Positions 1-64,000 of a stretch of DNA of 64,000 nt are shown piece by piece. Under the pieces are notes generated by a model. It was not told the DNA's origin and searched no databases. It saw only the letters and a list, made by a program, of their open reading frames with translations. The first letter of the stretch is position 1. Every line of letters begins with the position of its first letter. The position numbers and the translations under genes were made by a program. The DNA comes from Oricola indica (GTDB lineage: Bacteria > Pseudomonadota > Alphaproteobacteria > Rhizobiales > Rhizobiaceae): contig NZ_JAINFJ010000004.1 in assembly GCF_019966595.1 (NCBI RefSeq), positions 62,001 through 126,000 of the forward strand, given 5' to 3'.

Positions 1-2720
1 TTGGTGACGTCATCGACGGTCATGTCCTGGCTGACCATCATCAGCGCCATGTCGCCGACTACCTTGGAGGACGGCGTCACCTTGACGATATCGCCGAACA
101 TCATGTTGACGTCGTGATAGGCGCGCGCCACCTCGTGCCAGCGCGTTTCGAGACCGAGCGAGCGCGCCTGTTCCTTGAGATTGGTGAACTGGCCGCCCGG
201 CATCTCGTGCAGATAGACCTCCGAGGCGGGGCCCTTCAGGTCGCTTTCGAAGGCGGCATACTGGTTGCGCACCGCCTCCCAATAGAAGGAGATCTTGCGA
301 ATCCACTCCGCGTCGAGCCCCGGATCGCGCTCTGTGCCGCGCAGCGCCTCTACGATGGAGCCCAGGCAGGGCTGCGACGTGTTGCCGGAGAAGGAGTCCA
401 TCGCCGCATCGACCGCATCGACGCCGCTGTCCACCGCCGCAAGCACCGTCGCGGCCGATATGCCCGACGTGTCGTGGGTGTGGAAATGGATCGGCAGGTC
501 GGTTGATTCACGCAGCGCCTTGAACAGCACCCGCGCCGCGGCCGGCTTGAGAAGACCGGCCATGTCCTTGACGGCCAGTATGTGCGCGCCGGCCTTTTCC
601 AGTTCGCCCGCCAGTTCGACATAGTATTTCAGGTCGTATTTCGGACGCGCGGAATTCAGGATGTCGCCGGTGTAGCAGATCGTCGCTTCGCAGATCTTGT
701 TTTCCTCGCACACGGCGTCCATCGAGACTCGCATGTTGTCGACCCAGTTCAGGCAGTCGAAGACGCGGAACAGGTCGATCCCGCCGGCGGCCGCCTGGCG
801 CACGAAATGCTTGACCACATTGTCGGGATAGTTGGTGTAGCCGACGCCGTTGGCGCCGCGCAGCAGCATCTGCAGCAGCAGGTTGGGAACCTGCTCGCGG
901 ATCTTGGCCAACCGCTCCCACGGGTCTTCGGTCAGGAAGCGCATCGCGACATCGAAGGTCGCGCCACCCCAGCATTCCAGCGACAGGAGTTGCGGAAGCA
1001 CCCGCGCATAGCAGCCCGAGATTTTCACGATATCGTCGGTGCGCATGCGCGTCGCCAGAAGGCTCTGGTGGCCGTCGCGCATGGTCGTGTCGGTCAGATA
1101 GACCTGGTTTTCCGCCCGCAGCCACTTGGCGAAACCTTCCGGCCCAAGTTCGTCCAGCTTGCGCTTGGTTCCGCCCTCGGGGATCTTGATACCCGGCCAC
1201 GGCACGATCGGCGGCGCAGCGTCCGCCGGCGGCTGCGGCCTGCCCTTGGTCTCGGGATGCCCGTTGACCGTCACGTCGGCGATATAGGTCACCAGTTTGG
1301 TTGCCCGGTCTGCGCGCTTGACCTGCTCGAACAGTTCCGGCGTGTTGTCGATGAACTTGGTCGTGTAGGTGTTGTTGCGGAACTTCTCGTGGCCGATGAT
1401 CGCCTCGAGGAAGGTCAGGTTCGTCGCCACGCCGCGAATACGGAACTCGCGCAGCGCGCGGTCCATGCGGTTGATCGCCTCCTGCGGGGTTGGCGCCCAG
1501 GCCGTCACCTTTTCGAGAAGCGGATCGTAGAAGCGGGTGATCACCGCGCCTGAATAGGCCGTGCCGCCGTCGAGCCGAATGCCGAAGCCGGTCGCGCCGC
1601 GATAGGCGGTGATGCGGCCGTAATCGGGAATGAAGTTCTGTTCCGGGTCTTCCGTGGTGATCCGGCACTGCAGCGCGTGGCCGTTGAGGAAGATGTCCTC
1701 CTGTTTTGGAACGCCCGATTCCGGCGTGCCGATCGCCGCACCTTCGAGGATGTGGATCTGCGCCTTGACGATGTCGATGCCGGTGACCTCCTCGGTCACG
1801 GTGTGCTCGACCTGGATGCGCGGATTGACCTCGATGAAGTAGAATTTACCGGTGTCGGCATCCATCAGATACTCGACGGTGCCCGCGCCGATATAGCTCG
1901 TGGCATTGGCGATGCGCAGCGAGTATTCGGCCAGTTCGGCGCGCTGTTCGGCGTTGAGATAGGGTGCCGGCGCGCGCTCCACGACCTTCTGGTTGCGCCG
2001 CTGGATCGAGCAGTCGCGCTCGAACAGGTGAACCGCGTTGCCATGCGTGTCGCCGAGAATCTGGCTCTCGACGTGGCGCGCATTCTCGACCAGCTTTTCC
2101 AGATAGACCTCGTCCTTGCCGAAGGCTGCGCGCGCCTCGCGCTTGGCTTCCAGCACTTCGCGCTCGATCTCGCCTTCCGAGCGGATCACGCGCATGCCGC
2201 GACCGCCGCCGCCCCAGGACGCCTTGAGCATCACCGGGTAGCCGACCTCAAGCGCCATCTTTTTCACGACATCCATGTCGTCGGGAAGCGGTTCGGTCGC
2301 CGGGACAACGGGAACGCCGGCCGAGATGGCGAGATTGCGCGCAGCGACCTTGTTGCCGAGCGCCCGCATCGTCTCGGGCTTCGGCCCGATGAAGGTGACG
2401 CCGGCCGCTTCGCAGGCCTCGACGAATTCCGGGCTTTCCGACAGGAGGCCGTAACCCGGATGGATCGCATCCGCGCCGGAAATGCGCGCAACCCTCAGGA
2501 CTTCCTCGATCGAAAGATAGCTCTCGATCGGCCCCAATTCGCGGTCGAGATGCGGCCCGCGCCCGACCTGATAGCTCTCATCGGCCTTGAACCGGTGGAG
2601 TGCAAGCTTGTCCTCCTCGGCCCAGATTGCGACGGTCTTGATCCCGAGTTCATTGGCCGCGCGGAACACGCGAATGGCGATTTCGGAACGGTTGGCGACA
2701 AGAATTTTCTTGATGGACAA
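1..2720 (-). CDS. pyc: Pyruvate carboxylase, 5' part (C-terminus beyond the window)
   Basis: Biotin-dependent enzyme making oxaloacetate from pyruvate, bicarbonate and ATP; anaplerotic and cytoplasmic. About 906 codons are visible and the frame runs off the left edge. The translation opens SIKKILVANRSEIAIRVFRA, the biotin carboxylase start, and continues with the ATP-grasp glycine-rich segment (KASWGGGGRGMRVI) and the carboxyltransferase domain (TDTTMRDGHQS, FHTHDTSG). It ends at about QMFGDIVKVTPSSKVVGDMA, so the allosteric/biotin-carrier C-terminus, roughly the last 245 residues of a usual ~1150, lies outside. The start is TTG: an in-frame TGA lies ten codons upstream with no ATG between, and the ribosome site is weak (GGA about 9 bases upstream). 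Very close to rhizobial Pyc as I remember it. Stand-alone gene; identity is near certain, only the start codon is an inference. Confidence 0.96.
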   Translation of the reverse strand, partial: MSIKKILVANRSEIAIRVFRAANELGIKTVAIWAEEDKLALHRFKADESYQVGRGPHLDRELGPIESYLSIEEVLRVARISGADAIHPGYGLLSESPEFVEACEAAGVTFIGPKPETMRALGNKVAARNLAISAGVPVVPATEPLPDDMDVVKKMALEVGYPVMLKASWGGGGRGMRVIRSEGEIEREVLEAKREARAAFGKDEVYLEKLVENARHVESQILGDTHGNAVHLFERDCSIQRRNQKVVERAPAPYLNAEQRAELAEYSLRIANATSYIGAGTVEYLMDADTGKFYFIEVNPRIQVEHTVTEEVTGIDIVKAQIHILEGAAIGTPESGVPKQEDIFLNGHALQCRITTEDPEQNFIPDYGRITAYRGATGFGIRLDGGTAYSGAVITRFYDPLLEKVTAWAPTPQEAINRMDRALREFRIRGVATNLTFLEAIIGHEKFRNNTYTTKFIDNTPELFEQVKRADRATKLVTYIADVTVNGHPETKGRPQPPADAAPPIVPWPGIKIPEGGTKRKLDELGPEGFAKWLRAENQVYLTDTTMRDGHQSLLATRMRTDDIVKISGCYARVLPQLLSLECWGGATFDVAMRFLTEDPWERLAKIREQVPNLLLQMLLRGANGVGYTNYPDNVVKHFVRQAAAGGIDLFRVFDCLNWVDNMRVSMDAVCEENKICEATICYTGDILNSARPKYDLKYYVELAGELEKAGAHILAVKDMAGLLKPAAARVLFKALRESTDLPIHFHTHDTSGISAATVLAAVDSGVDAVDAAMDSFSGNTSQPCLGSIVEALRGTERDPGLDAEWIRKISFYWEAVRNQYAAFESDLKGPASEVYLHEMPGGQFTNLKEQARSLGLETRWHEVARAYHDVNMMFGDIVKVTPSSKVVGDMALMMVSQDMTVDDVT

Positions 2721-2798
2721 GGCTTTGGATCCGGTCTGGCGTGAAAGTCAGACAGATTCTTTAGCGGCTATTTTTGTGCAGCGCAAACTCGCTTGCGT

Positions 2799-4403
2799 TC
2801 AGTCGCCGGCCTCGGCCATCAGACGCCCGAATTGCGCCCGCATCTCATGCGGTGCGCGACGCGCGACGAAGGATGCGACGCGCGCGTAGCGGTCGGGATC
2901 GGGCGACGCGGCGCTTTTCGATGCGATCCGGGCCCACAGCGCCAGGAACAGAACCTGTCCGCTCAACTGCATGAAATCATACGCCAGACGGGACGGATCG
3001 TCCGCCGCGCGCACCGTGTCGCGCGCCGTCGTCCAGAGATCGGCGGCCTCGTCCAGCGACGCCGCGCCGGTTTCCTCGGCGATCCCGCTGATCAATTTGG
3101 CAAACGCATCGGCGCCGGTGCCCACGCGAAGCCCCCGCGACGCCAGCGCACCGGCATGAATGCCGTTCGCGCCCTCATAGATCGCCGTGATCCGCGCATC
3201 GCGATAGGTCTGCTCGACCCGGTATTCGCGCAGATAGCCGTAGCCGCCGAGGATTTGCGTGCCGAGTTCGGCCGCGCGCATGCCGGCCTGCGAGCAAAAC
3301 ACCTTGGCGACCGGTGTCAGGAATTCGACCAGATCCGGATTTTCGCCGGTTTCGAGAATGACAAGGGCCAGATGCGCGATGGCGCGGGCACCGATCGCCA
3401 GCGATTCCGTCTCATCGAGCATGCGGCGAACATCGGCGTGGCTGTCGAGCGTCGCCGGGGACCCGTCCGCACGCCGGCCCTGGACACGGTCGGCGGCATA
3501 GGCGCGGGCAATATCGATGGCGCGCGACGCATGCGCCACGCCCTGCAGGGAAACATCGAGGCGCGCATGGTTCATCAGCGTGAACATCGCTTTCAATCCC
3601 TCGCCCGGTTTGCCGATCAGTTCGGCCTCGGCTCCGTCGAAGACCATCTGGCAGGTGGGCGACGCGTGAAGGCCCATCTTCTCCTCGATCCGGGCGACGG
3701 AAACGGCATTGCGCACGCCGCCTGCCGTTTCCGACGGGCAGAGGAAAAGCGACAATCCGCGAATGCCGTCATCGGAGGTCCGCGCCAGCACGAGATGCAG
3801 AATGCCGTCGCTGACATCCTGATCGCCACCCGAGATGAAGATCTTCTCTCCGGAGATCCGCCAGCCGTCGCCAGTTTCGGACGCGCGGCACCGGATGCGC
3901 GACAGGTCGGAACCCGCGCCGGGTTCCGTCAGGCACATCGTCGCCAGCCATTCGCCGGAGGCGAGCGGCGGGATCATTCGCGCCTTCTGGTCGTCGGTTC
4001 CGAATGCCATGATCGTCCGGATTGCGCCCGGCACCAGCCCGGCGACCATCTGCATGGAATGACAGGCGCCGGAAAAGATCTCGCTGACGATCGCGGCGAC
4101 AGCGCCGCCCATCGCCTGTCCGCCGAAGTCTTCCGGCGCGGTCAGCCCCGGCCAGCCCTGTTCGACATAGGCCGCATAGGCCTGTTTGAACCCGTCCGGT
4201 AGACGGACCCGGCCGTTCTCGAGCCTTGCGCCCTGGCTGTCGCCGGGTTCGTCGAGCGGCGCGATCTCGCCCTCCGCGAAGGCGGCGAAATGCCCGGCCA
4301 GCTCGGCTGCGAGATCGGCATCCCAATCGGCAATGCGATGCGCGCCGGCAATGTCGTTCAGGCTGAACAGGATGTCGGCGATTGGCGTCGAAAAGGGCTT
4401 CAT
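2799..4403 (-). CDS. Acyl-CoA dehydrogenase (large DmdC/FadE5-like subfamily)
   Basis: FAD enzyme that makes the alpha-beta double bond in an acyl-CoA, passing electrons to ETF. 534 residues. It has an N-terminal helical cap (GHFAAFAEGEIAPLDEPGD), the middle-domain motif CLTEPGAGSDLS that contacts the flavin and substrate, and the C-terminal IYEGANGIHA, whose Glu is the usual catalytic base in this subfamily. It is about 50-60 residues shorter than typical 590-residue members. Its ATG overlaps the TGA of the upstream marR by four bases, so the two are translationally coupled and MarR probably controls it. The substrate cannot be read from sequence; relatives act on medium-chain, branched or 3-methylmercaptopropionyl-CoA. 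Confidence 0.9.
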   Translation of the reverse strand: MKPFSTPIADILFSLNDIAGAHRIADWDADLAAELAGHFAAFAEGEIAPLDEPGDSQGARLENGRVRLPDGFKQAYAAYVEQGWPGLTAPEDFGGQAMGGAVAAIVSEIFSGACHSMQMVAGLVPGAIRTIMAFGTDDQKARMIPPLASGEWLATMCLTEPGAGSDLSRIRCRASETGDGWRISGEKIFISGGDQDVSDGILHLVLARTSDDGIRGLSLFLCPSETAGGVRNAVSVARIEEKMGLHASPTCQMVFDGAEAELIGKPGEGLKAMFTLMNHARLDVSLQGVAHASRAIDIARAYAADRVQGRRADGSPATLDSHADVRRMLDETESLAIGARAIAHLALVILETGENPDLVEFLTPVAKVFCSQAGMRAAELGTQILGGYGYLREYRVEQTYRDARITAIYEGANGIHAGALASRGLRVGTGADAFAKLISGIAEETGAASLDEAADLWTTARDTVRAADDPSRLAYDFMQLSGQVLFLALWARIASKSAASPDPDRYARVASFVARRAPHEMRAQFGRLMAEAGD

Positions 4404-4900
4404 CGTGCAGCTCCCGAATTCGCGCCGACCGGCAGCTTGTTTCCGGCATTTTCAACAAGCCCCAGGGCGTTGACCAGCATGGCCTTGCCGTCGGCGCCGA
4501 TCGAAGAGAACAGCCGGGCCTCATGCGCCTCCACGGCGCGCCGCGCCGCGGTGCAAAGGCGTTCGCCGGCCGATGTGGCGCGCAAGGCATGGCTGCGCCG
4601 ATCCCTTGGCGATTGTCCGCGCGCGATCCAGCCGGCCTGTTCCAGTTCGTCGACAATGGTGACGAGATTGGACCGTTCGACGGCCAGCACACCGGCGAGC
4701 TGGGTCTGGCTGAGATCCGGGTTTTCGACGATCAGGAGCAGCGCGGTGAAAGTGATCATCCGCAGGCCGAACGGTTCGAGCGTCCGCACCAGATCGGCCT
4801 GGACGGCATTCGATGCGCGCTTGAGCGCGTAACCCGCGAAGCTCCGCAAAACCCTGTCGGATACGGGATCAGGCGCCAGTTCGGCTGTCTCTGTCATCAT
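4400..4900 (-). CDS. MarR-family transcriptional regulator
   Basis: 166-residue winged-helix protein. The DNA-binding region is SQTQLAGVLAVERSNLVTIVDELEQAGWI followed by RGQSPRDRRSHALRATSAGE, the characteristic wing (D-x-R-[RS] motif). It should bind DNA as a dimer and respond to a small ligand, often an aromatic or acyl-CoA compound. It heads a two-gene unit with the acyl-CoA dehydrogenase (ATGA overlap). A perfect inverted repeat 36 bases upstream of its start is the obvious autoregulatory operator. It sits directly downstream of a TRAP transporter operon on the same strand, so transporter read-through is possible. Confidence 0.92.
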   Translation of the reverse strand: MMTETAELAPDPVSDRVLRSFAGYALKRASNAVQADLVRTLEPFGLRMITFTALLLIVENPDLSQTQLAGVLAVERSNLVTIVDELEQAGWIARGQSPRDRRSHALRATSAGERLCTAARRAVEAHEARLFSSIGADGKAMLVNALGLVENAGNKLPVGANSGAAR

Positions 4901-4935
4901 GATATCGGCCTCCTGAATTTCCGATATCAGAGATA

Positions 4936-4956
4936 ATTGTTATATGCCATAACAAT
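4936..4956. promoter_or_regulatory. Probable MarR operator (perfect inverted repeat)
   Basis: Arms ATTGTTAT and ATAACAAT are separated by five bases (ATGCC); imperfect symmetry (GATA/TATC) continues outward on both sides. It lies between the marR start (4900) and the end of the TRAP large-permease gene (4995), where the promoter of marR must be. AT-rich 8+5+8 symmetry fits a MarR dimer. Binding is inferred. Confidence 0.7.
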
Positions 4957-4994
4957 ATCGCCAAACGAAGCTCGCGCGATTGCCGCGTCACCGA

Positions 4995-6311
4995 TCAGGC
5001 CGGCAGCAGGAACAACGTGATGGCGGGGAACATGACGAGGATCGCGACGCGGACGATGTCGGACCCGACGAAGAACAGCACGCTCTTGTAGGTCGATGTC
5101 ATCGGGGTTTCCCGATCCATCGCATTGATGATGAAGAGATTCATGCCGACAGGCGGCGTGATCAGCCCGACCTCCACCACGATCAGGACGAGAATGCCGA
5201 ACCAGATGGCCAGATGCTCCGGCGTCATCCCGAAATCGAGCGCGCTGATGACCGGAAAGAAGATCGGGATCGTCAGCAGGATCATCGACAGGGAATCCAT
5301 CAGGCAGCCGAAGATCAGGTAGAAGACGAGGATCAGCATCAGCACGATCCACGGGCTGAACCCCTGGCTGACGACGAAGCTGGACAGTTCCTGCGGCACC
5401 TGGCTCAGCGCCAGGAACGAATTGTAGAAGCCGGCGCCAAGAACGATGAAGAAGATCATCGCCGTCGACATCGCCGTCGAAAGGATGCTGTCGGCGAAGA
5501 CCTTCCAGTTGAGATTGCCCGAGAGAAGCGCGATCATCCCGGTGCCGGCCGCACCGACCGCCGCGCCCTCCGTCGGCGTGAACCAGCCGAGATAGATGCC
5601 GCCCACAACGACGAGAAAGACGATCAGCACGGGCCAGACATCGAGCAGCGCGCGGATGCGTTCCGCATAGGGCTGCGGCTCGCGCGTGCCGGCCGCGTCC
5701 GGATAGAGCCGCACATAGATCGAGATCGTGATCATGTAGCCGATCGCCGCGAGGACGCCCGGAATGAAGGCGGCAAGGAACAGCTTGGCGATGTTCTGCT
5801 CGGTCAGGATCGCGTAGATCACCAGGATGACCGAAGGCGGGATCAGGATGCCCAGCGTGCCGCCGGCGGCGAGCGTCGCGGTGGAAAACCCGCCCGAATA
5901 GCCGTAGCGGCGCAGTTCCGGCAGCGCCACACGGCTCATCGTCGCCGCGGTGGCCAGCGACGAGCCGCAGATCGCGCCGAAACCGGCGCAAGCCCCGACG
6001 GCTGCCATGGCGACGCCGCCGCGCCGGTGGCCGAGCCAGCTCTCCGCCGCCTTGAACAGCGCCGACGACATGCCGGAAAGCGTCGCAAACTGCCCCATCA
6101 GAAGGAACATCGGAATGATCGACAGCGAGTAGCTGGAAAAGGTCGTGTAGGTCTCGGTCTTGAGCTTGGCGAGGAACACCGTCGGCCCGCCCATCGCGAG
6201 ATAGAGCCCGCCGATGCCGCAAAGCATCATGGCAAGGCCGATCGGCGCGCGCAGGAAGATCAGCACCAACAGCACGGGAAAGGACAGATATCCCATTTCG
6301 AGCATGCTCAA
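4995..6311 (-). CDS. TRAP transporter large permease (DctM-type)
   Basis: 438-residue, about 12-helix membrane subunit of a Na+-driven tripartite (TRAP) importer. Family signatures include LSGMSSALFKAAESWLGHRRGG, GAICGSSLATAATMSRVALPEL and GGTLGILIPPSVILVIYAILTEQ. The TTG start overlaps the upstream DctQ stop as TTGA; AAGGAG stands seven bases before it, supporting TTG over the in-frame ATG at 6305. It forms one transport unit with the small permease and binding protein upstream. Identity is secure; the substrate is unknown but should be a carboxylate (see the binding protein). Confidence 0.94.
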   Translation of the reverse strand: MSMLEMGYLSFPVLLVLIFLRAPIGLAMMLCGIGGLYLAMGGPTVFLAKLKTETYTTFSSYSLSIIPMFLLMGQFATLSGMSSALFKAAESWLGHRRGGVAMAAVGACAGFGAICGSSLATAATMSRVALPELRRYGYSGGFSTATLAAGGTLGILIPPSVILVIYAILTEQNIAKLFLAAFIPGVLAAIGYMITISIYVRLYPDAAGTREPQPYAERIRALLDVWPVLIVFLVVVGGIYLGWFTPTEGAAVGAAGTGMIALLSGNLNWKVFADSILSTAMSTAMIFFIVLGAGFYNSFLALSQVPQELSSFVVSQGFSPWIVLMLILVFYLIFGCLMDSLSMILLTIPIFFPVISALDFGMTPEHLAIWFGILVLIVVEVGLITPPVGMNLFIINAMDRETPMTSTYKSVLFFVGSDIVRVAILVMFPAITLFLLPA

Positions 6312-6889
6312 TGGGCCGCTCCTTCAGACCGCGGCAGGTAATGGCCGCCGGTGATCAGCCCGAAAACGCGGGCGATGGCGCAATAGACCCCGACGATGAC
6401 CGCCACGACCGAACCGGCGAAACTTGCCGCATAGGCCCACCAGATCGGAAATTGCAGGAGAAAGGTCGTCTCGCCATTGCCGAACTTGGACTGCAGTCCT
6501 TCATAGAGGCGCCAGCAAATGACCACGAGCAAGATTACCAGCGCGACCTCCCAGAAGGCGACGATGAAGCGATTGACAGCCTTCGGCATCAGATTGGTGA
6601 AGACATCGACGGTCGCGTGGCCACCATGCAGCTGGCAGATCGGCAGGAAGGCGAAGATGGAAAAGGCGATACCGGCCTCGACCACCTCGAAATCACCCTT
6701 CACCGGGCCAAAGGTTTTCAGCATGTCGGCGAAGGCCGGAACCAGCCCCTCCAGAAATTCCGAATGGCCGAGCGTATTGAAACCGCGCCCGATGACGCTG
6801 ACGCAGGTCAGGACGACCAGCGCGGTGAGCACGATACCGCCGACAAGCGCCATGACGCGCGCCAGCAGCTCCATCAACCTGAGAATCAA
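6308..6889 (-). CDS. TRAP transporter small permease (DctQ-type)
   Basis: 193 residues with four predicted membrane helices (starting at LARVMALVGGIVLTALVVLTCVS and ending at AYAASFAGSVVAVIVGVYC), the usual DctQ fold. It partners the large permease whose start overlaps this stop codon. The TTG start is preceded by GGAGGAG four bases upstream, a very strong ribosome site. The long first periplasmic loop and helix-2 motif match the family; sequence in this subunit is otherwise poorly conserved. Confidence 0.9.
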   Translation of the reverse strand: MILRLMELLARVMALVGGIVLTALVVLTCVSVIGRGFNTLGHSEFLEGLVPAFADMLKTFGPVKGDFEVVEAGIAFSIFAFLPICQLHGGHATVDVFTNLMPKAVNRFIVAFWEVALVILLVVICWRLYEGLQSKFGNGETTFLLQFPIWWAYAASFAGSVVAVIVGVYCAIARVFGLITGGHYLPRSEGAAH

Positions 6890-6922
6890 GCCGCTCCTCC
6901 CCTGCGCCCCGGCATGTCGTGG

Positions 6923-6951
6923 CCGGCCCCGGCGTCAGGCGCCGGGGCCGG
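6923..6951 (-). terminator. GC-rich stem-loop between dctP and dctQ
   Basis: A 12-bp perfect stem (CCGGCCCCGGCG with CGCCGGGGCCGG, 5-base loop) lies just after the dctP stop and before the dctQ ribosome site. No U-run follows on the coding strand, so it is more likely an mRNA-stabilising or attenuating hairpin that keeps binding protein in excess than a full terminator. Confidence 0.5.
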
Positions 6952-6958
6952 TCCAGTC

Positions 6959-8014
6959 TTAGTTTCCGTCGGTGTATTTCGCAATCAGGCCGCGCGCTTC
7001 CTCGAGCAGCCCGGTGCCGTCGACACCCTTCTCGTCCATCTCCTTGACCCAGGCGTCGATCGTGCCGGCGGAGGCGTCGCGCCACTCCTGCACTTCGTCG
7101 GGAGTCAGCTCGATGATGTTGTTGCCGCGATCGACCGCGATCTTGCGGACCGGTGCGTCGTATGCGGCCATCGTCTTGCCGGCGAAGGCGGAAAATTCGA
7201 GACCGGAATTGGCATCGATCACCGCCTTCAGGTCGTCGGGAAGGCCTTCATAGCGGTCCTTGTTCATCGCGAAGATGAAGGACGTCGTATAAAGCGACGC
7301 ATCGCCGAACTCGGTGTGGTTGGTCACGAGTTCCGGAACCTTGAGGATACCGGCCACTTCCCACGGGATGACAGTGGCGTCGACCACGCCCTTCGACAGC
7401 GCTTCCGGGATGGCCGGAACCGGCATGCCGACCGGCGTCGCACCCATCGAGGAGAACATCATGTTCGTCACGCGGGTCGGCGCGCGCAGCTTGACGCCGT
7501 TGAGGTCTCCGACCGACTTGATCGGCTCCTTCGAATGGATCAGACCCGGGCCGTGGACCCAGACACCGATCGTATGAAAATCCTTGAAGTCGTCGTCGAG
7601 CATGTATTTCTCGGCGATGTCCCAATAGGCCTTCGACGCGGCCTCGGCATTGGTCATCATGAAGGGCAGCTCGAAAACCTCGGCGCGCGGGAAGCGTCCC
7701 GGCGTGTACCCCGCCACGGTCCAGACGATGTCGGCGACACCGTCGATCGCCTGGTCGATCAGTTCTGGCGGCGTGCCGCCAAGCTGCATCGACGGGAAGC
7801 GCTGGATCTTGATGCGTCCGTCGGACTCCGCCTCGACCTTGTCCGCCCAGACATCGAGAACGTATTTGGGAACATTTGCCTGCGCCGGCAGGAACTGGTG
7901 CAGCCGGAGCGTCACGTCCTGTGCCATCGCCTGCGTCGCGCCGAAACCGCTCGCGAGCGCCGCGAGACCGGCAGCGCCCGCCAGGGCCAGAAGATTTCTA
8001 CGCACAAACTTCAT
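6959..8014 (-). CDS. TRAP transporter substrate-binding protein (DctP-type)
   Basis: 351-residue periplasmic receptor with an N-terminal signal peptide (Tat-like twin Arg: MKFVRRNLLALAGAAGLAAL, cleavage near AMAQD). Conserved features include NGVKLRAPTRV, whose Arg normally binds the carboxylate of the ligand, and a long C-terminal helix. A strong site (GGAGGAGG) precedes the ATG. It is the first gene of the transporter proper but is downstream of and co-directional with gntR, the racemase-like gene and the FAH hydrolase; 130 bases separate it from the last, so it may also have its own promoter. The ligand is probably an organic acid. Confidence 0.92.
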   Translation of the reverse strand: MKFVRRNLLALAGAAGLAALASGFGATQAMAQDVTLRLHQFLPAQANVPKYVLDVWADKVEAESDGRIKIQRFPSMQLGGTPPELIDQAIDGVADIVWTVAGYTPGRFPRAEVFELPFMMTNAEAASKAYWDIAEKYMLDDDFKDFHTIGVWVHGPGLIHSKEPIKSVGDLNGVKLRAPTRVTNMMFSSMGATPVGMPVPAIPEALSKGVVDATVIPWEVAGILKVPELVTNHTEFGDASLYTTSFIFAMNKDRYEGLPDDLKAVIDANSGLEFSAFAGKTMAAYDAPVRKIAVDRGNNIIELTPDEVQEWRDASAGTIDAWVKEMDEKGVDGTGLLEEARGLIAKYTDGN

Positions 8015-8144
8015 TGGACTCCTCCTCCGTTTTGAAGCTGAAGGCCGGTTTAACCGGCTTTCTCCTCAAAGTGCTACAATTTTTTTGCTTTTGGCGCCAT
8101 TTTTCGTAACACATTGCCACAGGCGACATGGAGCCGCACTGTGA

Positions 8145-8843
8145 CTATTCGGCGTCGCCGATGGTCAGTTCGATCGGATCGAGGCCCTCGATACCGCCGG
8201 TAATCCTGTCTCCGGCGACGACCGCGCCGACCCCGGCGGGCGTCCCGGTCATGATCAGATCGCCGGGTGCGAGGTGATAGAAGCCCGACAGATGGCTGAC
8301 GATCTCCTCGACCTTCCAGATCAGGTCGTCGAGCGTCGCGTCCTGCCGCGTCTCGCCATTGACGTCGAGATGAATGCGCTGACGGGCGACCGCCCCGAAA
8401 TCGGCAGCCTTGGTGATCGGCCCGACGACAGCCGCGTTCTCGACATCCTTGCCGAGATCCCATGGCCGCTGCTTGACACGCTCAGCCTGCTGCAGGTCGC
8501 GCCGCGTCATGTCGAGACCGCAGCAATAGCCGTAGATCGCCGACATCGCCTCGTCCGGAGAAACCCGGAATGCCGGCGCGCCGATGGCGAGCACGAGCTC
8601 CATCTCGTGGTGAAAATTAGAAGTGCCGGGCGGATAGGGAATCGTCGCGCCCGTATGCGTCAGCGTCGTCGCGGACTTGGTGAAATAGAACGGCGCCTCG
8701 CGATCGACCTCGAAGCCCATTTCGGCGGCGTGGGCGGCATAATTCCGGCCGACGCAAAAAATGCGGCGCACCGGGTAGGACCTGTCCTCGCCCCTGACGG
8801 GGATGGATTTGATCTCCGGCGCTTCGAACAGATATCCGCTCAT
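8145..8843 (-). CDS. FAH-family hydrolase (fumarylpyruvate hydrolase/acylpyruvase-like)
   Basis: Metal-dependent hydrolase or decarboxylase of 2-oxo acid C-C bonds. About 232 residues from the ATG at 8843 (GGGGGA eight bases upstream); a longer frame to 8981 exists but adds an arginine-rich segment unlike the family and overlaps the upstream gene. Visible motifs: CVGRNYAAHAAEMG near the N-terminus, FHHEMELVLAIG (metal-binding glutamates), GYCCGLDMTRRDLQ and the C-terminal DLIMTGTPAGVGAV. The order and length match fumarylpyruvate hydrolase/acylpyruvase. It lies between the racemase-like gene and the TRAP receptor, so it probably acts on an intermediate derived from the imported acid. Confidence 0.88.
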   Translation of the reverse strand: MSGYLFEAPEIKSIPVRGEDRSYPVRRIFCVGRNYAAHAAEMGFEVDREAPFYFTKSATTLTHTGATIPYPPGTSNFHHEMELVLAIGAPAFRVSPDEAMSAIYGYCCGLDMTRRDLQQAERVKQRPWDLGKDVENAAVVGPITKAADFGAVARQRIHLDVNGETRQDATLDDLIWKVEEIVSHLSGFYHLAPGDLIMTGTPAGVGAVVAGDRITGGIEGLDPIELTIGDAE

Positions 8844-8883
8844 CCGCAGTTCCCCCGTCATGAGTCGTCGGGCAGTACTGACG

Positions 8884-9594
8884 CTAGAAACGACGCGGCG
8901 CAAGTCCCGACTGGAACCAGGTGATGAAGCTCTCGATGGTGAACACCGGCAAACCGGTCGCGGCCGCGATATCGGCCGCATAGGGCGTCATGTTCGTGCA
9001 TTCGAGCACGATAGCTCCCAAGTCCGGATGTGCGGAACACATCGCAAGCGCCGCATCGACATTGTCGCGGCGCGCGAGCTCGATATCGAGTTCCAGTTCG
9101 TTGTCGAGAATGACCCGGGTGAACTCCCGCCCACCCTCGGTCGTGCCGAGCGGCGTGCCCTCGGGAACGCCGGCCTTCGACAGGTGTTCCGCGGTCAGCG
9201 TCGAACCGGAGATCGTCAGGACGCCGGCGCGCTTTCCGCGCGGCAAAAGCCGGTTGACCATCGCCACCTGCATCAGCGACGACGTCGCCACGGGCACACC
9301 GACGGCGTCCGCCAATTCGTCCTGGAACAGAGCGAGAAAGCCGCAATTCGTCGTGATCCCGTCGACGCCGTCGCGCACGAGGTCGCGCGCCGCCGCGATG
9401 AAGGCGTCGAGCGTCCCCGCCGCCCTGTTGCGCACGACGAGGTCGGGCGTGGCGTCGCGAACGACGCGGTAGAGAACGGGAAACGGCCATGTGGTCGCAT
9501 TGCCCATGTCACCGGGGATACGCGGAAAGCGCGCATCCAGCATCAGGATGCCGACCGACGCGCCGTAAACCGACTTGCCGCCACGAATCTTCAT
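8884..9594 (-). CDS. Aspartate/glutamate racemase superfamily protein
   Basis: 236 residues. Two cysteine motifs at the expected positions, GITTNCGFLALF and AIVLECTNMTPY, are the paired catalytic cysteines of the Asp/Glu/hydantoin racemase fold. It may racemise an amino or hydroxy acid; the superfamily also contains maleate isomerase and arylmalonate decarboxylase, so the reaction is open. It starts one base after the gntR stop codon and is therefore co-transcribed with it. Its presence beside a D-amino-acid-dehydrogenase-like enzyme on the divergent strand suggests stereochemical inversion in the same pathway. Confidence 0.82.
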   Translation of the reverse strand: MKIRGGKSVYGASVGILMLDARFPRIPGDMGNATTWPFPVLYRVVRDATPDLVVRNRAAGTLDAFIAAARDLVRDGVDGITTNCGFLALFQDELADAVGVPVATSSLMQVAMVNRLLPRGKRAGVLTISGSTLTAEHLSKAGVPEGTPLGTTEGGREFTRVILDNELELDIELARRDNVDAALAMCSAHPDLGAIVLECTNMTPYAADIAAATGLPVFTIESFITWFQSGLAPRRF

Positions 9595-9595
9595 G

Positions 9596-10294
9596 TCACG
9601 CCTCCGCCGGAATGGGCTGGTCGAACAGCCGCTGTTCGCCGGGCATATAGATACTGGAATAGCCTTCCTTCACGGCCGCGACGACCTGGTCCATGCGCTT
9701 GGCGATATGGGTCCGCATGATCGACGCCGCCTTGTCGGCGTCACGCGCCTCCAGCGCGGCCATGATCTGCTTGTGCTCGCCCTTGGTCTCGCGGACGCGC
9801 AAGGCCATGTCGACCCAGCGGATGAAGCGGATGCGCTCGTTGATATGCATGAGTTGACGGACGAGTTCCTCGTTGCCCGACAATTTCGCGATACCGACAT
9901 GGAAGGCCTCGTCGAAGGTGGTGACTTCCCGCACGGTCTTGCCCACATAGGTCAGGCCGTTGGCGTAGAGGCTTTCCTTGAGAGCCGCGAAGTCCTCGTC
10001 GGTGCCGCGCCGGCAGGCAAGGCGCACCGCCGCCTCCTCGGCGATCCCGCGCAACTCGTAGAGCTCGTAGATCCGCTTCGGATCCAGCGGCCGGCAGAAA
10101 AATCCCTTGCCGGGCTGGAACTCGATCAGCCGCTCGGCGACGAGGCGGTTGAGCGCCTCGCGCAGCGGCGTGCGGCTCGCATCGAGCTCGCGGGCCAGCG
10201 CGACCTCGTTGATCCGCTCGCCCGGACGGATGCGGAAATTCACCGCCATTTCCTTGAGTTTGCCGTACAGCGCCTCGACGCGGCCTTCGCTCAT
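9596..10294 (-). CDS. GntR-family (FadR/FCD subfamily) regulator
   Basis: The N-terminal winged helix (RIRPGERINEVALARELDASRTPLREALNRLVAERLIEF) is the textbook GntR DNA-binding domain; the helical C-terminal half carries the FCD ligand domain with metal-binding His residues (DEAFHVGIA, MRTHIAKRM). 232 residues from the ATG at 10294; the frame stays open upstream to 10435 but would run into the divergent gene. It is divergent from the ThDP-enzyme operon, with an operator-like palindrome in the short gap, so it most likely controls both catabolic arms. Confidence 0.9.
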   Translation of the reverse strand: MSEGRVEALYGKLKEMAVNFRIRPGERINEVALARELDASRTPLREALNRLVAERLIEFQPGKGFFCRPLDPKRIYELYELRGIAEEAAVRLACRRGTDEDFAALKESLYANGLTYVGKTVREVTTFDEAFHVGIAKLSGNEELVRQLMHINERIRFIRWVDMALRVRETKGEHKQIMAALEARDADKAASIMRTHIAKRMDQVVAAVKEGYSSIYMPGEQRLFDQPIPAEA

Positions 10295-10323
10295 CGTTCC
10301 ATACCGGTTTGTCGCGAACTGAG

Positions 10324-10364
10324 TTGACACAGCCCGGCGTCCTTTACAAGATACAAGCCTGTAT
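10324..10364 (+). promoter_or_regulatory. Promoter and probable GntR operator of the divergent catabolic operon
   Basis: TTGACA at 10324-10329 is followed after 17 bases by CAAGAT (a weak -10). Overlapping it at 10351-10364 is the palindrome ATACA-AGCC-TGTAT. FadR-subfamily operators are short palindromes of this size, and the gntR gene is immediately divergent. Repression by occlusion of the -10 region is inferred. Confidence 0.55.
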
Positions 10365-10395
10365 ACAGCTCTGTGCGCAAATGAGGGAGCAAGGC

Positions 10396-12093
10396 GTGGG
10401 CGAAGCAACGAACCGGATGACGGGCGCAGAGGCAATGGTCCGGATGCTGGCGGCGCATGGCGTCACCCACATGTTCGGCCTGTGTGGCGACACGACCCTG
10501 CCCTTCTATGACGCGCTTGCTAGGCTTGACCACGGCATCACCCATTTCCTGACCCGCGACGAGCGCCACGCCGCCTATATGGCCGACGGCTATGCTCGCG
10601 TCACCGGCAAGCCCGGCGTTTGCGAAGGCCCGTCCGGCGGCGGCGCGACCTACATTCTGCCGGGCGTCGTGGAAGCAAACGAAAGCTCCGTTCCGATCCT
10701 CGCGATCACAACCGACGTGGCGACGACGTCGCGCGGCCGCTACCCGCTGACCGAACTCGACCAGACCGCGCTGTTCCGGCCGCTCACCAAGTGGAACGCC
10801 TCGCTCGACGATGCCTCGCGGCTTCCGGCCATGGTCCGCGCGGCGTTCCGCGCCATGACGACGGGACGGCCGGGCGCCACGCATCTCGCGCTGCCCTTCG
10901 ACACGCAAAAGGGCCTGGTGGATCCGTCCGAGATATGGGCGGACGAGCGGCATCGCCACTTTCCCGCGGAGCCCGCCGCCCCCGATCCCGACGCCATCGC
11001 CGAGGCGGCGACATGTCTCTCCGGCGCGAAACGGGCGGTCGCCATTTGCGGTGGCGGACCGGTGATCGCCGGCGCTTTCGACGAATTGCGCGCGCTGGCG
11101 CAACTGATCGACCTACCGGTCGCGACAACCGTCTCCGGCCAGGGCGCCATCGCGGAAACAGACCCCAACGCCGTCGGCGTCGTCGGCTCCAATGGCGGCA
11201 ACCCGGCGACGCGTGCGCTGGTCGACGAAGCGGATGTGATTGTCTTCATCGGTTGCCGTGCCGGCTCGGTGACCACGGAGCGCTGGCGGTCGCCCACCAC
11301 CGACAAGACGATCATCCATATCGACAGCGATCCGATGGTGATTGGGGCGAACTACAAGACCGCCGTTGCGATCTGCGCCGACGCACGCCTCGCGCTCGCC
11401 GCCCTCGTGACGGAATTGCGAACCCGCAACGGCCTGCCGGGCCAGAACGGCGCGGCACGCGCCAAGGCAGCATGGGACGCCAAGCTTGCCGGTTTCGAAC
11501 CGCTTGCGACGAGCGGCGAAACGCCGATCCGGCCCGAGCGGGTCATCGCCACCCTGTCCCGCCTGCTCGACGACGATGCCGTCGTCGTCGCGGACCCCGG
11601 AACGCCCTGCCCCTATTTTTCCGCGCATTACCGCTGGCGCGAGGCGGGGCGGAACTTCATCACCAACCGCGCGCATGGGGCGCTGGGCTACGCACTCGCC
11701 GCCTCGATGGGCGCCCATATCGGACGCCCCGGCGTGAAGACCGTCGCGGCGATGGGCGACGGGTCCTTCGGCTTCTGCTGCGGCGAGTACGAGACGATTA
11801 CACGCAACAACATGCCGATCACCTCGATCGTGTTCTCCAATTCCACCTTTGGCTGGATCAAGGCCGGACAGAATTCGGGCTTCGGCCAGCGCTTCTACAA
11901 TGTCGATTTCAACCGGACGGACCATGCCGCGGTCGCCAGCGCCTTCGGCGTGAAATCGTGGCGCGTCGAGGACCCCGAGGATCTGGAACCCGTCTTGAAA
12001 GAGGCGCTGGCCCATGACGGACCGACGCTTGTCGACGTGATCTCGCAGCCGCTGCACGAGGCCGCGGCCCCGGTTTCGGAATGGGTGGCGTGA
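10396..12093 (+). CDS. Thiamine-diphosphate enzyme, acetolactate synthase/decarboxylase-like
   Basis: About 565 residues with the three-domain ThDP fold: N-terminal PYR domain with the activating Glu ([15 protein letters not shown], Glu about residue 56), a central nucleotide-fold domain, and a C-terminal PP domain with the ThDP/Mg2+ motif GDGSFGF ... NN. I chose GTG at 10396 because AGGGAG lies six bases before it; the frame is open back to 10309. Family members join or decarboxylate 2-oxo acids (acetolactate synthase, benzoylformate or sulfopyruvate decarboxylase). There is no regulatory ilvH-type subunit nearby, and the setting is catabolic, so decarboxylation or carboligation of a pathway-specific 2-oxo acid is more likely than isoleucine/valine synthesis. 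Confidence 0.87.
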
Positions 12094-12094
12094 G

Positions 12095-13261
12095 ATGACG
12101 AGCACGCTGCCGGACGAACGGATCATCGCTTTCGACGTCTGGCACTGCGCGCTGCCGGTTGTCGGCCGCCGCGACCACGGCATCGGCTCGGTCGGCGGCA
12201 CGATCGAGGTCGTCATCCTGCGCCTGACCGGCGAAAGCGGCGGCCACGGCTTCGGCGAAGCCTCGCCATGGACCGTCTTTACCGGCACGCCGGAAGCGAG
12301 CTTCGCCGCGCTCGATCGCTATTTCCGGCCGCTGGTCGTCGGGCGGTCGCTGAAGGAACACGGCGCGATCATGGACGAGGCGAGCCGGACGGTGGTCCAT
12401 TGCACCGAGGCCAAGGCCGCGCTCGACACGGCGCTGCTCGATCTCGCGGGACAGGTGACCGGCAAACCCCTCTGGTCGTTCCTCGGCGAAAAATGCCGCG
12501 ACGAAATTCCGCTGTCCTGCTCCATCGCAAATCCGGATTTCGAGGCGGATCGCGCTCTCCTCGAAAGGCTGGAGGGCGACGGCGTCTCCATCGTCAAGCT
12601 GAAGGCCGGCTTCCGCGATCACGCATTCGATGTCATGCGGCTCGAACACATCCGCAAGCATCATCCGGGCATGGCTGTCCGCGTCGATTACAACCAGGGC
12701 CTCACGCGTGAGGCGGCGCTGGTGCAGGTGCCGGACATCGCCGCGCGGTTCCGGCCCGATTTCATCGAGCAGCCCGTTCGCGCCGGCGATTATCGCACCA
12801 TGGCGGACCTTCGCGGCCTGATCGACGTGCCCCTGCTCGCCGACGAGAGCGTGTTCGGCCCCGAGGACATGCAGCGCGCCATCGACGAGGGCATTTGCGA
12901 CGGCGTTTCCATCAAGATCATGAAGTCCGGCAGGCTCGAACGGGCACGGCAAACGGCCCGCATGGCGTCTGCCGCCGGTCTGTCGGCCTATGGCGGCGAC
13001 ATGTTCGAAACCGGGCTCGCCCACCTGGCGGGCGCCCACATGATTGCCGCGACACCGGAGATCACGCTCGGCTGCGAATTCTACCAGGCCCGCTACTTCC
13101 TGGCCGACGACCTGCTCGAGAAACCGTTTCCCTGCACGGGCGGTGCCGTGCGTGTGCCAGACATGCCGGGACTTGGAATCTCGCCCGACATGGAAAGGAT
13201 CGAACGGTTTGCGGTTCAGGCCGCCACGGACCAAAATCACAAAACGCTGATAAATTGTTGA
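12095..13261 (+). CDS. Enolase-superfamily enzyme (muconate cycloisomerase/racemase-like)
   Basis: 388 residues. The active-site set of the MLE subgroup is complete: K-x-K at Lys168/Lys170 (IVKLKAGF), metal ligands Asp198 (RVDYNQG), Glu225 (FIEQP) and Asp250 (LADES), and Lys274 (VSIKIMKSG). It therefore abstracts the proton alpha to a carboxylate and may racemise, dehydrate or cycloisomerise its substrate. It begins one base after the ThDP gene ends. MLE-subgroup members include dipeptide epimerases, N-succinylamino acid racemase, hydroxyproline-betaine epimerase and cis-3-hydroxyproline dehydratase; the amino-acid dehydrogenase next door favours an amino- or imino-acid substrate, but this is inference. 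Confidence 0.88.
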
Positions 13262-13309
13262 CAAAATGTAGATGTATGCCACGATGCCCCGATAGGGTGC
13301 AGGTCGGAG

Positions 13310-14584
13310 ATGACGAACCGAATGCCTGAGAAAACGAGTAAAGCAGGAAAAACGGTTGCCGTAATCGGCGCGGGCATTGTCGGCGTCTCGACCGCGATCT
13401 GGTTGCAGCGCGACGGCCACGACGTCATCCTCATCGACAAGGCCGGTCCCGGCGAAGGCACCAGTCACGGCAATGGCGGCGTTCTCGCCTCCTGCTCGAT
13501 CGTCCCCGTCACCGTTCCCGGCCTGTTGGCAAAAGCCCCGCGCATGCTGTTCGATCCGAACCAGCCGCTGTTCCTGAAATGGAGATATCTGCCCAAACTC
13601 GCGCCCTGGCTGATCCGCTATCTCGGCAACGCCAATGCCGACGCCGTCCAGCGCCGCGCCGCGGCGCTTCACCAGATCATCGGCGACAGCCTCGCCGACC
13701 ACCAGGCGCTCTCCGCGGGGACCGGCGCGGAAAAATGGGTCGTGCCGTCGGATTACCTGTTCCTCTACAATGACCGCACCCATTACGAGAGCGACGCTTT
13801 CGGCTGGTCGGTGCGCAAGGCGCACGGCTTTGACTGGGACCTCCTCGAAGGCGAAGCCTTCCGCGCATACGATCCGGCCTACGGACCGGCGCTCGACTGC
13901 GCGGTGCGCCTGAAAGACCATGGCCGCATCGCCGATCCTGGCCGCTACGTGAAGGACCTTGCCGCCCATGCGGAGGCGAATGGCGCGCGCATCCTGATTG
14001 GAGAAGCGTCCGACATCGTCCGCGAAAACGGCCGGGTGAGCGGCGTGCGCGTCGGCGGCGAGACGGTTGCCTGCGACGCCGCCGTGCTGGCGACCGGGGT
14101 CTGGTCCGGCCCACTGGCGAAGAAGCTCGGTATCGACGTGCCGCTGGAAAGCGAGCGCGGCTACCACCTTGAACTCTGGGAGCCAAACATCATGCCGCGT
14201 TCGCCGGTCATGGTCGCTTCCGGCAAGTTCGTCGCGACGCCGATGGAAGGCCGCCTGCGGCTGGCCGGCATCGTCGAATTCGGCGGGCTCGATGCGCCGC
14301 CGTCGCGCGCGCCATATGCGCTTTTGAAGAAAAACATCGAGGCCGCGATCCCCGGAATCGCGTGGAAGGAAACGCGCGAATGGATGGGCCATCGCCCGTC
14401 CGTCGCCGATTCCATCCCCGTCATCGGCGCGGTACCGGGCGTCGAAGGCGCCTTCCTCGGCTTCGGTCACGATCATGTCGGCTTGACCGGCGGGCCGAAA
14501 ACCGGTCGCTTGCTTGCACAGCTTGTCTCGGGCCTCAGCCCGAACATGGACCTTGCGCCCTATTCGCCAACGCGGTTTCAATAG
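13310..14584 (+). CDS. FAD-dependent D-amino acid dehydrogenase-like oxidoreductase
   Basis: 424 residues of the DAO/DadA type. FAD-binding GxGxxG near the N-terminus (VAVIGAGIVGVSTAIWL), then the ribose-binding Asp after VILID, the SHGNGG segment typical of DadA, and a C-terminal FAD-closing motif (GFGHDHVGLTGGPKTG). It oxidises an amine next to a carboxylate to the imine, which hydrolyses to a 2-oxo acid; electrons usually go to the quinone pool. Fourth residue onward could also start at Met5 (13322). Forty-eight bases separate it from the enolase-superfamily gene and it is followed by a TRAP receptor, making it part of one catabolic operon. Confidence 0.87.
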   Translation: MTNRMPEKTSKAGKTVAVIGAGIVGVSTAIWLQRDGHDVILIDKAGPGEGTSHGNGGVLASCSIVPVTVPGLLAKAPRMLFDPNQPLFLKWRYLPKLAPWLIRYLGNANADAVQRRAAALHQIIGDSLADHQALSAGTGAEKWVVPSDYLFLYNDRTHYESDAFGWSVRKAHGFDWDLLEGEAFRAYDPAYGPALDCAVRLKDHGRIADPGRYVKDLAAHAEANGARILIGEASDIVRENGRVSGVRVGGETVACDAAVLATGVWSGPLAKKLGIDVPLESERGYHLELWEPNIMPRSPVMVASGKFVATPMEGRLRLAGIVEFGGLDAPPSRAPYALLKKNIEAAIPGIAWKETREWMGHRPSVADSIPVIGAVPGVEGAFLGFGHDHVGLTGGPKTGRLLAQLVSGLSPNMDLAPYSPTRFQ

Positions 14585-14625
14585 GGCGTCGGGAGATCAG
14601 AAGTGGTTCAACAGGGAGAACTATC

Positions 14626-15600
14626 ATGAAGACAGTCAAGACATTGATGGCCGCCACGGCCATCGCCACGCTCGGCACAAGCGCCGCGCTGGCGGAAAAG
14701 TGGGACATGCCCATGGCCTATGCCGCCACCAACTTCCATTCGGAAGTCGGCGCCGAATTCGCCAAATGCGTGACCGACGGGACCGATGGCGCACTGGAGA
14801 TCGTCACTCACCCTTCCGGTTCGCTATTCTCGGGCAACGAGATCAAGCGTGCGGTGCAGACCGGCCAGGCCAATATCGGCGAACGCCTGATCTCCGCGCA
14901 TCAGAACGAGAACCCGCTCTACGGCGTCGATTCCATTCCGTTCCTCGTCTCCTCCTTCGACGAGCATGAGAAGCTCTGGTCGATCGCCGGGCCGAAAGTT
15001 GCCGCCGCGCTCGATGCGGACAATCTGCACTATCTCTATTCCGTGCCGTGGCCGCCGCAGGGCCTCTACATGAACAAGGAGATCAACTCGGTCGAGGATC
15101 TCAAGGGCGTGAAGTTCCGCTCCTATTCGACCGCCACGGCTCGCATGGCTGAACTGACTGGCATGCTGCCGGTGCAGGTCGAAGCCGCCGAACTGTCTCA
15201 GGCGCTGGCCACCGGCGTTGCAGAGAGCTTCATCTCGTCGGGCGCCACGGGTTACGACCGCAAGGTCTGGGAGCATCTCAGCCACTTCTACGAAGTCGAT
15301 GCGTGGCTGCCGCGCAACATCGTCTTCGTCAACAACGACGCATGGAACGGCCTGGACGATGCCACCAAGGCCGTCATGAACGACTGCGCCGCAGCGGCGA
15401 AGGCCGACGGATTGCAGCGCTCCAAGGACTACACCCAGTTCACGCTGGATGGCCTCAAGGAAGGCGGCATGACGGTTCAGCGCGCCGGCGATACGCTGGT
15501 CGAGGAACTCCAGGCCATCGGCGAGACCATGACCAATGAGTGGCTGGAAAGCGCCGGCGAAGATGGCAAGGCCATCGTCGACGAGTACAAGTCCATGTAA
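14626..15600 (+). CDS. TRAP transporter substrate-binding protein (second system)
   Basis: 324 residues from the ATG at 14626, preceded by GGGAGA; the frame continues upstream to 14362 inside the flavoprotein gene but that part is spurious. Signal peptide MKTVKTLMAATAIATLGTSA with cleavage near ALAEK. DctP hallmarks: LKGVKFRSYSTA (Arg for the ligand carboxylate) and QVEAAELSQALATG. It is unlike the first receptor at 6959-8014 in sequence, so the two TRAP systems probably bind different ligands. First gene of the P-Q-M set in this operon. Confidence 0.92.
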   Translation: MKTVKTLMAATAIATLGTSAALAEKWDMPMAYAATNFHSEVGAEFAKCVTDGTDGALEIVTHPSGSLFSGNEIKRAVQTGQANIGERLISAHQNENPLYGVDSIPFLVSSFDEHEKLWSIAGPKVAAALDADNLHYLYSVPWPPQGLYMNKEINSVEDLKGVKFRSYSTATARMAELTGMLPVQVEAAELSQALATGVAESFISSGATGYDRKVWEHLSHFYEVDAWLPRNIVFVNNDAWNGLDDATKAVMNDCAAAAKADGLQRSKDYTQFTLDGLKEGGMTVQRAGDTLVEELQAIGETMTNEWLESAGEDGKAIVDEYKSM

Positions 15601-15606
15601 CGAACC

Positions 15607-15635
15607 GGGCCGGATCACACGATCCGGCCCGTTTT
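15607..15635 (+). terminator. Intrinsic terminator/attenuator between dctP and dctQ
   Basis: A 10-bp perfect stem (GGGCCGGATC / GATCCGGCCC, 4-base loop) is followed by GTTTTC, just after the receptor stop codon. Partial termination here would make more receptor than membrane subunits. Confidence 0.75.
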
Positions 15636-15651
15636 CCTGACGGAGGGGCCC

Positions 15652-16185
15652 ATGCTTGCCGCTGGCCGCGCGCTCAGGCGCGTACTCGACACGATCTACA
15701 CCGCCGGCGGCGTCGTCGCGGCGCTGTTCCTGATCGCCATCCTCGTGATCATCGTCCTGCAGATGCTGGCGCGCTGGACCGGACAGGTGTTTCCGGGCGC
15801 GACCGACTATGCCGGCTACTGCATGGCCGCCGCCTCCTTTTTCGCGTTCGCATACGCGCTTAATCATGGCGCGCATATCCGCGTGTCGATCTTTCTCAAT
15901 GCGCTTGGCGGCAAGCGCCGCTGGGGCGAACTCTGGTGCTTCCTCATCGGCACCGCCGCCACGACCTATTTCGCCTGGTACGCGGTGCGCGGAACCTACT
16001 GGTCCTGGAAACTCAAGGACATCAGCCAGGGCCTCGACGCGACGCCGGTCTGGATACCGCAACTGTCCATGTCGATCGGGACGATCCTGCTCGCCATTTG
16101 CTTCTGGGATCACCTGATCCGCATCATTTTCACCGGTTCGCACGGGATCAAGGCCGATCTCATCGAACAAAGCCACGCCGAATAG
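15652..16185 (+). CDS. TRAP transporter small permease (second system)
   Basis: 177 residues with four hydrophobic helices (VVAALFLIAILVIIVLQMLARW; GYCMAAASFFAFAYALNHGAHIRV with the family's HGAHIRVS motif; a third from about LWCFLIGTAATTYFAWYA; the last LSMSIGTILLAICFWDHLIR). Partners the large permease that starts ten bases after its stop. Follows the attenuator hairpin. Confidence 0.92.
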   Translation: MLAAGRALRRVLDTIYTAGGVVAALFLIAILVIIVLQMLARWTGQVFPGATDYAGYCMAAASFFAFAYALNHGAHIRVSIFLNALGGKRRWGELWCFLIGTAATTYFAWYAVRGTYWSWKLKDISQGLDATPVWIPQLSMSIGTILLAICFWDHLIRIIFTGSHGIKADLIEQSHAE

Positions 16186-16195
16186 GAGACGCGCC

Positions 16196-17512
16196 TTGGA
16201 ACAACTGGCCCCTATCGCGATCTTCCTTTTCGTCCTGTTCCTGCTGCTCGGCTCCGGCGTCTGGGTCGGGCTGGCGCTGCTCGGCGTCGCCTATGTCGGC
16301 ATGGAACTGTTTACAACACGGCCCGCCGGCGACGCCATGATCACCAAGATCTGGACGTCGTCGTCCTCCTGGACGCTCACCGCCCTGCCCCTTTTCATAT
16401 GGATGGGCGAGATCCTCTACCGAACGCGATTATCGGAGGACATGTTCAAGGGGCTGTCGCCATGGATGGCGCGGCTGCCCGGCGGCCTGATCCACACCAA
16501 TATCGTCGGCTGCACGGTGTTCGCCGCCGTGTCCGGCTCGTCCGCCGCGACGCTGACGACGGTCGGCAAGATGTCGATCCCGGAACTGCGCAAGCGCAAA
16601 TATCCCGAAACGATGGTCATCGGGACGCTGGCTGGCGCGGCGACGCTCGGCCTGATGATCCCGCCATCGCTGACGCTTATCGTTTATGGCGTGACGATCA
16701 ACGAGTCGATCACCAAGCTCTTCATCGCGGGCATCCTTCCGGGACTGGTGCTGGCCGCGATGTTCATGGGCTATGTCGCGATCTACTCACGCCTATCGAA
16801 GGACTACAATCCGACGCCGGAACCGACGATGACCTTTCTGGAGAAGGTGAAGAATTCCCGTTTCCTGATCCCGGTCATCTGCCTGATCCTTCTGGTGATC
16901 GGTTCGATGTATTTGGGCTACGCGACCGCGACGGAGGCAGCGGCCTTCGGCGTCATCGGCTCTCTCGTTCTGGCTGCCGGTCAGCGATCGCTCACGCTTT
17001 CGACCTTCTCGGAAAGCCTGATGGGCGCCGTGCGCACATCCGCGATGATCGCCCTGATCCTGGCCGGCGCGGCGTTCCTGTCGCTGTCCATGGGTTTCAC
17101 CGGCCTGCCGCGCGGCCTCGCAACGCTGATCGACTCGCTCGACCTGACCCGCTTCGAACTGCTGATGGCGCTTCTCGTCTTCTACATCATCCTCGGATGC
17201 TTCCTCGACGGGATTTCCTCGGTCGTGCTCACCATGGCGGTGGTCGAACCGATGATCCGGCAGGCGGGCATCGACATCATCTGGTTCGGCATCTTCATCG
17301 TCGTCGTCGTGGAGATGGCGCAGATCACCCCGCCGATCGGTTTCAACCTGTTCGTCCTTCAGGGCATGACGCATCACGAGATGAACTTCATAGCGCGCGC
17401 CGCGATCCCGATGTTCCTCATCATGGTGCTGATGGTGTTCGTGCTGATCGCCTTTCCTGATCTCGCGACCTGGTTGCCGGAGAACATGCGCCAGAGGCCC
17501 GGGGGCGGCTAG
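16196..17512 (+). CDS. TRAP transporter large permease (second system)
   Basis: 438 residues of the DctM type, with the family motifs GCTVFAAVSGSSAATLTTVGKMSIPEL, GAATLGLMIPPSLTLIVYG and ITPPIGFNLFVLQG. TTG start with AGGAG eight bases upstream; no in-frame ATG gives a sensible N-terminus. Same length as the large permease at 4995-6311 but clearly divergent in sequence, consistent with two independent transporters rather than a recent duplication. Confidence 0.94.
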   Translation: MEQLAPIAIFLFVLFLLLGSGVWVGLALLGVAYVGMELFTTRPAGDAMITKIWTSSSSWTLTALPLFIWMGEILYRTRLSEDMFKGLSPWMARLPGGLIHTNIVGCTVFAAVSGSSAATLTTVGKMSIPELRKRKYPETMVIGTLAGAATLGLMIPPSLTLIVYGVTINESITKLFIAGILPGLVLAAMFMGYVAIYSRLSKDYNPTPEPTMTFLEKVKNSRFLIPVICLILLVIGSMYLGYATATEAAAFGVIGSLVLAAGQRSLTLSTFSESLMGAVRTSAMIALILAGAAFLSLSMGFTGLPRGLATLIDSLDLTRFELLMALLVFYIILGCFLDGISSVVLTMAVVEPMIRQAGIDIIWFGIFIVVVVEMAQITPPIGFNLFVLQGMTHHEMNFIARAAIPMFLIMVLMVFVLIAFPDLATWLPENMRQRPGGG

Positions 17513-17518
17513 CAACCC

Positions 17519-18262
17519 TTGGAAAACGCCTTCTTCCACTTCTGGGCCTCGCCCTGGCTGGCGGCGGCGATCCTCGCGATCGTCTTCACGGCCGCGATCG
17601 TGCAGGTCAAGCTCGGCATGGGGTTCGGGCTCACGGCCGCGCCGCTCCTCGCGCTGATCGACCCCGAACTCGTCCCCGCCTCTGTGCTGTTTCTCGGCCT
17701 CTCCACGGCGACATGGGGCGCATGGTCCGAGCGCGCATCGATCCACTGGCGTGAGGTCACCATCGCCTCGATCGCGCGCATCGTCGGCGTCGCGCTCGCC
17801 ACCGTGATCCTCGCAAACCTTGCCGACCGCGACACCTTCACCCTCGTCTTCGGCGTGATGATCGGGCTGGCCGTCCTTCTCTCGGTCGCCGGCTGGCGGC
17901 TGCCTTTCAATTCGCCAAGCCTTGTCGCCATGGCGACGGTTTCCGGCATCATGGGCACGATCACCTCGGTCGGCGCGCCGCCGCTCGCCATCGTCTACCA
18001 AGACCGTCCCGCCGCCGAAGCCCGGCCGACGCTGGCCGCCTTCTTCGCGCTGGGCTGCGGAATCTCGCTGGCGGGTCTGTATCTCTCCGGTTGGGCGGAC
18101 TGGCGCAATTTCATGCTCGCCATCGTCATGGCTCCCGCGATGTTGGCCGGGCTGGCCGTCGCGCGGAGGATCGGAGGCCGGTTCGACCGGCGCTACCGCC
18201 CCGCGCTTCTGGCGATCAGCGGCACCGCCGCAATCATCCTGATCGCCCGGGGGCTGGCGTGA
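17519..18262 (+). CDS. TauE/SafE-family membrane permease
   Basis: 247 residues, about eight membrane helices, beginning FFHFWASPWLAAAILAIVFTAAIVQVKLGMGFGLTAAPLL. The G-x-G-F-G-L-T-A-A-P first repeat and VSGIMGTITSVGAPPLAI second repeat are the TauE/SafE duplicated motif. Members move sulfite, sulfoacetate or other organosulfur and C1-2 anions, usually outward. TTG start six bases after the dctM stop. Its place at the end of the TRAP operon suggests export of an anionic end product (sulfite would fit an organosulfonate substrate), but nothing in the sequence fixes the ion. Confidence 0.85.
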   Translation: MENAFFHFWASPWLAAAILAIVFTAAIVQVKLGMGFGLTAAPLLALIDPELVPASVLFLGLSTATWGAWSERASIHWREVTIASIARIVGVALATVILANLADRDTFTLVFGVMIGLAVLLSVAGWRLPFNSPSLVAMATVSGIMGTITSVGAPPLAIVYQDRPAAEARPTLAAFFALGCGISLAGLYLSGWADWRNFMLAIVMAPAMLAGLAVARRIGGRFDRRYRPALLAISGTAAIILIARGLA

Positions 18263-19212
18263 ACCCCGTCATCACCCTTCTGACGCTTGCCGCACGCCAC
18301 GGCCGCATGCTTCTGGTCGCCGGGCTCGTCGCCGGCATCGCCCTGCCCGGCGTGGCGATCGCCTTCAAGCCCTGGCTGCAGGAAATGGTCGCCGCGTTGC
18401 TGTTCATCGCCGCACTGCGGATCGGACCGCGTCAGGCATTGGGCGCGATCCGCAACCTTCCGATCGTGGTCGGCATCGCCGTGGTCTATCAGCTTGTCCT
18501 GCCCCTGACCGCCATCGCGGTCCTCACCATGGCGGGATGGACCGGCGCTCCTCTCGCCACCGCGCTGGTCCTGATGCTTGCCGCCTCCTCGATCTCCGGC
18601 AGCCCCAATCTGACGATCCTGACCGGCCACGACCCGGCACCCGCGCTGCGCCTTCTGATCATCGGCACGGCCATCCTGCCATTCACCGTACTGCCGGTCT
18701 TCTGGCTGCTGCCCGAACTCGGCACGGCCGCCGAGGTGATCGGCGCGGCAAGCCGGCTCTTCGCAGCAATCGCGATCGCTACCGCGGCGGCCTTCCTGGT
18801 TCGCGGCGTGCTGCTTCGCGATCCGGCTCCGCGCATCGTCGAGGCGCTCGACGGGCTGTCGGCAATCGCCATGGCGGTCGTCGTGGTCGGACTGATGTCG
18901 GCGGTCGGGCCGGCGGTCACCGGGACGCCTCTCGCCTTTCTCGGCTGGCTCGCCATCGCCTTCGCCGCCAATTTCGGCCTGCAGGCGCTCGCCGCGCTCG
19001 TTCTGGCGAGGACATCGCTGCGCGACCGCGCGGTTCCCTTCGCGATCATCGCCGGCAACCGCAACATCGCGCTGTTCCTGGTCGCCCTGCCCGCGCATGT
19101 GACCGACCCGGTGCTGCTCTTCATCGGCTGCTACCAGATCCCGATGTATCTCACGCCCTTGTTGATGCGCGGCTTCTACAACCGGATCGAGCGCCGCACG
19201 GTCCGTGCCTGA
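18259..19212 (+). CDS. Putative bile acid:sodium symporter-like (BASS/AEC-type) permease
   Basis: 317 residues, about nine or ten hydrophobic helices. GTG start overlapping the TauE stop as GTGA, so tightly coupled. The pattern VAALLFIAALRIGPRQALGAIRNLP followed by the crossing segment AASSISGSPNLTILTGHDPAPALRLL resembles the sodium/bile-acid symporter fold, with the second repeat near IAGNRNIALFLVALP. Function is unproven; a second exporter or an alternative importer for the same operon's substrate or product is the likely role. 19213-19400, downstream, shows no supported gene. Confidence 0.6.
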   Translation: MNPVITLLTLAARHGRMLLVAGLVAGIALPGVAIAFKPWLQEMVAALLFIAALRIGPRQALGAIRNLPIVVGIAVVYQLVLPLTAIAVLTMAGWTGAPLATALVLMLAASSISGSPNLTILTGHDPAPALRLLIIGTAILPFTVLPVFWLLPELGTAAEVIGAASRLFAAIAIATAAAFLVRGVLLRDPAPRIVEALDGLSAIAMAVVVVGLMSAVGPAVTGTPLAFLGWLAIAFAANFGLQALAALVLARTSLRDRAVPFAIIAGNRNIALFLVALPAHVTDPVLLFIGCYQIPMYLTPLLMRGFYNRIERRTVRA

Positions 19213-19400
19213 CTGACGCTCACCGGCGAGCCAAACGTGGTCACTTCCGGACGTCGGTCAAAGGTCCGCATTCCGGGTTAATCGGCAGCCAGGCGACATC
19301 GGTGATTGAGAAGGCCGCGTAGCCAAAGATGGAGATCATCGCGCAAAGCGGCGTTCGAAATCATCGTCTGGTTTCGCCGGCCCTCTTTGCGCGAGAGGGA

Positions 19401-19447
19401 TTGACAGGCTTTCTTTCACCGTCGAATATCATTCGTGTACGAACTAT
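19401..19447 (+). promoter_or_regulatory. Promoter with shared operator, site A (ABC ATPase gene)
   Basis: TTGACA at 19401-19406, 17-base spacer, GAATAT at 19424-19429: a near-ideal housekeeping promoter. The operator core TTCGTGTACGAA (19432-19443) lies over the start-point region; reversed it reads TTCGT-AC-ACGAA. Its position predicts repression by blocking initiation. The same core recurs upstream of three other operons in the window (20782, 30018, 38599). Confidence 0.8.
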
Positions 19448-19524
19448 ATTGCACCCTCGGCAGCGATCGTGATTGACCAGACAATCGAGCTCCGAGGCAA
19501 ACAACTCCGCAAGGGAGACGTTAT

Positions 19525-20622
19525 TTGGCCGAGGTTGAACTCAGAGGCATACGCAAATCCTTCAGCGGTACGGAAATCCTGCACGATGTGAACGTCGATA
19601 TTCCCGACGGTGAGTTCGTGGCCCTGGTCGGCCCTTCCGGCTGCGGAAAATCGACGCTTCTGAGACTGCTCGCGGGCCTTGATCATCCGTCCGGCGGCAA
19701 GATCCTGATCGACGGCAATGTCGTCAATTTCCTTCCGCCCAAGCGCCGCGACATCGCCATGGTGTTTCAAAGCTATGCGCTCTACCCCCACATGACCGTC
19801 GCCAGGAACATGGCGTTCTCGCTCAAGCTTAAGGGCATGGCGGAGGACGAGATCAACACGCGCGTCAGCGAGGCCGCGCGCATGCTCGACCTTGAGCCGC
19901 TTCTGGGACGCAAGCCGTCCGAATTGTCCGGCGGTCAGCGTCAGCGCGTGGCCATGGGCCGCGCAGTGGTCCGCGAACCGAAGGTCTTCCTGTTCGACGA
20001 ACCGCTCTCCAATCTGGATGCCAAGTTGCGGGTACAGATGCGCGGCGAAATCAAGGAGCTTCACCGCAAGCTCGGCACCACGATCGTCTACGTCACCCAC
20101 GACCAGATCGAGGCGCTGACCATGGCCGACCGCATCGTGGTGATGAACGCCGGACGCGTCGAGCAGATCGGCGCACCGCTGGATGTCTATGATCGTCCCG
20201 AAACCACCTTCGTCGCCGGTTTTGTCGGCTCGCCCGCCATGAACCTCCTGCCGGGAAAGCTCACGGCGGGAGAAAACGGCACCTTCACGTCCGACAAGGG
20301 GCTTTCGCTGCCGGTCGGCGCTGTGCCGTCGGCATTCGATGGCCGCCCGGTCATTTGCGGCTTCCGGCCCGAGCATCTCGTTGCAGGCGGCACCATCGAT
20401 GCGGCCGTCTCGGTATCCGAGCCGACCGGATCGGAAACCCTCATCCTCGCGAAAGCGAAGGGAGAGCAGATCACCGTGTTCGTCCGCGACCGGATGGATG
20501 CCCGCCATGGCGAACGGATCGGTCTTTCCGTCAGCCCGGAACAGCTTCATTTCTTCGCCCCCGACAATGGCCGGAGAATGGAACTGACGGCGGACCAGGA
20601 GACAGTAGCCCGTATCGCCTGA
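19525..20622 (+). CDS. ABC sugar transporter ATP-binding protein (UgpC/MalK-like)
   Basis: 365 residues. Walker A GPSGCGKST (residues 36-44), Q-loop FQSYALYPHMTV, signature ELSGGQRQR, Walker B VFLFDEPLSNLD and switch His in VTHDQIEA; the C-terminal third is the TOBE domain typical of MalK/UgpC. TTG start with AAGGGAG ten bases before it. It is transcribed from its own promoter/operator rather than with the permeases at 23169-24973, but the shared operator links it to them, and no other ATPase of this type is present. It may also serve other sugar ABC systems in the genome. Confidence 0.93.
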   Translation: MAEVELRGIRKSFSGTEILHDVNVDIPDGEFVALVGPSGCGKSTLLRLLAGLDHPSGGKILIDGNVVNFLPPKRRDIAMVFQSYALYPHMTVARNMAFSLKLKGMAEDEINTRVSEAARMLDLEPLLGRKPSELSGGQRQRVAMGRAVVREPKVFLFDEPLSNLDAKLRVQMRGEIKELHRKLGTTIVYVTHDQIEALTMADRIVVMNAGRVEQIGAPLDVYDRPETTFVAGFVGSPAMNLLPGKLTAGENGTFTSDKGLSLPVGAVPSAFDGRPVICGFRPEHLVAGGTIDAAVSVSEPTGSETLILAKAKGEQITVFVRDRMDARHGERIGLSVSPEQLHFFAPDNGRRMELTADQETVARIA

Positions 20623-20627
20623 CCGCG

Positions 20628-20657
20628 GCGGATACGGCGAAAATCCGCACGATTTTT
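20628..20657 (+). terminator. Possible intrinsic terminator after the ABC ATPase gene
   Basis: GCGGAT and ATCCGC pair across a nine-base loop; ACG-ATTTTT follows. The stem is short, so this is tentative, but it sits where the ATPase transcript should end before the separate promoter at 20750. Confidence 0.4.
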
Positions 20658-20749
20658 GCGCCTACGGCTCCCCGGCCGCGGGTCAAAAGGCGTCACTTGC
20701 CTCAATTTAAGGCATTGAAAAATTTGCCATTTTTATGGAATTCGCACCA

Positions 20750-20797
20750 TTGACATATCCCGCATATCCTGCGTGAATTACTTCGTACACAAACTAA
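20750..20797 (+). promoter_or_regulatory. Promoter with shared operator, site B (sugar ABC operon)
   Basis: TTGACA at 20750-20755, then TGAATT about 18 bases on. The operator TTACTTCGTACACAAACTAA (20778-20797) follows directly; its core TTCGTACACAAA starts 32 bases from the -35 box, as at the other three sites. The outer TTA...TAA makes this an imperfect 20-base palindrome. A purine-rich ribosome site AGAGGTGG stands just before the next gene. Confidence 0.78.
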
Positions 20798-20822
20798 AAA
20801 CCCAAAGAGGTGGAACCCGCAG

Positions 20823-22181
20823 ATGCCATTCACATCATCGTCCCCCGATCCGAATATGTCCCGCCGGTCGCCTCGCGCGTTCGGCCTTGCAGCCGTGGTT
20901 GCCGCGGCACTGATGACCGCAACATCGCCGCTCGCTCACGCCGAGGGCGTGACCCTGAAAGTCTTCGGCGGCTCGTCGCTCGACAAGCTCGCCCCCCGCC
21001 AGAAACCCGACGACCAGGCCCGCATCGAAAAAGAGGTCATCGACGGCTTCCTCGAAGCATATCCGGACGTCGAGGCCGTGGAATGGGACGCCCAGGGCCC
21101 GCAGGGCGACGGCGTCCAGCGGCTCGTGACCGCCATGCTCGCGCAGCAGGAAATCGACCTGATCAGCTGCTCGGCCTACCATACCAACGGCACCTATATC
21201 CGCCGCGGCCTCCTCAAGCCGATCACGGGCATGACGGACGCCTTCGCCGATCGCGTCGAACCCTCCGCGTTCAACGCCTACGAACAGAACGGCGAACTCT
21301 ACGGCGTGCCGATCTCGACCATGTCGACCTCGACCATCTACTACAACAAGGACATGTTCGCCGAACTCGGCATCGATGTTCCCGAAACCTATGAGGATGT
21401 CGTCGCCGCCGCTCCCAAATTCGCGGAAATGGGCGTCATTCCGATGATCCACCAGGGCGCCAATGCACCGCTCTGGCCGATGTGGTATTTCGAGACCTTC
21501 TCGCAGGCCTCCGGCGATCCTATCGAGGCAACCTCCGCAAATCTCGCCGGCGAGGGCAAGTTCAACGACGAAGCCGGCGTGGAAGCCTTCGCGCTGATCA
21601 AGAAATGGGTCGATGACGGCATTCTTTCGCCGGAATCGCTTTCGGTCGACCAGGCCGGCATGCGCGCCGCTTTCGTCAACGGCAAGGCCGCGATGTATTA
21701 CGGCGGCACCTGGGAAATCCCCGCGCTGCGCGATCAGGTCAGCGATTTTGAATGGGGCGTGTTCCCCTTCCCGAAGATGGCCGGCACACCGGGTGACCCG
21801 GGCCATGGCGGCGGTCCCGACAACGGTATCTGCATCTCCTCCTCCATCGCTCCGGAGAAGATGGATGCCGCACTGGGCTTCATCGAATACCTGACCCGTC
21901 CGGAAGTCGCCACGCTCTACCTCGCCCCCGAGGAGCCGCTCGGCACCTCCATCAAGGGCGTCGCTGGCGTGCAGGCCGACTATGCCGAGGTTCTGCGCGA
22001 GAAGAACTTCCCCGCCACCATCAAGTTCCTCGACTGGATCTGGCCGTCGGAAGTCACCCGCGCGGTTGCTTCCAGCATCGCCGGCGTGGTGGGCGGAGAG
22101 GTGACCCCGCAGGAGGCCGCCGACACCGTGCAGCAGGCCTATGACGACCTCGTCGACCAGGGGCAGTGGCCGCCGAAGTAA
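20823..22181 (+). CDS. ABC sugar transporter substrate-binding protein
   Basis: 452-residue family-1 extracellular solute-binding protein. Signal peptide, from MSRRSPRAFGLAAVVAAALM with cleavage near AHAEG; the start could be the ATG at 20823 or the internal Met12 (20856). Binding-protein features: STIYYNKDMFAELGID, AGMRAAFVNGKAAMYYGGTWE and the C-terminal FIEYLTRPEVA. First gene of an operon with an isomerase, two permeases and a dehydrogenase, all under operator B. The ligand is a carbohydrate or polyol of unknown identity. Confidence 0.92.
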   Translation: MPFTSSSPDPNMSRRSPRAFGLAAVVAAALMTATSPLAHAEGVTLKVFGGSSLDKLAPRQKPDDQARIEKEVIDGFLEAYPDVEAVEWDAQGPQGDGVQRLVTAMLAQQEIDLISCSAYHTNGTYIRRGLLKPITGMTDAFADRVEPSAFNAYEQNGELYGVPISTMSTSTIYYNKDMFAELGIDVPETYEDVVAAAPKFAEMGVIPMIHQGANAPLWPMWYFETFSQASGDPIEATSANLAGEGKFNDEAGVEAFALIKKWVDDGILSPESLSVDQAGMRAAFVNGKAAMYYGGTWEIPALRDQVSDFEWGVFPFPKMAGTPGDPGHGGGPDNGICISSSIAPEKMDAALGFIEYLTRPEVATLYLAPEEPLGTSIKGVAGVQADYAEVLREKNFPATIKFLDWIWPSEVTRAVASSIAGVVGGEVTPQEAADTVQQAYDDLVDQGQWPPK

Positions 22182-22239
22182 GCGGCACTTGGCCGACCGG
22201 AAAACACCGTTCAACTCAAACAAAAAGACGACTGCGACA

Positions 22240-23160
22240 ATGAAGAAAGAACAGCTCTTTTCGATCGGCTACCATCTCAACAGCTGGGATCTGGCCGGGC
22301 TGCCAATCAAGCCCGCGCTGGAATTCCTCAAGGGACAGGGTTTCGAATGGTTCGAGATCCTGGCCTGGAACTCCCTGTCGGACGTCTTCGCCCGCAAATA
22401 CATGGACCTCGGCCCGCAGGAGCCGGCCGAGGTCATCACCGACACGACCTTCCTGCGCCGCATGGCGACACTCTCGCAAGGGCAGCGGGAACAGGGCATC
22501 CGACTCTCCTCGCTCTACTGCAACGGCACCTTCACCGATCCGAAGATGTGGCCGTGGGAGCGTGATGCGTTCGAGGCCATCGCCCGCATCCTCGCCGGTT
22601 TCGGCGCCCCGGTTCTCGTCATGGGCGGCGGCCCTTCGGAAGCCATCGCCGGCAAGCACACCGCCGACGACTACAAGACCTTCTGCCGATCTCTGGAGGA
22701 AATCGGTCGCATCACAAGGGAATTCGGCGTCGAGACCGTCTATCACCCGCATCTCGACACCTTTGTGGAGACCCGCGAACAGCTCGACCGGATGATGGAC
22801 GAACTCGACACCAACTGCGCGGGCCTGTGCATCGATCCGGCCCATCTGGTGCAGACCAACTCCGACCCGGTGGACGCGACCAGAACCTATATCGAGGCCA
22901 TCCGCTACATGCACTTCAAGGATTCGGCCGTCGACCCGACCCTCAAGGGCTTCGACCGCTATGCCGCGTTCTGCGAACTCGGCGCCGGTGTCGTCGATCT
23001 GAAGGGCCTCGCGGACGTGCTGATCGAGGCCGAATATGACGGTCTCGCCATCATCGAGCTCGACGTCTCGCAGAAGACCGCCGAGCAAAGCACGATCGAG
23101 AGCATCGCCTATGTGACGGAAGAACTCGGCCTCTCCCTCAACCCCGCCAAGGCAGGCTGA
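22240..23160 (+). CDS. Sugar phosphate isomerase/epimerase family protein (TIM barrel)
   Basis: 306 residues of the xylose-isomerase-like TIM-barrel family (AP_endonuc_2 fold, like IolE/IolI or tagatose epimerase). Start ATG 22240; the open frame back to 22141 overlaps the binding-protein gene. Metal-site elements can be seen: VYHPHLDTFVE, GLCIDPAHL and a late Glu/His set (MHFKD, AIIELDVS). It probably interconverts or dehydrates the imported sugar or a keto derivative; its neighbour the Gfo/Idh dehydrogenase would supply a keto sugar, as in inositol-type pathways. Confidence 0.86.
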   Translation: MKKEQLFSIGYHLNSWDLAGLPIKPALEFLKGQGFEWFEILAWNSLSDVFARKYMDLGPQEPAEVITDTTFLRRMATLSQGQREQGIRLSSLYCNGTFTDPKMWPWERDAFEAIARILAGFGAPVLVMGGGPSEAIAGKHTADDYKTFCRSLEEIGRITREFGVETVYHPHLDTFVETREQLDRMMDELDTNCAGLCIDPAHLVQTNSDPVDATRTYIEAIRYMHFKDSAVDPTLKGFDRYAAFCELGAGVVDLKGLADVLIEAEYDGLAIIELDVSQKTAEQSTIESIAYVTEELGLSLNPAKAG

Positions 23161-23168
23161 GTCAGGAC

Positions 23169-24110
23169 ATGGCCCGGAGCGGACCGGAACAGGCCAACGA
23201 GGATGCGTGGCAGCCGTCGCGCCTCTCCCGTCTCATCGAAAGCGACGGGTTCGCCGCGGCGGTGATGATCCTGCCGGCGACGCTCCTGCTCGGCACCTTC
23301 TTCCTGTGGCCGTTCTTCTACGGCGTCTGGCTGAGCATGACCAACTGGGACGGGTTCTCCCAGCCGGCCTTCATCGGTCTGCGCAATTTCACCCGCCTCT
23401 GGTCGGACCGGATCTTCCTCGGCGCGCTCGAAAACAACGTCATCTTCGTCTTCTGGGTGGTGATCCTGAAGAACGTGCTGGGCCTTGCCGTCGGACTTCT
23501 TCTTCAACGCGCCGGCGTCGGCCGTGCCTTCTTCAGGGCTTCGATCTTTCTGCCGGTGACCATGTCCTTCGTGGCCGTCGGCCTGCTCTGGTCCTGGATC
23601 TACAATCCAATATTCGGCCTGCTCAACGCCGTCCTCGATTTTACCGGCATGTCGGGCCTCAAGCTCTCCTGGCTCGGAGATGCGAATGTCGCCCTCTACT
23701 CGGTCATCGCAGTCGATGTGTGGAAATGGCTCGGCTTTCACTCCGTCATCTATCTCGCCGGGCTGCAGGCGCTGCCGACCGAGGTCTATGACAGCGCCCG
23801 GATCGACGGCGCGTCGGCCTGGCACCGTTTCCGCTACATCACCGTTCCCTTGATGATGCCGGTCATTTTCATCAACACGATCCTCGCCTTCTCCGGCGCG
23901 TTCGTCCGCAACTTCGACATCGTCTATGTGCTGACCAAGGGCGGCCCGAACCATGCGACCGAGGTCGTGCTCACCGACATGATGAACCGCGCCTTCTCGG
24001 ACGGGGCGATCGGTTATGCCGCGGCGATGGGCTACGTGCTCTTCCTGATCGTCGTCGTCCTCAGCGTCGGCCTGTTGATGCTGATGCGGCGCTGGAGGCT
24101 GGAAGTATGA
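23169..24110 (+). CDS. ABC sugar transporter permease 1
   Basis: 313-residue inner-membrane subunit of the MalF/UgpA type: six helices, with the ATPase-coupling EAA loop at EVYDSARIDGASAWHRFRYITVPLM. Eight bases after the isomerase stop. Works with the permease that overlaps its stop codon and the ATPase at 19525. Confidence 0.94.
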   Translation: MARSGPEQANEDAWQPSRLSRLIESDGFAAAVMILPATLLLGTFFLWPFFYGVWLSMTNWDGFSQPAFIGLRNFTRLWSDRIFLGALENNVIFVFWVVILKNVLGLAVGLLLQRAGVGRAFFRASIFLPVTMSFVAVGLLWSWIYNPIFGLLNAVLDFTGMSGLKLSWLGDANVALYSVIAVDVWKWLGFHSVIYLAGLQALPTEVYDSARIDGASAWHRFRYITVPLMMPVIFINTILAFSGAFVRNFDIVYVLTKGGPNHATEVVLTDMMNRAFSDGAIGYAAAMGYVLFLIVVVLSVGLLMLMRRWRLEV

Positions 24111-24973
24111 CCGCCACGACGTTCGACGAAGAACGCGCGCCGCGCGATCTCGGCAAGATTCTCGAGACCGCCGGCGTCTATGCGGCGCTGAGCCTGCTCG
24201 CGCTTCAGACGATCTATCCGCTGCTCTGGGTGCTTTTCGGCTCGCTCAAGACCAAGGGCGGGATGATGAACAACATCTGGGGCCCGCCGCGCAGCCTCGA
24301 ACTGTCGAACTATTCGGAAGCCTGGCGGATCGCCGGCATGGGCGACCGTATCCTCAACAGCCTGACCGTCACCGCCCTGGCGCTGGTCGTCCTCGTTGTC
24401 GTTGCAACGCCCTGCGCCTATGCGCTCGCCCGGCTTCGGTTCCGCGGGCGAGCCATCGTTCTCGCCGTCATCGTCGGCGCCATGCTGGTGCCACCCCAGG
24501 TGATGGCGATTCCGCTTTTCGTCGTCGCGGCCAAGCTCAAGATGGTCAACAGCCTCTTCGGCATCTCGATCATCTACGCCGCGACGTCGCTGCCTCTTTC
24601 TGTCTTCATATTGCGCAGCTTCTTTCTCACGCTCCCAACGGAACTCGAGGATGCCGCGCGCGTCGATGGTGCCAGCCGGCTCGACATTCTCGTAAAGGTC
24701 ATGCTGCCGCTCGCCCGCCCCGGCATGGCGCTGGTGACGATCTTTGCCTTCATCGAGATCTGGAACGATTTCTTTCTCGCTTTCCTGCTTCTCAGGCAGC
24801 CGGCGGTCCAGACCATCCCGCTCGGGCTCGTGGCCTTTTTCCAGCAGTATGATTCCCTCTGGAACCTCTATTTCGCGGCACTCATGATGACCACGCTGCC
24901 CGTCATCCTGATCTTCGTGCTGATGCAGCGGCAGTTTATCGCCGGTATTACTGCCGGCGCGACGAAAGGTTGA
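24107..24973 (+). CDS. ABC sugar transporter permease 2
   Basis: 288 residues, MalG/UgpE type with six helices. The EAA loop is ELEDAARVDGASRLDILVKVMLPLARP. Its ATG overlaps the previous stop as ATGA. Completes the importer: receptor 20823, permeases 23169 and 24107, ATPase 19525. Confidence 0.94.
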   Translation: MTATTFDEERAPRDLGKILETAGVYAALSLLALQTIYPLLWVLFGSLKTKGGMMNNIWGPPRSLELSNYSEAWRIAGMGDRILNSLTVTALALVVLVVVATPCAYALARLRFRGRAIVLAVIVGAMLVPPQVMAIPLFVVAAKLKMVNSLFGISIIYAATSLPLSVFILRSFFLTLPTELEDAARVDGASRLDILVKVMLPLARPGMALVTIFAFIEIWNDFFLAFLLLRQPAVQTIPLGLVAFFQQYDSLWNLYFAALMMTTLPVILIFVLMQRQFIAGITAGATKG

Positions 24974-24974
24974 A

Positions 24975-26051
24975 ATGACAGCGAAACCAATTGGCGTCGG
25001 CGTGGTCGGTTGCGGCAAGATCGCCCAGATGATGCACCTGCCGACGCTGCAGGAACTGCCCGAGTTCACAATCGCGGCGATCTGCGACATCTCGGAGAAA
25101 GTGCTCGGGGAAGTCGGCGAGATGTACGGCGTCGAACGCCGCCATACCGGGTTCCAGGCGCTGATCGACGATCCAGCCGTCGAGGCGGTGCTGATCTGCA
25201 ACTTCGACCACGGCAAGGTCGTCGAGGCATGCCTGAAATCCGGCAAGCACATGCTGGTGGAAAAGCCGCTCGCCTTCACGCCGTCCGAAGGAAGGCCGCT
25301 CGTCGAGGCGGCCGCGAAATCGGACGCCGTCAATCTGATCGGCTACATGAAGTTCTACGACGAAGGCTATGTCGAAGGCTGCGAACAGATCCGCGCGGCC
25401 GGCAAGCCGAAATCGATCCAGGTCCACGATTTCGCCGGTGTCTTCGATCCCTATGACGGGCTCTACACGCTGAGCCGGGGTTCGGACGTCGCGCCGGAAC
25501 TCCTGTCGAAGGAGCCCGCGGACGCCGCCGCGCGGATCGAAGCGGAACTCGGCCCCGACCACGTCGCGTATCGCGATCTCTACCAGATGCTCCTGATGCT
25601 CGGCAGCCACGATCTCGCTGCCCTGCGGGGCGCGTTCGGTGCGCCGGAAACGGTGCTTTATGCACGCGCGCCGAACATGTCGCATATCATCGCCGTGCTC
25701 GGCTTCGCCAACGACGTGACGGCCGTGCTCGAGGTCTCGTTCGGAGCGCAATATGAATGGTGGGACGAGTGGATGGAGGTTCACGGCGACACCAGCATCG
25801 TCCGCATCGACTTCCAGCATCCTTACGTGCGCAATGCCCCGGCGACCGTCAGAGTGCGCAAGCCAGCCAACGGCAAAGGCGCTGATACCGTTATGACGCC
25901 CCTTCCCGAGGACGCCTTCCGCCGCGAGTGGCAGCATTTCGCCCGCTGCATCCGCGACAAGGAAACGCCCGTCACGCCGATTGCTGGCGGCCTGTCGGAT
26001 CTCGAACTTGCGCTTGCCATCATCAAGGCATTGCCGCCGCTCAAGGGCTGA
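24975..26051 (+). CDS. Gfo/Idh/MocA-family NAD(P)-dependent oxidoreductase
   Basis: 358 residues. The Rossmann start IGVGVVGCGKIAQMMHLPTLQE and the family motif MLVEKPLAFTPSEG (the EKP motif with its active-site Lys) are clear; the C-terminal sheet domain follows with VLEVSFGAQYEWWDEWMEVHGD. It oxidises a hydroxyl of a sugar or cyclitol. It begins one base after the permease gene and ends the operon at a strong terminator. With the TIM-barrel isomerase it forms a typical keto-sugar pathway pair. Confidence 0.9.
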   Translation: MTAKPIGVGVVGCGKIAQMMHLPTLQELPEFTIAAICDISEKVLGEVGEMYGVERRHTGFQALIDDPAVEAVLICNFDHGKVVEACLKSGKHMLVEKPLAFTPSEGRPLVEAAAKSDAVNLIGYMKFYDEGYVEGCEQIRAAGKPKSIQVHDFAGVFDPYDGLYTLSRGSDVAPELLSKEPADAAARIEAELGPDHVAYRDLYQMLLMLGSHDLAALRGAFGAPETVLYARAPNMSHIIAVLGFANDVTAVLEVSFGAQYEWWDEWMEVHGDTSIVRIDFQHPYVRNAPATVRVRKPANGKGADTVMTPLPEDAFRREWQHFARCIRDKETPVTPIAGGLSDLELALAIIKALPPLKG

Positions 26052-26072
26052 AGTCGGTCTTGAACGAAAGAA

Positions 26073-26105
26073 GCCGGCGACCTTTGCGGGTCGCCGGCTT
26101 TTTCA
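26073..26105 (+). terminator. Intrinsic terminator of the sugar ABC operon
   Basis: An 11-bp perfect stem AGCCGGCGACC / GGTCGCCGGCT with a six-base loop is followed by TTTTTC. It sits between convergent operons (the dehydrogenase gene and hyuB) and probably serves the plus-strand transcript. Confidence 0.9.
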
Positions 26106-26124
26106 TGTCGAGATCTGAAAGATG

Positions 26125-27882
26125 TCAGGCGACGTTCGCCCGCCCTTCCCTCAGATCGCGCGTCGCGATCGCATCGACGGTCATATCCGCGCCGATCACC
26201 ACCCCGAACAATTCGCGGGCCTGCTCGCGCGTGTAGTATTCCATGCGCACATCGTGAAGCACCGCCGCGGGATCGCGGTCACGGGCCTTGCCGTATCCGC
26301 CGCCGCCCGGCGTGCCGACACGCACCGTGTCGCCGGCCTTCATCGGAATATCCTGTTCCTTGGTGATATGCTCGGGCCGGTGAACGACGCCGTCGCGTTC
26401 GACGATGATCTCGCCCGGCATGCCGTCCTCGCCGCCGATCGCCCCCTGAGGGCCGAACTTGCCGTGGTCCATCACGAAGGAAGCCGTGGCATCGCCGCGC
26501 AGCAGCTCGACCTCATATGTGATGCCGAAGCCACCGCGATGCTCACCCGCGCCGCCCGAGGCGTCGCGCAGCGAATATTCACGAAAGAAGACCGGGAAGA
26601 CCTGTTCGGTGATTTCGATCGGAGGACTCTTGGAAATGCCGATGGTCGAGCATCCGTTCGTCAGGCCGTCGCCGTCCGCATGGCCGCCATAGCCACCGCC
26701 CGAGATGTGATACATGACGTAATCGCGACCGAGCAAAGGATCGCTGCCGCCAAGCGCGAAATTGCCGCTCGAACCTGCCGGCGCCGCCGTCACCCGGTCG
26801 GGCAGAGCCTTGACCATGGCCGAGAAGACCGCTTCGGCGATACGCTGCGAAACTTCCGCCGCACAGCCCGACACCGGGCGCGGATATTTGGCGTAGAGGA
26901 ACGTGCCGGTCGGATCGACGATGTCCATGGGATCGAATGCACCGGCGCTCAGCGGAACATCGGGAAAGATATGCCGCATCGCCAGGTAGACCGATGAATG
27001 GGTCGTAGCCAGAACGCAGTTCATCGGTCCGCGGCAGGGCGGGCTGGAGCCTGCGAAGTCGAAGACAAGCCGGTTGTCCTCCGTCTTGGTGACCGACAAG
27101 GCGATCTTCAGCGGTTCGTTGACGACGCCGTCGGAATCGATGAACGCTTCACCGTGATAGGTACCGTTTTCGATCAGCGCGATGCAGGATCGCATTTGCT
27201 CGCCGGAGCGGACACGCAGCTCGGCGACGGCCTGATCGACGGTGTCGTCGCCATAGCGGTCGAGAAGCTCGATCAGTCGTTCCCGGCCGATCTCGAGCGC
27301 CGCGGTCTGCGCGCGAATATCGCCGATACGCTGCTCGGCGACGCGGATGTTGGAGGTGATGATCTGGAAGATCTCGTTGTCCATCTTGCCGCGTTTGAAG
27401 AGCTTGACCGGCGGGATGCGCAGGCCTTCCTGTTCGACCGACGTCGCCGAGGCGGAGAACCCGCCAGGGACCGTGCCGCCGATATCCGGCCAATGACCGA
27501 TGTTGGAGAGCCAGCAATAGACCTTGCCATGACGAAAGATCGGCATGGCGAAGCGCACATCCATCAAATGGGTGCCACCGAGATAGGGATCGTTGACGAC
27601 ATAGATGTCGCCCTCTTCCGGCGGCAGGATCTTTCCGTCGCGAATGAATTCGATGATCGTTCGCGTCGAGGCCTGCATGGTGCCGACAAAGACCGGCAGA
27701 CCGCCGAGCCCCTGCGCGATCAGCGAACCGTCCTCGGCGGAATAGATGCCGTCGGACCGATCGTCGGCCTCCGCAATGATGGGCGAGAAGGCCGCGCGCG
27801 AGAACGTGGTGTCCATTTCGTCGCAAACCTGCTGCAGGCCGGCCTGGATGACGGACAGCGTGATGGAGTCGAGCTTAGTCAC
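26125..27882 (-). CDS. Hydantoinase/oxoprolinase B-subunit family protein (HyuB)
   Basis: About 585 residues from GTG at 27882, with GGGGAGA five bases before it, overlapping the end of the A gene by eight bases; the frame stays open to 28149 but that is antisense-like filler. Family marks: MDTTFSRAAFSPIIAEADDRSDGIYSAEDGSLIAQ, PHxxD-type metal region GDIYVVNDPYLGGTHLMDV, and the C-terminal glycine-rich GDTVRVGTPGGGGYG. With the A subunit it uses ATP to open an imide or lactam ring (hydantoin, N-methylhydantoin, 5-oxoproline) or to carboxylate a ketone; which of these is not decidable here. Confidence 0.9.
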   Translation of the reverse strand: MTKLDSITLSVIQAGLQQVCDEMDTTFSRAAFSPIIAEADDRSDGIYSAEDGSLIAQGLGGLPVFVGTMQASTRTIIEFIRDGKILPPEEGDIYVVNDPYLGGTHLMDVRFAMPIFRHGKVYCWLSNIGHWPDIGGTVPGGFSASATSVEQEGLRIPPVKLFKRGKMDNEIFQIITSNIRVAEQRIGDIRAQTAALEIGRERLIELLDRYGDDTVDQAVAELRVRSGEQMRSCIALIENGTYHGEAFIDSDGVVNEPLKIALSVTKTEDNRLVFDFAGSSPPCRGPMNCVLATTHSSVYLAMRHIFPDVPLSAGAFDPMDIVDPTGTFLYAKYPRPVSGCAAEVSQRIAEAVFSAMVKALPDRVTAAPAGSSGNFALGGSDPLLGRDYVMYHISGGGYGGHADGDGLTNGCSTIGISKSPPIEITEQVFPVFFREYSLRDASGGAGEHRGGFGITYEVELLRGDATASFVMDHGKFGPQGAIGGEDGMPGEIIVERDGVVHRPEHITKEQDIPMKAGDTVRVGTPGGGGYGKARDRDPAAVLHDVRMEYYTREQARELFGVVIGADMTVDAIATRDLREGRANVA

Positions 27883-29962
27883 GCGCTTCTCCCCGAATGT
27901 GAATGATGATGTTGCCCTCGCCGCAGCCCTCGGCGACGCAGCCGGGCGGCAGCACTGTCGTCGCGTCGAACTGCGCCAGGATCGCCGGCCCCTCGATGCG
28001 TGCCATAAGCGGCAGCTTCTCCCGTTCGTAGATCGCCGCGTCCATCCACGCGCCGTCGAACCAGACTTTTCGCGTACCCATGCGCGCGGCCTCGATCGTC
28101 TCGGCACGTTCGGCGCGTGGTATGAGGTCTGCGAGCGGCGCCGGCTCACGCAGGCCGATCACCGAGGTGTTGACGTTGACGATCAGCGCCCGCACCTCCG
28201 GCAACCGGACGCGGAACCGTTTGAAATAGGCTTCCTCGAACAGCATCTGGATCGCGTCCATGTCGTCGACTTTGCCCTCAATCGGCACGCGAATGAGGTG
28301 GGTCTGGCCGGCGAACTGCATGTCGAGACTGTGTTCCATGCGGATTTCGACCGGTCGGATCGTTTCCGCGGAGAGCGCGGCTTGCCCGGCTTCGACCTGC
28401 GTCTCGATCATGCTGTTGAGCTCGGCCGGCTCGACGTCGTGAACGAGCATGTTGAGCGTGTTGACGTAGTCGTGCTGCAGATCCGCCACCACGCAGCCGA
28501 TGGCGTTGGTGATCCCCGGCCTGGCAGGTACGAACACGCGCGGGATTCCGAGTTCCTTCGCGAGGTCCGCGGCATGGAGCGGACCGGCTCCGCCGAAAGC
28601 GTAAAGCATCAGTTCGCGCGGGTCGTTGCCCTTGGCCAGCGACACCATGCGGATGGCGCCGGCCATTTTGAGGTTGGCGATCTTGAGAACCGCGCCTGCC
28701 GCTTCCATCGCATCGACGCCGAGCGGTCCGGCGAGCTTGTCCTCGAAAATGGCCGTCAGCGCGTCGATCGACACCTTTTTGTCGACAGCCAGCAGGCGCT
28801 CGGGATCGAGGCGTCCGAGGAGCAGATTGGCGTCGGTGATCGTCGGCTCGACACCGCCCCGGCCGAAACAGATCGGCCCGGGCATCGAACCCGCGCTCTG
28901 GGGGCCAACCGTGAGGAGACCCGCGTCATTGACCTTGGCGATTGAGCCGCCGCCCGCCCCGATCGTGTGAACGTCGACCATCGGGACGTGGATCGGCATC
29001 GCATATTCGACTTCGATCTCGTTGGAGATCAGCGGCCTGCTGCCACGGATCAGGGCCACGTCCGAGGACGTGCCGCCCATGTCATATGTGATGAGATCCG
29101 TATAGCCGGCACGCGCAGCGGTCCGCGCCGCGGCAATCACGCCAGACGCAGGCCCCGACATCACCGTCTTCGCCGCTTCTCCGACGACGAGAGAGGACGA
29201 GGTGGTCCCGCCGTTTCCGTTCATCATCAGGAAATCGCGGGAATAGCCGTCCTCGAGAAGCTGGTTGCGCAACCGGTCGACGTAACGCTGGAGAATAGGC
29301 TGCACCGAGGCGTTGACCGCCGCTGTCACCCCGCGTTCATATTCACGCGCCTCCGACAGCAATGCGTGCCCTGTCGTGATGAAACCGTTGGGCCACATTT
29401 CGCGCGCGATTTCCGCCGCCCGGATTTCGTGGGCCGGATTCTTGTAGGCATGCAGGAAATGGATCACCAGTCCTTCGCACCCGGCGTCGATCAGGTTGCG
29501 CACCGCGAGGCGGAACTCATCCTCGTCGAGCGGGTGACGCACCTGGCCGGTGGCCTCCATCCGCTCGCTGACTTCGAGGCGAAGATTGCGCGGCACCAAC
29601 GGCACGAAAGAGCCGACCATGCCGTAAGGTTGAGGTCGCGTCCGCCGGCCAAGCTCGATGACGTCCCTGAACCCCCTGGTGGTGATCAGGCCGGCTTTGG
29701 CGAGGCGGCGCTCGAGCAGCGCATTGGTGGTGGTGGTCGTCCCGTGGATGACGAGATCGATGTCAGAGGCCTTGTAGCCCGACTGCGAAATCACACTGAG
29801 AACCGCACGCGACTGGTCGTCAGGGGTCGTCGGCACCTTGCCGATCCTGACGCCGCCGCTTTCGGAATCGAGCACGATGAGGTCGGTAAACGTGCCGCCG
29901 ACATCGATACCCGCGACCACTCCGCGAAATCTGTCCTCAGCTTCAGCCATGGGAATTTTCAT
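27875..29962 (-). CDS. Hydantoinase/oxoprolinase A-subunit family protein (HyuA)
   Basis: 695 residues, ATP-binding subunit of the actin/hexokinase-like fold: phosphate-1 motif GIDVGGTFTDLIVLD near the N-terminus, HGTTTTTNALLERR, and the central DMGGTSSDVALI. Ends VEPTITDANLLLGRLDPE in the linker typical of HyuA. First gene under promoter C; the B gene overlaps its stop. The nearby isochorismatase-like hydrolase could remove a carbamoyl or amide group from the ring-opened product, as N-carbamoylsarcosine amidase does in creatinine breakdown. Confidence 0.92.
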   Translation of the reverse strand: MKIPMAEAEDRFRGVVAGIDVGGTFTDLIVLDSESGGVRIGKVPTTPDDQSRAVLSVISQSGYKASDIDLVIHGTTTTTNALLERRLAKAGLITTRGFRDVIELGRRTRPQPYGMVGSFVPLVPRNLRLEVSERMEATGQVRHPLDEDEFRLAVRNLIDAGCEGLVIHFLHAYKNPAHEIRAAEIAREMWPNGFITTGHALLSEAREYERGVTAAVNASVQPILQRYVDRLRNQLLEDGYSRDFLMMNGNGGTTSSSLVVGEAAKTVMSGPASGVIAAARTAARAGYTDLITYDMGGTSSDVALIRGSRPLISNEIEVEYAMPIHVPMVDVHTIGAGGGSIAKVNDAGLLTVGPQSAGSMPGPICFGRGGVEPTITDANLLLGRLDPERLLAVDKKVSIDALTAIFEDKLAGPLGVDAMEAAGAVLKIANLKMAGAIRMVSLAKGNDPRELMLYAFGGAGPLHAADLAKELGIPRVFVPARPGITNAIGCVVADLQHDYVNTLNMLVHDVEPAELNSMIETQVEAGQAALSAETIRPVEIRMEHSLDMQFAGQTHLIRVPIEGKVDDMDAIQMLFEEAYFKRFRVRLPEVRALIVNVNTSVIGLREPAPLADLIPRAERAETIEAARMGTRKVWFDGAWMDAAIYEREKLPLMARIEGPAILAQFDATTVLPPGCVAEGCGEGNIIIHIRGEARD

Positions 29963-30013
29963 TCTTTCCGTATGTTGTTGGCCGGCCCGAACCGTTTGGA
30001 ACGGCCGGCATAT

Positions 30014-30062
30014 TTAGTTTGTACACGAAGTAATTTTCCAACGCGAGATACCGCGTTGGCAA
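30014..30062 (-). promoter_or_regulatory. Promoter with shared operator, site C (hyuA-hyuB)
   Basis: On the minus strand TTGCCA (30062-30057), 18 bases, GAAAAT (30038-30033), then the operator. On the plus strand the operator reads TTAGTTTGTACACGAAGTAA (30014-30033). It is almost the exact inverse of site B. The core starts 33 bases from the -35 box. Confidence 0.78.
30038..30059. repeat. Inverted repeat inside the hyuA promoter
   Basis: Arms CCAACGCG and CGCGTTGG, six bases apart, lie exactly between the -35 and -10 boxes of promoter C. No U-run follows on either strand, so it is not a standard terminator. It could be a second regulator's site or a transcript hairpin of the upstream operon. 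Confidence 0.55.
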
Positions 30063-30075
30063 AAATATCCCCCGT

Positions 30076-30660
30076 CTAGCGCTGGCCGTCCCGCACCTTG
30101 ATGTCGGACGCCGCCAGACCGCCCATGCGGGCGTGCACGCGCGGACCGCAGGCCATCACGAGCGCCAGCAAGAGCTCGTCGGGACGCGGACCGTCGGGAA
30201 TGCCGACTTCCATCGCGTCGAAGTGACTGCGCACATAGGCGGCGTTGATATGGCCGATCGGAATGTCTATCCGCGCGCCGAAACCGCCGACCTTTTTGGC
30301 CGAAGGAACGATTGCCAGCGCCTCGCCCAGCGTCTCGCGCATCGCATAGCCGCCCGGAACATGCCACAGCGCGCCATGTTCGAGTTCGCCGGCCGTGCCG
30401 ACGATCACCCCCTTGCCATAGGCATCGATCGCGGTGCTGTCGCCGCCGAGCGCATCGATGAGCTTTTCCGTCATCATCACGCCGAGCGGCTTGAGGTCTT
30501 CCATGCCTTCCTGGATTTCCTCGACGTAGCGCCCCGCATAGGGGTTGGAGACGACCGCCAGGGCCGCCGCACGGCGCCGGGGCGTCTGTGCGACAGGGCC
30601 GCCGTCATGGAAGATCTCTTCGGTAACGACGGAGATCTTCCGGATCGCGAAATTGGGCAT
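30076..30660 (-). CDS. 'Amino acid synthesis' family protein (DUF1185-like)
   Basis: 194 residues. Recognisable family features: RKISVVTEEIFHDGGP at the start, AVVSNPYAGRYVEEI, AIDAYGKGVIVGTAGELEHGALWHVPGGYAMRE and the C-terminal GPRVHARMGGL. Despite the database name the function is not established; relatives usually sit beside ABC transporters and amidohydrolases in catabolic clusters, as here. 29 bases after marR, and probably the last gene of the long minus-strand operon that begins at the BMP receptor. Confidence 0.82.
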   Translation of the reverse strand: MPNFAIRKISVVTEEIFHDGGPVAQTPRRRAAALAVVSNPYAGRYVEEIQEGMEDLKPLGVMMTEKLIDALGGDSTAIDAYGKGVIVGTAGELEHGALWHVPGGYAMRETLGEALAIVPSAKKVGGFGARIDIPIGHINAAYVRSHFDAMEVGIPDGPRPDELLLALVMACGPRVHARMGGLAASDIKVRDGQR

Positions 30661-30689
30661 TCAGTATCCTTTCGGTCATTGTCGCGCGG

Positions 30690-31199
30690 TCAGCGCGCGA
30701 TTTTCTTGATCAGTTCGATGAAGCGCTTGCGGTCACGCTGATTGAGGGGCGCGAGCAACTCGTCGCTCACCGCCTGGGAGATCGGCAGAACCTCGAAGGT
30801 GAAATCGAAGCCCTTGGGGGTAAGCTGGATGAGATTGACCCGCTGGTCCTGCTCCGAGACCACCCTTTGGGTCAGTCCGAGCGAATCCAGGCGCTTGAGA
30901 AGCGGGCTGAGCGTGGCGGTATCGATCGCGGTGATCTTGCCGATCCGGTTCTGCGGAAGATCGCCGTAGCGGAGCAAAGTCGCCAGCACCGCGACCTGCG
31001 TTGGCGTGACCGCGTACCCCTCGAAGGCCTTCTGAAAAAGCGCCGTGCCCCGCTGGTGCGCCAGCCGCACCAGGTGGGCATTGTGGTCTTCGAGAACGTA
31101 GCCGATCTCCTTGAGCCGCCGGTCAATTTCCGCCGGCGAAGGCCTGTCATCCAAAACCGGACTTTCGCCGCCTTCTCGCTCCTCGATGCGCTCTGTCAT
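30690..31199 (-). CDS. MarR-family regulator, candidate controller of the shared operators
   Basis: 169 residues. Winged-helix core GYAVTPTQVAVLATLLRYGDLPQNRIGKITAIDTATLSPLLKRLDSLGLTQRVVSEQDQRVNLIQLT; the wing is D-Q-R-V rather than D-x-R-[RS], a small departure. Its ATG overlaps the hydrolase stop (ATGA), so it is produced with the operon it sits in. It is the only regulator between 19.4 and 40 kb and therefore the best candidate for binding sites A-D. That link is positional only: the operator core also fits the FadR-type GntR pattern TNGT-N2-ACNA. Confidence 0.92.
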   Translation of the reverse strand: MTERIEEREGGESPVLDDRPSPAEIDRRLKEIGYVLEDHNAHLVRLAHQRGTALFQKAFEGYAVTPTQVAVLATLLRYGDLPQNRIGKITAIDTATLSPLLKRLDSLGLTQRVVSEQDQRVNLIQLTPKGFDFTFEVLPISQAVSDELLAPLNQRDRKRFIELIKKIAR

Positions 31200-31864
31200 T
31201 GGGCGGCCATTCCGGGAGCCATGTCTTCCTCAAACACCTGATTAAGGATCGTCTTGCCCGAGGACAGGCCTTCTATGACGGTGTCGGTCTCGGCGACCGT
31301 GCCGAAATGCGTGGCAATATCGTAGAGCGTCGAGACATGCTCGCGCGGCCCGGTGGCGGCGCAAGCATCGTGCGGGACGACCACGTCATAGCCCTGGAAG
31401 AAGGCGTCATGCACCGTCGAGCGGACGCAGATGTTGGTCACCACACCGCAAACGACCACCTGGGAGATCTGCATGTCTTTCAGCAGAAGATCCATATCCG
31501 TCTGGAAGAAGGCCGAATAGCGATGCTTGATGACGTAGAGATCGTCCTCGCGCGGCTCGAGATCCTCGATGATCTCGGTCGCCCAGGTATTTTCGACGCC
31601 GTGCGGCGTGCGCTTGAGGAATTCCCGGTCCTGCCGCATGTTCTTGCGGTGGGAGTCGATCACGAAGATGACAGGCACGTCGTTGGCGCGCGCTGCCGCG
31701 ATCAAGGCCTTCTGCTGCGGCATCAGTTTTTCATAGCCCGGCAGAACCATTTTCCCGCCCGGCTTGCAGAATTCATTGATCATGTCGACGACGATCAGGG
31801 CCGTTTTCTTCGAATCGAGAACCGTCGAACCTTCCTGCCGGTGTGCAGAAAATACATCTTGCAT
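31196..31864 (-). CDS. Isochorismatase-like cysteine hydrolase
   Basis: 222 residues from ATG 31864 (GGGAG nine bases upstream). The catalytic triad of the family is present: Asp in TALIVVDMINEF, Lys in LYVIKHRYSAFF and Cys in VVVCGVVTNICVRST. Relatives hydrolyse C-N bonds (nicotinamidase, N-carbamoylsarcosine amidase, biuret and ureidoacrylate hydrolases). In this operon it probably cleaves an amide or carbamoyl group of a base-derived product. It is not an isochorismatase by context: no siderophore genes are near. Confidence 0.88.
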   Translation of the reverse strand: MQDVFSAHRQEGSTVLDSKKTALIVVDMINEFCKPGGKMVLPGYEKLMPQQKALIAAARANDVPVIFVIDSHRKNMRQDREFLKRTPHGVENTWATEIIEDLEPREDDLYVIKHRYSAFFQTDMDLLLKDMQISQVVVCGVVTNICVRSTVHDAFFQGYDVVVPHDACAATGPREHVSTLYDIATHFGTVAETDTVIEGLSSGKTILNQVFEEDMAPGMAAQ

Positions 31865-31898
31865 CGCTTTTACTCCCTTTCTATCGCCCGCTGCCGTT

Positions 31899-32828
31899 TC
31901 AGTCTTCCAGCGACCGGTAGAGCATCTCAAAAAACTTAGCCGAGTTGACTTGCGAGGCCAACTTTACGTTGGGCTCGAGACCATTAAGCTTGAAATAGTC
32001 CGCGACCGTCGCGCCGAACGTATGGGTGCCGGTCCGGTCGATCGAGACATGCGCCTCGCGCGTTTCGATAAGCGTCGGATCGACAACAACGGCAAGCGCC
32101 AGCGGATCATGCAGCGCGCCGCCGATTCCCATCTGGCCGCGGTGAAGCTTCTCATAGAATTTCAGCCAGTCGAAAACCACGCGCGACAGCGGCGTGTCGA
32201 TCTTCTCGATGGCCGCGAATTCGTCTTCCTCGACCAGCACGTGCATCGTCACGTCAAGGCCGACCATGGTGATGTCGAGGCCGCTCGCGAGCACGATCTC
32301 GGCGGCTTCCGGATCGCAGAAGATGTTGAATTCCGTCGGCGTGATGATCTCGCTGCGGCGGTAGAACGCCCCGCCCATCAGCACCACCTTCTCAATCTTG
32401 GAAAGCAGTTCCGGGTATTTGAGAACCAGCATGCCGATATTGGTCAGCGGTCCGGTGGGGACCAGCACGATCGGCTCCTCCGCCTCGCGCAGTTTGGCGG
32501 CGAGAAAATCGACGCCATGCACAGGGACGGCTTCGACCGTCGGTTCCGGGAGGTAAGGCGAACCGTCGAGACCGCTCGGTCCGTCGGCGGTTCCGAGCAC
32601 CAGCGGACGCGCCAGCGGGGAAGCGCAGCCGGCGGCGATCGGCACGTCGCTTGCGCCGAGAAGCTCCATGATCCGCCGTGCATTGATGGTCGTGCGCGCC
32701 AGTGGCGCATTGCCGCAAACAGTCGTCACGGCCACAAGTTCGATCTCGGGCAGCCTGTGGGCCATCAGAAGCGCAATCGCATCGTCATGACCCGGATCGC
32801 AATCGATTATGACCTTGATTGGTTTCAC
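31899..32828 (-). CDS. Nucleoside hydrolase (IunH family), copy 2
   Basis: 309 residues from GTG 32828 (AGGAG seven bases upstream); the longer frame is not credible. N-terminal calcium-binding signature IDCDPGHDDAIALLMA (D-x-D-x-x-x-D-D) is intact, with LVPTGPLTNIGMLV and the C-terminal HDPLALAVV metal Asp. It splits the N-glycosidic bond of a nucleoside, giving ribose and base. The fully canonical copy of the pair; 10 bases after its neighbour. Confidence 0.93.
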   Translation of the reverse strand: MKPIKVIIDCDPGHDDAIALLMAHRLPEIELVAVTTVCGNAPLARTTINARRIMELLGASDVPIAAGCASPLARPLVLGTADGPSGLDGSPYLPEPTVEAVPVHGVDFLAAKLREAEEPIVLVPTGPLTNIGMLVLKYPELLSKIEKVVLMGGAFYRRSEIITPTEFNIFCDPEAAEIVLASGLDITMVGLDVTMHVLVEEDEFAAIEKIDTPLSRVVFDWLKFYEKLHRGQMGIGGALHDPLALAVVVDPTLIETREAHVSIDRTGTHTFGATVADYFKLNGLEPNVKLASQVNSAKFFEMLYRSLED

Positions 32829-32838
32829 GAACCTGCTC

Positions 32839-33855
32839 CTACGCCAACGTGCCGATGGAAGACTTGAACAGCTTGAGGAACGACCGGCCGTCGAGCCCCT
32901 TGCAGATGCGCGTTGTCTCCGGTCCATCGAACGACAGGATCTGCCGCCCGGTGAAGGCAACGGTCTGGCCCCGAACCAGCCGTTCGTGCAGCGCGACATC
33001 AACGAAAAGCGGTTCAGTCATTTCAAAGAACTCCGGATGCGTGACCGCCGCCACCGCGATCGCGTCATCGAGCGGGAACCCGACCAGTTGGAAAAACTCC
33101 CGCCAGATATCGATATAGATCGGGAAATTCTCGCAGATGTGCCTGACCACCTTGCTGTCGGGATGGTCGGCGGCAAGGTCCGCCAGATCGTCGCGTGTCA
33201 GCATCGACGGGGCGACCCTGTTGTCCTCGCAGATATCGAGCGGCACCAGAACGACCGGCGCGCCGGAGCGCAGCACGACGCGCGCGGCCTCGGGGTCGGC
33301 CCAGATATTGTATTCCGACACCGGCGTGATGTTGCCGGGCGTCGTGAAGCAACCGCCGAGCACGACGATCTGCTTGACCAGTTGGGCGATGTCGGGGGCC
33401 ATGTCGAGCGCCATGGCGACATTGGTCTGCGGCCCGGTCGCCACGATTGATATCTCGCCGGGATTGGCGCGTACGGTCTCGATGATGAAGTCGACCGCGT
33501 GCTTGTCCATCGCCTTGCGTATCGGCGTCGGCGCGGGCGGATTGAACTTCTTCAGGCGTTCGCCAAAACGGTCCTTGAGCTGTTTCTCGAAGTGGACCGG
33601 AGCTTCCATGTCCTCCTTCGAATTGCCGACGATCGGCCGCCAGGCGCCCGCCGCGACCGGCAGATCGTCCCTGCCCGCCAGCGTAGCCGTGTTGAGAACC
33701 ACGTTGGTCACCTGTTCGATGGGGCCGGCCGCACCTGTGACCGCGGTGACGCCCTCGAGCTGGATGAAATCGGATCCGAGCGCGAAAAGGATGGCGAGAA
33801 TATCGTCGCCAGCCGAGTCCACGTCGAGAATGATCCTGTGCTTGGTGGCTGTCAT
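32839..33855 (-). CDS. Nucleoside hydrolase (IunH family), copy 1
   Basis: 338 residues. N-terminal metal motif ILDVDSAGDDILAILFA keeps the D-x-D-x-x-x-D-D aspartates but replaces the usual DPGxDD spacer with SAG; SIVATGPQTNVAMAL and the C-terminal DDAIAV are present. Longer and clearly diverged from the copy downstream, so the two probably act on different nucleosides or on successive products. The ATG overlaps the permease stop by four bases, tying nucleoside cleavage directly to uptake. Confidence 0.9.
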   Translation of the reverse strand: MTATKHRIILDVDSAGDDILAILFALGSDFIQLEGVTAVTGAAGPIEQVTNVVLNTATLAGRDDLPVAAGAWRPIVGNSKEDMEAPVHFEKQLKDRFGERLKKFNPPAPTPIRKAMDKHAVDFIIETVRANPGEISIVATGPQTNVAMALDMAPDIAQLVKQIVVLGGCFTTPGNITPVSEYNIWADPEAARVVLRSGAPVVLVPLDICEDNRVAPSMLTRDDLADLAADHPDSKVVRHICENFPIYIDIWREFFQLVGFPLDDAIAVAAVTHPEFFEMTEPLFVDVALHERLVRGQTVAFTGRQILSFDGPETTRICKGLDGRSFLKLFKSSIGTLA

Positions 33856-34805
33856 GCTTTCTCACGCCTGATGAGTTGAAGGGATTCCGCCGTCTCGCGC
33901 AGTGTTTTCGGACGCTGCCGATAGGTCAGCAGGAAGAGCGCGCCGAGAGTGACCAGATACGGGACCGTCAGAACCAGATAGGAAGAGAGCCCGAAGGTCT
34001 GCAGCCGGAGCGACAGCGCGTCGGCAAAACCGAAGAGCAGGCAGCCAAACAGCACCTTCACGGGATCGCCGATGGAGAAGATCAACACCGCGACCGCCAT
34101 GAAGCCGCGGCCCGACGACATGTTCTCGGCGAACATCGTTATGTATCCGAGCGAAAGATGCGCGCCGGCAAGGCCTGCGAACAGGCCGCAGAGCAGCGAG
34201 GCAATATGCTGCATCAGCCCTGTTGGAATGCCGAGCGATTCCGCGGCCGCCGGCTTCTCACCCGCAACGCGGATATGGAGCCCGAGCCGCGTGCGATAGA
34301 TGATCACCCACACCACGAAAACGAAGATGAAGGCGAGATAAATCAGCGGCGTGAAACTGCCGAGCGCCTTGCCGAGCGAGCCGAGGTCTTCGACAATCGG
34401 AATATGCATCCGGGGCAGTCCGACAATGTCGCCGCTGACGATCGAACCGCGCGTGCCGAAGATCGCCTTGGTCAGGGTGATCGTCAACCCGCCCGCGAGG
34501 ATGTTCAGGGCGAGCCCCACGACGACCTCGTTTGCACGCAGGGTGACCACGAAAATCGAAAAGGTCAGCGCCACGCACATGGCCGCGAGCACTCCGATCG
34601 CCACGCCTCCCCACGCCGATTGCGTCCAGATCGAGCCGAGGACCGCGAAGAACGCGCCGATAAGCATCTGACCTTCCAGGCCGATATTGAAAATGCCGGC
34701 CTTGGTGGTGAAGGTGCCGCCGAGCGCAACCAGCAGGATCGGGGCCGTTGTCCGCAGCGTCGCCGAGATCAGCGACACGTTGAAGATGGTTTCTAGAACC
34801 TCCAA
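33852..34805 (-). CDS. BMP-type ABC transporter permease 2
   Basis: 317 residues from TTG 34805, which has GGGAGA six bases upstream and overlaps the previous gene's end by 13 bases. About nine helices of the BPD_transp_2/ribose-nucleoside permease family; typical segments TKAGIFNIGLEGQMLIGAFFAV and NEVVVGLALNILAGGLT. Pairs with the permease at 34793-35881, as in nucleoside importers such as NupQ/NupP. Confidence 0.92.
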   Translation of the reverse strand: MEVLETIFNVSLISATLRTTAPILLVALGGTFTTKAGIFNIGLEGQMLIGAFFAVLGSIWTQSAWGGVAIGVLAAMCVALTFSIFVVTLRANEVVVGLALNILAGGLTITLTKAIFGTRGSIVSGDIVGLPRMHIPIVEDLGSLGKALGSFTPLIYLAFIFVFVVWVIIYRTRLGLHIRVAGEKPAAAESLGIPTGLMQHIASLLCGLFAGLAGAHLSLGYITMFAENMSSGRGFMAVAVLIFSIGDPVKVLFGCLLFGFADALSLRLQTFGLSSYLVLTVPYLVTLGALFLLTYRQRPKTLRETAESLQLIRREKA

Positions 34806-35881
34806 CGTCGTTCTCCCTGGTTGCTGTCCCGCCGGCGGCGCAGAAGGACTTGCGCTGAAACGCACAGGATGATGAAGGCCTGGAAAACCGTGATGACCTC
34901 ACGCGAGGCGTTGGTTTCCACCTCCATGAGCAGCGATCCGGCGCGCAGCGCACCGAAGAAGATGGCGGTGAAGATCACGCCGATCGGGCTTCCGTTCGCC
35001 AGAAGAGCCGCGATCACGCCATCGAAGCCGAAGCCGGGGGCGAAGCCTTCCATGAATCGGTGGTGGACGCCGAGCGTTTCGACGCCGCCGGCCAGACCGC
35101 CGACCGCGCCCGAACAAAGCAACACGATCAGGATGTTCCGCCGCACGGGGATACCGCCATACTCGGCGAACTTCATGTTCGAGCCCATCGTGTTCATTTC
35201 GTAGCCGGTCGAGGTCCGGGTCAGGAACAGATGAAACCCGACGGCGAGCGCCAGTCCGATGAACAGCCCGAAATTAAGCCGCGAGAAGTCGAAGAGTTGC
35301 GGAAGGTAGGCGGTCGTCGCAATCGGAGCGGTTTCCGACCATCCGCCAGGACGCTTGAACACGTCGATCGTCAGATATGAGGTGAGCAGGATCGCCACGT
35401 AGTTGGACAGGATCGTGGAGACAACCTCGTTGGTGCCGAAGCGGGCGCGGAAGAAGGCCGGGATCAGGATCCACAATCCACCGGCAACGACCGCGGCCGC
35501 AAGCGCGACGACCATGTGAAGTCCCGCCGGCAGAGCGAACTGGAAGCCGACGAAGGCGGCGGCGAAACCACCCATGTAGAGCTGCCCCTCAACACCGATG
35601 TTAAACAGCCCGCCGCGCAGCGCGATGCAGGCGGCCACGCCAGCGATGATGATTGGCGTCGCCTGCAGCAGCGAACCGGCGATCCGCTCGCTGCTGCCGA
35701 AGGCGCCGCGCAGAAGCGTGGTGAAGACGAGGATCGGATCCTCACCTACCAACATGACAATGATACCGCCGCCTATGATGGCGATGACCAGGGCGACCAT
35801 CTGCCCGAGAAGGCCTTCCAGCCAGGCAGGCAATTGCCTGCCCGCGCGCGCGGTGGGCGTGGTGTCGGCTTCAGTGCTCAT
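34793..35881 (-). CDS. BMP-type ABC transporter permease 1
   Basis: 362 residues from ATG 35881, overlapping the ATPase stop by four bases; the open frame to 36310 is spurious. Same family: RGGLFNIGVEGQLYMGGF, FGTNEVVSTILSNYVAILL and FGFDGVIAALLANGSPIG. The slightly longer first permease of the pair, as usual in this transporter class. Confidence 0.92.
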   Translation of the reverse strand: MSTEADTTPTARAGRQLPAWLEGLLGQMVALVIAIIGGGIIVMLVGEDPILVFTTLLRGAFGSSERIAGSLLQATPIIIAGVAACIALRGGLFNIGVEGQLYMGGFAAAFVGFQFALPAGLHMVVALAAAVVAGGLWILIPAFFRARFGTNEVVSTILSNYVAILLTSYLTIDVFKRPGGWSETAPIATTAYLPQLFDFSRLNFGLFIGLALAVGFHLFLTRTSTGYEMNTMGSNMKFAEYGGIPVRRNILIVLLCSGAVGGLAGGVETLGVHHRFMEGFAPGFGFDGVIAALLANGSPIGVIFTAIFFGALRAGSLLMEVETNASREVITVFQAFIILCVSAQVLLRRRRDSNQGERRWRF

Positions 35882-37404
35882 GCCGCTTGATCCGAGCTGC
35901 GCGAACCGCCCGCCATGAGATATCCGATTTCCTCTTCGGTCGTGTTCTCCGGATCGACCGCGCCGGCAATGCTTCCTGCGAACATTACGAAAACCCTGTC
36001 TGCCAGCGCCAATATCTCGTCGATTTGCACGGAGATCAGAAGAATGGCTGCCCCGGCGTCGCGCCGCTGAATGATCTCGTCGTGAATGCCCTCCATGGCG
36101 CCGATATCGACGCCGCGGGTGGGCTGGTCGATCAGGATGAGCGGCATGTGCTGCGAAAACTCGCGGGCGACGACGACCTTCTGCATGTTGCCGCCGGACA
36201 GGGTTTTCACCGTGACATTCTCGTCCCTGGCGCGAATATCGAAACGCTGCATGAGTTCGCGCGCCAAATCCCTGACCGCGCTCCAGCGGATCAACCCGTT
36301 CTTCGCCCATGGCTCGGAGCGCTGCCGCCCCATCAGGATGTTGGCGCTGATATTGGCGGTCGCATTGACCCCGCGAACAAGTCGATTGGCTGGCACATGG
36401 GCAAGACCGGCCGCGCGCATGTGGCGCGGGTCGCTGCCCTCAACCGCCTGCCCGTTCAGAAAGATCTCGCCGTGGCTCGGCGCGCGCAGGCCGGAAACGA
36501 CTTCGGACAATTCGGTCTGTCCGTTGCCGTCAACGCCGACGATCCCGACGATCTCGCCAGACCGGACCTCAAGGTCGATCCCGCGCAGCGCCGGCAGACC
36601 ACGATCATCACGCGCGAAGACGTCGCGCAGTTCGAGGATGGCATGACCGGAAATTGGCTTGCGGTCGCGGCGGTCGAAATTGACCTCGCGCCCGACCATC
36701 ATGTTGACGAGCGAGTCCTCGTCGAGTTCCTTCGTCGGACGCGTGCCGACCACCGCCCCGTCGCGCAGCACCGTTACCGTATCGGACACCTCGAGCACTT
36801 CGGAAAGATGGTGCGAGATGAAGATCACGGTCATTCCGGCATCCGCGAAGCGCCGGATGATACGAAAGAGATCGCGGCTCTCCTGGGGCGTGAGAACCGC
36901 CGTCGGCTCGTCGAGAATAACGACATTGGCGCCCCGCGCCAGGACCTTGAGAATTTCGACGCGCTGCTCGGCACCGACCGAGAGCTCGTGGATCTTGCGA
37001 TCGGGATCGATCTGCAGACCGAACTCCTCGGACAACGCCCTCGCCTTTGCCGACTGGGCCTTGTGGTCGACCAGACCGGCTTTGGTGATTTCCATGCCGA
37101 GAAAGATGTTCTCGGCGACCGTCAGCGACGGCACCAGCTTGAAATGCTGATGCACCATGCCGAGCCCCAGGCCAATCGAGGTGCGTGGCGATTCCATCAC
37201 GACGGGTTTGCCGTCGATCTGGATTTCGCCACTGTCGGGCTGCATCAGCCCGAAGAGGATATTCATCAGCGTCGTCTTGCCCGCGCCGTTCTCGCCGACG
37301 AGGGCGTGAATCTCGCCATGGCGGACGCCGAAACTGACATCCCGGTTTGCGGCGACCGGACCGAAATTCTTCGACACACCGATCATCTCAACGGCGAAGG
37401 CCAT
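35878..37404 (-). CDS. BMP-type ABC transporter ATPase (two fused ATPase domains)
   Basis: 508 residues from ATG 37404. The first ATPase domain has Walker A GENGAGKTT, signature LSVGAEQR and Walker B VVILDEPTAVLTP; the second has signature LSGGNMQK and LILIDQPTRGVD but its P-loop reads GVDGNGQTE, without the catalytic Lys. This asymmetry is normal for the RbsA/NupO family: one site hydrolyses ATP, the other mainly binds. Second gene of the importer operon, 109 bases after the receptor gene. Confidence 0.94.
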   Translation of the reverse strand: MAFAVEMIGVSKNFGPVAANRDVSFGVRHGEIHALVGENGAGKTTLMNILFGLMQPDSGEIQIDGKPVVMESPRTSIGLGLGMVHQHFKLVPSLTVAENIFLGMEITKAGLVDHKAQSAKARALSEEFGLQIDPDRKIHELSVGAEQRVEILKVLARGANVVILDEPTAVLTPQESRDLFRIIRRFADAGMTVIFISHHLSEVLEVSDTVTVLRDGAVVGTRPTKELDEDSLVNMMVGREVNFDRRDRKPISGHAILELRDVFARDDRGLPALRGIDLEVRSGEIVGIVGVDGNGQTELSEVVSGLRAPSHGEIFLNGQAVEGSDPRHMRAAGLAHVPANRLVRGVNATANISANILMGRQRSEPWAKNGLIRWSAVRDLARELMQRFDIRARDENVTVKTLSGGNMQKVVVAREFSQHMPLILIDQPTRGVDIGAMEGIHDEIIQRRDAGAAILLISVQIDEILALADRVFVMFAGSIAGAVDPENTTEEEIGYLMAGGSRSSDQAA

Positions 37405-37513
37405 AGCGGTCAATTCCAGGTTTGCAACGTCATTCGAACGGTAATGGGTCGGGCCGGCAGGCGTTCTGCGCAGTGGTTTGGGAGGGAGCAACGCCGCCCG
37501 CCGGCCGATTCTT

Positions 37514-38521
37514 TTACTGGTTGAGCGTCACCGAGATCGAGCCGTCCGCGATGCCCGCGCGAACTTCCTCGAGCTTGGTCATCACGTCCTCGGGGATCAT
37601 GTCCGCAACATCGTCGCAGACCTTGAGCTCGATGCCGCCGGCGGCCACGCCGTAGGAGACCGGGCCGGCCGTGACCGGCGCGCTTCCGTCAACCTCGCCC
37701 TTGATAACGTCATAGACGGCCACATCGGCGCGCTTGAGCATGGAAGCGAGGATATGGCCGGGAGCCGTCGGACACTGGTCGATATCGACGCCGACAGCAT
37801 ATTTGTCCGCAACCTTGGCCGCCTGCAGCACGCCCTCGCCGGTGGGGCCGGCAGCCTGATAGATGACATCGACGCCCTGACCGTAGAGGGTCATCGCGAG
37901 TTCGGAGCCCTTGGCCGGATCGTCGAAGGTGCCCGAGAAGACGCTCGAGACGGATACGCCGTCGGACTGTTCGTCGACGCCCTGCTCGTAACCCATCAGG
38001 AAGTTGCGGATGACCGGAATGTCGCGTCCGCCAATGAAACCGACCTGGCTGCCGGAATCGAAGCCTTCGACGCCCTGCTCGGTCAGCATGCTCGTCAGCG
38101 CACCGACGAGATAGGAGCCTTCCTCCTCGACGAAGTCGATATAGGTCATCGTTTCGCTCTCGAGGATGCCGTCGATGAAGATGAACTTCTGGTCGGGATA
38201 GGCGGCATTGGACTTCTGCAGCGCGTCCACGAGTTCCCATCCCATGACGAAGACGAGATCGTATTCGCCGTCCTTCGCGATGTTGTTGAACTGCTCTTCA
38301 TAGTCGAGCGCGCGGTTGCCCGTGTCCACGATCTTGACCTCGACGTCGAAGTCCTGCTCGGCCTTCTTCAGACCGTTGACAATCGCGATGCCGAAGCCCT
38401 GTGAAAAATAGCCCGAGATCGCCGCTACCTTGAGCGTGTCGGCGGAAGCCGCCGAAATTCCTGCGGTCATGGCACCGAGCATCGCTGTCCCGGCCGCCAG
38501 ATTTCTGATGTTCGCCTTCAT
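37514..38521 (-). CDS. BMP-family ABC transporter receptor (nucleoside-type)
   Basis: 335-residue periplasmic basic-membrane-protein/Med receptor: signal peptide MKANIRNLAAGTAMLGAM with cleavage near ASADT, then GYFSQGFGIAIVNGLKKAEQ, QFNNIAKDGEYDLVFVMGWE, QVGFIGGRDIPVIRNFLMGYEQG and DVIYQAAGPTGEGVLQAAK, all typical. BMP receptors studied so far bind purine or pyrimidine nucleosides (PnrA, BmpA, NupN). First gene of the long minus-strand operon under promoter D; the two nucleoside hydrolases in the operon support a nucleoside ligand. Confidence 0.93.
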   Translation of the reverse strand: MKANIRNLAAGTAMLGAMTAGISAASADTLKVAAISGYFSQGFGIAIVNGLKKAEQDFDVEVKIVDTGNRALDYEEQFNNIAKDGEYDLVFVMGWELVDALQKSNAAYPDQKFIFIDGILESETMTYIDFVEEEGSYLVGALTSMLTEQGVEGFDSGSQVGFIGGRDIPVIRNFLMGYEQGVDEQSDGVSVSSVFSGTFDDPAKGSELAMTLYGQGVDVIYQAAGPTGEGVLQAAKVADKYAVGVDIDQCPTAPGHILASMLKRADVAVYDVIKGEVDGSAPVTAGPVSYGVAAGGIELKVCDDVADMIPEDVMTKLEEVRAGIADGSISVTLNQ

Positions 38522-38594
38522 GTCTGTTCTCCGTTTCTACAGATACTCCGAACGCCCGTTTGCCGGCAGTCTCGCGTGGCTCTTGACGAGTTTA

Positions 38595-38643
38595 TTTGTT
38601 CGTGTACGAATTAAAGTTGGAAGCAAAGACGGACTGTTGTCAA
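38595..38643 (-). promoter_or_regulatory. Promoter with shared operator, site D (BMP transporter operon)
   Basis: Minus-strand TTGACA (38643-38638); no good -10 at 17-18 bases (CCAACT/CAACTT), though a TTTAAT overlaps the operator. The core reads TTCGTGTACGAA on the plus strand (38599-38610), starting 33 bases from the -35 box as at site C. Its position in the gap between the divergent BMP and epimerase genes may let it control both. Confidence 0.7.
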
Positions 38644-38722
38644 GTCGGCTTTCGCAACAAAAACCTCCGGAAATGCACTTTCCGGACACGTATTTCCACC
38701 GCTTCTCGATCGGAGATCCGGG

Positions 38723-39550
38723 ATGACAAAGCACGCCATTGTAACAGGCGCCGCCGGCCTTCTGGGCAGCCACGTCACCTCTGCATTCAGGAGCCGTGGC
38801 TACACTGTTACCGCTCTGGACGTCACGGGCGCGCCCGGCGTCGAACAGATCGACCTGACGAAGCTCGACGCCGCCATGGGGGCGATCGGTCCCGCCGATT
38901 GCATGGCGCATATCGCCTCTCTGCCGCGTCCAGTCGGCTACGCGGCCGAGGACGTCTTCCGCATCAACATGACGCTCATGTTCAACGTGCTGACGGCAAT
39001 GGAGCGGAGCGGGATCAAGAAGATGGTCTTCGCCTCCTCCTTCAGCGTTCTCGGCCTGCCATTCGCGCCGAGGCCCGTCGAGATCGGCTACTTTCCCGTC
39101 GATGAGCATCACCCGCAGGCGCCGCAGGACGTCTATGCCGTGACCAAATGGCTCGGCGAGGAAATGGTCGAGGCCTGGACACGCCGCACCGGCCATTCGG
39201 CCGCCAGCATCCGCATGCCGTGGATCCAGACCGCGAAGAGCTTTCCCGAACAGGTCGGTCCGCGCCGCGACCGCGAGGAAGCCGGCCTCGATCTCTGGGC
39301 CTATATCGATGCCCGCGATGCGGGCCGGGCCTTCGTGCAAGCCGCCGAAGCCGATATCGCGGGCCATGAGCGCTTCTTCATTTCCGCCGCCGACACCTAT
39401 TCCGAACGCGAGACGGCGAGCCTCCTCGACGAAACCTATCCGGCCGTCGAACGCCGGACGCCCCTGCCCGGGCACACGGCGCTGCTGAGCAACGACCGTG
39501 CGGCCGAACTGATCAGCTTCGCGCCGGAATATGGCTGGCGCGACTACTGA
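38723..39550 (+). CDS. NAD-dependent epimerase/dehydratase family protein
   Basis: 275 residues of the extended SDR class. N-terminal VTGAAGLLGSHV (TGxxGxxG) and catalytic YAVTK with the upstream Ser in FASSFSVLG. Short for a nucleotide-sugar epimerase; the length and the DVYAVTKWLGEEM segment fit sugar or uronate 1-dehydrogenases better. Divergent from the BMP operon and sharing operator D's gap; may oxidise the sugar released by the nucleoside hydrolases. Substrate not known. Confidence 0.85.
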   Translation: MTKHAIVTGAAGLLGSHVTSAFRSRGYTVTALDVTGAPGVEQIDLTKLDAAMGAIGPADCMAHIASLPRPVGYAAEDVFRINMTLMFNVLTAMERSGIKKMVFASSFSVLGLPFAPRPVEIGYFPVDEHHPQAPQDVYAVTKWLGEEMVEAWTRRTGHSAASIRMPWIQTAKSFPEQVGPRRDREEAGLDLWAYIDARDAGRAFVQAAEADIAGHERFFISAADTYSERETASLLDETYPAVERRTPLPGHTALLSNDRAAELISFAPEYGWRDY

Positions 39551-39558
39551 AAACCCGA

Positions 39559-40383
39559 ATGAAAGCAAACGACATGGCTGACACTTTCGACGGCAAAACC
39601 GTGCTGATCACCGGCGGCGCCGGCGCCATCGGCTCCGCAACCGCGCGGACTTTCCTCAAACGCGGCGCGAATGTCCTTCTCGTCGATCTCGACGCCAAGG
39701 GCCTTGAACAGGTGGCCGAAGGGCTCGCCGCGCCCGGCAAGGTCAAGACCGAGGCCGGCGATGTTTCCGATGCCGAAGTGATGAAGGGCGCGGTCGCATC
39801 CGCGGTCGAAACCTTCGGTGCGCTCGACATGGCCTTCAACAATGCCGGCATTTCCGGCGAGGTCGCGCCCGTTCACGAACTGCCGCTCGATGAGTGGGAC
39901 AGGATGGTCCGCGTCAATCTGCGCTCGATGTTCGTCTCGCTGCAGGCGGTCGCCGCCGAGATGGTGAAGTCAGGCAGGGGCGGCGCCATCGTCAACATGG
40001 GCTCGTCAATGGCCGGATGGGATGTTCTCGCCGGTGGCGCCGGCTACGTGTCGACCAAACACGCGGTGGTGGGCCTCACCAAGTCCGCCGCCTTCGACCT
40101 CGCGCCGCACGGCATTCGCGTCAACGCGGTCTGCCCCGGCGTGATCGAAACGACGCTCGGGGTGCCCGGCCTGCGCGAGGGCCAGACGGACGGCCAGTCC
40201 CAGGTGGAGAAATTCGCGAGCCGCATCCCGTCCAAGCGCATCGGCCAGGTGGAAGATGTCGCCGAAGTCGTAGCCTTTCTCGCCTCCGACGCCGCCCGCC
40301 ATGTCAACGGCGCCGCCTGGCTCATCGACGGCGGCCAGACGTTGCAGAGTTTCGCCAACGGACCGGATTCCGGCGGATATTAG
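39559..40383 (+). CDS. Short-chain dehydrogenase/reductase
   Basis: Up to 274 residues (start 39559 or Met6 at 39574; neither has a clear ribosome site). Classical SDR: cofactor motif TGGAGAIGSA, NNAGISG, catalytic Ser in NMGSSMAG, YVSTKHAVVG (YxxxK) and VNAVCPGVIET. Eight bases after the epimerase stop, so the same transcript. Probably an NAD(P)-dependent sugar or alcohol dehydrogenase in the same pathway. Confidence 0.9.
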   Translation: MKANDMADTFDGKTVLITGGAGAIGSATARTFLKRGANVLLVDLDAKGLEQVAEGLAAPGKVKTEAGDVSDAEVMKGAVASAVETFGALDMAFNNAGISGEVAPVHELPLDEWDRMVRVNLRSMFVSLQAVAAEMVKSGRGGAIVNMGSSMAGWDVLAGGAGYVSTKHAVVGLTKSAAFDLAPHGIRVNAVCPGVIETTLGVPGLREGQTDGQSQVEKFASRIPSKRIGQVEDVAEVVAFLASDAARHVNGAAWLIDGGQTLQSFANGPDSGGY

Positions 40384-40526
40384 TTCTGGTCGCGGCGAGC
40401 ACGGAGAAAGCGCCGGACGCCGAAGAACCGCCCTTCCGTGTGCGCCCTATACGTCCGTCTCTTTGATCGTGACCGGCTCTCCCCGAAATCCGGAGGAGGT
40501 CCGGACCTGAATTGCGCAAGCGCGGG

Positions 40527-41396
40527 TCACATCAGGCCCGAATGCCGCGGCGACGCCTCGCGATCCGGCTCATGGATCCAGCCATCTTCACCGGTCTCCT
40601 GCCAATTCACCTTGTCCTCGTCGAGGAAGTCGACCGAATGGATGACGACATCGTCGCCTTCGAGAAAGCAGACATTGTAGTTCGGCTGTAATTCGCCATG
40701 GCCCATGCGGTGCGCATTGCCGGAGAAATCCGGCCAGCAGGCGTGGTTGGTCGACCGAGGGGCCGAAAACGGAATGCCGCCTGTGGAACCGCTCAGCGTG
40801 AAATGGCAGTGGCCGAAGAACATGTGGCGCACCGTGCCGCGATATCGCGCCAGCAGGGCCTTCAGTTCGGCTTCCTCGCGAATGCCGATCAGGTCCGCAT
40901 TGGCGACATGCACGGTCGTCGGGTTGTGATGCATGAAGAGCCATGCCGGCTTGCCTTGCGCCGCTGCTTCATCAAGCACGGATTCCAGCCATTTGCGCCG
41001 GACTTCGCAATAGGATCCGCCATGCTCGCCCTGCATGACCGTGTCCATATAGACGAAAATCCCGGCCGTGGTCTCCTCGGTCCACTGGATGAAGCCGTCC
41101 GCATCGCGCGCGGCAGCGGGAAATGCTGCGGTAAAATTTTCCCGGTCGTCGTGATTGCCGATCAGAAGGCGCGGCGCCTTTGCGCCCCGCAGTGAACTTC
41201 CGGCAAGGATGTTCTTGAGCATCGCATAGCTCCCCGGCCGACCGTGATGCGTCAGATCGCCGGTAATGACGATAAGGTCGGCATCGCCCTGATGCGCTTC
41301 GACATGCGCGAGGCATTTTCGGAAGTTCTCGACGGGATCGAGACCGAGGATCGGTTCGGGATTGATGTGGATGTCGGAGATGTGAACGAGTTTCAT
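40527..41396 (-). CDS. Calcineurin-like metallophosphoesterase (CpdA-like)
   Basis: 289 residues with the full set of two-metal motifs: HISDIHI, VITGDLTHHG, IGNHDD, FMHHNP and GHCHFTLSG. Length and motif order are those of class III cyclic-nucleotide/glycerophosphodiester phosphodiesterases such as CpdA. It may act on a cyclic nucleotide or phosphodiester. It converges on the SDR gene; it belongs to neither neighbouring operon by strand, and its promoter must lie in the short gap before 41396. Confidence 0.87.
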   Translation of the reverse strand: MKLVHISDIHINPEPILGLDPVENFRKCLAHVEAHQGDADLIVITGDLTHHGRPGSYAMLKNILAGSSLRGAKAPRLLIGNHDDRENFTAAFPAAARDADGFIQWTEETTAGIFVYMDTVMQGEHGGSYCEVRRKWLESVLDEAAAQGKPAWLFMHHNPTTVHVANADLIGIREEAELKALLARYRGTVRHMFFGHCHFTLSGSTGGIPFSAPRSTNHACWPDFSGNAHRMGHGELQPNYNVCFLEGDDVVIHSVDFLDEDKVNWQETGEDGWIHEPDREASPRHSGLM

Positions 41397-41470
41397 GTCG
41401 GAATCCGAGGTCGCAAATTTTCCGTCCCATAGACCCCCGGCTTGTCATATCCGTGACAGCGCCGACCGGA

Positions 41471-42364
41471 TTACCGGGTCGACCTGACGAACCGCCCCGC
41501 ATCCGATCTCACCGCGTCGGCGAGGAATGCCGTCGCGGCCTTGATGCGGGCGAGGCCGCGCAAGCTTTCGTGATGGACGATCCAGTAGGATCGCTGCACC
41601 GACAAATCCGGGAGCACGGGAACGAGATCCTCGTGGCCGGACGCCAGATAGTCGTGCAGAACGCCGATGCCCGCACCGGCCCGCACGGCTTCGAACTGAC
41701 CGGTCGCGCTCGAAATCTCGATCCGGGATCGCCAGCCGGACCAGAAGGTCGGGGCATAATTCAGCGACGCCGAATAAATCAGGTCCTCGACATAGCCGAC
41801 GAGACGGTGGGTCCGAAGATCCTCGGTCGTCACCGGCAGACCGCGGTTTTCGACATAGCTGCGCGCCGCGTAAAGGCCGAGCGTGTAGTCGGTCAGTTTC
41901 TGCGCGATCAGCCGCCCCTGCTCCGGTCGGCCAACCATCACGGCGATATCGGCCTCGCGCTTCGACAATGAGAAGGCCTGCGGCACCGGCACGAGCTGAA
42001 CCGTGAGACCCGGGTGCCGCTCGGCAAGCTGCGCGAGCCGCGGCGCAAGAAAGGAGACGCCGAAACCGTCCGGCGCACCGATGCGCACCGTGCCGGAAAC
42101 CTCCGGGCCCGAATGATCGAACAGCGATTGCGCCTGCAGGAATTCGGCCTCCGCGCGTTCGAGCGACGCGGCCAGCGCCTCGCCCTCATCCGTCAGTTCG
42201 CATCCGGTCGCGCGCCGGATCAGGAGATTGGCGCCCAGTTGCTGCTCCAGCGACGCCATGCGCCGGCTGAGCGTCGCCTGATTGATGCCCAGCGCCTTCG
42301 CGGCACCGAGCATTTGCCCGGCCCGCGCCACCGCCAGGAACAATCGCCCGTCTTCCCAGTTCAT
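41471..42364 (-). CDS. LysR-family transcriptional regulator
   Basis: 297 residues: N-terminal helix-turn-helix WEDGRLFLAVARAGQMLGAAKALGINQATLSRRMASLEQQLG and the two-lobed ligand domain (VSGTVRIGAPDGFGVSFLAPRLAQLAERHPGL). Divergent from mmsA with a 101-base shared gap containing two palindromes, the classic LysR arrangement; it probably regulates mmsA and itself. Confidence 0.94.
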   Translation of the reverse strand: MNWEDGRLFLAVARAGQMLGAAKALGINQATLSRRMASLEQQLGANLLIRRATGCELTDEGEALAASLERAEAEFLQAQSLFDHSGPEVSGTVRIGAPDGFGVSFLAPRLAQLAERHPGLTVQLVPVPQAFSLSKREADIAVMVGRPEQGRLIAQKLTDYTLGLYAARSYVENRGLPVTTEDLRTHRLVGYVEDLIYSASLNYAPTFWSGWRSRIEISSATGQFEAVRAGAGIGVLHDYLASGHEDLVPVLPDLSVQRSYWIVHHESLRGLARIKAATAFLADAVRSDAGRFVRSTR

Positions 42365-42374
42365 GATTTCATCC

Positions 42375-42427
42375 TATGCGTTTTTGCATAACGACTTTGA
42401 ATATTATCGCATTGTTATGAGAATAAC
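42375..42427. promoter_or_regulatory. Two candidate LysR sites in the lysR-mmsA gap
   Basis: Site 1 is TATGC-GTTTTT-GCATA (42375-42390); site 2 is GTTAT-GAGA-ATAAC (42414-42427), close to mmsA. Paired palindromes in a divergent gap fit LysR recognition and activation sites. Binding is inferred. Confidence 0.5.
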
Positions 42428-42465
42428 GAAATGAGACATCGCCTCCAACCAAGGAGGACACGTCC

Positions 42466-43968
42466 ATGACGACGATTACCCATTACATCGCCGGTTCGCC
42501 GACCAGAGGCACCGCCGACCGTAGCCAGCCGGTCTTCAATCCCGCTACCGGCGAAGCGGAGAAAGAGGTGATCCTGGCCTCCGAGCAGGACGTCAACGAT
42601 GCGGTCGCCGCCGCTAAGGCCGCATGGCCGGCATGGTCGAAGACGCCGTCGCTACGCCGCGCCCGCATACTCGACAAGTTCAAGACCATCCTGTGGGAGC
42701 GCGCGGACCAGCTCGCCGAAGCGATTTCCGCCGAACACGGCAAGACCCATGACGACGCGCTCGGCGAAGTGACGCGCGGCCTCGAGGTCGTCGAGTTCGC
42801 GATCGGCGCGCCGACCCATCTCAAGGGCGAATTCTCAGAAAGTGTCGGCACCGGTGTCGATACCCATTCGATCCGCCAGCCGCTTGGCGTCGTCGCCGGC
42901 ATCACCCCGTTCAACTTCCCGGCCATGGTGCCGATGTGGATGTTCCCCGTCGCGCTCGCCTGCGGCAACACCTTCATCCTCAAGCCGTCGGAGCGCGACC
43001 CGTCCCCCTCGCTGCTGATCGCTGAATGGCTGACCGAGGCCGGCCTGCCGGAGGGTGTGTTCAATGTCGTCCAGGGCGACAAGGTGGCTGTTGACGCGCT
43101 GCTGCACCACCCGGACGTCAAGGCCATCTCCTTCGTCGGATCGACCCCGATCGCGAGATATATACACATCACCGGCGTGACCAACGGCAAGCGCGTTCAG
43201 GCGCTCGGCGGCGCCAAGAACCACATGATCGTGATGCCCGACGCCGATCTCGACATGGCGGCCAACGCCCTGATGGGCGCGGCCTTCGGCTCGGCCGGCG
43301 AGCGCTGCATGGCGATCTCGGTCGCCGTTCCCGTCACGGACGCCGTCGCCGACGCGCTGATCGAGCGGCTGGTGCCGAAGATCGAGGCGCTGAAGATCGG
43401 CCCGGCCGCCGACCGCTCCTCCGAGATGGGTCCGGTCGTCACGCAACAGGCACGGGAGAAAATCCTCGGCTATATCGACGCGGGCGAAAAGGAAGGCGCA
43501 AAGCTGGTTGTCGATGGGCGCACCTTCAAACAGCAGATGCAGGGCTACGAGAACGGCTACTATGTCGGCGGCACGCTGTTCGACAATGTCACGCCGGACA
43601 TGTCGATCTATCGCGACGAGATCTTCGGCCCGGTGCTGTCGGTTGTGCGCCGCAACTCCTACCAGGAAGCGGTCGATCTGATCCACGGCCATGAATACGC
43701 CAACGGCACGGCGGTCTTCACCCGCGACGGCGACACGGCGCGCGCCTTTTCGCAGGATATCGAGGTCGGCATGGTCGGCATCAACGTGCCGATCCCGGTT
43801 CCGATGGCGTTCCACTCCTTCGGCGGCTGGAAGGCCTCGATCTTCGGCGACCACGCGATGCACGGCATGGAGGGCGTACGTTGCTACACCCGCATCAAGA
43901 CGACCACCACGCGGTGGCCGGGCGGCATACGCGACGACGCGCAGTTCACCATGCCGACGCTTGGCTGA
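42466..43968 (+). CDS. mmsA: CoA-acylating methylmalonate-semialdehyde dehydrogenase
   Basis: 500 residues of the aldehyde dehydrogenase superfamily. Catalytic Cys281 lies in [11 protein letters not shown] and Asn150 in [15 protein letters not shown], a combination characteristic of MmsA, which converts methylmalonate or malonate semialdehyde to propionyl- or acetyl-CoA in valine, beta-alanine and inositol breakdown. Good ribosome site (AAGGAGG). Monocistronic with a hairpin after it. May finish pathways fed by the catabolic genes to the left, including inositol- or pyrimidine-type routes that give malonate semialdehyde, but that link is inference. Confidence 0.95.
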
Positions 43969-44006
43969 AACGCGCTGTCGCGGCGCGAATTACCCATTCG
44001 ACATCC

Positions 44007-44029
44007 GAGAGGGCACGTGACGCCCTCTC
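44007..44029 (+). terminator. Stem-loop after mmsA
   Basis: GAGAGGGC / GCCCTCTC, an 8-bp perfect stem with a seven-base loop, 38 bases past the mmsA stop. No U-run follows, so it is a weak or Rho-assisted terminator at best. It separates mmsA from the peptide locus. Confidence 0.5.
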
Positions 44030-44135
44030 CAACAATGATCGTGAAGTAAGGTCAGTTTTCATCGGAAGTTCAGTTCCGTATCCGCAAGGCCAAGACCGGC
44101 ACTCGGAGACCGCCAAGTTCAGATCGCCCAAGGGT

Positions 44136-44163
44136 TTGCGATCGGCGTTCGTTCAGCTAGAAT
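44136..44163 (+). promoter_or_regulatory. Candidate promoter of the RiPP-like operon
   Basis: TTGCGA (44136-44141), 16-base spacer, TAGAAT (44158-44163). The start point would fall near 44170, about 35 bases before the first precursor gene. It is the best match in the 237-base gap; the rest of the gap holds nothing I recognise. Confidence 0.5.
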
Positions 44164-44205
44164 GTACGAAAATCAGCGATTTCTGACATAAGTGGAACGA
44201 AACTG

Positions 44206-44295
44206 ATGACGAAAAAGAAAGAATATCGCAAGCCTGCAATCGCAAAGAGAACACTGATCTCGAAAGTGGTTGCCGCTCCGTCAACCGGGGTATGA
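44206..44295 (+). CDS. RiPP-like precursor peptide 1
   Basis: 29 residues, MTKKKEYRKPAIAKRTLISK as leader region, then VVA and a C-terminal APSTGV. Tyr7-x-x-Pro10 is the YxxP leader element that lasso-type recognition proteins bind. After the conserved VVA (21-23) only six residues remain, including Ser26. GTGGAA lies nine bases before the ATG. First of five homologous tandem genes; slightly divergent, with Ile18 in place of the aligned Leu. Confidence 0.8.
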   Translation: MTKKKEYRKPAIAKRTLISKVVAAPSTGV

Positions 44296-44301
44296 GCCTT
44301 C

Positions 44302-44322
44302 GGGGCTGACACGCCCCATTTT
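44302..44322 (+). terminator. Stem-loop between precursor genes 1 and 2
   Basis: GGGGC / GCCCC with a six-base loop, followed by ATTTTC. May reduce read-through from precursor 1 into the rest of the operon, or protect the 3' end of a short precursor transcript. Confidence 0.45.
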
Positions 44323-44392
44323 CGCTTGACGTCCGGCATTTGTGGCTGGGATATTCCCGCCAGAGCAAGATTTCCTGAATATGGAGAGAACG

Positions 44393-44488
44393 ATGGATAC
44401 CCGATCGAAGCGGATTTATGTGAAACCGGCGCTTGTGAAGCAGGAAAAGCTTCCATCGGTTGTCGCACGCAACTCCGATCCCGCCTAG
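44393..44488 (+). CDS. RiPP-like precursor peptide 2
   Basis: 31 residues from the ATG with GGAGAG four bases upstream (an in-frame ATG at 44381 lies within the ribosome-site region). Leader RIYVKPALVKQ with Tyr9-x-x-Pro12, Leu20, VVA at 23-25, then RNSDPA with Ser28. Very close to precursor 3 over the leader (KRIYVKP-[AT]-LVKQ identical), pointing to recent duplication, while the C-terminal hexapeptide differs completely except for Ser. Confidence 0.85.
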   Translation: MDTRSKRIYVKPALVKQEKLPSVVARNSDPA

Positions 44489-44604
44489 AAAGTTCACCAT
44501 CCCGTTTCGCTTGGGCTTTCAACCCGCCGCCCCTTTACGGAGCGCGCCGGGTTGCAATAAGCAGCGGATCTGACAGGCCAATTCCGGTAAAAAGGAAGAA
44601 TTTT

Positions 44605-44700
44605 ATGAAGAGCCAAGCGAAACGAATTTATGTGAAGCCGACGCTGGTCAAGCAGTCGACGCTCGCCGGCGTTGTTGCGACCGGATCGCCTGAGAAATAG
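44605..44700 (+). CDS. RiPP-like precursor peptide 3
   Basis: 31 residues, strong site AAGGAAG six bases before the ATG. Leader AKRIYVKPTLVKQ (Tyr9, Pro12), Leu20, VVA 23-25 and tail TGSPEK with Ser28. The upstream gap holds an imperfect hairpin with CAACCCG (44520-44526) and CGGGTTG (44548-44554) arms. Confidence 0.86.
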   Translation: MKSQAKRIYVKPTLVKQSTLAGVVATGSPEK

Positions 44701-44770
44701 AATACCTTCCCATCGTCCTCGCTGGAATTCAGCGCGTCGATCCATAAACCAGGGAAAGGAAGGGAAACAG

Positions 44771-44863
44771 ATGTCAGCCAGGAAAACCTATACGAAACCC
44801 GTCCTCCTGAAAAAGCAGGCGCTGACCGCGATTGTGGCGGGCGGCTCCGCGCGCCCAACCTAG
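44771..44863 (+). CDS. RiPP-like precursor peptide 4
   Basis: 30 residues; GGAAAGGAAGGGAA precedes the ATG. Leader KTYTKPVLLKKQ (Tyr7, Pro10), Leu18, IVA 21-23 and tail GGSARPT with Ser26. A short hairpin (CGCTG / CAGCG) lies in the gap after precursor 3. Confidence 0.85.
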   Translation: MSARKTYTKPVLLKKQALTAIVAGGSARPT

Positions 44864-44866
44864 GAA

Positions 44867-44894
44867 GAGTCGACCGTTCGAGATCGACTCCTTT
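44867..44894 (+). terminator. Stem-loop between precursor genes 4 and 5
   Basis: GAGTCGA / TCGACTC, a 7-bp perfect stem with a ten-base loop, followed by CTTTTC. It resembles a weak intrinsic terminator and, with the hairpin after precursor 1, may set the dose of precursors relative to enzymes. Confidence 0.45.
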
Positions 44895-44937
44895 TCGGCA
44901 CTGTAAGCCGCTTACCGTATTGGAGAGGACAGGAAAA

Positions 44938-45027
44938 ATGACGAAAAAGAGATACGAAAAACCCGCGGTCACGAAATCCGGCGTGCTGTCGGCCGTTACC
45001 GCACAGGTTTCCTCCGGAAATGGCTGA
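44938..45027 (+). CDS. RiPP-like precursor peptide 5
   Basis: 29 residues; GGAGAGGACAGGAAAA precedes the ATG. Leader KRYEKPAVTKSG (Tyr6, Pro9), Leu17, VTA 20-22 and tail QVSSGNG with Ser25. The only copy with Thr at the position where true lasso leaders keep a penultimate Thr; the others have Val. Its Ser-Gly-Asn-Gly end is the most RiPP-core-like of the five. 68 bases before the recognition-protein gene. Confidence 0.85.
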   Translation: MTKKRYEKPAVTKSGVLSAVTAQVSSGNG

Positions 45028-45095
45028 CGAAATCCGGCCGGCTTCGGCTCTGTGACCGTTTCAGTATAAAACACGTCCGACAGTTGTGAGAGTTC

Positions 45096-45371
45096 ATGTC
45101 AGCGTCCAAGGTTTACGCGCTTTCGCCAATCGCCTCCTTTGAAACCGTCGGCGACGGCGCTGTCATTCTCCTTGGCGACAGCGGGCAGCTCTATTCATGC
45201 AACGACACGTCGGAAGCATTTCTGAGGAATGTCGACGGACAGCGCTCGATCGACGAGATCGCCCGGCTGATGGAGAGCGAGTACGACGTCGCGCTCGAAA
45301 CGCTGATCGGCGACCTGAATGAGCTTGCCGCCGAACTGGAATCCGAGGGAATCGTCGTTAGCGCGGAGTGA
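45096..45371 (+). CDS. PqqD-like RiPP recognition protein (lasso B1-type)
   Basis: 91 residues: three beta strands (SFETVGDGAVILLGDSGQLYSCNDTSEAFL) followed by helices (IDEIARLMESEYDVALETLIGDLNELAAELESEGIV), the winged-helix fold of PqqD and lasso B1 proteins. This domain binds the YxxP part of a RiPP leader and delivers the peptide to the modifying enzymes. Immediately follows the five precursors and overlaps the B2-type gene, the normal B1-B2 order. Confidence 0.9.
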   Translation: MSASKVYALSPIASFETVGDGAVILLGDSGQLYSCNDTSEAFLRNVDGQRSIDEIARLMESEYDVALETLIGDLNELAAELESEGIVVSAE

Positions 45372-45820
45372 TGGGCGCGGTCATGCCTGCAATCGGCCAT
45401 TGGCAGCGATGGCGCCTCCTGCTCGATATCTGGATCGCGGCGCGATTCCTCCCCTTCCGCATTCGCGGTAAAAGCTTCTCCGAAATATTGAGACTTGCCG
45501 AGCACGGCAACCAGGGCGACGTTCCGCATCTGCCGGTACCCGACATCGCGCGGTTTGTCCGCAAGGCGGTTCGCAACCCGATCCTGATGCGCGATCGGCG
45601 CTGCCTGCGCGCCGGGTTGGTCGGCTACGAATACCTCCGCAGGGCCGGCTATCGGCCACAGCTTCATTTCGCGGTGGACGAGGGGTCGATCGGTTCGCCC
45701 CGGATCTCCGCGCATTGCTGGGTATCGATCGATGGCGAGGAAGTGATCAACAACCGCATGGATGGCCAGGTTACGATATACGTGCATCCCTCGCAGACCG
45801 GAGCGACCAAAGGACAATGA
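45371..45820 (+). CDS. Lasso B2-type transglutaminase-like leader peptidase
   Basis: 149 residues from ATG 45371 (a GTG at 45368 is possible). The N-terminal helix WQRWRLLLDIWIAARFLPFR precedes a C-terminal cysteine-protease domain with Cys78 (RRCLRAGLVGYEYLRRAGY), His115 (SAHCWVSIDG) and Asp121, the triad of lasso B2 enzymes. It should cut the leader from the precursors. Overlaps the PqqD-like gene's stop by one base and the kinase gene by four, so all are made together. Confidence 0.9.
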   Translation: MGAVMPAIGHWQRWRLLLDIWIAARFLPFRIRGKSFSEILRLAEHGNQGDVPHLPVPDIARFVRKAVRNPILMRDRRCLRAGLVGYEYLRRAGYRPQLHFAVDEGSIGSPRISAHCWVSIDGEEVINNRMDGQVTIYVHPSQTGATKGQ

Positions 45821-46827
45821 TCACACGCTGGTTCGATCTTCATGCCGGCGCCTTGCGGGTCGATGCGGAAAACCCGCTGCAAATGAACTCGTTCTCGCGC
45901 ATTTTCAGCGACGAAACGATCGCTGCCGCCGACAGCGCCGCATTCGCGCTGACGATCCGCGAAGGCGAACCCGAATCCGCGCCGGATGGTGCGACCTTGA
46001 TCTATGCAGGACCGGTTTTCGACGAAGGCGACTGCCGGTTCACTTCACATGATGGAACGCAGTACCTGCAATTCCCCGACCGCGTGACACTCATACTGGC
46101 CGCCGACAAGCGCCACGCGTCGATCACGGTTGCGCCGGGCTGCGAAAGAAGCGCGGGCCAGTCAGTTGCGATGCTTGTTCTGCACGCGGCGGCCAACGCC
46201 ACCGGGCAATTCCTGCTGCATTCTGCCGGCGTAACGATGCCGGGCAGCGATGATCTCGTTGTCATTTTCGGCCAAAGCGGCGCGGGGAAGACCACCACCA
46301 CCCTGGCGCTCTGCGATGCGGGGTTCGGCCTGTGCTCGGACGATGTGATGGTTTTCCGGGTCGACGCCGACGGCGTGACCGCCTGGGGGTTGCCGCGCAA
46401 TCTGAAGGTTCACCGGAAGACCGCGGAGATGCTGGATTGGGTGGCGCCCCGGCTTTCGGGCGATTGGAGCGACGAAGACGAGCGCCGCCTTCTGCAGGCG
46501 GATATAGCGGACCGGATTCGCATCGAACCCACCGGGCGGCGGCCGGTCGCCGGCCTGTTCAAACTGGAGCGGAGCGGACGCACGGAGAGCGACGTGCTCG
46601 CGCTCGCCGCGACCGAAACCCTCGCGGCGCTCGCGGCCGACAACATGCGAATAGGCAAGACCGGCCTGGTCGAGGGCGAAATCAGGCAATTCAGCCTGCT
46701 GGCCGCCATCACCAGAACGCTCCCCACCTTCAGGCTGTGCGCCGGATCGGACCTGAGCACGATCGCACCGGCGGTCGAAACAGCGATCGCGGAGGATCGG
46801 CAGCGCCGTGACGTCAAGGCAAACTGA
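45817..46827 (+). CDS. HPr kinase-related protein (putative RiPP kinase)
   Basis: 336 residues. P-loop GQSGAGKTT (152-160) followed by GLCSDDVMVF (Ser174-Asp-Asp), the HprK core; the N-terminal 140 residues are not the normal HPr kinase domain. No HPr or PTS genes are nearby. HprK homologues in some lasso clusters (paeninodin type) phosphorylate a Ser of the peptide, so the conserved Ser of the five precursors is the obvious target here; this is inference from family precedent. Confidence 0.85.
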   Translation: MITRWFDLHAGALRVDAENPLQMNSFSRIFSDETIAAADSAAFALTIREGEPESAPDGATLIYAGPVFDEGDCRFTSHDGTQYLQFPDRVTLILAADKRHASITVAPGCERSAGQSVAMLVLHAAANATGQFLLHSAGVTMPGSDDLVVIFGQSGAGKTTTTLALCDAGFGLCSDDVMVFRVDADGVTAWGLPRNLKVHRKTAEMLDWVAPRLSGDWSDEDERRLLQADIADRIRIEPTGRRPVAGLFKLERSGRTESDVLALAATETLAALAADNMRIGKTGLVEGEIRQFSLLAAITRTLPTFRLCAGSDLSTIAPAVETAIAEDRQRRDVKAN

Positions 46828-47770
46828 AGCGCTGCTATGCCGGCTGGCGGATCCCGAAGCGCCGGTCCCGAACGTGCCTCCCGGGCACCTTCCCCGAATC
46901 GCGCAGATGGCGAGCGATCACAATGTCGGGCCGGTCGTGCTGCGCAAACTGGCCGGAACATGCGATCCGGAGATCGTCTCCGACCTCAAACGCGAAGTCG
47001 AAGCGACCATCGCGCTGACCCTGCGCCTGCGCGGTCTGGCAAACGATGTCTCCGCTTTCATCCGCGAAAACGGCATCGCCGCGACGATGGTGAAAGGCCG
47101 GAGCTTTGCGACGCGTCTCTATCCGGTCCCCGGCGACCGCCCCTTCACCGACATCGACATTCTCGTTTCACCGGATGCGCGTGAAGCGTTCGCCGGGTTC
47201 CTGACGGATCGCGGTTTCCGGCTGCACAAGCGGGCGGCATTCGACAACACGGTCGCCAACCAGGAAGAAAAATGGCTGCATGAAGACGTTCCGGCATTGC
47301 TGATCGAAGTCCATGGAAACCTCGTTCATTACGAGGGGCTGCGCCGGCGCGTGAGCTTTTCCTACGACGATTTGATACGGATCGACCCTGACGACCCGGA
47401 AGCGCCATTGTGCCTGTTCTTTCTGGCCGTCGTCCACGGAACGCTCGGCCACAAACTCCACCAGATACGCTTCCTGGTCGATGTGCTGCAGGCTTTCAGA
47501 AAACTCGACACCAATGACCGGGAGAAACTGCCGCAATTGGCCGCCGACCTGCATCTGAGCATCGAGACGGCCCTTTGCCTTCGCCTGATCGCGGAAATGT
47601 TCGATGAGACGGCCGCGGCGGAACTGGCGAGCCGTTTCACCTTTTGCCCGCTCGCGTCGCTCGGCAGGGACATGATTACGGCGCAGGTCGTCATCGATGC
47701 CCCGTATTCGCGCATGTCGCGACTGCGCAGGCATGCTTTTCGCTGGATACAGAGAACGATACGCCGTTAG
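46808..47770 (+). CDS. Nucleotidyltransferase-family protein of the RiPP locus
   Basis: 320 residues from GTG 46808, overlapping the kinase by 20 bases. Metal-binding FTDIDILVSPD (Asp115 and Asp117) and the conserved MVKGRSF (Lys96-Gly97) place it in the large nucleotidyltransferase family often found beside HprK-like kinases and lasso genes. In paeninodin-type clusters this neighbour has unproven function. It may transfer a nucleotide or, using the phosphorylated peptide, a further group. The C-terminal half is helical with no recognisable motif. Confidence 0.83.
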   Translation: MTSRQTEALLCRLADPEAPVPNVPPGHLPRIAQMASDHNVGPVVLRKLAGTCDPEIVSDLKREVEATIALTLRLRGLANDVSAFIRENGIAATMVKGRSFATRLYPVPGDRPFTDIDILVSPDAREAFAGFLTDRGFRLHKRAAFDNTVANQEEKWLHEDVPALLIEVHGNLVHYEGLRRRVSFSYDDLIRIDPDDPEAPLCLFFLAVVHGTLGHKLHQIRFLVDVLQAFRKLDTNDREKLPQLAADLHLSIETALCLRLIAEMFDETAAAELASRFTFCPLASLGRDMITAQVVIDAPYSRMSRLRRHAFRWIQRTIRR

Positions 47771-47857
47771 CTGCGTGAACCGGCCATCAGGCCACGTTCA
47801 TTTTCGATCCCGGTTCAGCTAAACAGTCACGCAAAACAAGACCGCAAGACAAAGACA

Positions 47858-49285
47858 ATGAGTTCCGAAACCGCTTCCGTCCTGTCGATGCTACCCGTTT
47901 CCGCCCGGATTTCCGACGTGCGGACCGGAAGGGAGATGTCGGCGTCCGATATCGGGCGGGCGGCGCGGAAGGGCGCTGTCGAGTTGTCGGCGCTCGGCCT
48001 TGATCACGGGGCGCGCATTGTGGTTTCGGAGTCCGACGGCATCGATTTCCTGATCGCGCTTTTTGCGTGCTGGGAAGCAGGCTTCGTCGCCGTCGGCGTC
48101 AATTCGGCGCTGACCGGCGCGGAACAGGAAAATGTCATCGAGGCGACCGGCGCGAGGCACTGGATCGGCGAACGCCGCTGCGACATGCCGCAACCGGACC
48201 CGGACACTGCATCCGCCGCCATGCCCTTGGGACTGGACGAGCCGGCTCTGATCCTGATGACATCGGGCACCACGGGCCGTCCGAAAGGCATCGTCCATTC
48301 ACGGCGCAGCCTGCTGGTCCGGATTTCCCTGAACATCGCGGAAATCGGGCGCGACACGTTGAGCCAGGTCCTGTGCGTGCTGCCGGTGTTCTTCGGCCAC
48401 GGCCTCATCGGCAATTGCCTGACGCCGCTTTTCGCCGGCGGGCATGTCCACATATGGACGGTTCCGGACATGTCGGAAATGCGCGGGCTTTCCTCTGTCG
48501 TCGAGACACGCCGGATCGGCTTCATGAGCTCCGTTCCGTCTTTCTGGAAGATCGCACTGCGCGTTTCCGACTCGCCATCCATACCCATGACCCGAATCCA
48601 TGTCGGCTCGGCCCCGCTTTCGATCGGCCAGTGGCGGGATATCGCGAAATGGGGCGGCACCGACAATGTCTTCAACATGTTCGGCATGACCGAAACCGCG
48701 AACTGGATCGGCGGCGGTTCGCTGCGCGACGATCGGGCATGCGACGGCTATGTCGGACCGATATGGGGCGGCGCACTCGCCGTGCGCGACGAAAACGGCC
48801 ATATTTCCGGCCAGGGACGCGGCGAGGTCCTGGTGCAGACGCCGTCGATCATGCTGGGCTACTGGCAGCGCCCCGATCTGCAGACGGAGGCCTTTTGCGA
48901 CGGCTGGTTCCGTACCGGCGATACGGGCAAAATCGACGAAGAAGGCCATCTTGTGCTGGCCGGCCGGATTAAATCGGAGATCAATCGCGGCGGCATCAAG
49001 GTGCAGGCCGAGGAGGTCGACATGATGCTCGAACGCCATGCGGATATCGCAGAGGCCTGCGCCTTCGGCATCCCGGACCCGGTCGCGGGAGAGGCCGTTG
49101 CGGCCGCGGTCGTGCTCAAACCGGGATCGGACTTCGATGCGGAGGCAATCAAGGCCTGGTGCAGGACACAGGCCCGCGCCGACGCGGTACCGTCCCGCCT
49201 CTACAAGCTCGACGCCATCCCGCGCAACGATCGCGGCAAGATCGTGCGGGCCGATGTGCGAAACCTCGTCGCCGACGAAACGTGA
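47858..49285 (+). CDS. AMP-forming acyl/aryl ligase (adenylation enzyme)
   Basis: 475 residues of the ANL superfamily. Core motifs: ILMTSGTTGRPKGIVH (P-loop), NMFGMTETANW, GWFRTGDTGKIDEEGHLVLAGRIKSEIN and the C-terminal RNDRGKIVR with the catalytic Lys. It activates an acid as its adenylate and passes it to a thiol. With an acyl carrier protein two genes on, the thiol is probably that carrier's phosphopantetheine rather than CoA. Substrate-pocket residues do not identify the acid. 87 bases after the nucleotidyltransferase; weak ribosome site. Confidence 0.9.
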   Translation: MSSETASVLSMLPVSARISDVRTGREMSASDIGRAARKGAVELSALGLDHGARIVVSESDGIDFLIALFACWEAGFVAVGVNSALTGAEQENVIEATGARHWIGERRCDMPQPDPDTASAAMPLGLDEPALILMTSGTTGRPKGIVHSRRSLLVRISLNIAEIGRDTLSQVLCVLPVFFGHGLIGNCLTPLFAGGHVHIWTVPDMSEMRGLSSVVETRRIGFMSSVPSFWKIALRVSDSPSIPMTRIHVGSAPLSIGQWRDIAKWGGTDNVFNMFGMTETANWIGGGSLRDDRACDGYVGPIWGGALAVRDENGHISGQGRGEVLVQTPSIMLGYWQRPDLQTEAFCDGWFRTGDTGKIDEEGHLVLAGRIKSEINRGGIKVQAEEVDMMLERHADIAEACAFGIPDPVAGEAVAAAVVLKPGSDFDAEAIKAWCRTQARADAVPSRLYKLDAIPRNDRGKIVRADVRNLVADET

Positions 49286-49881
49286 GCGCGTTCTTCATGA
49301 AAGCCAGAAGCAAGCTCGCCCGGCCGCTCGAAACGGAACGGTTCATCCTCGAGCCGATGGGCCCGATACGGTTCATGATCGAAACCCGCGAGATACGCCG
49401 CGACCCGGAAATCCTCGCGGGCCTGTTCCAGACTTCAAAACCGCGCTCCGCGTGGAAATGGGCGAGAACCATGTCCCTTCCCGACAACCGCACCAAGTTC
49501 GCGTTCTCGATCACGCCCAAATCGGGCGGCCGATCCATCGGCTTTCACAAGGTCAAGATGCGCGGATACCGGTCCGCCTTCAATTCCGTCGCCATCGGGG
49601 ATCGCGAATGGTGGGGCAAGGGGGTCGTCCTGGAGGTACGCGCCAAGCTCATGAATCACTTCTTTTCCTGTTCCGACGTCGAGCGTTTCTACGGTGTCGT
49701 CGAGGCGCGCAACACCGCATCCATCTTCAACTACCGGCGGCTGGGATACGACCACGTCGGGAGCTGGCACCGCAGCAACCAGAACCCGCAGACGGGCGAG
49801 GTCGTCGATTTCCTGAATTTCGAGATCTTCAAGGACAAGTGGATGGCCGGTCCCTGGGCGGAGAAAAACGATGACGCCTGA
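49282..49881 (+). CDS. GNAT-family N-acyltransferase of the RiPP locus
   Basis: 199 residues from GTG 49282 (GTGA overlap with the ligase stop; ATG 49297 also possible). RimJ/RimL-like GNAT: opening LETERFILEPMGP, acyl-donor loop region IGDREWWGKGVVLEVRAKLMNHFF and NTASIFNYRRLGY. It should move an acyl group to an amine. Placed between the ligase and the carrier, so the donor may be acyl-ACP and the acceptor a Lys or N-terminus of the peptide; inference. Confidence 0.85.
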   Translation: MSAFFMKARSKLARPLETERFILEPMGPIRFMIETREIRRDPEILAGLFQTSKPRSAWKWARTMSLPDNRTKFAFSITPKSGGRSIGFHKVKMRGYRSAFNSVAIGDREWWGKGVVLEVRAKLMNHFFSCSDVERFYGVVEARNTASIFNYRRLGYDHVGSWHRSNQNPQTGEVVDFLNFEIFKDKWMAGPWAEKNDDA

Positions 49882-50089
49882 CGACCGCGCCTGCGAAATC
49901 GTCGCGAAAGCCCTCAAGATCGATGGCGGTCACGTATCGATCGACGACACGATGGAAACCCTGCCGGCGTGGGACAGCCTGGCCCACATGTCGATCGTCC
50001 TGACGATCGAGGCCGAAACGAACCGCCAGCTTCGCGCCGAGGAAATCGCCTCCATCCTGTCGGTCAGGTCCGTCGCCGAACTGCTTTAG
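49871..50089 (+). CDS. Acyl carrier protein of the RiPP locus
   Basis: 72 residues, acidic, four-helix ACP fold with the phosphopantetheine Ser36 in LPAWDSLAHMSIV (D-S-L motif). Not the fatty-acid AcpP: sequence and context differ. Overlaps the GNAT gene by 11 bases and is the last recognisable gene of the operon. 50090-50185, beyond it, shows no gene. Confidence 0.92.
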   Translation: MTPDDRACEIVAKALKIDGGHVSIDDTMETLPAWDSLAHMSIVLTIEAETNRQLRAEEIASILSVRSVAELL

Positions 50090-50185
50090 GATGCGGCCCG
50101 GCTGCGATTTATATCTGGGAAATCCGCGGAGAAATTGGCACTTTCGCCCCGGTTCACAAGGGAAGCCGGTATTCGGTCTTGGTCT

Positions 50186-50201
50186 ATGGCGGAGAGGGTG
50201 G
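50186..50201 (+). repeat. Left 16-base direct repeat of the tRNA-Ser 3' end (att-like)
   Basis: ATGGCGGAGAGGGTGG, identical to 51604-51619, which covers the discriminator, CCA and acceptor-stem 3' side of tRNA-Ser. Such duplicated tRNA ends mark the outer edge of an integrated element. Confidence 0.75.
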
Positions 50202-50266
50202 CCGCCTGAGTTTTGATCATGATCGCCTGGGTTTGAAAGAGTGTTGAGCCTTACTAATTTTTATTT

Positions 50267-50294
50267 TTGTGACAGGCTTCTAATACGTTATGAT
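50267..50294 (+). promoter_or_regulatory. AT-rich promoter of the orphan gene
   Basis: TTGTGA (50267-50272), 16 bases, TATGAT (50289-50294), about 33 bases before the TTG start of the gene that follows. The surroundings are far more AT-rich than the chromosome. Confidence 0.5.
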
Positions 50295-50327
50295 TAAAGT
50301 AGTTAATTGTGAGATGTAGGTGCTGTT

Positions 50328-50993
50328 TTGGATCGGAAGAATATAATATTATCGTTATCTGCTTTAATTTCGGCACTTGGTACTGTTGCTTGCTCAGACG
50401 AACTCTCACGGGAAAAGGCAGCGGAAATATTAAGAGCCGCAGATAGAAAACCCTATGTTGAGGCTATACGTTTTAGAGGAGTTTGGCAGACATTTGACAG
50501 TGAAGAAGAACGAGACAGGTGGCTATCGCAGGTTAATTCATACCTCAATTATAACGGAATTATAAATATAAATGGATACAATGATTATAAAGATAAATTA
50601 AAATCAATACTTGAGTGGAAAGAGCTAGGTGTAGTGGAGAAATATTCTTTGTTTACAGGCAAAACCGGCTCGGCTGGAGGTGCGAAAGTCCGACCGGCCT
50701 TACTTTCAAATCCAGTTTTATCAATAGAAGGGAGAAGATTTTGCCGAATTATTGGAAGTCACATTCAAAATCAAGAGATGATAAAATGTGAATTACCAAT
50801 ATATATATGGAATTTCGAAAAAATTACGGGAATACGAGAGGCAGGAGAACGGAAGGTGGTTGAATATACTATGACACGTGAACTGACACCGTATGCTGCA
50901 AAAAGTATAATGTGGCGCGGTAGCCCAGAGACAATGACCGAGTCGGCAAATTTCATCCGATATGATGATGGATGGCCACTCGCTTCTTTCTAG
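50328..50993 (+). CDS. Orphan secreted or lipoprotein-like protein, AT-rich
   Basis: 221 residues from TTG 50328 (TAGGTG about seven bases upstream); I do not recognise a family. The N-terminus (NIILSLSALISALGTVACSDEL) is a signal sequence with a Cys that could be lipidated, although TVAC is a poor lipobox. The mature part is mixed charged/aromatic (Tyr-Asn rich: SYLNYNGIININGYNDYKDK) with Cys in RRFCRIIGSH. Codon use and base composition are sharply AT-rich compared with neighbours, so it was acquired by transfer. No mobility gene accompanies it. Confidence 0.72.
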   Translation: MDRKNIILSLSALISALGTVACSDELSREKAAEILRAADRKPYVEAIRFRGVWQTFDSEEERDRWLSQVNSYLNYNGIININGYNDYKDKLKSILEWKELGVVEKYSLFTGKTGSAGGAKVRPALLSNPVLSIEGRRFCRIIGSHIQNQEMIKCELPIYIWNFEKITGIREAGERKVVEYTMTRELTPYAAKSIMWRGSPETMTESANFIRYDDGWPLASF

Positions 50994-51603
50994 AGCTTCG
51001 TAAGGCGTCCCGGCAACTTCTGCACTACCCAGAGTCAGATACTTAAGTGCCGCGTTTTATCGGCGCACTGTTTTGGGGGAAGTTACGATCCATTGCTCGA
51101 ATCTACTCCATCTATTTCCTCGCATGTGCGGCAACGTCGCCGAATGCGGGCATAACAGGAGCATCGCGGCCCGTCGCGGCCGATCGACACATTGACAGTG
51201 AAGGATGCCCATCTGGCAAAACGCGCGTGTCGCGGTATACGCCTTAGTCGGTCGCGGCTGGCGTTTACCGCCAATGGCATTGGGTATTTCGCTATGCCGT
51301 TTCTCACCGAGACGAGGAGAATGTTCTCGAGAACAAGGTTTCATTGCGGACATGGTTCGGCTGAAGGTAGTGCTTCATCCTCCAATCAAAGCGGGTCCGA
51401 GCATTCTCCCGACGAAACTCACTTCCAACGAAGGCTACTAAGTTTATAAGGAACAATCGCTTCCACGCAGTCGTGTTATCGTTGTTTATCAGTATGTTGG
51501 TCGTGGTATGGTAAGTTTCTAACTGCTTCCAAGACATTCCCCGGGTTAAGCCGGGAGAATAGCTGCCAAAATCTATTAAATACAAATAGAATCAATATGC
51601 CTG
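50994..51603. other. Right part of the tRNA-linked insert, no supported gene
   Basis: About 610 bases of intermediate GC. Several short frames exist on both strands (up to about 98 codons) but they overlap one another, have poor starts and no recognisable motifs. I see no integrase, transposase, terminal repeat or RNA gene. Most likely decayed element DNA. Confidence 0.5.
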
Positions 51604-51619
51604 ATGGCGGAGAGGGTGG
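51604..51619 (+). repeat. Right 16-base direct repeat, inside tRNA-Ser
   Basis: ATGGCGGAGAGGGTGG, matching 50186-50201. It covers the CCA end, discriminator and acceptor 3' strand of tRNA-Ser on the minus strand, leaving the tRNA intact. Confidence 0.75.
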
Positions 51620-51694
51620 GATTCGAACCCACGATAGAGTCACCCCTATACCGCATTTCGAGTGCGGCGCTTTCGACCACTCAGCCACCTCTCC
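51605..51694 (-). tRNA. tRNA-Ser (anticodon CGA)
   Basis: 90 bases including an encoded CCA. Acceptor GGAGAGG pairs with CCTCTCC; anticodon stem CCGCA/TGCGG encloses CTCGAAA, so the anticodon is CGA (reads UCG); T loop GTTCGAATC is normal; the long variable arm is that of a class II serine tRNA. The 3' end is duplicated 1.4 kb away. Confidence 0.97.
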
Positions 51695-51956
51695 GTGACC
51701 GCTTCGACGAGCGGGCCGGTCCATAGCCCTCTATGGCGGCGAAGACAAGCCTCCGCTGTCGAAAAGCTTGACTTTTCGCCGGACCCGCATCATAGGGGTG
51801 CCGCTGGCGCGGGAAATCCGCGCCGCTTTGTTTGTGTCCGGCAATGACCGGGCATGAAACCGAACCGAAACCGTCACGACTGACCAAAAAGACGGCCTGC
51901 CCGGACCGCACCAGCGGCGAGTGGCAAGAGCCGGACCGAACACTGAAGGAAAAAAA

Positions 51957-52607
51957 ATGTTCGCAGTCATCAAGACCGGTGGCAAGCAGTACCGCGTTGC
52001 CGCCGAAGACACACTCCAGATCGAACTGCTCGACGGCGAGACCGGCGACATGGTGGAGTTCAACGAAGTTCTCATGGTCGGCGAAGGCGCCGATGCGACG
52101 TTTGGCGCGCCCTTCGTCGAAGGCGCCCTGGTCACCGCCGAGGTTGTCTCGCAGGGCCGTGCGCGCAAGGTCATCGCCTTCAAGAAGCGCCGCCGCCAGA
52201 ACTCCAAGCGCACCCGCGGCCATCGCCAGCACCTGACCACCGTCCGCATCGCCGAGATCCTGACCGGTGGCGCCAAGCCGTCCAAGAAGGCCGCGCCGAA
52301 GAAGGCCGAGGCAGCGCCCGCGCCGAAGGCGGAAGCACCGAAGCCGGCCGCCAAGGAAGAAAAGGCGGCTCCGGCCGCTGCCGCGTCGCTGTTCACCGCG
52401 CCGGAAGGCGAGGCCGACAAGCTGACCAAGATCAAGGGCATCGGCCCTGTTGCCGAAAGCCAGCTCAACCAGCAGGGCATCACCACCTACGCGCAGATTG
52501 CCGCTCTCAGCGAAGCGGACATCGCGACGGTGGACGAGAACATGCCCTTCAGCGCGGATCAGATCCGCGACTGGCAGGAGCAGGCCAAGGCCCTGATCGC
52601 GAAGTGA
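51957..52607 (+). CDS. rplU: 50S ribosomal protein L21 with C-terminal HhH extension
   Basis: 216 residues from ATG 51957 (GAAGGA upstream). Residues 1-103 are normal L21 ([20 protein letters not shown] ... [21 protein letters not shown]). Then comes an Ala/Lys/Pro-rich linker of about 45 residues and a helix-hairpin-helix domain ([20 protein letters not shown]). The extension doubles the protein and resembles that seen in rhizobial L21; its role is unclear. Followed by rpmA, the universal order. Confidence 0.96.
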
Positions 52608-52688
52608 TAGCCGGCCGGGGTTGTAAAAACGCCCCGTAGCCACCATAAGAACGGAAATTCGCGCGGTTGGCGCGACAGGAGATAGACA

Positions 52689-52958
52689 ATGGCACACAAG
52701 AAAGCCGGTGGTTCGTCGCGTAACGGTCGCGATTCCGAATCCAAACGTCTTGGCGTGAAGAAATTCGGCGGCGAGAAGGTCGTCCCGGGCAACATCATCG
52801 TGCGCCAGCGCGGCACGAAGTGGCATCCGGGCGTCAATGTCGGCATTGGCAAGGATCACACGATCTTCGCGAAAGTCGAAGGCGCTGTGGAATTCAAGGC
52901 GAAGGCCAATGGCCGAACCTATATTTCCGTGATGCCCATGCAGGACGCAGCGGAATAA
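52689..52958 (+). CDS. rpmA: 50S ribosomal protein L27
   Basis: 89 residues, [20 protein letters not shown] start, then [23 protein letters not shown]; the flexible N-terminus reaches the peptidyl-transferase centre. Strong ribosome site (ACAGGAGA). Second gene of the rplU-rpmA operon. Confidence 0.98.
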
Positions 52959-53016
52959 GCCGGACAACCATATGGTCCGGCGTCTCATGACCCGGATTTG
53001 GCGAAAGCCGCGATAC

Positions 53017-53047
53017 AAGGGGAGATGGGACGCCACCATCTCCCCTT
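53017..53047 (+). terminator. Long stem-loop after rpmA
   Basis: A 12-bp perfect stem, AAGGGGAGATGG / CCATCTCCCCTT, seven-base loop, followed by CTC rather than a U-run. A smaller hairpin (GCCGGAC / GTCCGGC) lies just after the rpmA stop. Likely ends or attenuates the ribosomal operon before the acetyltransferase gene. Confidence 0.6.
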
Positions 53048-53069
53048 CTCGATTCAAGGCAACGAAACG

Positions 53070-53666
53070 ATGATCCAGCCAGCACAGCAGCTTTACGGTC
53101 CCGATCTTCCGGACCTGAGCTACGACACGCCCGTTCTCGTGACGACGCGTCTCGTGCTGCGACCGCCGCACCGTGACGACGTCGAGGACTTGGCCGCCAT
53201 CGCCAACAATCGGCAGATCGCGGAAATGACGTCGCGCATGCCCTATCCCTATCGCGAGAGCGATGCGGAAGTGTTCCTGGAGGGCTGCCTCACCGGGGAG
53301 CATGAAGGCTATATCTACGCCATCACGCTGGCCGATACCGGCCATCTCATCGGCTTTGCCGGCCTCGAGATTCGCGATCGCAGCGGCGGCTTCGAAGTCG
53401 GCTTCTGGCTTGGCGAGGCCTATTGGGGCCATGGTTACGCGACCGAGGCGGCAAATGCCCTCGTCGATCAGGCGTTCCGCTCGACCGACGCCGAACGCAT
53501 CCATGCGGTGTGTCGCACGGTCAATCCGGGTTCGCGCAACGTGATCGCCAAATGCGGCTTTTCCTTCGTCGGGCTCGACGAGATCGACAGTCTCACTGCC
53601 GGCCGCGTACCGGTCGAACGCTACACGCTCGATCGCGCCGACTGGCTGGCCCGCAAACAGGCATAG
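53070..53666 (+). CDS. GNAT-family N-acetyltransferase (RimJ/RimL-like)
   Basis: 198 residues from ATG 53070. TTRLVLRPPHRDDVEDLAAIANN is the RimJ/RimL start, GFWLGEAYWGHGYATEAANAL the acetyl-CoA loop (Q/R-x-x-G-x-G/A form) and NPGSRNVIAKCGFSFVG the late motif. Protein or small-molecule target unknown. Found near rplU-rpmA and obgE in related genomes, to my recollection. Confidence 0.9.
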   Translation: MIQPAQQLYGPDLPDLSYDTPVLVTTRLVLRPPHRDDVEDLAAIANNRQIAEMTSRMPYPYRESDAEVFLEGCLTGEHEGYIYAITLADTGHLIGFAGLEIRDRSGGFEVGFWLGEAYWGHGYATEAANALVDQAFRSTDAERIHAVCRTVNPGSRNVIAKCGFSFVGLDEIDSLTAGRVPVERYTLDRADWLARKQA

Positions 53667-53674
53667 GCCGGCCT

Positions 53675-54499
53675 TTACGCGCCGAGATGAATCCAGACGG
53701 GCATGTGGTCGGAGCCTTCCGCGCTCTGATCCACATGCGCCTTCGTCACCAAGTCGGCGAAGCCCTGGGTGGCGAAGCCGTAATCGAGGCGCTTGACCCG
53801 CTCGCGATCGTCGGGATCGACCCAGCTCCAGCCGGAATCGGTCGCCGTCACATCGACGAGTGGCCCCGTTTCGGAGAGCATGTCGCGGTATTCCGCGAGA
53901 TCGGGCTCCAGGTTGAAATCGCCGAGCAGGATGAAATCCTCGGCATGCGGCAGTTCCGGAAAACCGTATTCGCCGAGCCCGGTGACGGCCATGCCGGTAT
54001 GGGGAACGGCAAAGGCGATTTCCTTCAGGGCGGCGATCTGGTTCAGCCTTTCCTGCGGATCGATGTGATCGAGATGAACGGAATAGAAACGGAAGGGACC
54101 GGAAGGCGTCGCGATCAGCGCTTCCAGCGCCCCGCGCTGCAAGTTCAAGGAGGCAGTGCGCATCGAGCGCGGCAGAAGGTGGCCGCGCGCAGACAGGATC
54201 GGCCAGCGTGACAGGATCATGTTTCCGAACTGGAACCGCCGGTTCACCGCCACGCCGTCCTTTACCGCGCTGCCGAAATCGACATCGGCCGGCATGTGGT
54301 GGACGGCGAACCGGTCGGGCATGAGCGCCTCGATCTCGGCGACCATGTCGCGGCCCTCATTGCGCATGAAGCCGCGCGTCACTTCCTGCAGCGCAATGAT
54401 GTCGGCGTCCTTCACGGCCTCGACGATCCGCTCCAGATCGTAGGCGCCGTCCAGTCCGATGCCGAACTGTATGTTGTAGGTGACTACCGTGAAGGCCAT
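53675..54499 (-). CDS. Endonuclease/exonuclease/phosphatase-family protein
   Basis: 274 residues from ATG 54499; the frame stays open another kilobase upstream but only as the antisense of obgE. Motifs: TVVTYNIQFGIG, IIALQEVTRG (metal Glu), FYSVHLDH, ILLGDFNLEP, and GSDHMPVWI (catalytic His) at the C-terminus. Hydrolyses a phosphodiester or phosphomonoester; DNA repair versus lipid or nucleotide role cannot be told. Convergent with the acetyltransferase, divergent from obgE. Confidence 0.9.
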   Translation of the reverse strand: MAFTVVTYNIQFGIGLDGAYDLERIVEAVKDADIIALQEVTRGFMRNEGRDMVAEIEALMPDRFAVHHMPADVDFGSAVKDGVAVNRRFQFGNMILSRWPILSARGHLLPRSMRTASLNLQRGALEALIATPSGPFRFYSVHLDHIDPQERLNQIAALKEIAFAVPHTGMAVTGLGEYGFPELPHAEDFILLGDFNLEPDLAEYRDMLSETGPLVDVTATDSGWSWVDPDDRERVKRLDYGFATQGFADLVTKAHVDQSAEGSDHMPVWIHLGA

Positions 54500-54547
54500 G
54501 CAGGAATCCCCGAATTCATTGTCGCGCGGAGCGCGTCTATGCGATAG

Positions 54548-55618
<1,071 letters not shown>

Positions 55619-55622
55619 TGCG

Positions 55623-56741
55623 ATGCAGGGTCGTCTCGCTTCCTACCGGCGCATCGTCGTCAAGATCGGGTCCGCGCTTCTCGTCGACCGCAAGGCCGGC
55701 CTGAAACGCGCCTGGCTGAACAGCCTCGCCCGCGACATCGCGGCGCTGCGCCGTGACGGTCACGAGATTCTCGTCGTCTCCTCCGGTGCGGTCGCCATGG
55801 GCCGCACGGTTCTCGACATGCGCTCCGGTTCCCTGAAACTGGAGGAAAACCAGGCGGCGGCCGCGGTCGGGCAGATCGCGCTTGCGCGCGCATGGGACGA
55901 GGCGCTCGACAAAGAAGGCATCACGACCGGACAGGTTCTCGTCACCATCGACGACACGGAATCGCGCCGCCGCTACCTCAACGCCCGCGCCACCATCGGC
56001 GCGCTTCTGCGCATGGGCGCGGTCCCGGTCATCAACGAGAACGACACCGTCGCAACCAACGAGATCCGCTACGGCGACAATGACCGCCTCGCCGCGCGCG
56101 TCGCGACCATGATGAATGCCGATCTCCTGATCATCCTGTCCGATGTCGACGGGCTCTACACCGCTTCGCCCGCTCTCGATCCCGATGCCCGCCACCTCGC
56201 CGAGATCGAGGCGATCACGCCGGAGATCGAGGCCATGGCCGGCGAGGCCGCGTCCGAATTGTCGCGCGGCGGCATGCGCACCAAGGTCGAGGCCGGAAAG
56301 ATCGCCACCCAGGCCGGGACCGCGATGATCATCACGAAAGGCGCGGTGGACAACCCGCTATCGGCGCTCGACGGCGGCGCGCCATGTTCCCTCTTCCACG
56401 CATCGACCGCACCCGTCTCCGCATGGAAAAGCTGGATCGCCGGCCAGTTGGAGCCGCAGGGCAGGCTCATCGTCGATGAAGGCGCGGCGCGCGCGCTACG
56501 CTCGGGCAAGAGCCTGCTTCCGGCCGGAGTGCGCGGTGTCGAGGGCGCGTTCCAGCGCGGCGACACGCTCGCCGTTGTGCTGGAGGGTTCCCGAGAGGAA
56601 GTCGCGCGCGGCCTCGCGGGTTACGATGCCGACGAGGCCGGCCTGATCGCTGGCCACAAGACGCCGGAAATCGAGGCCATTCTCGGCCATGCTCCCCGCG
56701 CCGCCATGATCCACCGCGACGACATGGTGGTTAAGGCCTGA
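55623..56741 (+). CDS. proB: Glutamate 5-kinase
   Basis: 372 residues; first proline-synthesis step. Kinase domain with [35 protein letters not shown](R)YGDND and [13 protein letters not shown], plus a C-terminal PUA domain (from about [20 protein letters not shown]). Three bases after obgE. A strong 8-bp hairpin (CGCGGCGA / TCGCCGCG) covers its end, without a U-run. Confidence 0.97.
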
Positions 56742-56830
56742 CCGCGGCGAACATCGCCGCGATCCACCCTCATTGCCCTTCGCTGCATTGAGCGCTAAAC
56801 AATCCGCTCGCAATAACAGGAACAGGACCG

Positions 56831-58117
56831 ATGCTCACCAGGGCCGAAATCAACTCGCAGGACATTCCCGCCCTCATGGCGGACATGGGCGCGCGCGCCC
56901 GTGCTGCGAGCCGGCCACTGGCGATTGCCAGCACCGCGCAAAAGGACGCCGCACTGGCGGCAATGGCCGACGCGATCGAGGCCGGCTGCGACGACATTCT
57001 CGCCGCCAACGCCATCGACATGGAGCGCGCGGAAACGTCCGACCTGACCGACGCGTTCCGGGATCGCCTGAAGCTGACGAAAGATCGCGTGCAGGCCATG
57101 GCCGACGGGATACGCGCCATTGCCGGCCTGGCCGATCCGGTCGGCGCGATCATCGCGGCCTGGGACCGTCCCAACGGGCTGCAGATCGAGCGCGTGCGCA
57201 CGCCGCTCGGCGTCATCGGCGTCATCTATGAGAGCCGTCCCAATGTGACGGCCGATGCCGGCGCGCTGTGCCTCAAGGCCGGCAACGCCGTCATCCTGCG
57301 CGGCGGCTCCGATTCCGCCAACTCCTCGCGCGCCATCCATGCCTGCCTGGCCGAGGGGCTGGAAACGGCCGGCCTGCCCGCCGATGCCATCCAGCTCGTT
57401 CCGGTCACCGACCGCGCCGCCGTCGGCGAGTTGCTGACCGGGCTGGACGGCACGATCGACGTGATCGTCCCCCGCGGCGGCCGCAGCCTGGTCGAACGCG
57501 TCCAGTCGGATGCCCGTGTCCCGGTCTTCGCCCATCTCGAGGGGCTTTGTCACATCTATGTCGACAAATCGGCCGATCTCGACATGGCGCGCGCCATCGC
57601 CGTCAACGCCAAGATGCGCCGCACCGGCATCTGCGGCGCCGCCGAGACCCTTCTGGTCGATCGCGCGGTGGCCGAAACCCATCTCGCACCGATCCTCGAC
57701 GCCCTCGATGGCGCAGGCTGCGCCATTCGCGGCGACGCGGATGTCTGTGCCATGTGGCCGAAGGCGGAGCGTGCGACGGAAGCCGACTGGCTGACCGAGT
57801 ATCTCGGCCCGCTGATCTCGGTCGCGCTGGTCGACGGCATCGAGGGTGCGATCGAGCATATAGCCACCTATTCGTCGAACCATACCGAGGCGGTGATCGC
57901 CGAGGACGCCGCTGTCGTCGAGAAGTTCTTCAACGAGATCGACAGCGCCATCCTCCTGCACAACGCATCGACGCAATTTGCCGATGGCGGGGAATTCGGC
58001 ATGGGCGCGGAAATCGGCATCGCGACGGGCAAGATGCATGCGCGCGGGCCCGTCGGCGTCGAGCAGTTGACATCCTTCAAATACCGGGTGCGCGGCACCG
58101 GCCAGATCCGCCCCTGA
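56831..58117 (+). CDS. proA: Gamma-glutamyl phosphate reductase
   Basis: 428 residues; NADPH-dependent second proline step. ALDH-like fold with [42 protein letters not shown] (catalytic region), [15 protein letters not shown] with the active-site Cys, and ENDT-type ending [15 protein letters not shown]. 89 bases after proB. Confidence 0.97.
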
Positions 58118-58125
58118 GCAGAACC

Positions 58126-58779
58126 ATGAGCGACACCGCGGAACTTTTTCCGGGCGTCGCCCGACACCATCTGCGCATGCCGCATGTCGAACCCGGCATG
58201 ACGGTCGGCCTGTTCGGCGGATCCTTCAATCCGCCGCATGAAGGTCACCTGCTCGTCACCGAAACGGCCATCCGTCGCCTCAGGCTCGATCAGCTCTGGT
58301 GGATCGTGACGCCCGGCAATCCGCTGAAGGACACGACCGAATTGCCGCCGCTCGCCGAGCGCATCGCCTGGTCCGAGAAAATCAATGGCGACCCGAGGGT
58401 CAAGGTCACCGCGTTCGAGGCGAGCCACCAGGTGCGGTTCACCGCCGACACGCTGGCGCTCGTCCGGCGGTACAATCCGCGCGTCCGTTTCATCTGGGTG
58501 ATGGGCGCCGACAATCTCGCGAGCTTCCATCGCTGGCAGAACTGGCAGGACATCGCGCTCACCTTCCCGATCGCGGTGGTCGACAGGCCCGGCTCGACCC
58601 TGTCCTACCTCTCCTCGAAAATGGCGAAATCCTTCGCCTATGCCCGCATCGACGAATCCGACGCCGCGCTGCTTTCGACCCTCCCCGCGCCCGCATGGAC
58701 TTTCCTGCACGGCCCGCGTTCTCCGGTGTCTTCGACCGCGATTCGCAACGGCGAGGTATCGGCCCGCAAGAAGGCTTGA
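58126..58779 (+). CDS. nadD: Nicotinate-nucleotide adenylyltransferase
   Basis: 217 residues from ATG 58126; NAD synthesis. VGLFGGSFNPPHEGHLLV (HxGH motif), WWIVTPGNPLK, FIWVMGADNL and the C-terminal GPRSPVSSTAIRNG (ISST-type). Eight bases after proA. Confidence 0.96.
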   Translation: MSDTAELFPGVARHHLRMPHVEPGMTVGLFGGSFNPPHEGHLLVTETAIRRLRLDQLWWIVTPGNPLKDTTELPPLAERIAWSEKINGDPRVKVTAFEASHQVRFTADTLALVRRYNPRVRFIWVMGADNLASFHRWQNWQDIALTFPIAVVDRPGSTLSYLSSKMAKSFAYARIDESDAALLSTLPAPAWTFLHGPRSPVSSTAIRNGEVSARKKA

Positions 58780-58878
58780 ACGCATCTGTCTTGAATCTGT
58801 TACCGCCTCGTGCCTATCTTTGGAGTGGGAAAGGCGAATCATCTTTCCCCTCGTTTGTTCCGAATTGAAAGGAAGCAC

Positions 58879-59289
58879 TTGAGAACAACGACGTTGAAGA
58901 AGGCCGACCTCGCGCCTTCTACCCCCGATATCGGCGAAACCGACGCTGCGAATCGGGTTCTTGAACTGGTCATGGAAAGTCTCGACGACTCCAAGGCCGA
59001 GGACATCGTTTCCATCAACATACAGGGCAAATCCGCGATGGCCGATTACATGGTAATCGCGTCGGGCCGTTCCCATCGCCATGTCGGCGCGGTGGCGGAC
59101 CATTTGCTGCGTGCATTGAAGGAAGCGGGTCATGGAACCGCGAAGGTCGAGGGCCTGTCCGCTGCGGACTGGGTTCTGATCGACGCCGGCGACGTGATCG
59201 TGCATGTCTTCCGTCCGGAAGTCCGCGACTTCTATGCGCTTGAGAAGATGTGGCAGGAGCCTGAGGAAGCGGCCGACACCCTTCATTAG
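58879..59289 (+). CDS. rsfS: Ribosome silencing factor RsfS
   Basis: 136 residues from TTG 58879 (GAAAGGA five bases upstream; a TTG at 58894 is possible). RsfS/YbeB core: KAEDIVSINIQGKSAMADYMVIASGRSHRHVGAVADHL ... AADWVLIDAGDVIVHVFRPEVRDFYALEKMW. Binds L14 to block subunit joining. Between nadD and rlmH, its usual place. Confidence 0.95.
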   Translation: MRTTTLKKADLAPSTPDIGETDAANRVLELVMESLDDSKAEDIVSINIQGKSAMADYMVIASGRSHRHVGAVADHLLRALKEAGHGTAKVEGLSAADWVLIDAGDVIVHVFRPEVRDFYALEKMWQEPEEAADTLH

Positions 59290-59323
59290 GGAACCGGGCA
59301 TTTCCAACAGCACCTGAGGCGCG

Positions 59324-59809
59324 ATGCGATTGACGATTTTTGCGGTGGGCCGCATAAAACCCGGCCCCGACGCTGAGCTTGTGTCGCGTTACACCGACCG
59401 GCTTGCAAAGGCCGGAAAGGCGCTGGGCCTCGATTTTGACGGCTTGACGGAGATCCCCGAAAGCCGTGCCCGAACGGACGCGCTGCGAAAATCCGAAGAA
59501 AGCGCCAAATGCGCCGCCATGGCGCGCGAACCCTCGACAGTCCTGATCCTTCTCGACGAGCGCGGCAAATCGCTCGCGTCGCGGAAATTCGCCGACCGGC
59601 TGGCGGATTATCGCGACACCGGCATATCGCGCGCGATCTTCGCCATCGGCGGCCCCGACGGCCATGACCCCTCGCTGCGCGATCGGGCCGATCTCGTCCT
59701 CTCCTTCGGCAACCAGACCTGGCCGCACCAGCTCGCCCGCATCATGCTGGCCGAACAGCTCTATCGCGCCGTGACCATCCTGTCCGGACATCCCTATCAT
59801 CGCGATTGA
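59324..59809 (+). CDS. rlmH: 23S rRNA (pseudouridine1915-N3)-methyltransferase
   Basis: 161 residues. SPOUT fold: RLTIFAVGRIKPGPDAELVSRY start, ILLDERGKSLASRKFADRL, FAIGGPDGHDPSLRDRADLVLSFG and the C-terminal LAEQLYRAVTILSGHPYHRD. Methylates the pseudouridine in helix 69 of 23S rRNA. Confidence 0.97.
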   Translation: MRLTIFAVGRIKPGPDAELVSRYTDRLAKAGKALGLDFDGLTEIPESRARTDALRKSEESAKCAAMAREPSTVLILLDERGKSLASRKFADRLADYRDTGISRAIFAIGGPDGHDPSLRDRADLVLSFGNQTWPHQLARIMLAEQLYRAVTILSGHPYHRD

Positions 59810-59909
59810 CGCCTGCCGCCATGTTCTGGCCGAACTTGCCGGTTCCATTGCCGACGTCCCGCGATAGACTCGTGTTCACACCGCCAATGATTCGTCGAAA
59901 CGACGCCTG

Positions 59910-61208
59910 ATGCGCCTTCCGCCCCGCCTTGTTTGCCTGCTGGTCGCCGGTCTCGCCGGAACGCCGGCGGTCGCGCAGCAGCAGGATCCGGACGCCCTGG
60001 CGATGAGCCTGGAGCAAAACGCCGGCGAACTCGCCGACATTCTCCGCGAACACGCCGTCTCCGCAAAGCGTAGCGAGGAACTGGAGCAGGAGGTCGCGCG
60101 CATCCGCAAGGACCGCGCCTCGCTCAACACCGCCATCATCCAGGCGGCGAAAACAGAGAAGAAACTCGCGGCGGACGTCTTCGATCTCGAGGAACGGCTG
60201 GTCGCCACCGGACGCGAGGCCGACGCCGTCCGCGCCAGCCTGCGCGAGCGCAAGGCACTTCTCGCCGAGGTGCTCGGCGCGCTTCAGCGCATGGGGCTCA
60301 ACCCGCCCCCGGCCATTCTCGTAACGCCGGAAGATGCATTGTCCTCGGTGCGCAGTTCGATCCTGCTGAGCGCGGTCGTCCCCGACATGCGCGACGAGAC
60401 CCTCGTCCTCATCGCCGACCTGAAGGAACTCGGCCGCCTGACCGCGACCTTCAATGCCGAGCGCGAAGAACTGCGCAGCACCCTCGTCGAACAGAAAGAA
60501 GAGCAGGCCAGGCTTTCACTTTTGCTTGAGGAAAAGAAGGCGATCGAGGACCGCCGGGCCGAGGATCTGGCGGCGGAACGCAAGCGAGCCGCCGAACTCG
60601 CGGCGCAGGCCTCCACGCTGCAGGATCTGATCGCGTCGATCGAAAAGGAAATCCAGTCGGCCCGCGAGGCCGCCGACGCGGCGCGACAGGAGGCGCAGCG
60701 CCGCCTTGAGGAAGGCCGCGAACGCGCTGAAAACCAAGACCTTTCTGCGGCCCGAATCGCGCCCGCCTACGCATTTTCGGAACTGCGCGGCAAGCTGGCG
60801 CAGCCGGTCGGAGGCCGCACAATTACCGCATTTGGCGATAATGACGGACTTGGCGGCAAGGCGCAGGGCGACACGATCGAAGCCGAACCGGGTGCCTGGG
60901 TGACCGCTCCGTCGGACGGATGGGTCCTGTATGCGGGACCGTTTCGCTCTTACGGTCAACTCTTGATCCTGAATGTCGGAGACGACTATCATGTGGTGCT
61001 GGCCGGGATGGAGCGCATCGATGTGGATCAGGGACAATTTGTCCTCGCCGGGGAACCGGTAGGCACGATGGGCAGGGTTCATCTCGCAAGTGTTTCGGCG
61101 GCGGCTGCTGAAAACGAGAACCCGACGCTCTATGTTGAGTTCAGAAGAAAAGGCAAACCCGTCGATCCCGACCCGTGGTGGGAATCGATCGGTTCTGGAA
61201 GGACCTGA
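59910..61208 (+). CDS. Murein hydrolase activator EnvC-like / M23-family protein
   Basis: 432 residues: signal peptide MRLPPRLVCLLVAGLAGTPAVA, a long coiled coil (about residues 35-280, rich in Glu/Lys/Arg/Ala), then a LytM/M23 domain (from GGRTITAFGDNDGLGGKAQG). In the visible domain the usual zinc ligands H-x-x-x-D and HxH are not intact (GLGGKAQGDTIEAEP; YHVVLAGM), so it is probably a non-catalytic activator of amidases. Periplasmic cell-division role. Confidence 0.9.
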   Translation: MRLPPRLVCLLVAGLAGTPAVAQQQDPDALAMSLEQNAGELADILREHAVSAKRSEELEQEVARIRKDRASLNTAIIQAAKTEKKLAADVFDLEERLVATGREADAVRASLRERKALLAEVLGALQRMGLNPPPAILVTPEDALSSVRSSILLSAVVPDMRDETLVLIADLKELGRLTATFNAEREELRSTLVEQKEEQARLSLLLEEKKAIEDRRAEDLAAERKRAAELAAQASTLQDLIASIEKEIQSAREAADAARQEAQRRLEEGRERAENQDLSAARIAPAYAFSELRGKLAQPVGGRTITAFGDNDGLGGKAQGDTIEAEPGAWVTAPSDGWVLYAGPFRSYGQLLILNVGDDYHVVLAGMERIDVDQGQFVLAGEPVGTMGRVHLASVSAAAAENENPTLYVEFRRKGKPVDPDPWWESIGSGRT

Positions 61209-61210
61209 AA

Positions 61211-62536
61211 ATGATGCGCAAGTTATCGCTGCTGTTCGCCGGAGGCCTGATGGGCGCCGCCTCGATGCTGGTCCTGTCCGGCAACGGCCTCATGATGCCC
61301 GCGAATGCGGCCGGCACAGACACCTACAAGCAGCTTTCGATCTTCGGCGACATCTTCGAGCGCGTGCGCGCCAATTATGTCGAGGAACCCGAAGACAAGG
61401 AACTGATCGAGAACGCGATCAACGGCATGCTGGCCTCGCTCGATCCGCACTCCTCCTTCATGAACGCCGAGGATGCGGCGGACATGCGCACCCAGACAAA
61501 GGGTGAATATGGCGGCCTCGGCATCGAGGTCACGATGGAGGACGAACTCGTCAAGGTGATCACGCCGATGTTCGACACGCCCGCCGAAAAGGCCGGCGTT
61601 CTGGCAGGCGACCTGATCGCCAAGATCGACGGCGAGGAAGTCCGCGGTCTGACGCTGGAACAGGCCGTCGACAAGATGCGCGGCCCGGTCAACGCCCCGA
61701 TCGAGCTGACGATCCTGCGCGAAGGCGCCGACAAGCCGCTCGAAATCACGGTCATCCGCGATGTCATCAAGGTGCAGGCGGTGCGCTACCGCGCCGAGGA
61801 CGACATCGGCTACCTGCGGGTGATGTCCTTCACGGAGCAGACCTTCGACAATCTCCAGAACGGCATCGAGAAGCTGACCGAGGAGATCGGCGAAGACAAG
61901 CTGAAGGGCTTCGTGCTCGATCTGCGCCTCAATCCCGGCGGCCTGCTCGACCAGGCGATCAACGTGTCCGACGCCTTCCTCGACAAGGGCCTGATCGTAT
62001 CGACGCGCGGCCGCGACGACCGCGACACGCGGCGCTATTCGGCCCGGCCGGGCGACCTGACCGGCGGAAAGCCGCTCGTCGTCCTTATCAATGGCGGCTC
62101 GGCCAGCGCCTCCGAAATCGTGGCCGGCGCGCTGCAGGATCATCGCCGTGCCACCGTTCTGGGCTCGCGCTCCTTCGGCAAGGGCTCGGTGCAGACGATC
62201 ATCCCGCTCGGCGAGAGCGGCGCGCTGCGCTTGACGACCGCGCTCTACTACACGCCGGCCGGCGTCTCGATCCAGGGCAAGGGCATCACGCCGGACATCT
62301 CCGTCGACCAGACGATCCCCGAGGAACTGCTCGGTCGGGACCTGTCGCGCGGCGAGTCCGATCTGCGCGGCCATATCACAGGTGACGAGGAGGACGAGGA
62401 AGGCTCGGGCTCCATCGCCTATGTCCCGCAGGATCCGGAGGAGGACGACCAGCTCGCCTTCGCCCTGTCGCTGATCCGGGGCGAAAAGACCGACCCGGCC
62501 TTCCCGCCGGATCCGGCAAAGGCCCTGCCGAACTGA
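61211..62536 (+). CDS. ctpA: Carboxy-terminal processing protease (S41)
   Basis: 441 residues: signal/anchor segment (LLFAGGLMGAASMLVLSGNG), PDZ domain (YGGLGIEVTMEDELVKVITPMFDTPAEKAGVLAGD) and S41 core with the catalytic Ser in GGSASASEIVAGAL and Lys in GSRSFGKGSVQT. Processes periplasmic proteins, likely in envelope maintenance with the EnvC-like protein two bases upstream. Start ATG 61211 or 61214. Confidence 0.96.
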   Translation: MMRKLSLLFAGGLMGAASMLVLSGNGLMMPANAAGTDTYKQLSIFGDIFERVRANYVEEPEDKELIENAINGMLASLDPHSSFMNAEDAADMRTQTKGEYGGLGIEVTMEDELVKVITPMFDTPAEKAGVLAGDLIAKIDGEEVRGLTLEQAVDKMRGPVNAPIELTILREGADKPLEITVIRDVIKVQAVRYRAEDDIGYLRVMSFTEQTFDNLQNGIEKLTEEIGEDKLKGFVLDLRLNPGGLLDQAINVSDAFLDKGLIVSTRGRDDRDTRRYSARPGDLTGGKPLVVLINGGSASASEIVAGALQDHRRATVLGSRSFGKGSVQTIIPLGESGALRLTTALYYTPAGVSIQGKGITPDISVDQTIPEELLGRDLSRGESDLRGHITGDEEDEEGSGSIAYVPQDPEEDDQLAFALSLIRGEKTDPAFPPDPAKALPN

Positions 62537-62576
62537 GGCAGGCCGTTGCCAAAGAGACAAACAGCCATGTTACAAG

Positions 62577-62601
62577 AGGCCACCGTTTCCGGTGGCCTTT
62601 T
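62577..62601 (+). terminator. Intrinsic terminator after ctpA
   Basis: AGGCCACC / GGTGGCCT, 8-bp perfect stem, six-base loop, followed by TTTT. It ends 41 bases before the next gene's ATG. Confidence 0.88.
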
Positions 62602-62622
62602 GATTCGCGGCGGCAATCGATA

Positions 62623-63858
62623 ATGAACGACCTGAACGCACCTCTCGGACAGACCGGCAGAAGAGCTGCCACGGCCAAGCGCCGGGCTGCGCGAAGCCCG
62701 AAAGCGCGCCCGGGATTTCCCCTCGTCACGGCTCTCGTCATCACCGGCGTGGCAGGCCTGAACGTCTTTTCCTTCCTGCAGCGCGACACGCTGCCGGACA
62801 GCGCGCCGATCGTCATTGCCGCGGCCGCTCCAGATGTCGCCGACGCACGCACCACCGGCTCGGTTGCGTCCGCCGACACGGCGTCGGCTAACGATACGGG
62901 CGTCGAAGTCGTTTACGGTGAACCCCGCGAAATGCCGGCCAGCGGAGGCGATACGGCCACCGCCATCCCGGAACCGCGCCCCGATATTCCCGAAGGCCGG
63001 CTGTCCGAGGGCGGCCCGAAGGTCATCGTCATCCGCGATCCCGGCGACGCGGCTGTGGGACAGCCGGTCCAGGTCGCCCACCTTCCCGATGACGGGGCGG
63101 TCGAAGACAGTGAATGGGGCGCGCTTCCCGTCCGCACGTCCGACGGCAGGCGTCCGATGGACATCTATGCGCGGCCCTGGTCTCAGGCCGGCGGCAAGCG
63201 GATCGCGATCGTCATCGGCGGGCTTGGCCTGTCGCAGACGGGCACGCTGCACGCGCTCGAAAAGCTGCCGCCGGAAATCACGCTTGCGTTTTCCCCGCAG
63301 GGCAACAGCCTCGGACGGTGGATGCGCGAAGCGCGCAGGCAGGGCCACGAGCTTCTCGTCCAGGTGCCGATGGAGCCCTTCGGATATCCGGACACCGACC
63401 CCGGTCCGCACACGCTGACCGTCAACGCCGACAGGCAGGACAACCTCGACAATCTACGCTGGGCGCTCGGACAGATCACCAACTATACCGGCATCGTGAA
63501 TTATCTCGGCGGGCGGCTCGCCACGGCCGACGCGGCGATGACGCCCGTTCTGCGCGAAGTGGGCGAGCGGGGCCTTCTCTATTTCAATGATGGGACCGGC
63601 GGGGGCGAGAAACTCGGCATGCTCGCAGCCGCGCTCGACGTGCCCTATGTCGCGGCAAACGCGACGCTTGACGCCACACGCGATCCGGCGGCGATCAAGG
63701 CAAAACTGGCGGAACTCGAAAAGATCGCCGAAGTCACCGGCTACGCGATCGGCAGCGGATCGGCGCTCGAGGTTACCGTCGATACCGTGGCCAGCTGGGC
63801 CAATGCGGCGAAGAAGCGCGGCTTCGAGATCGTCGGCGTTTCCGCTCTGGCGCGATAG
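62623..63858 (+). CDS. Divergent polysaccharide deacetylase family protein
   Basis: 411 residues: membrane anchor near residues 35-55 ([21 protein letters not shown]), a Pro/Ala/Asp-rich linker of about 120 residues, then the YibQ-type domain ([67 protein letters not shown]). YibQ-like proteins follow ctpA in many alphaproteobacteria. Envelope carbohydrate role suspected; whether it is catalytic is unknown. Confidence 0.92.
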
Positions 63859-63866
63859 GCAAAGAG

Positions 63867-64000
63867 ATGACCAGGAAAAAGATTAAAGCGGAAGACCTGC
63901 CCTACCGCCCATGCGTCGGCATCATGGTCTTGAATGCCGACGGGCTCGTCTGGGCCGGCAAGCGCGCCAAGGAAGGCAACACCGAATATTCCGGCCACGC
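63867..64000 (+). CDS. rppH: RNA pyrophosphohydrolase, 5' part
   Basis: The first 44 codons: [21 protein letters not shown] is the Nudix RppH start; the Nudix box lies beyond the window. Position directly after the polysaccharide deacetylase gene is the usual one in this order. Removes pyrophosphate from mRNA 5' ends; also called a dinucleoside polyphosphate hydrolase. Confidence 0.9.

Follow-up and report, generated by a model that had tools for sequence, protein, structure and literature searches.

The window, by which we mean the whole analysed stretch of 64,000 nucleotides from Oricola indica, carries an operon at positions 44206-50089 in which five tandem genes for very short peptides precede seven enzyme genes. 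A preliminary description of this DNA had named twelve genes, five precursors of 29-31 aa and seven enzymes, and all twelve were located:

44206..44295, + strand: precursor 1, 29 aa, predicted core APSTGV
44393..44488, + strand: precursor 2, 31 aa, predicted core RNSDPA
44605..44700, + strand: precursor 3, 31 aa, predicted core TGSPEK
44771..44863, + strand: precursor 4, 30 aa, predicted core GGSARPT
44938..45027, + strand: precursor 5, 29 aa, predicted core QVSSGNG (14.2 bits with the lasso leader family NF033521, under its cut-off of 19)
45096..45371, + strand: B1, a discrete RRE, PqqD-like (PqqD PF05402, 45.4 bits)
45371..45820, + strand: B2, lasso-type transglutaminase-like leader peptidase (NF033537, 51.6 bits, cut-off 33)
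45817..46827, + strand: putative HprK-like peptide kinase (weakly HprK: PF07475, 19.6 bits, cut-off 33.3)
46808..47770, + strand: nucleotidyltransferase-fold protein, NT (PF14907, 89.7 bits; invariant KG...DxD)
47858..49285, + strand: AMP-forming acid ligase (AMP-binding, 163.1 bits)
49297..49881, alternative GTG start 49282, + strand: GNAT N-acyltransferase (PF13302, 42.5 bits)
49871..50089, + strand: acyl carrier protein, ACP (PP-binding, 22.3 bits)

The genes had been described as nearly all overlapping, which is true of most of the enzymes (B1/B2, B2/kinase, kinase/NT and GNAT/ACP) and not of NT and ligase (87 bp apart), ligase and GNAT (11 bp with the ATG start) or the precursors, which are separated by 70-116 bp. 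B1, B2, kinase and NT are referred to below as the cassette, and ligase, GNAT and ACP as the trio.

With regard to lasso peptides, the locus has the B1 RRE and the B2 peptidase (PF05402 and NF033537 over cut-off), while the cyclase and a lasso-competent core are absent. A B1 profile of 13 sequences matches the solved TfuB1 and TbiB1. The Cys and His of the catalytic triad previously read in B2 are invariant in 13/13 sequences, whereas the third residue, Asp, varies; no B2 sequence relatives were found in the PDB at E <= 0.1. His135, Lys158, Asp175 and Asp176 of the kinase are invariant in 13/13 and in 17/17 sequences, and are counterparts of the His-Lys-Asp-Asp reported as essential in lasso kinases (PMC9266682). 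The curated HprK-related kinase families A and B (TIGR04352 and TIGR04355) were rejected as a name for the kinase, which scores 23.4 and 26.3 bits against a cut-off of 200; three of its relatives fall likewise far below. Comparison of NT with PDB sequences returned chance-level rows only, and its fold search gave weak matches (MenT1, LnuA, ANT(2'')), none below E 0.001.

Precursor peptides and their distribution

The window precursors were studied within a set of 97, of which 95 could be placed in a common register; the single L096 precursor was not placeable and the single one of L161, at a contig edge, has no core. The set excludes L104, which denotes the locus also listed as L045, together with three L042 precursors of divergent sequence and an L210 precursor found later, and the counts are not independent, as many members are near-copies (L114, L078/L079). 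Leader length is fixed across the 95. Placement required Tyr/Cys at -17, Pro/Ala at -14 and Ala/Ser at -1, whose conservation is therefore partly by construction. Position -2 is Thr in 67/95 leaders and Val in 17/95, the latter including four of the five in the window. The core statistics exclude three cores of more than 40 residues (L040, L102, L149) and cover the other 92, which are short, with a median of 10.5 residues and a span of 6-19. They vary widely except for a Ser at position 3-6, present in 82/92, whereas 2000 shuffles gave 43.3 (sd 4.5, max 57); three cores, all from L163, have Thr and no Ser. All five window cores have Ser3 (chance from shuffled cores 1.9e-4). A lasso core starts with Gly, Ala, Ser or Cys, has Asp or Glu at positions 7-9 and continues into a tail. 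Cores of this kind with a length of at least 14 were found in none of the five window precursors and in one of the 92 overall.

The leaders are under purifying selection in frame, with a pooled pN/pS of 0.34 over 175 non-independent within-locus pairs, as compared to 1.43 and 1.63 for the two alternative frames; the five window leaders alone gave 0.53. At L114, ten genes specify almost the same core, with pN 0.01 and pS 0.61 across the first six codons. A precursor profile drawn from eight of the 13 cassette genomes matched in 12 of the 13, including four (G209, G136, G069 and G161) that had given it no sequence, and missed the divergent precursors of G077 (locus L042). No match at E <= 0.01 was obtained in 20 genomes without the cassette, a hand-picked control set in which no kinase match was better than 5e-9 and five genomes had weak ones. 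Since the leaders are selected in frame and profile matches track the cassette genomes, the window precursors are more than chance reading frames.

Precursors also occur distant from any cassette in eight genomes, and B1, B2, kinase, NT and cyclase were all absent near 14/14 of these distal loci. Regular expression and profile recognised no precursor adjoining the cassettes L034, L035 and L036, whose genomes carry distal ones. Two precursors are fused to an S74 chaperone-like domain.

Proposed pathway and the acyl module

We consider it likely that the operon encodes a cyclase-free, lasso-derived RiPP pathway yielding several short linear phosphopeptides from one enzyme set. By analogy to characterised relatives, from which we infer the binding, phosphorylation and cleavage steps, B1 would bind Tyr(-17)xxPro(-14) of each leader and present it to kinase and B2, the kinase would phosphorylate, perhaps polyphosphorylate, the conserved core Ser, and B2 would cut after Ala(-1) to release peptides of 6-7 residues. 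NT may elaborate the Ser phosphate with a nucleotide or sugar, which is a guess, as is the identity of the acid that the ligase would activate and load on ACP. GNAT could then transfer the acyl group to an amine, and our best guess for this target is the new peptide N-terminus because it is the sole amine common to all five cores. The phosphorylation or nucleotidylation foreseen in the preliminary description is most likely to fall on the conserved core Ser, as suggested by its frequency and by the analogous kinases BsfK (PMC10368454) and LppK (PMC13381572).

The same description had the trio replacing the cyclase. This idea was rejected, as the trio is missing from the fetched stretch at 10/13 cyclase-free cassettes of the kinase-search set and is found in further Alphaproteobacteria with no B2 seen in the genome; the trio is accessory and not a cyclase substitute. 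Since it also stands in genomes without B2, only genomic evidence ties it to the peptide. It could be, although we find it rather unlikely, that the linear phosphopeptide pathway is real and the trio acts off the peptide, for example on an amino sugar later attached by NT or on an unrelated surface glycan. GNAT relatives, mostly in trios, are found in 11 genomes without B2, and a few neighbouring genes there resemble glycan genes when the sequence is read by eye. Likewise, 8/13 tested loci that belong to the RiPP-linked ligase set and have no kinase nearby lie in a genome without B2. The core type IKPVSG is shared by L044, where the trio is absent, and L045, where it is present, and the core therefore shows no visible trace of the trio. 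Against these observations, the trio is kept beside or inside the cassette, in varied gene orders, in the window and 15 other cyclase-free full-set loci, and in a quick tree 18/18 ligases with kinase and B1 nearby belong to one set of 35/79 (SH-aLRT 90).

The phosphopantetheine Ser is present in 71/71 aligned ACPs. Naming the ligase acid after the nearest solved enzymes (oxalyl-CoA synthetase) was rejected as insufficiently specific. The GNAT fold search returned generic SpeG/RimJ-like GNATs, with 9iy3, an acetyltransferase acting on lasso peptides, at rank 17. Selidamides are GNAT-acylated RiPPs, and the window GNAT may likewise acylate a ribosomal peptide; unlike in selidamides, it adjoins a ligase, an ACP and a lasso-type B1/B2/kinase set.

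An excised small cofactor or signal in the manner of PQQ, rather than an exported peptide, would suit the PqqD-like B1, the tiny cores, the scattering of many precursors in some genomes and the lack of a transporter among the genes of 44206-50089. We hold this to be improbable, as no oxidoreductase or radical-SAM gene is found among the seven enzymes and a single cofactor would not tolerate cores that diverge in all but the Ser.

Recurrence of the cassette and the missing cyclase

The preliminary description suggested looking in other alphaproteobacterial genomes for B1-B2-HprK-NT sets lacking a cyclase, and in a sample of the order such cassettes were found in 12 further genomes. B1, B2, kinase and NT were present in 12/12 fetched relatives, and no cyclase match was found within the fetched stretches, some of which stop at contig ends and one of which (L035) begins just past that genome's lasso cyclase. 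In a quick tree of B2, one clade of 28 rows (SH-aLRT 94) contained 26/28 cyclase-free B2s, while 35/36 cyclase-linked B2s fell outside it. Because the cassette recurs and its B2s form a separate clade, it is not merely a lasso cluster minus one gene. Most cyclase-free loci were found via the window's own kinase or ligase, which biases the sample. A census of 37 B2 loci across the class, free of this bias, gave a cyclase match at 28 loci and neither cyclase nor kinase match at seven; B1-B2-kinase without a cyclase match was found, besides the window, only at L198 and L204, both outside the clade. B2 had no match on plasmids.

No asparagine-synthase-like lasso cyclase is encoded in the operon, as had been stated earlier, and the search for one elsewhere in the genome (assembly 99.3% complete) gave no candidate. 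Its sole strong PF00733 protein is the N-acetylglutaminylglutamine amidotransferase of TIGR03104 (1012.9 bits, cut-off 570.1), the other matches were judged by eye to be MnmA-like and ArgG-like, and a cyclase acting in trans was thus rejected for this genome. A true lasso pathway with its cyclase encoded elsewhere is accordingly a very remote prospect, even though most B2 loci of the class census have a cyclase match, the Roseovarius relative L105, which has the full set, carries an asparagine-synthase-like gene nearby, and five genomes of one sister genus carry a lasso cluster approximately 10-30 kb from the cyclase-free cassette. Those lasso clusters possess their own B1, B2, kinase and NT, and four of the 13 cassette genomes (G161, G244, G282 and G132) have only weak PF00733 matches (best E 1.0e-8). 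The short cores, with a single lasso-competent one, also speak against it and bear out the earlier claim of a RiPP locus whose product would be short and linear. That the operon is a degenerate, non-functional lasso-cluster remnant is scarcely credible, for its patchiness (kinase in 2/6 genomes of the genus, own included) stands against conserved catalytic residues, coding selection on leaders, the near-invariant L114 core and the separate B2 clade.

Known relatives and significance

The closest known system is the LPP (Linear Polyphosphorylated Peptides) family, cyclase-free RiPPs of Bacillota with an HprK-like kinase and an NTP transferase published in May 2026 (PMC13381572), and the window locus is a new, B2-processed alphaproteobacterial variant. 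The LPP report states that LPP is restricted to Bacillota and often near lasso clusters, the latter being seen here in the five sister-genus genomes. Both systems lack a cyclase and share a discrete RRE, a YxxP leader, an HprK-like kinase and an NTP transferase; LppK places phosphate on Ser3 of a linear peptide, and a Ser3 is present in the window cores. LPP differs in its leader peptidase, an archaeal-type SpI (SipW-like) in place of B2; in our genome TIGR02228 (SipW-like) scores at best 21.5 bits against a cut-off of 51.85, for a match on a different contig. It differs also in its MsbA-like transporter, missing from the window operon, and in its precursors of 35-200 aa with the motif YxxPxVLxHQxIxFETxxS, as opposed to many precursors with minute cores and, in some loci, an acyl module. 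The locus had been called undescribed, which is upheld for the B2 version in Alphaproteobacteria and is too broad for cyclase-free kinase/NTP-transferase RiPPs, already published as LPP. Our literature search, sparse in subscription papers, found no cyclase-free B2/kinase/NT family reported in Alphaproteobacteria.

Further likenesses come from two other reports. The Bsf phosphorylated lasso peptide of Bradymonas sediminis also has B1, B2, kinase and NT, and its precursor BsfA carries Tyr-17, Pro-14 and Leu-12 in the register of the window leaders, with Ile at -2 where four of the five have Val, another branched aliphatic residue; BsfK phosphorylates Ser3, the position of the Ser in the window cores, and the cluster includes a lasso cyclase and an ABC transporter, both absent from the window operon (PMC10368454). 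Paeninodin and pseudomycoidin share the HprK-like kinase with its His-Lys-Asp-Asp motif, and contrast in having a cyclase and a phosphorylated C-terminal Ser rather than one near the core N-terminus; the pseudomycoidin NT (PsmN) is needed for hexose addition to phospho-Ser (PMC9266682).

We give roughly even weight to the wider proposition that these loci form a separate alphaproteobacterial RiPP lineage, in which one cassette serves tiny precursors dispersed across the genome, some of them distal and two S74-fused, and the peptides of one sub-lineage would also be N-acylated from acyl-ACP to give linear acyl-phosphopeptides. The distal precursors suggest that one enzyme set tags many small peptides, a role that we have not found reported. 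The findings suggest that the phosphorylated branch of lasso machinery that does without a cyclase, known from Bacillota with another peptidase, constitutes an alphaproteobacterial lineage of its own that has kept the lasso B2. If true, B2 would be used outside lasso making, phosphopeptide RiPPs would extend to very short cores, the multi-precursor arrays would be decodable by mass, and the cassette would offer a natural test of the puzzling role of NT.

Gene content and recurrence of the cyclase-free cassette

All genes listed in the preliminary description were recovered in the operon (44206-50089). Five precursor genes of 29–31 aa, each with an ATG start, form a tandem array at 44206-45027, and four of the five passed a simple Shine-Dalgarno pattern. 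They are followed by B1 (a PqqD-like RRE protein), B2 (a lasso-type leader peptidase), an HprK-like kinase and NT (a PF14907 nucleotidyltransferase-fold protein), a cassette with overlapping gene ends, and, after a gap of 87 bp, by a trio of AMP-forming ligase, GNAT and ACP. The operon is bordered by the following features:

42466-43968: aldehyde dehydrogenase gene, on the precursor side
51605-51694, (-) strand: tRNA-Ser, beyond an AT-rich stretch on the other side

The AT-rich stretch (50000-51500; GC 0.44–0.46 against about 0.63 around it) ends near the tRNA-Ser, holds a single 222-aa ORF without a Pfam match and may represent an island edge. In the closest relative, L090, an AraC-like reading frame recognised by eye (5960-6863, + strand) lies just 5' of the precursor; none was seen directly upstream of the precursors in the window.

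The claim that a lasso cyclase is missing was borne out, as the operon has none and a PF00733 search of the genome (assembly 99.3% complete) returned one strong protein, an N-acetylglutaminylglutamine amidotransferase by NCBIfam TIGR03104 (1012.9 bits, cut-off 570.1) that stayed below the cut-off of the lasso cyclase model (214.2 bits against 525). Two weak matches look MnmA-like and ArgG-like by eye. With the window kinase as query, 35 of 297 genomes of the order matched at E <= 0.001, and the 13 with E < 1e-20, our genome included, were taken. B1, B2 and NT adjoin the kinase in all 12 others, with no cyclase match in the fetched stretches (about 20 kb each; 11 kb for L043), and the gene set singled out earlier for a wider search, B1-B2-kinase-NT without a cyclase, is present in 12 relatives in this sample. 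PF00733 matches were only weak in four of the 13 cassette genomes (best E: G161, 5.8e-5; G244, 7.5e-6; G282, 2.6e-6; G132, 1.0e-8), so that at least there the cyclase has not merely been relocated.

The trio is present in two of the 12 relatives (G043, G160). In another species of the same genus (G703, one of five others examined) a precursor accompanies the four-gene cassette, with no trio or cyclase match within 20 kb. When the genome collection was scanned with an alignment of the ligases, the matches listed comprised 79 named loci, 14 of which hold all seven enzyme genes without a cyclase match (L090, L095, L097, L099, L101, L102, L104, L107, L108, L113, L114, L140, L149 and L163; L104 and L045 are one and the same locus). 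The window gene order is retained in L090, a Notoacmeibacter MAG, and in L095, while L103 has the full set except a B2 match and the set in L118 is interrupted by the contig end. The lone exception among the listed full sets, which counts against the cyclase-free reading, is L105, whose seven genes lie near an asparagine-synthase-like gene scoring above the asparagine-synthase cut-off and below that for lasso cyclases (197.2 vs 525).

Lineages of B2 and of the acyl module

The lasso B2 model identified 40 places in 385 genomes of the class, the window's included, and 37 loci were fetched for the other 39 (two further G077 loci were fetched and left uncounted). Of these 37, 28 have a cyclase match, two (L198, L204) have B1-B2-kinase without one, seven have B2 with neither cyclase nor kinase match, and none matched the precursor profile. 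In a quick, midpoint-rooted B2 tree (73 rows, only 143 columns, cyclase-free rows mostly recruited by similarity to the window), one clade (SH-aLRT 94, just below the starred level) unites 26 of the 28 B2s from cyclase-free loci and also takes in L105 and L118, the latter cut by a contig end; outside it fall 35 of 36 cyclase-linked B2s as well as L198 and L204. In five of five genomes of one sister genus (L059-L063), a lasso cluster that has a B1, B2, cyclase, kinase and NT of its own lies about 10–30 kb away from the cyclase-free cassette. This arrangement resembles the proximity to paeninodin clusters described for the Linear Polyphosphorylated Peptides (LPP) of Bacillota (PMC13381572).

GNAT relatives (E <= 1e-8) occur in 12 of the 385 class genomes, our own included. 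At 12 places outside our genome, a related ligase and ACP adjoin ten, an ACP only one and neither one, and B2 was found in none of the 11 genomes concerned; trio and cassette are therefore separable. In a quick ligase tree (79 rows, from the matches listed), a single set of 35 (SH-aLRT 90) takes in every one of the 18 ligases that have a kinase and B1 close by. Among 13 tested loci of this set without a nearby kinase, B2 lies elsewhere in the genome in five (L096, L098, L106, L138, L161) and is absent from the genome in eight (L091-L094, L100, L109, L111, L115); outside the set it was found in one of nine (L124), many of the genomes tested being MAGs. The ACP serine is present in 71/71 aligned ACPs, and the predicted GNAT model (pLDDT 95.6) resembles SpeG- and RimJ-like enzymes. 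Because lysine occurs in only one of the five window cores, the sole amine common to them is that of the N-terminus, whose acylation is given a little less than an even chance.

Precursors near and away from the cassette

Of 97 precursors gathered, 95 were placed by a rule requiring Tyr or Cys at -17, Pro or Ala at -14 and Ala or Ser at -1 (the last leader residue). Within these restrictions -17 is Tyr in 94/95, -14 is Pro in 87/95 and -1 is Ala in 91 and Ser in 4. Position -6 is Leu in 90/95, -2 is Thr in 67, Val in 17, Ala in 10 and Ser in 1, and the spacing from -17 to -1 is gap-free throughout. Within loci, purifying selection acts on the leaders in their reading frame: over 175 pairs, pN/pS is 0.34, compared with 1.43 and 1.63 for the alternative frames. 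The 92 predicted cores of up to 40 residues are 6–19 residues long (median 10.5); all contain Ser or Thr, 89 contain Ser, and only one could form a lasso ring and tail by a simple rule. Ser stands at position 3–6 in 82 of the 92, where 2000 shuffles of residues within cores gave a mean of 43.3 (sd 4.5) and a maximum of 57. Ser3 is present in all five window cores (chance from shuffled cores, 1.9e-4). The ten genes of L114 share a nearly identical core start (pN 0.01, pS 0.61 over six codons); nine are in tandem at 8262-9628 (- strand) and the tenth at 15076, with a near-identical core GANFSGKK and varied leaders. Next to the cyclase-free cassette of L042 (7449-8527, - strand) are three YVPP precursors that have proline-rich tails and are so divergent that the general profile misses them.

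This profile, built from 24 precursors, matched in 12 of the 13 cassette genomes, and four of these 12 had contributed no sequence to it. Twenty genomes without a good kinase match, including seven members of the same family, of which two belong to the sister genus where other species carry the cassette, gave no precursor at E <= 0.01 and two matches at 0.03 and 0.08. Distal precursors fetched in eight genomes (L076-L089) are single genes or small arrays beside unrelated genes, with no B1, B2, kinase, NT or cyclase in 9–18 kb around any of the 14 loci (L082 starts at a contig end) and no Pfam family common to nine tested neighbour genes. In L040 (7357-7752, - strand) a leader is fused in one ORF to an S74 chaperone-of-endosialidase-like domain by Pfam, and in L149 (13435, + strand) to an S74-like domain by resemblance; these fusions possibly represent a much larger substrate of the same machinery.

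Parallels to phosphorylated peptides

In the phosphorylated lasso system of Bradymonas sediminis, the precursor BsfA is described as having Tyr-17, Pro-14, Leu-12 and Ile-2, and its Ser3 as being phosphorylated by BsfK, aided by BsfB1, before BsfB2 cuts (PMC10368454). LppK of LPP is reported to phosphorylate a linear peptide at Ser3, and as many as four phosphates were observed (PMC13381572). Counterparts, mapped by order and spacing, of the His, Lys, Asp and Asp reported as essential in lasso kinases (PMC9266682) are invariant in 13/13 and 17/17 aligned kinases. B2 Cys and His are kept in 13/13, the third residue not being conserved. The NT motifs KG and DxD are conserved in alignments of 12 and of 18 sequences, and the predicted NT fold gave only weak nucleotidyltransferase matches. 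The pseudomycoidin NT, PsmN, has been tied to hexose addition on phospho-Ser (PMC9266682), and deletion of the LPP NT, LppN, is described as causing no change in the LPP test host (PMC13381572).

The window locus is proposed to work similarly to LPP, from which it differs in having neither of two defining features, SpI peptidase and transporter, as it differs from lasso peptides in the absence of their defining cyclase. The locus probably represents a cyclase-free, B2-processed lineage of linear phosphopeptide RiPPs in the Alphaproteobacteria, here equipped with an acyl module.
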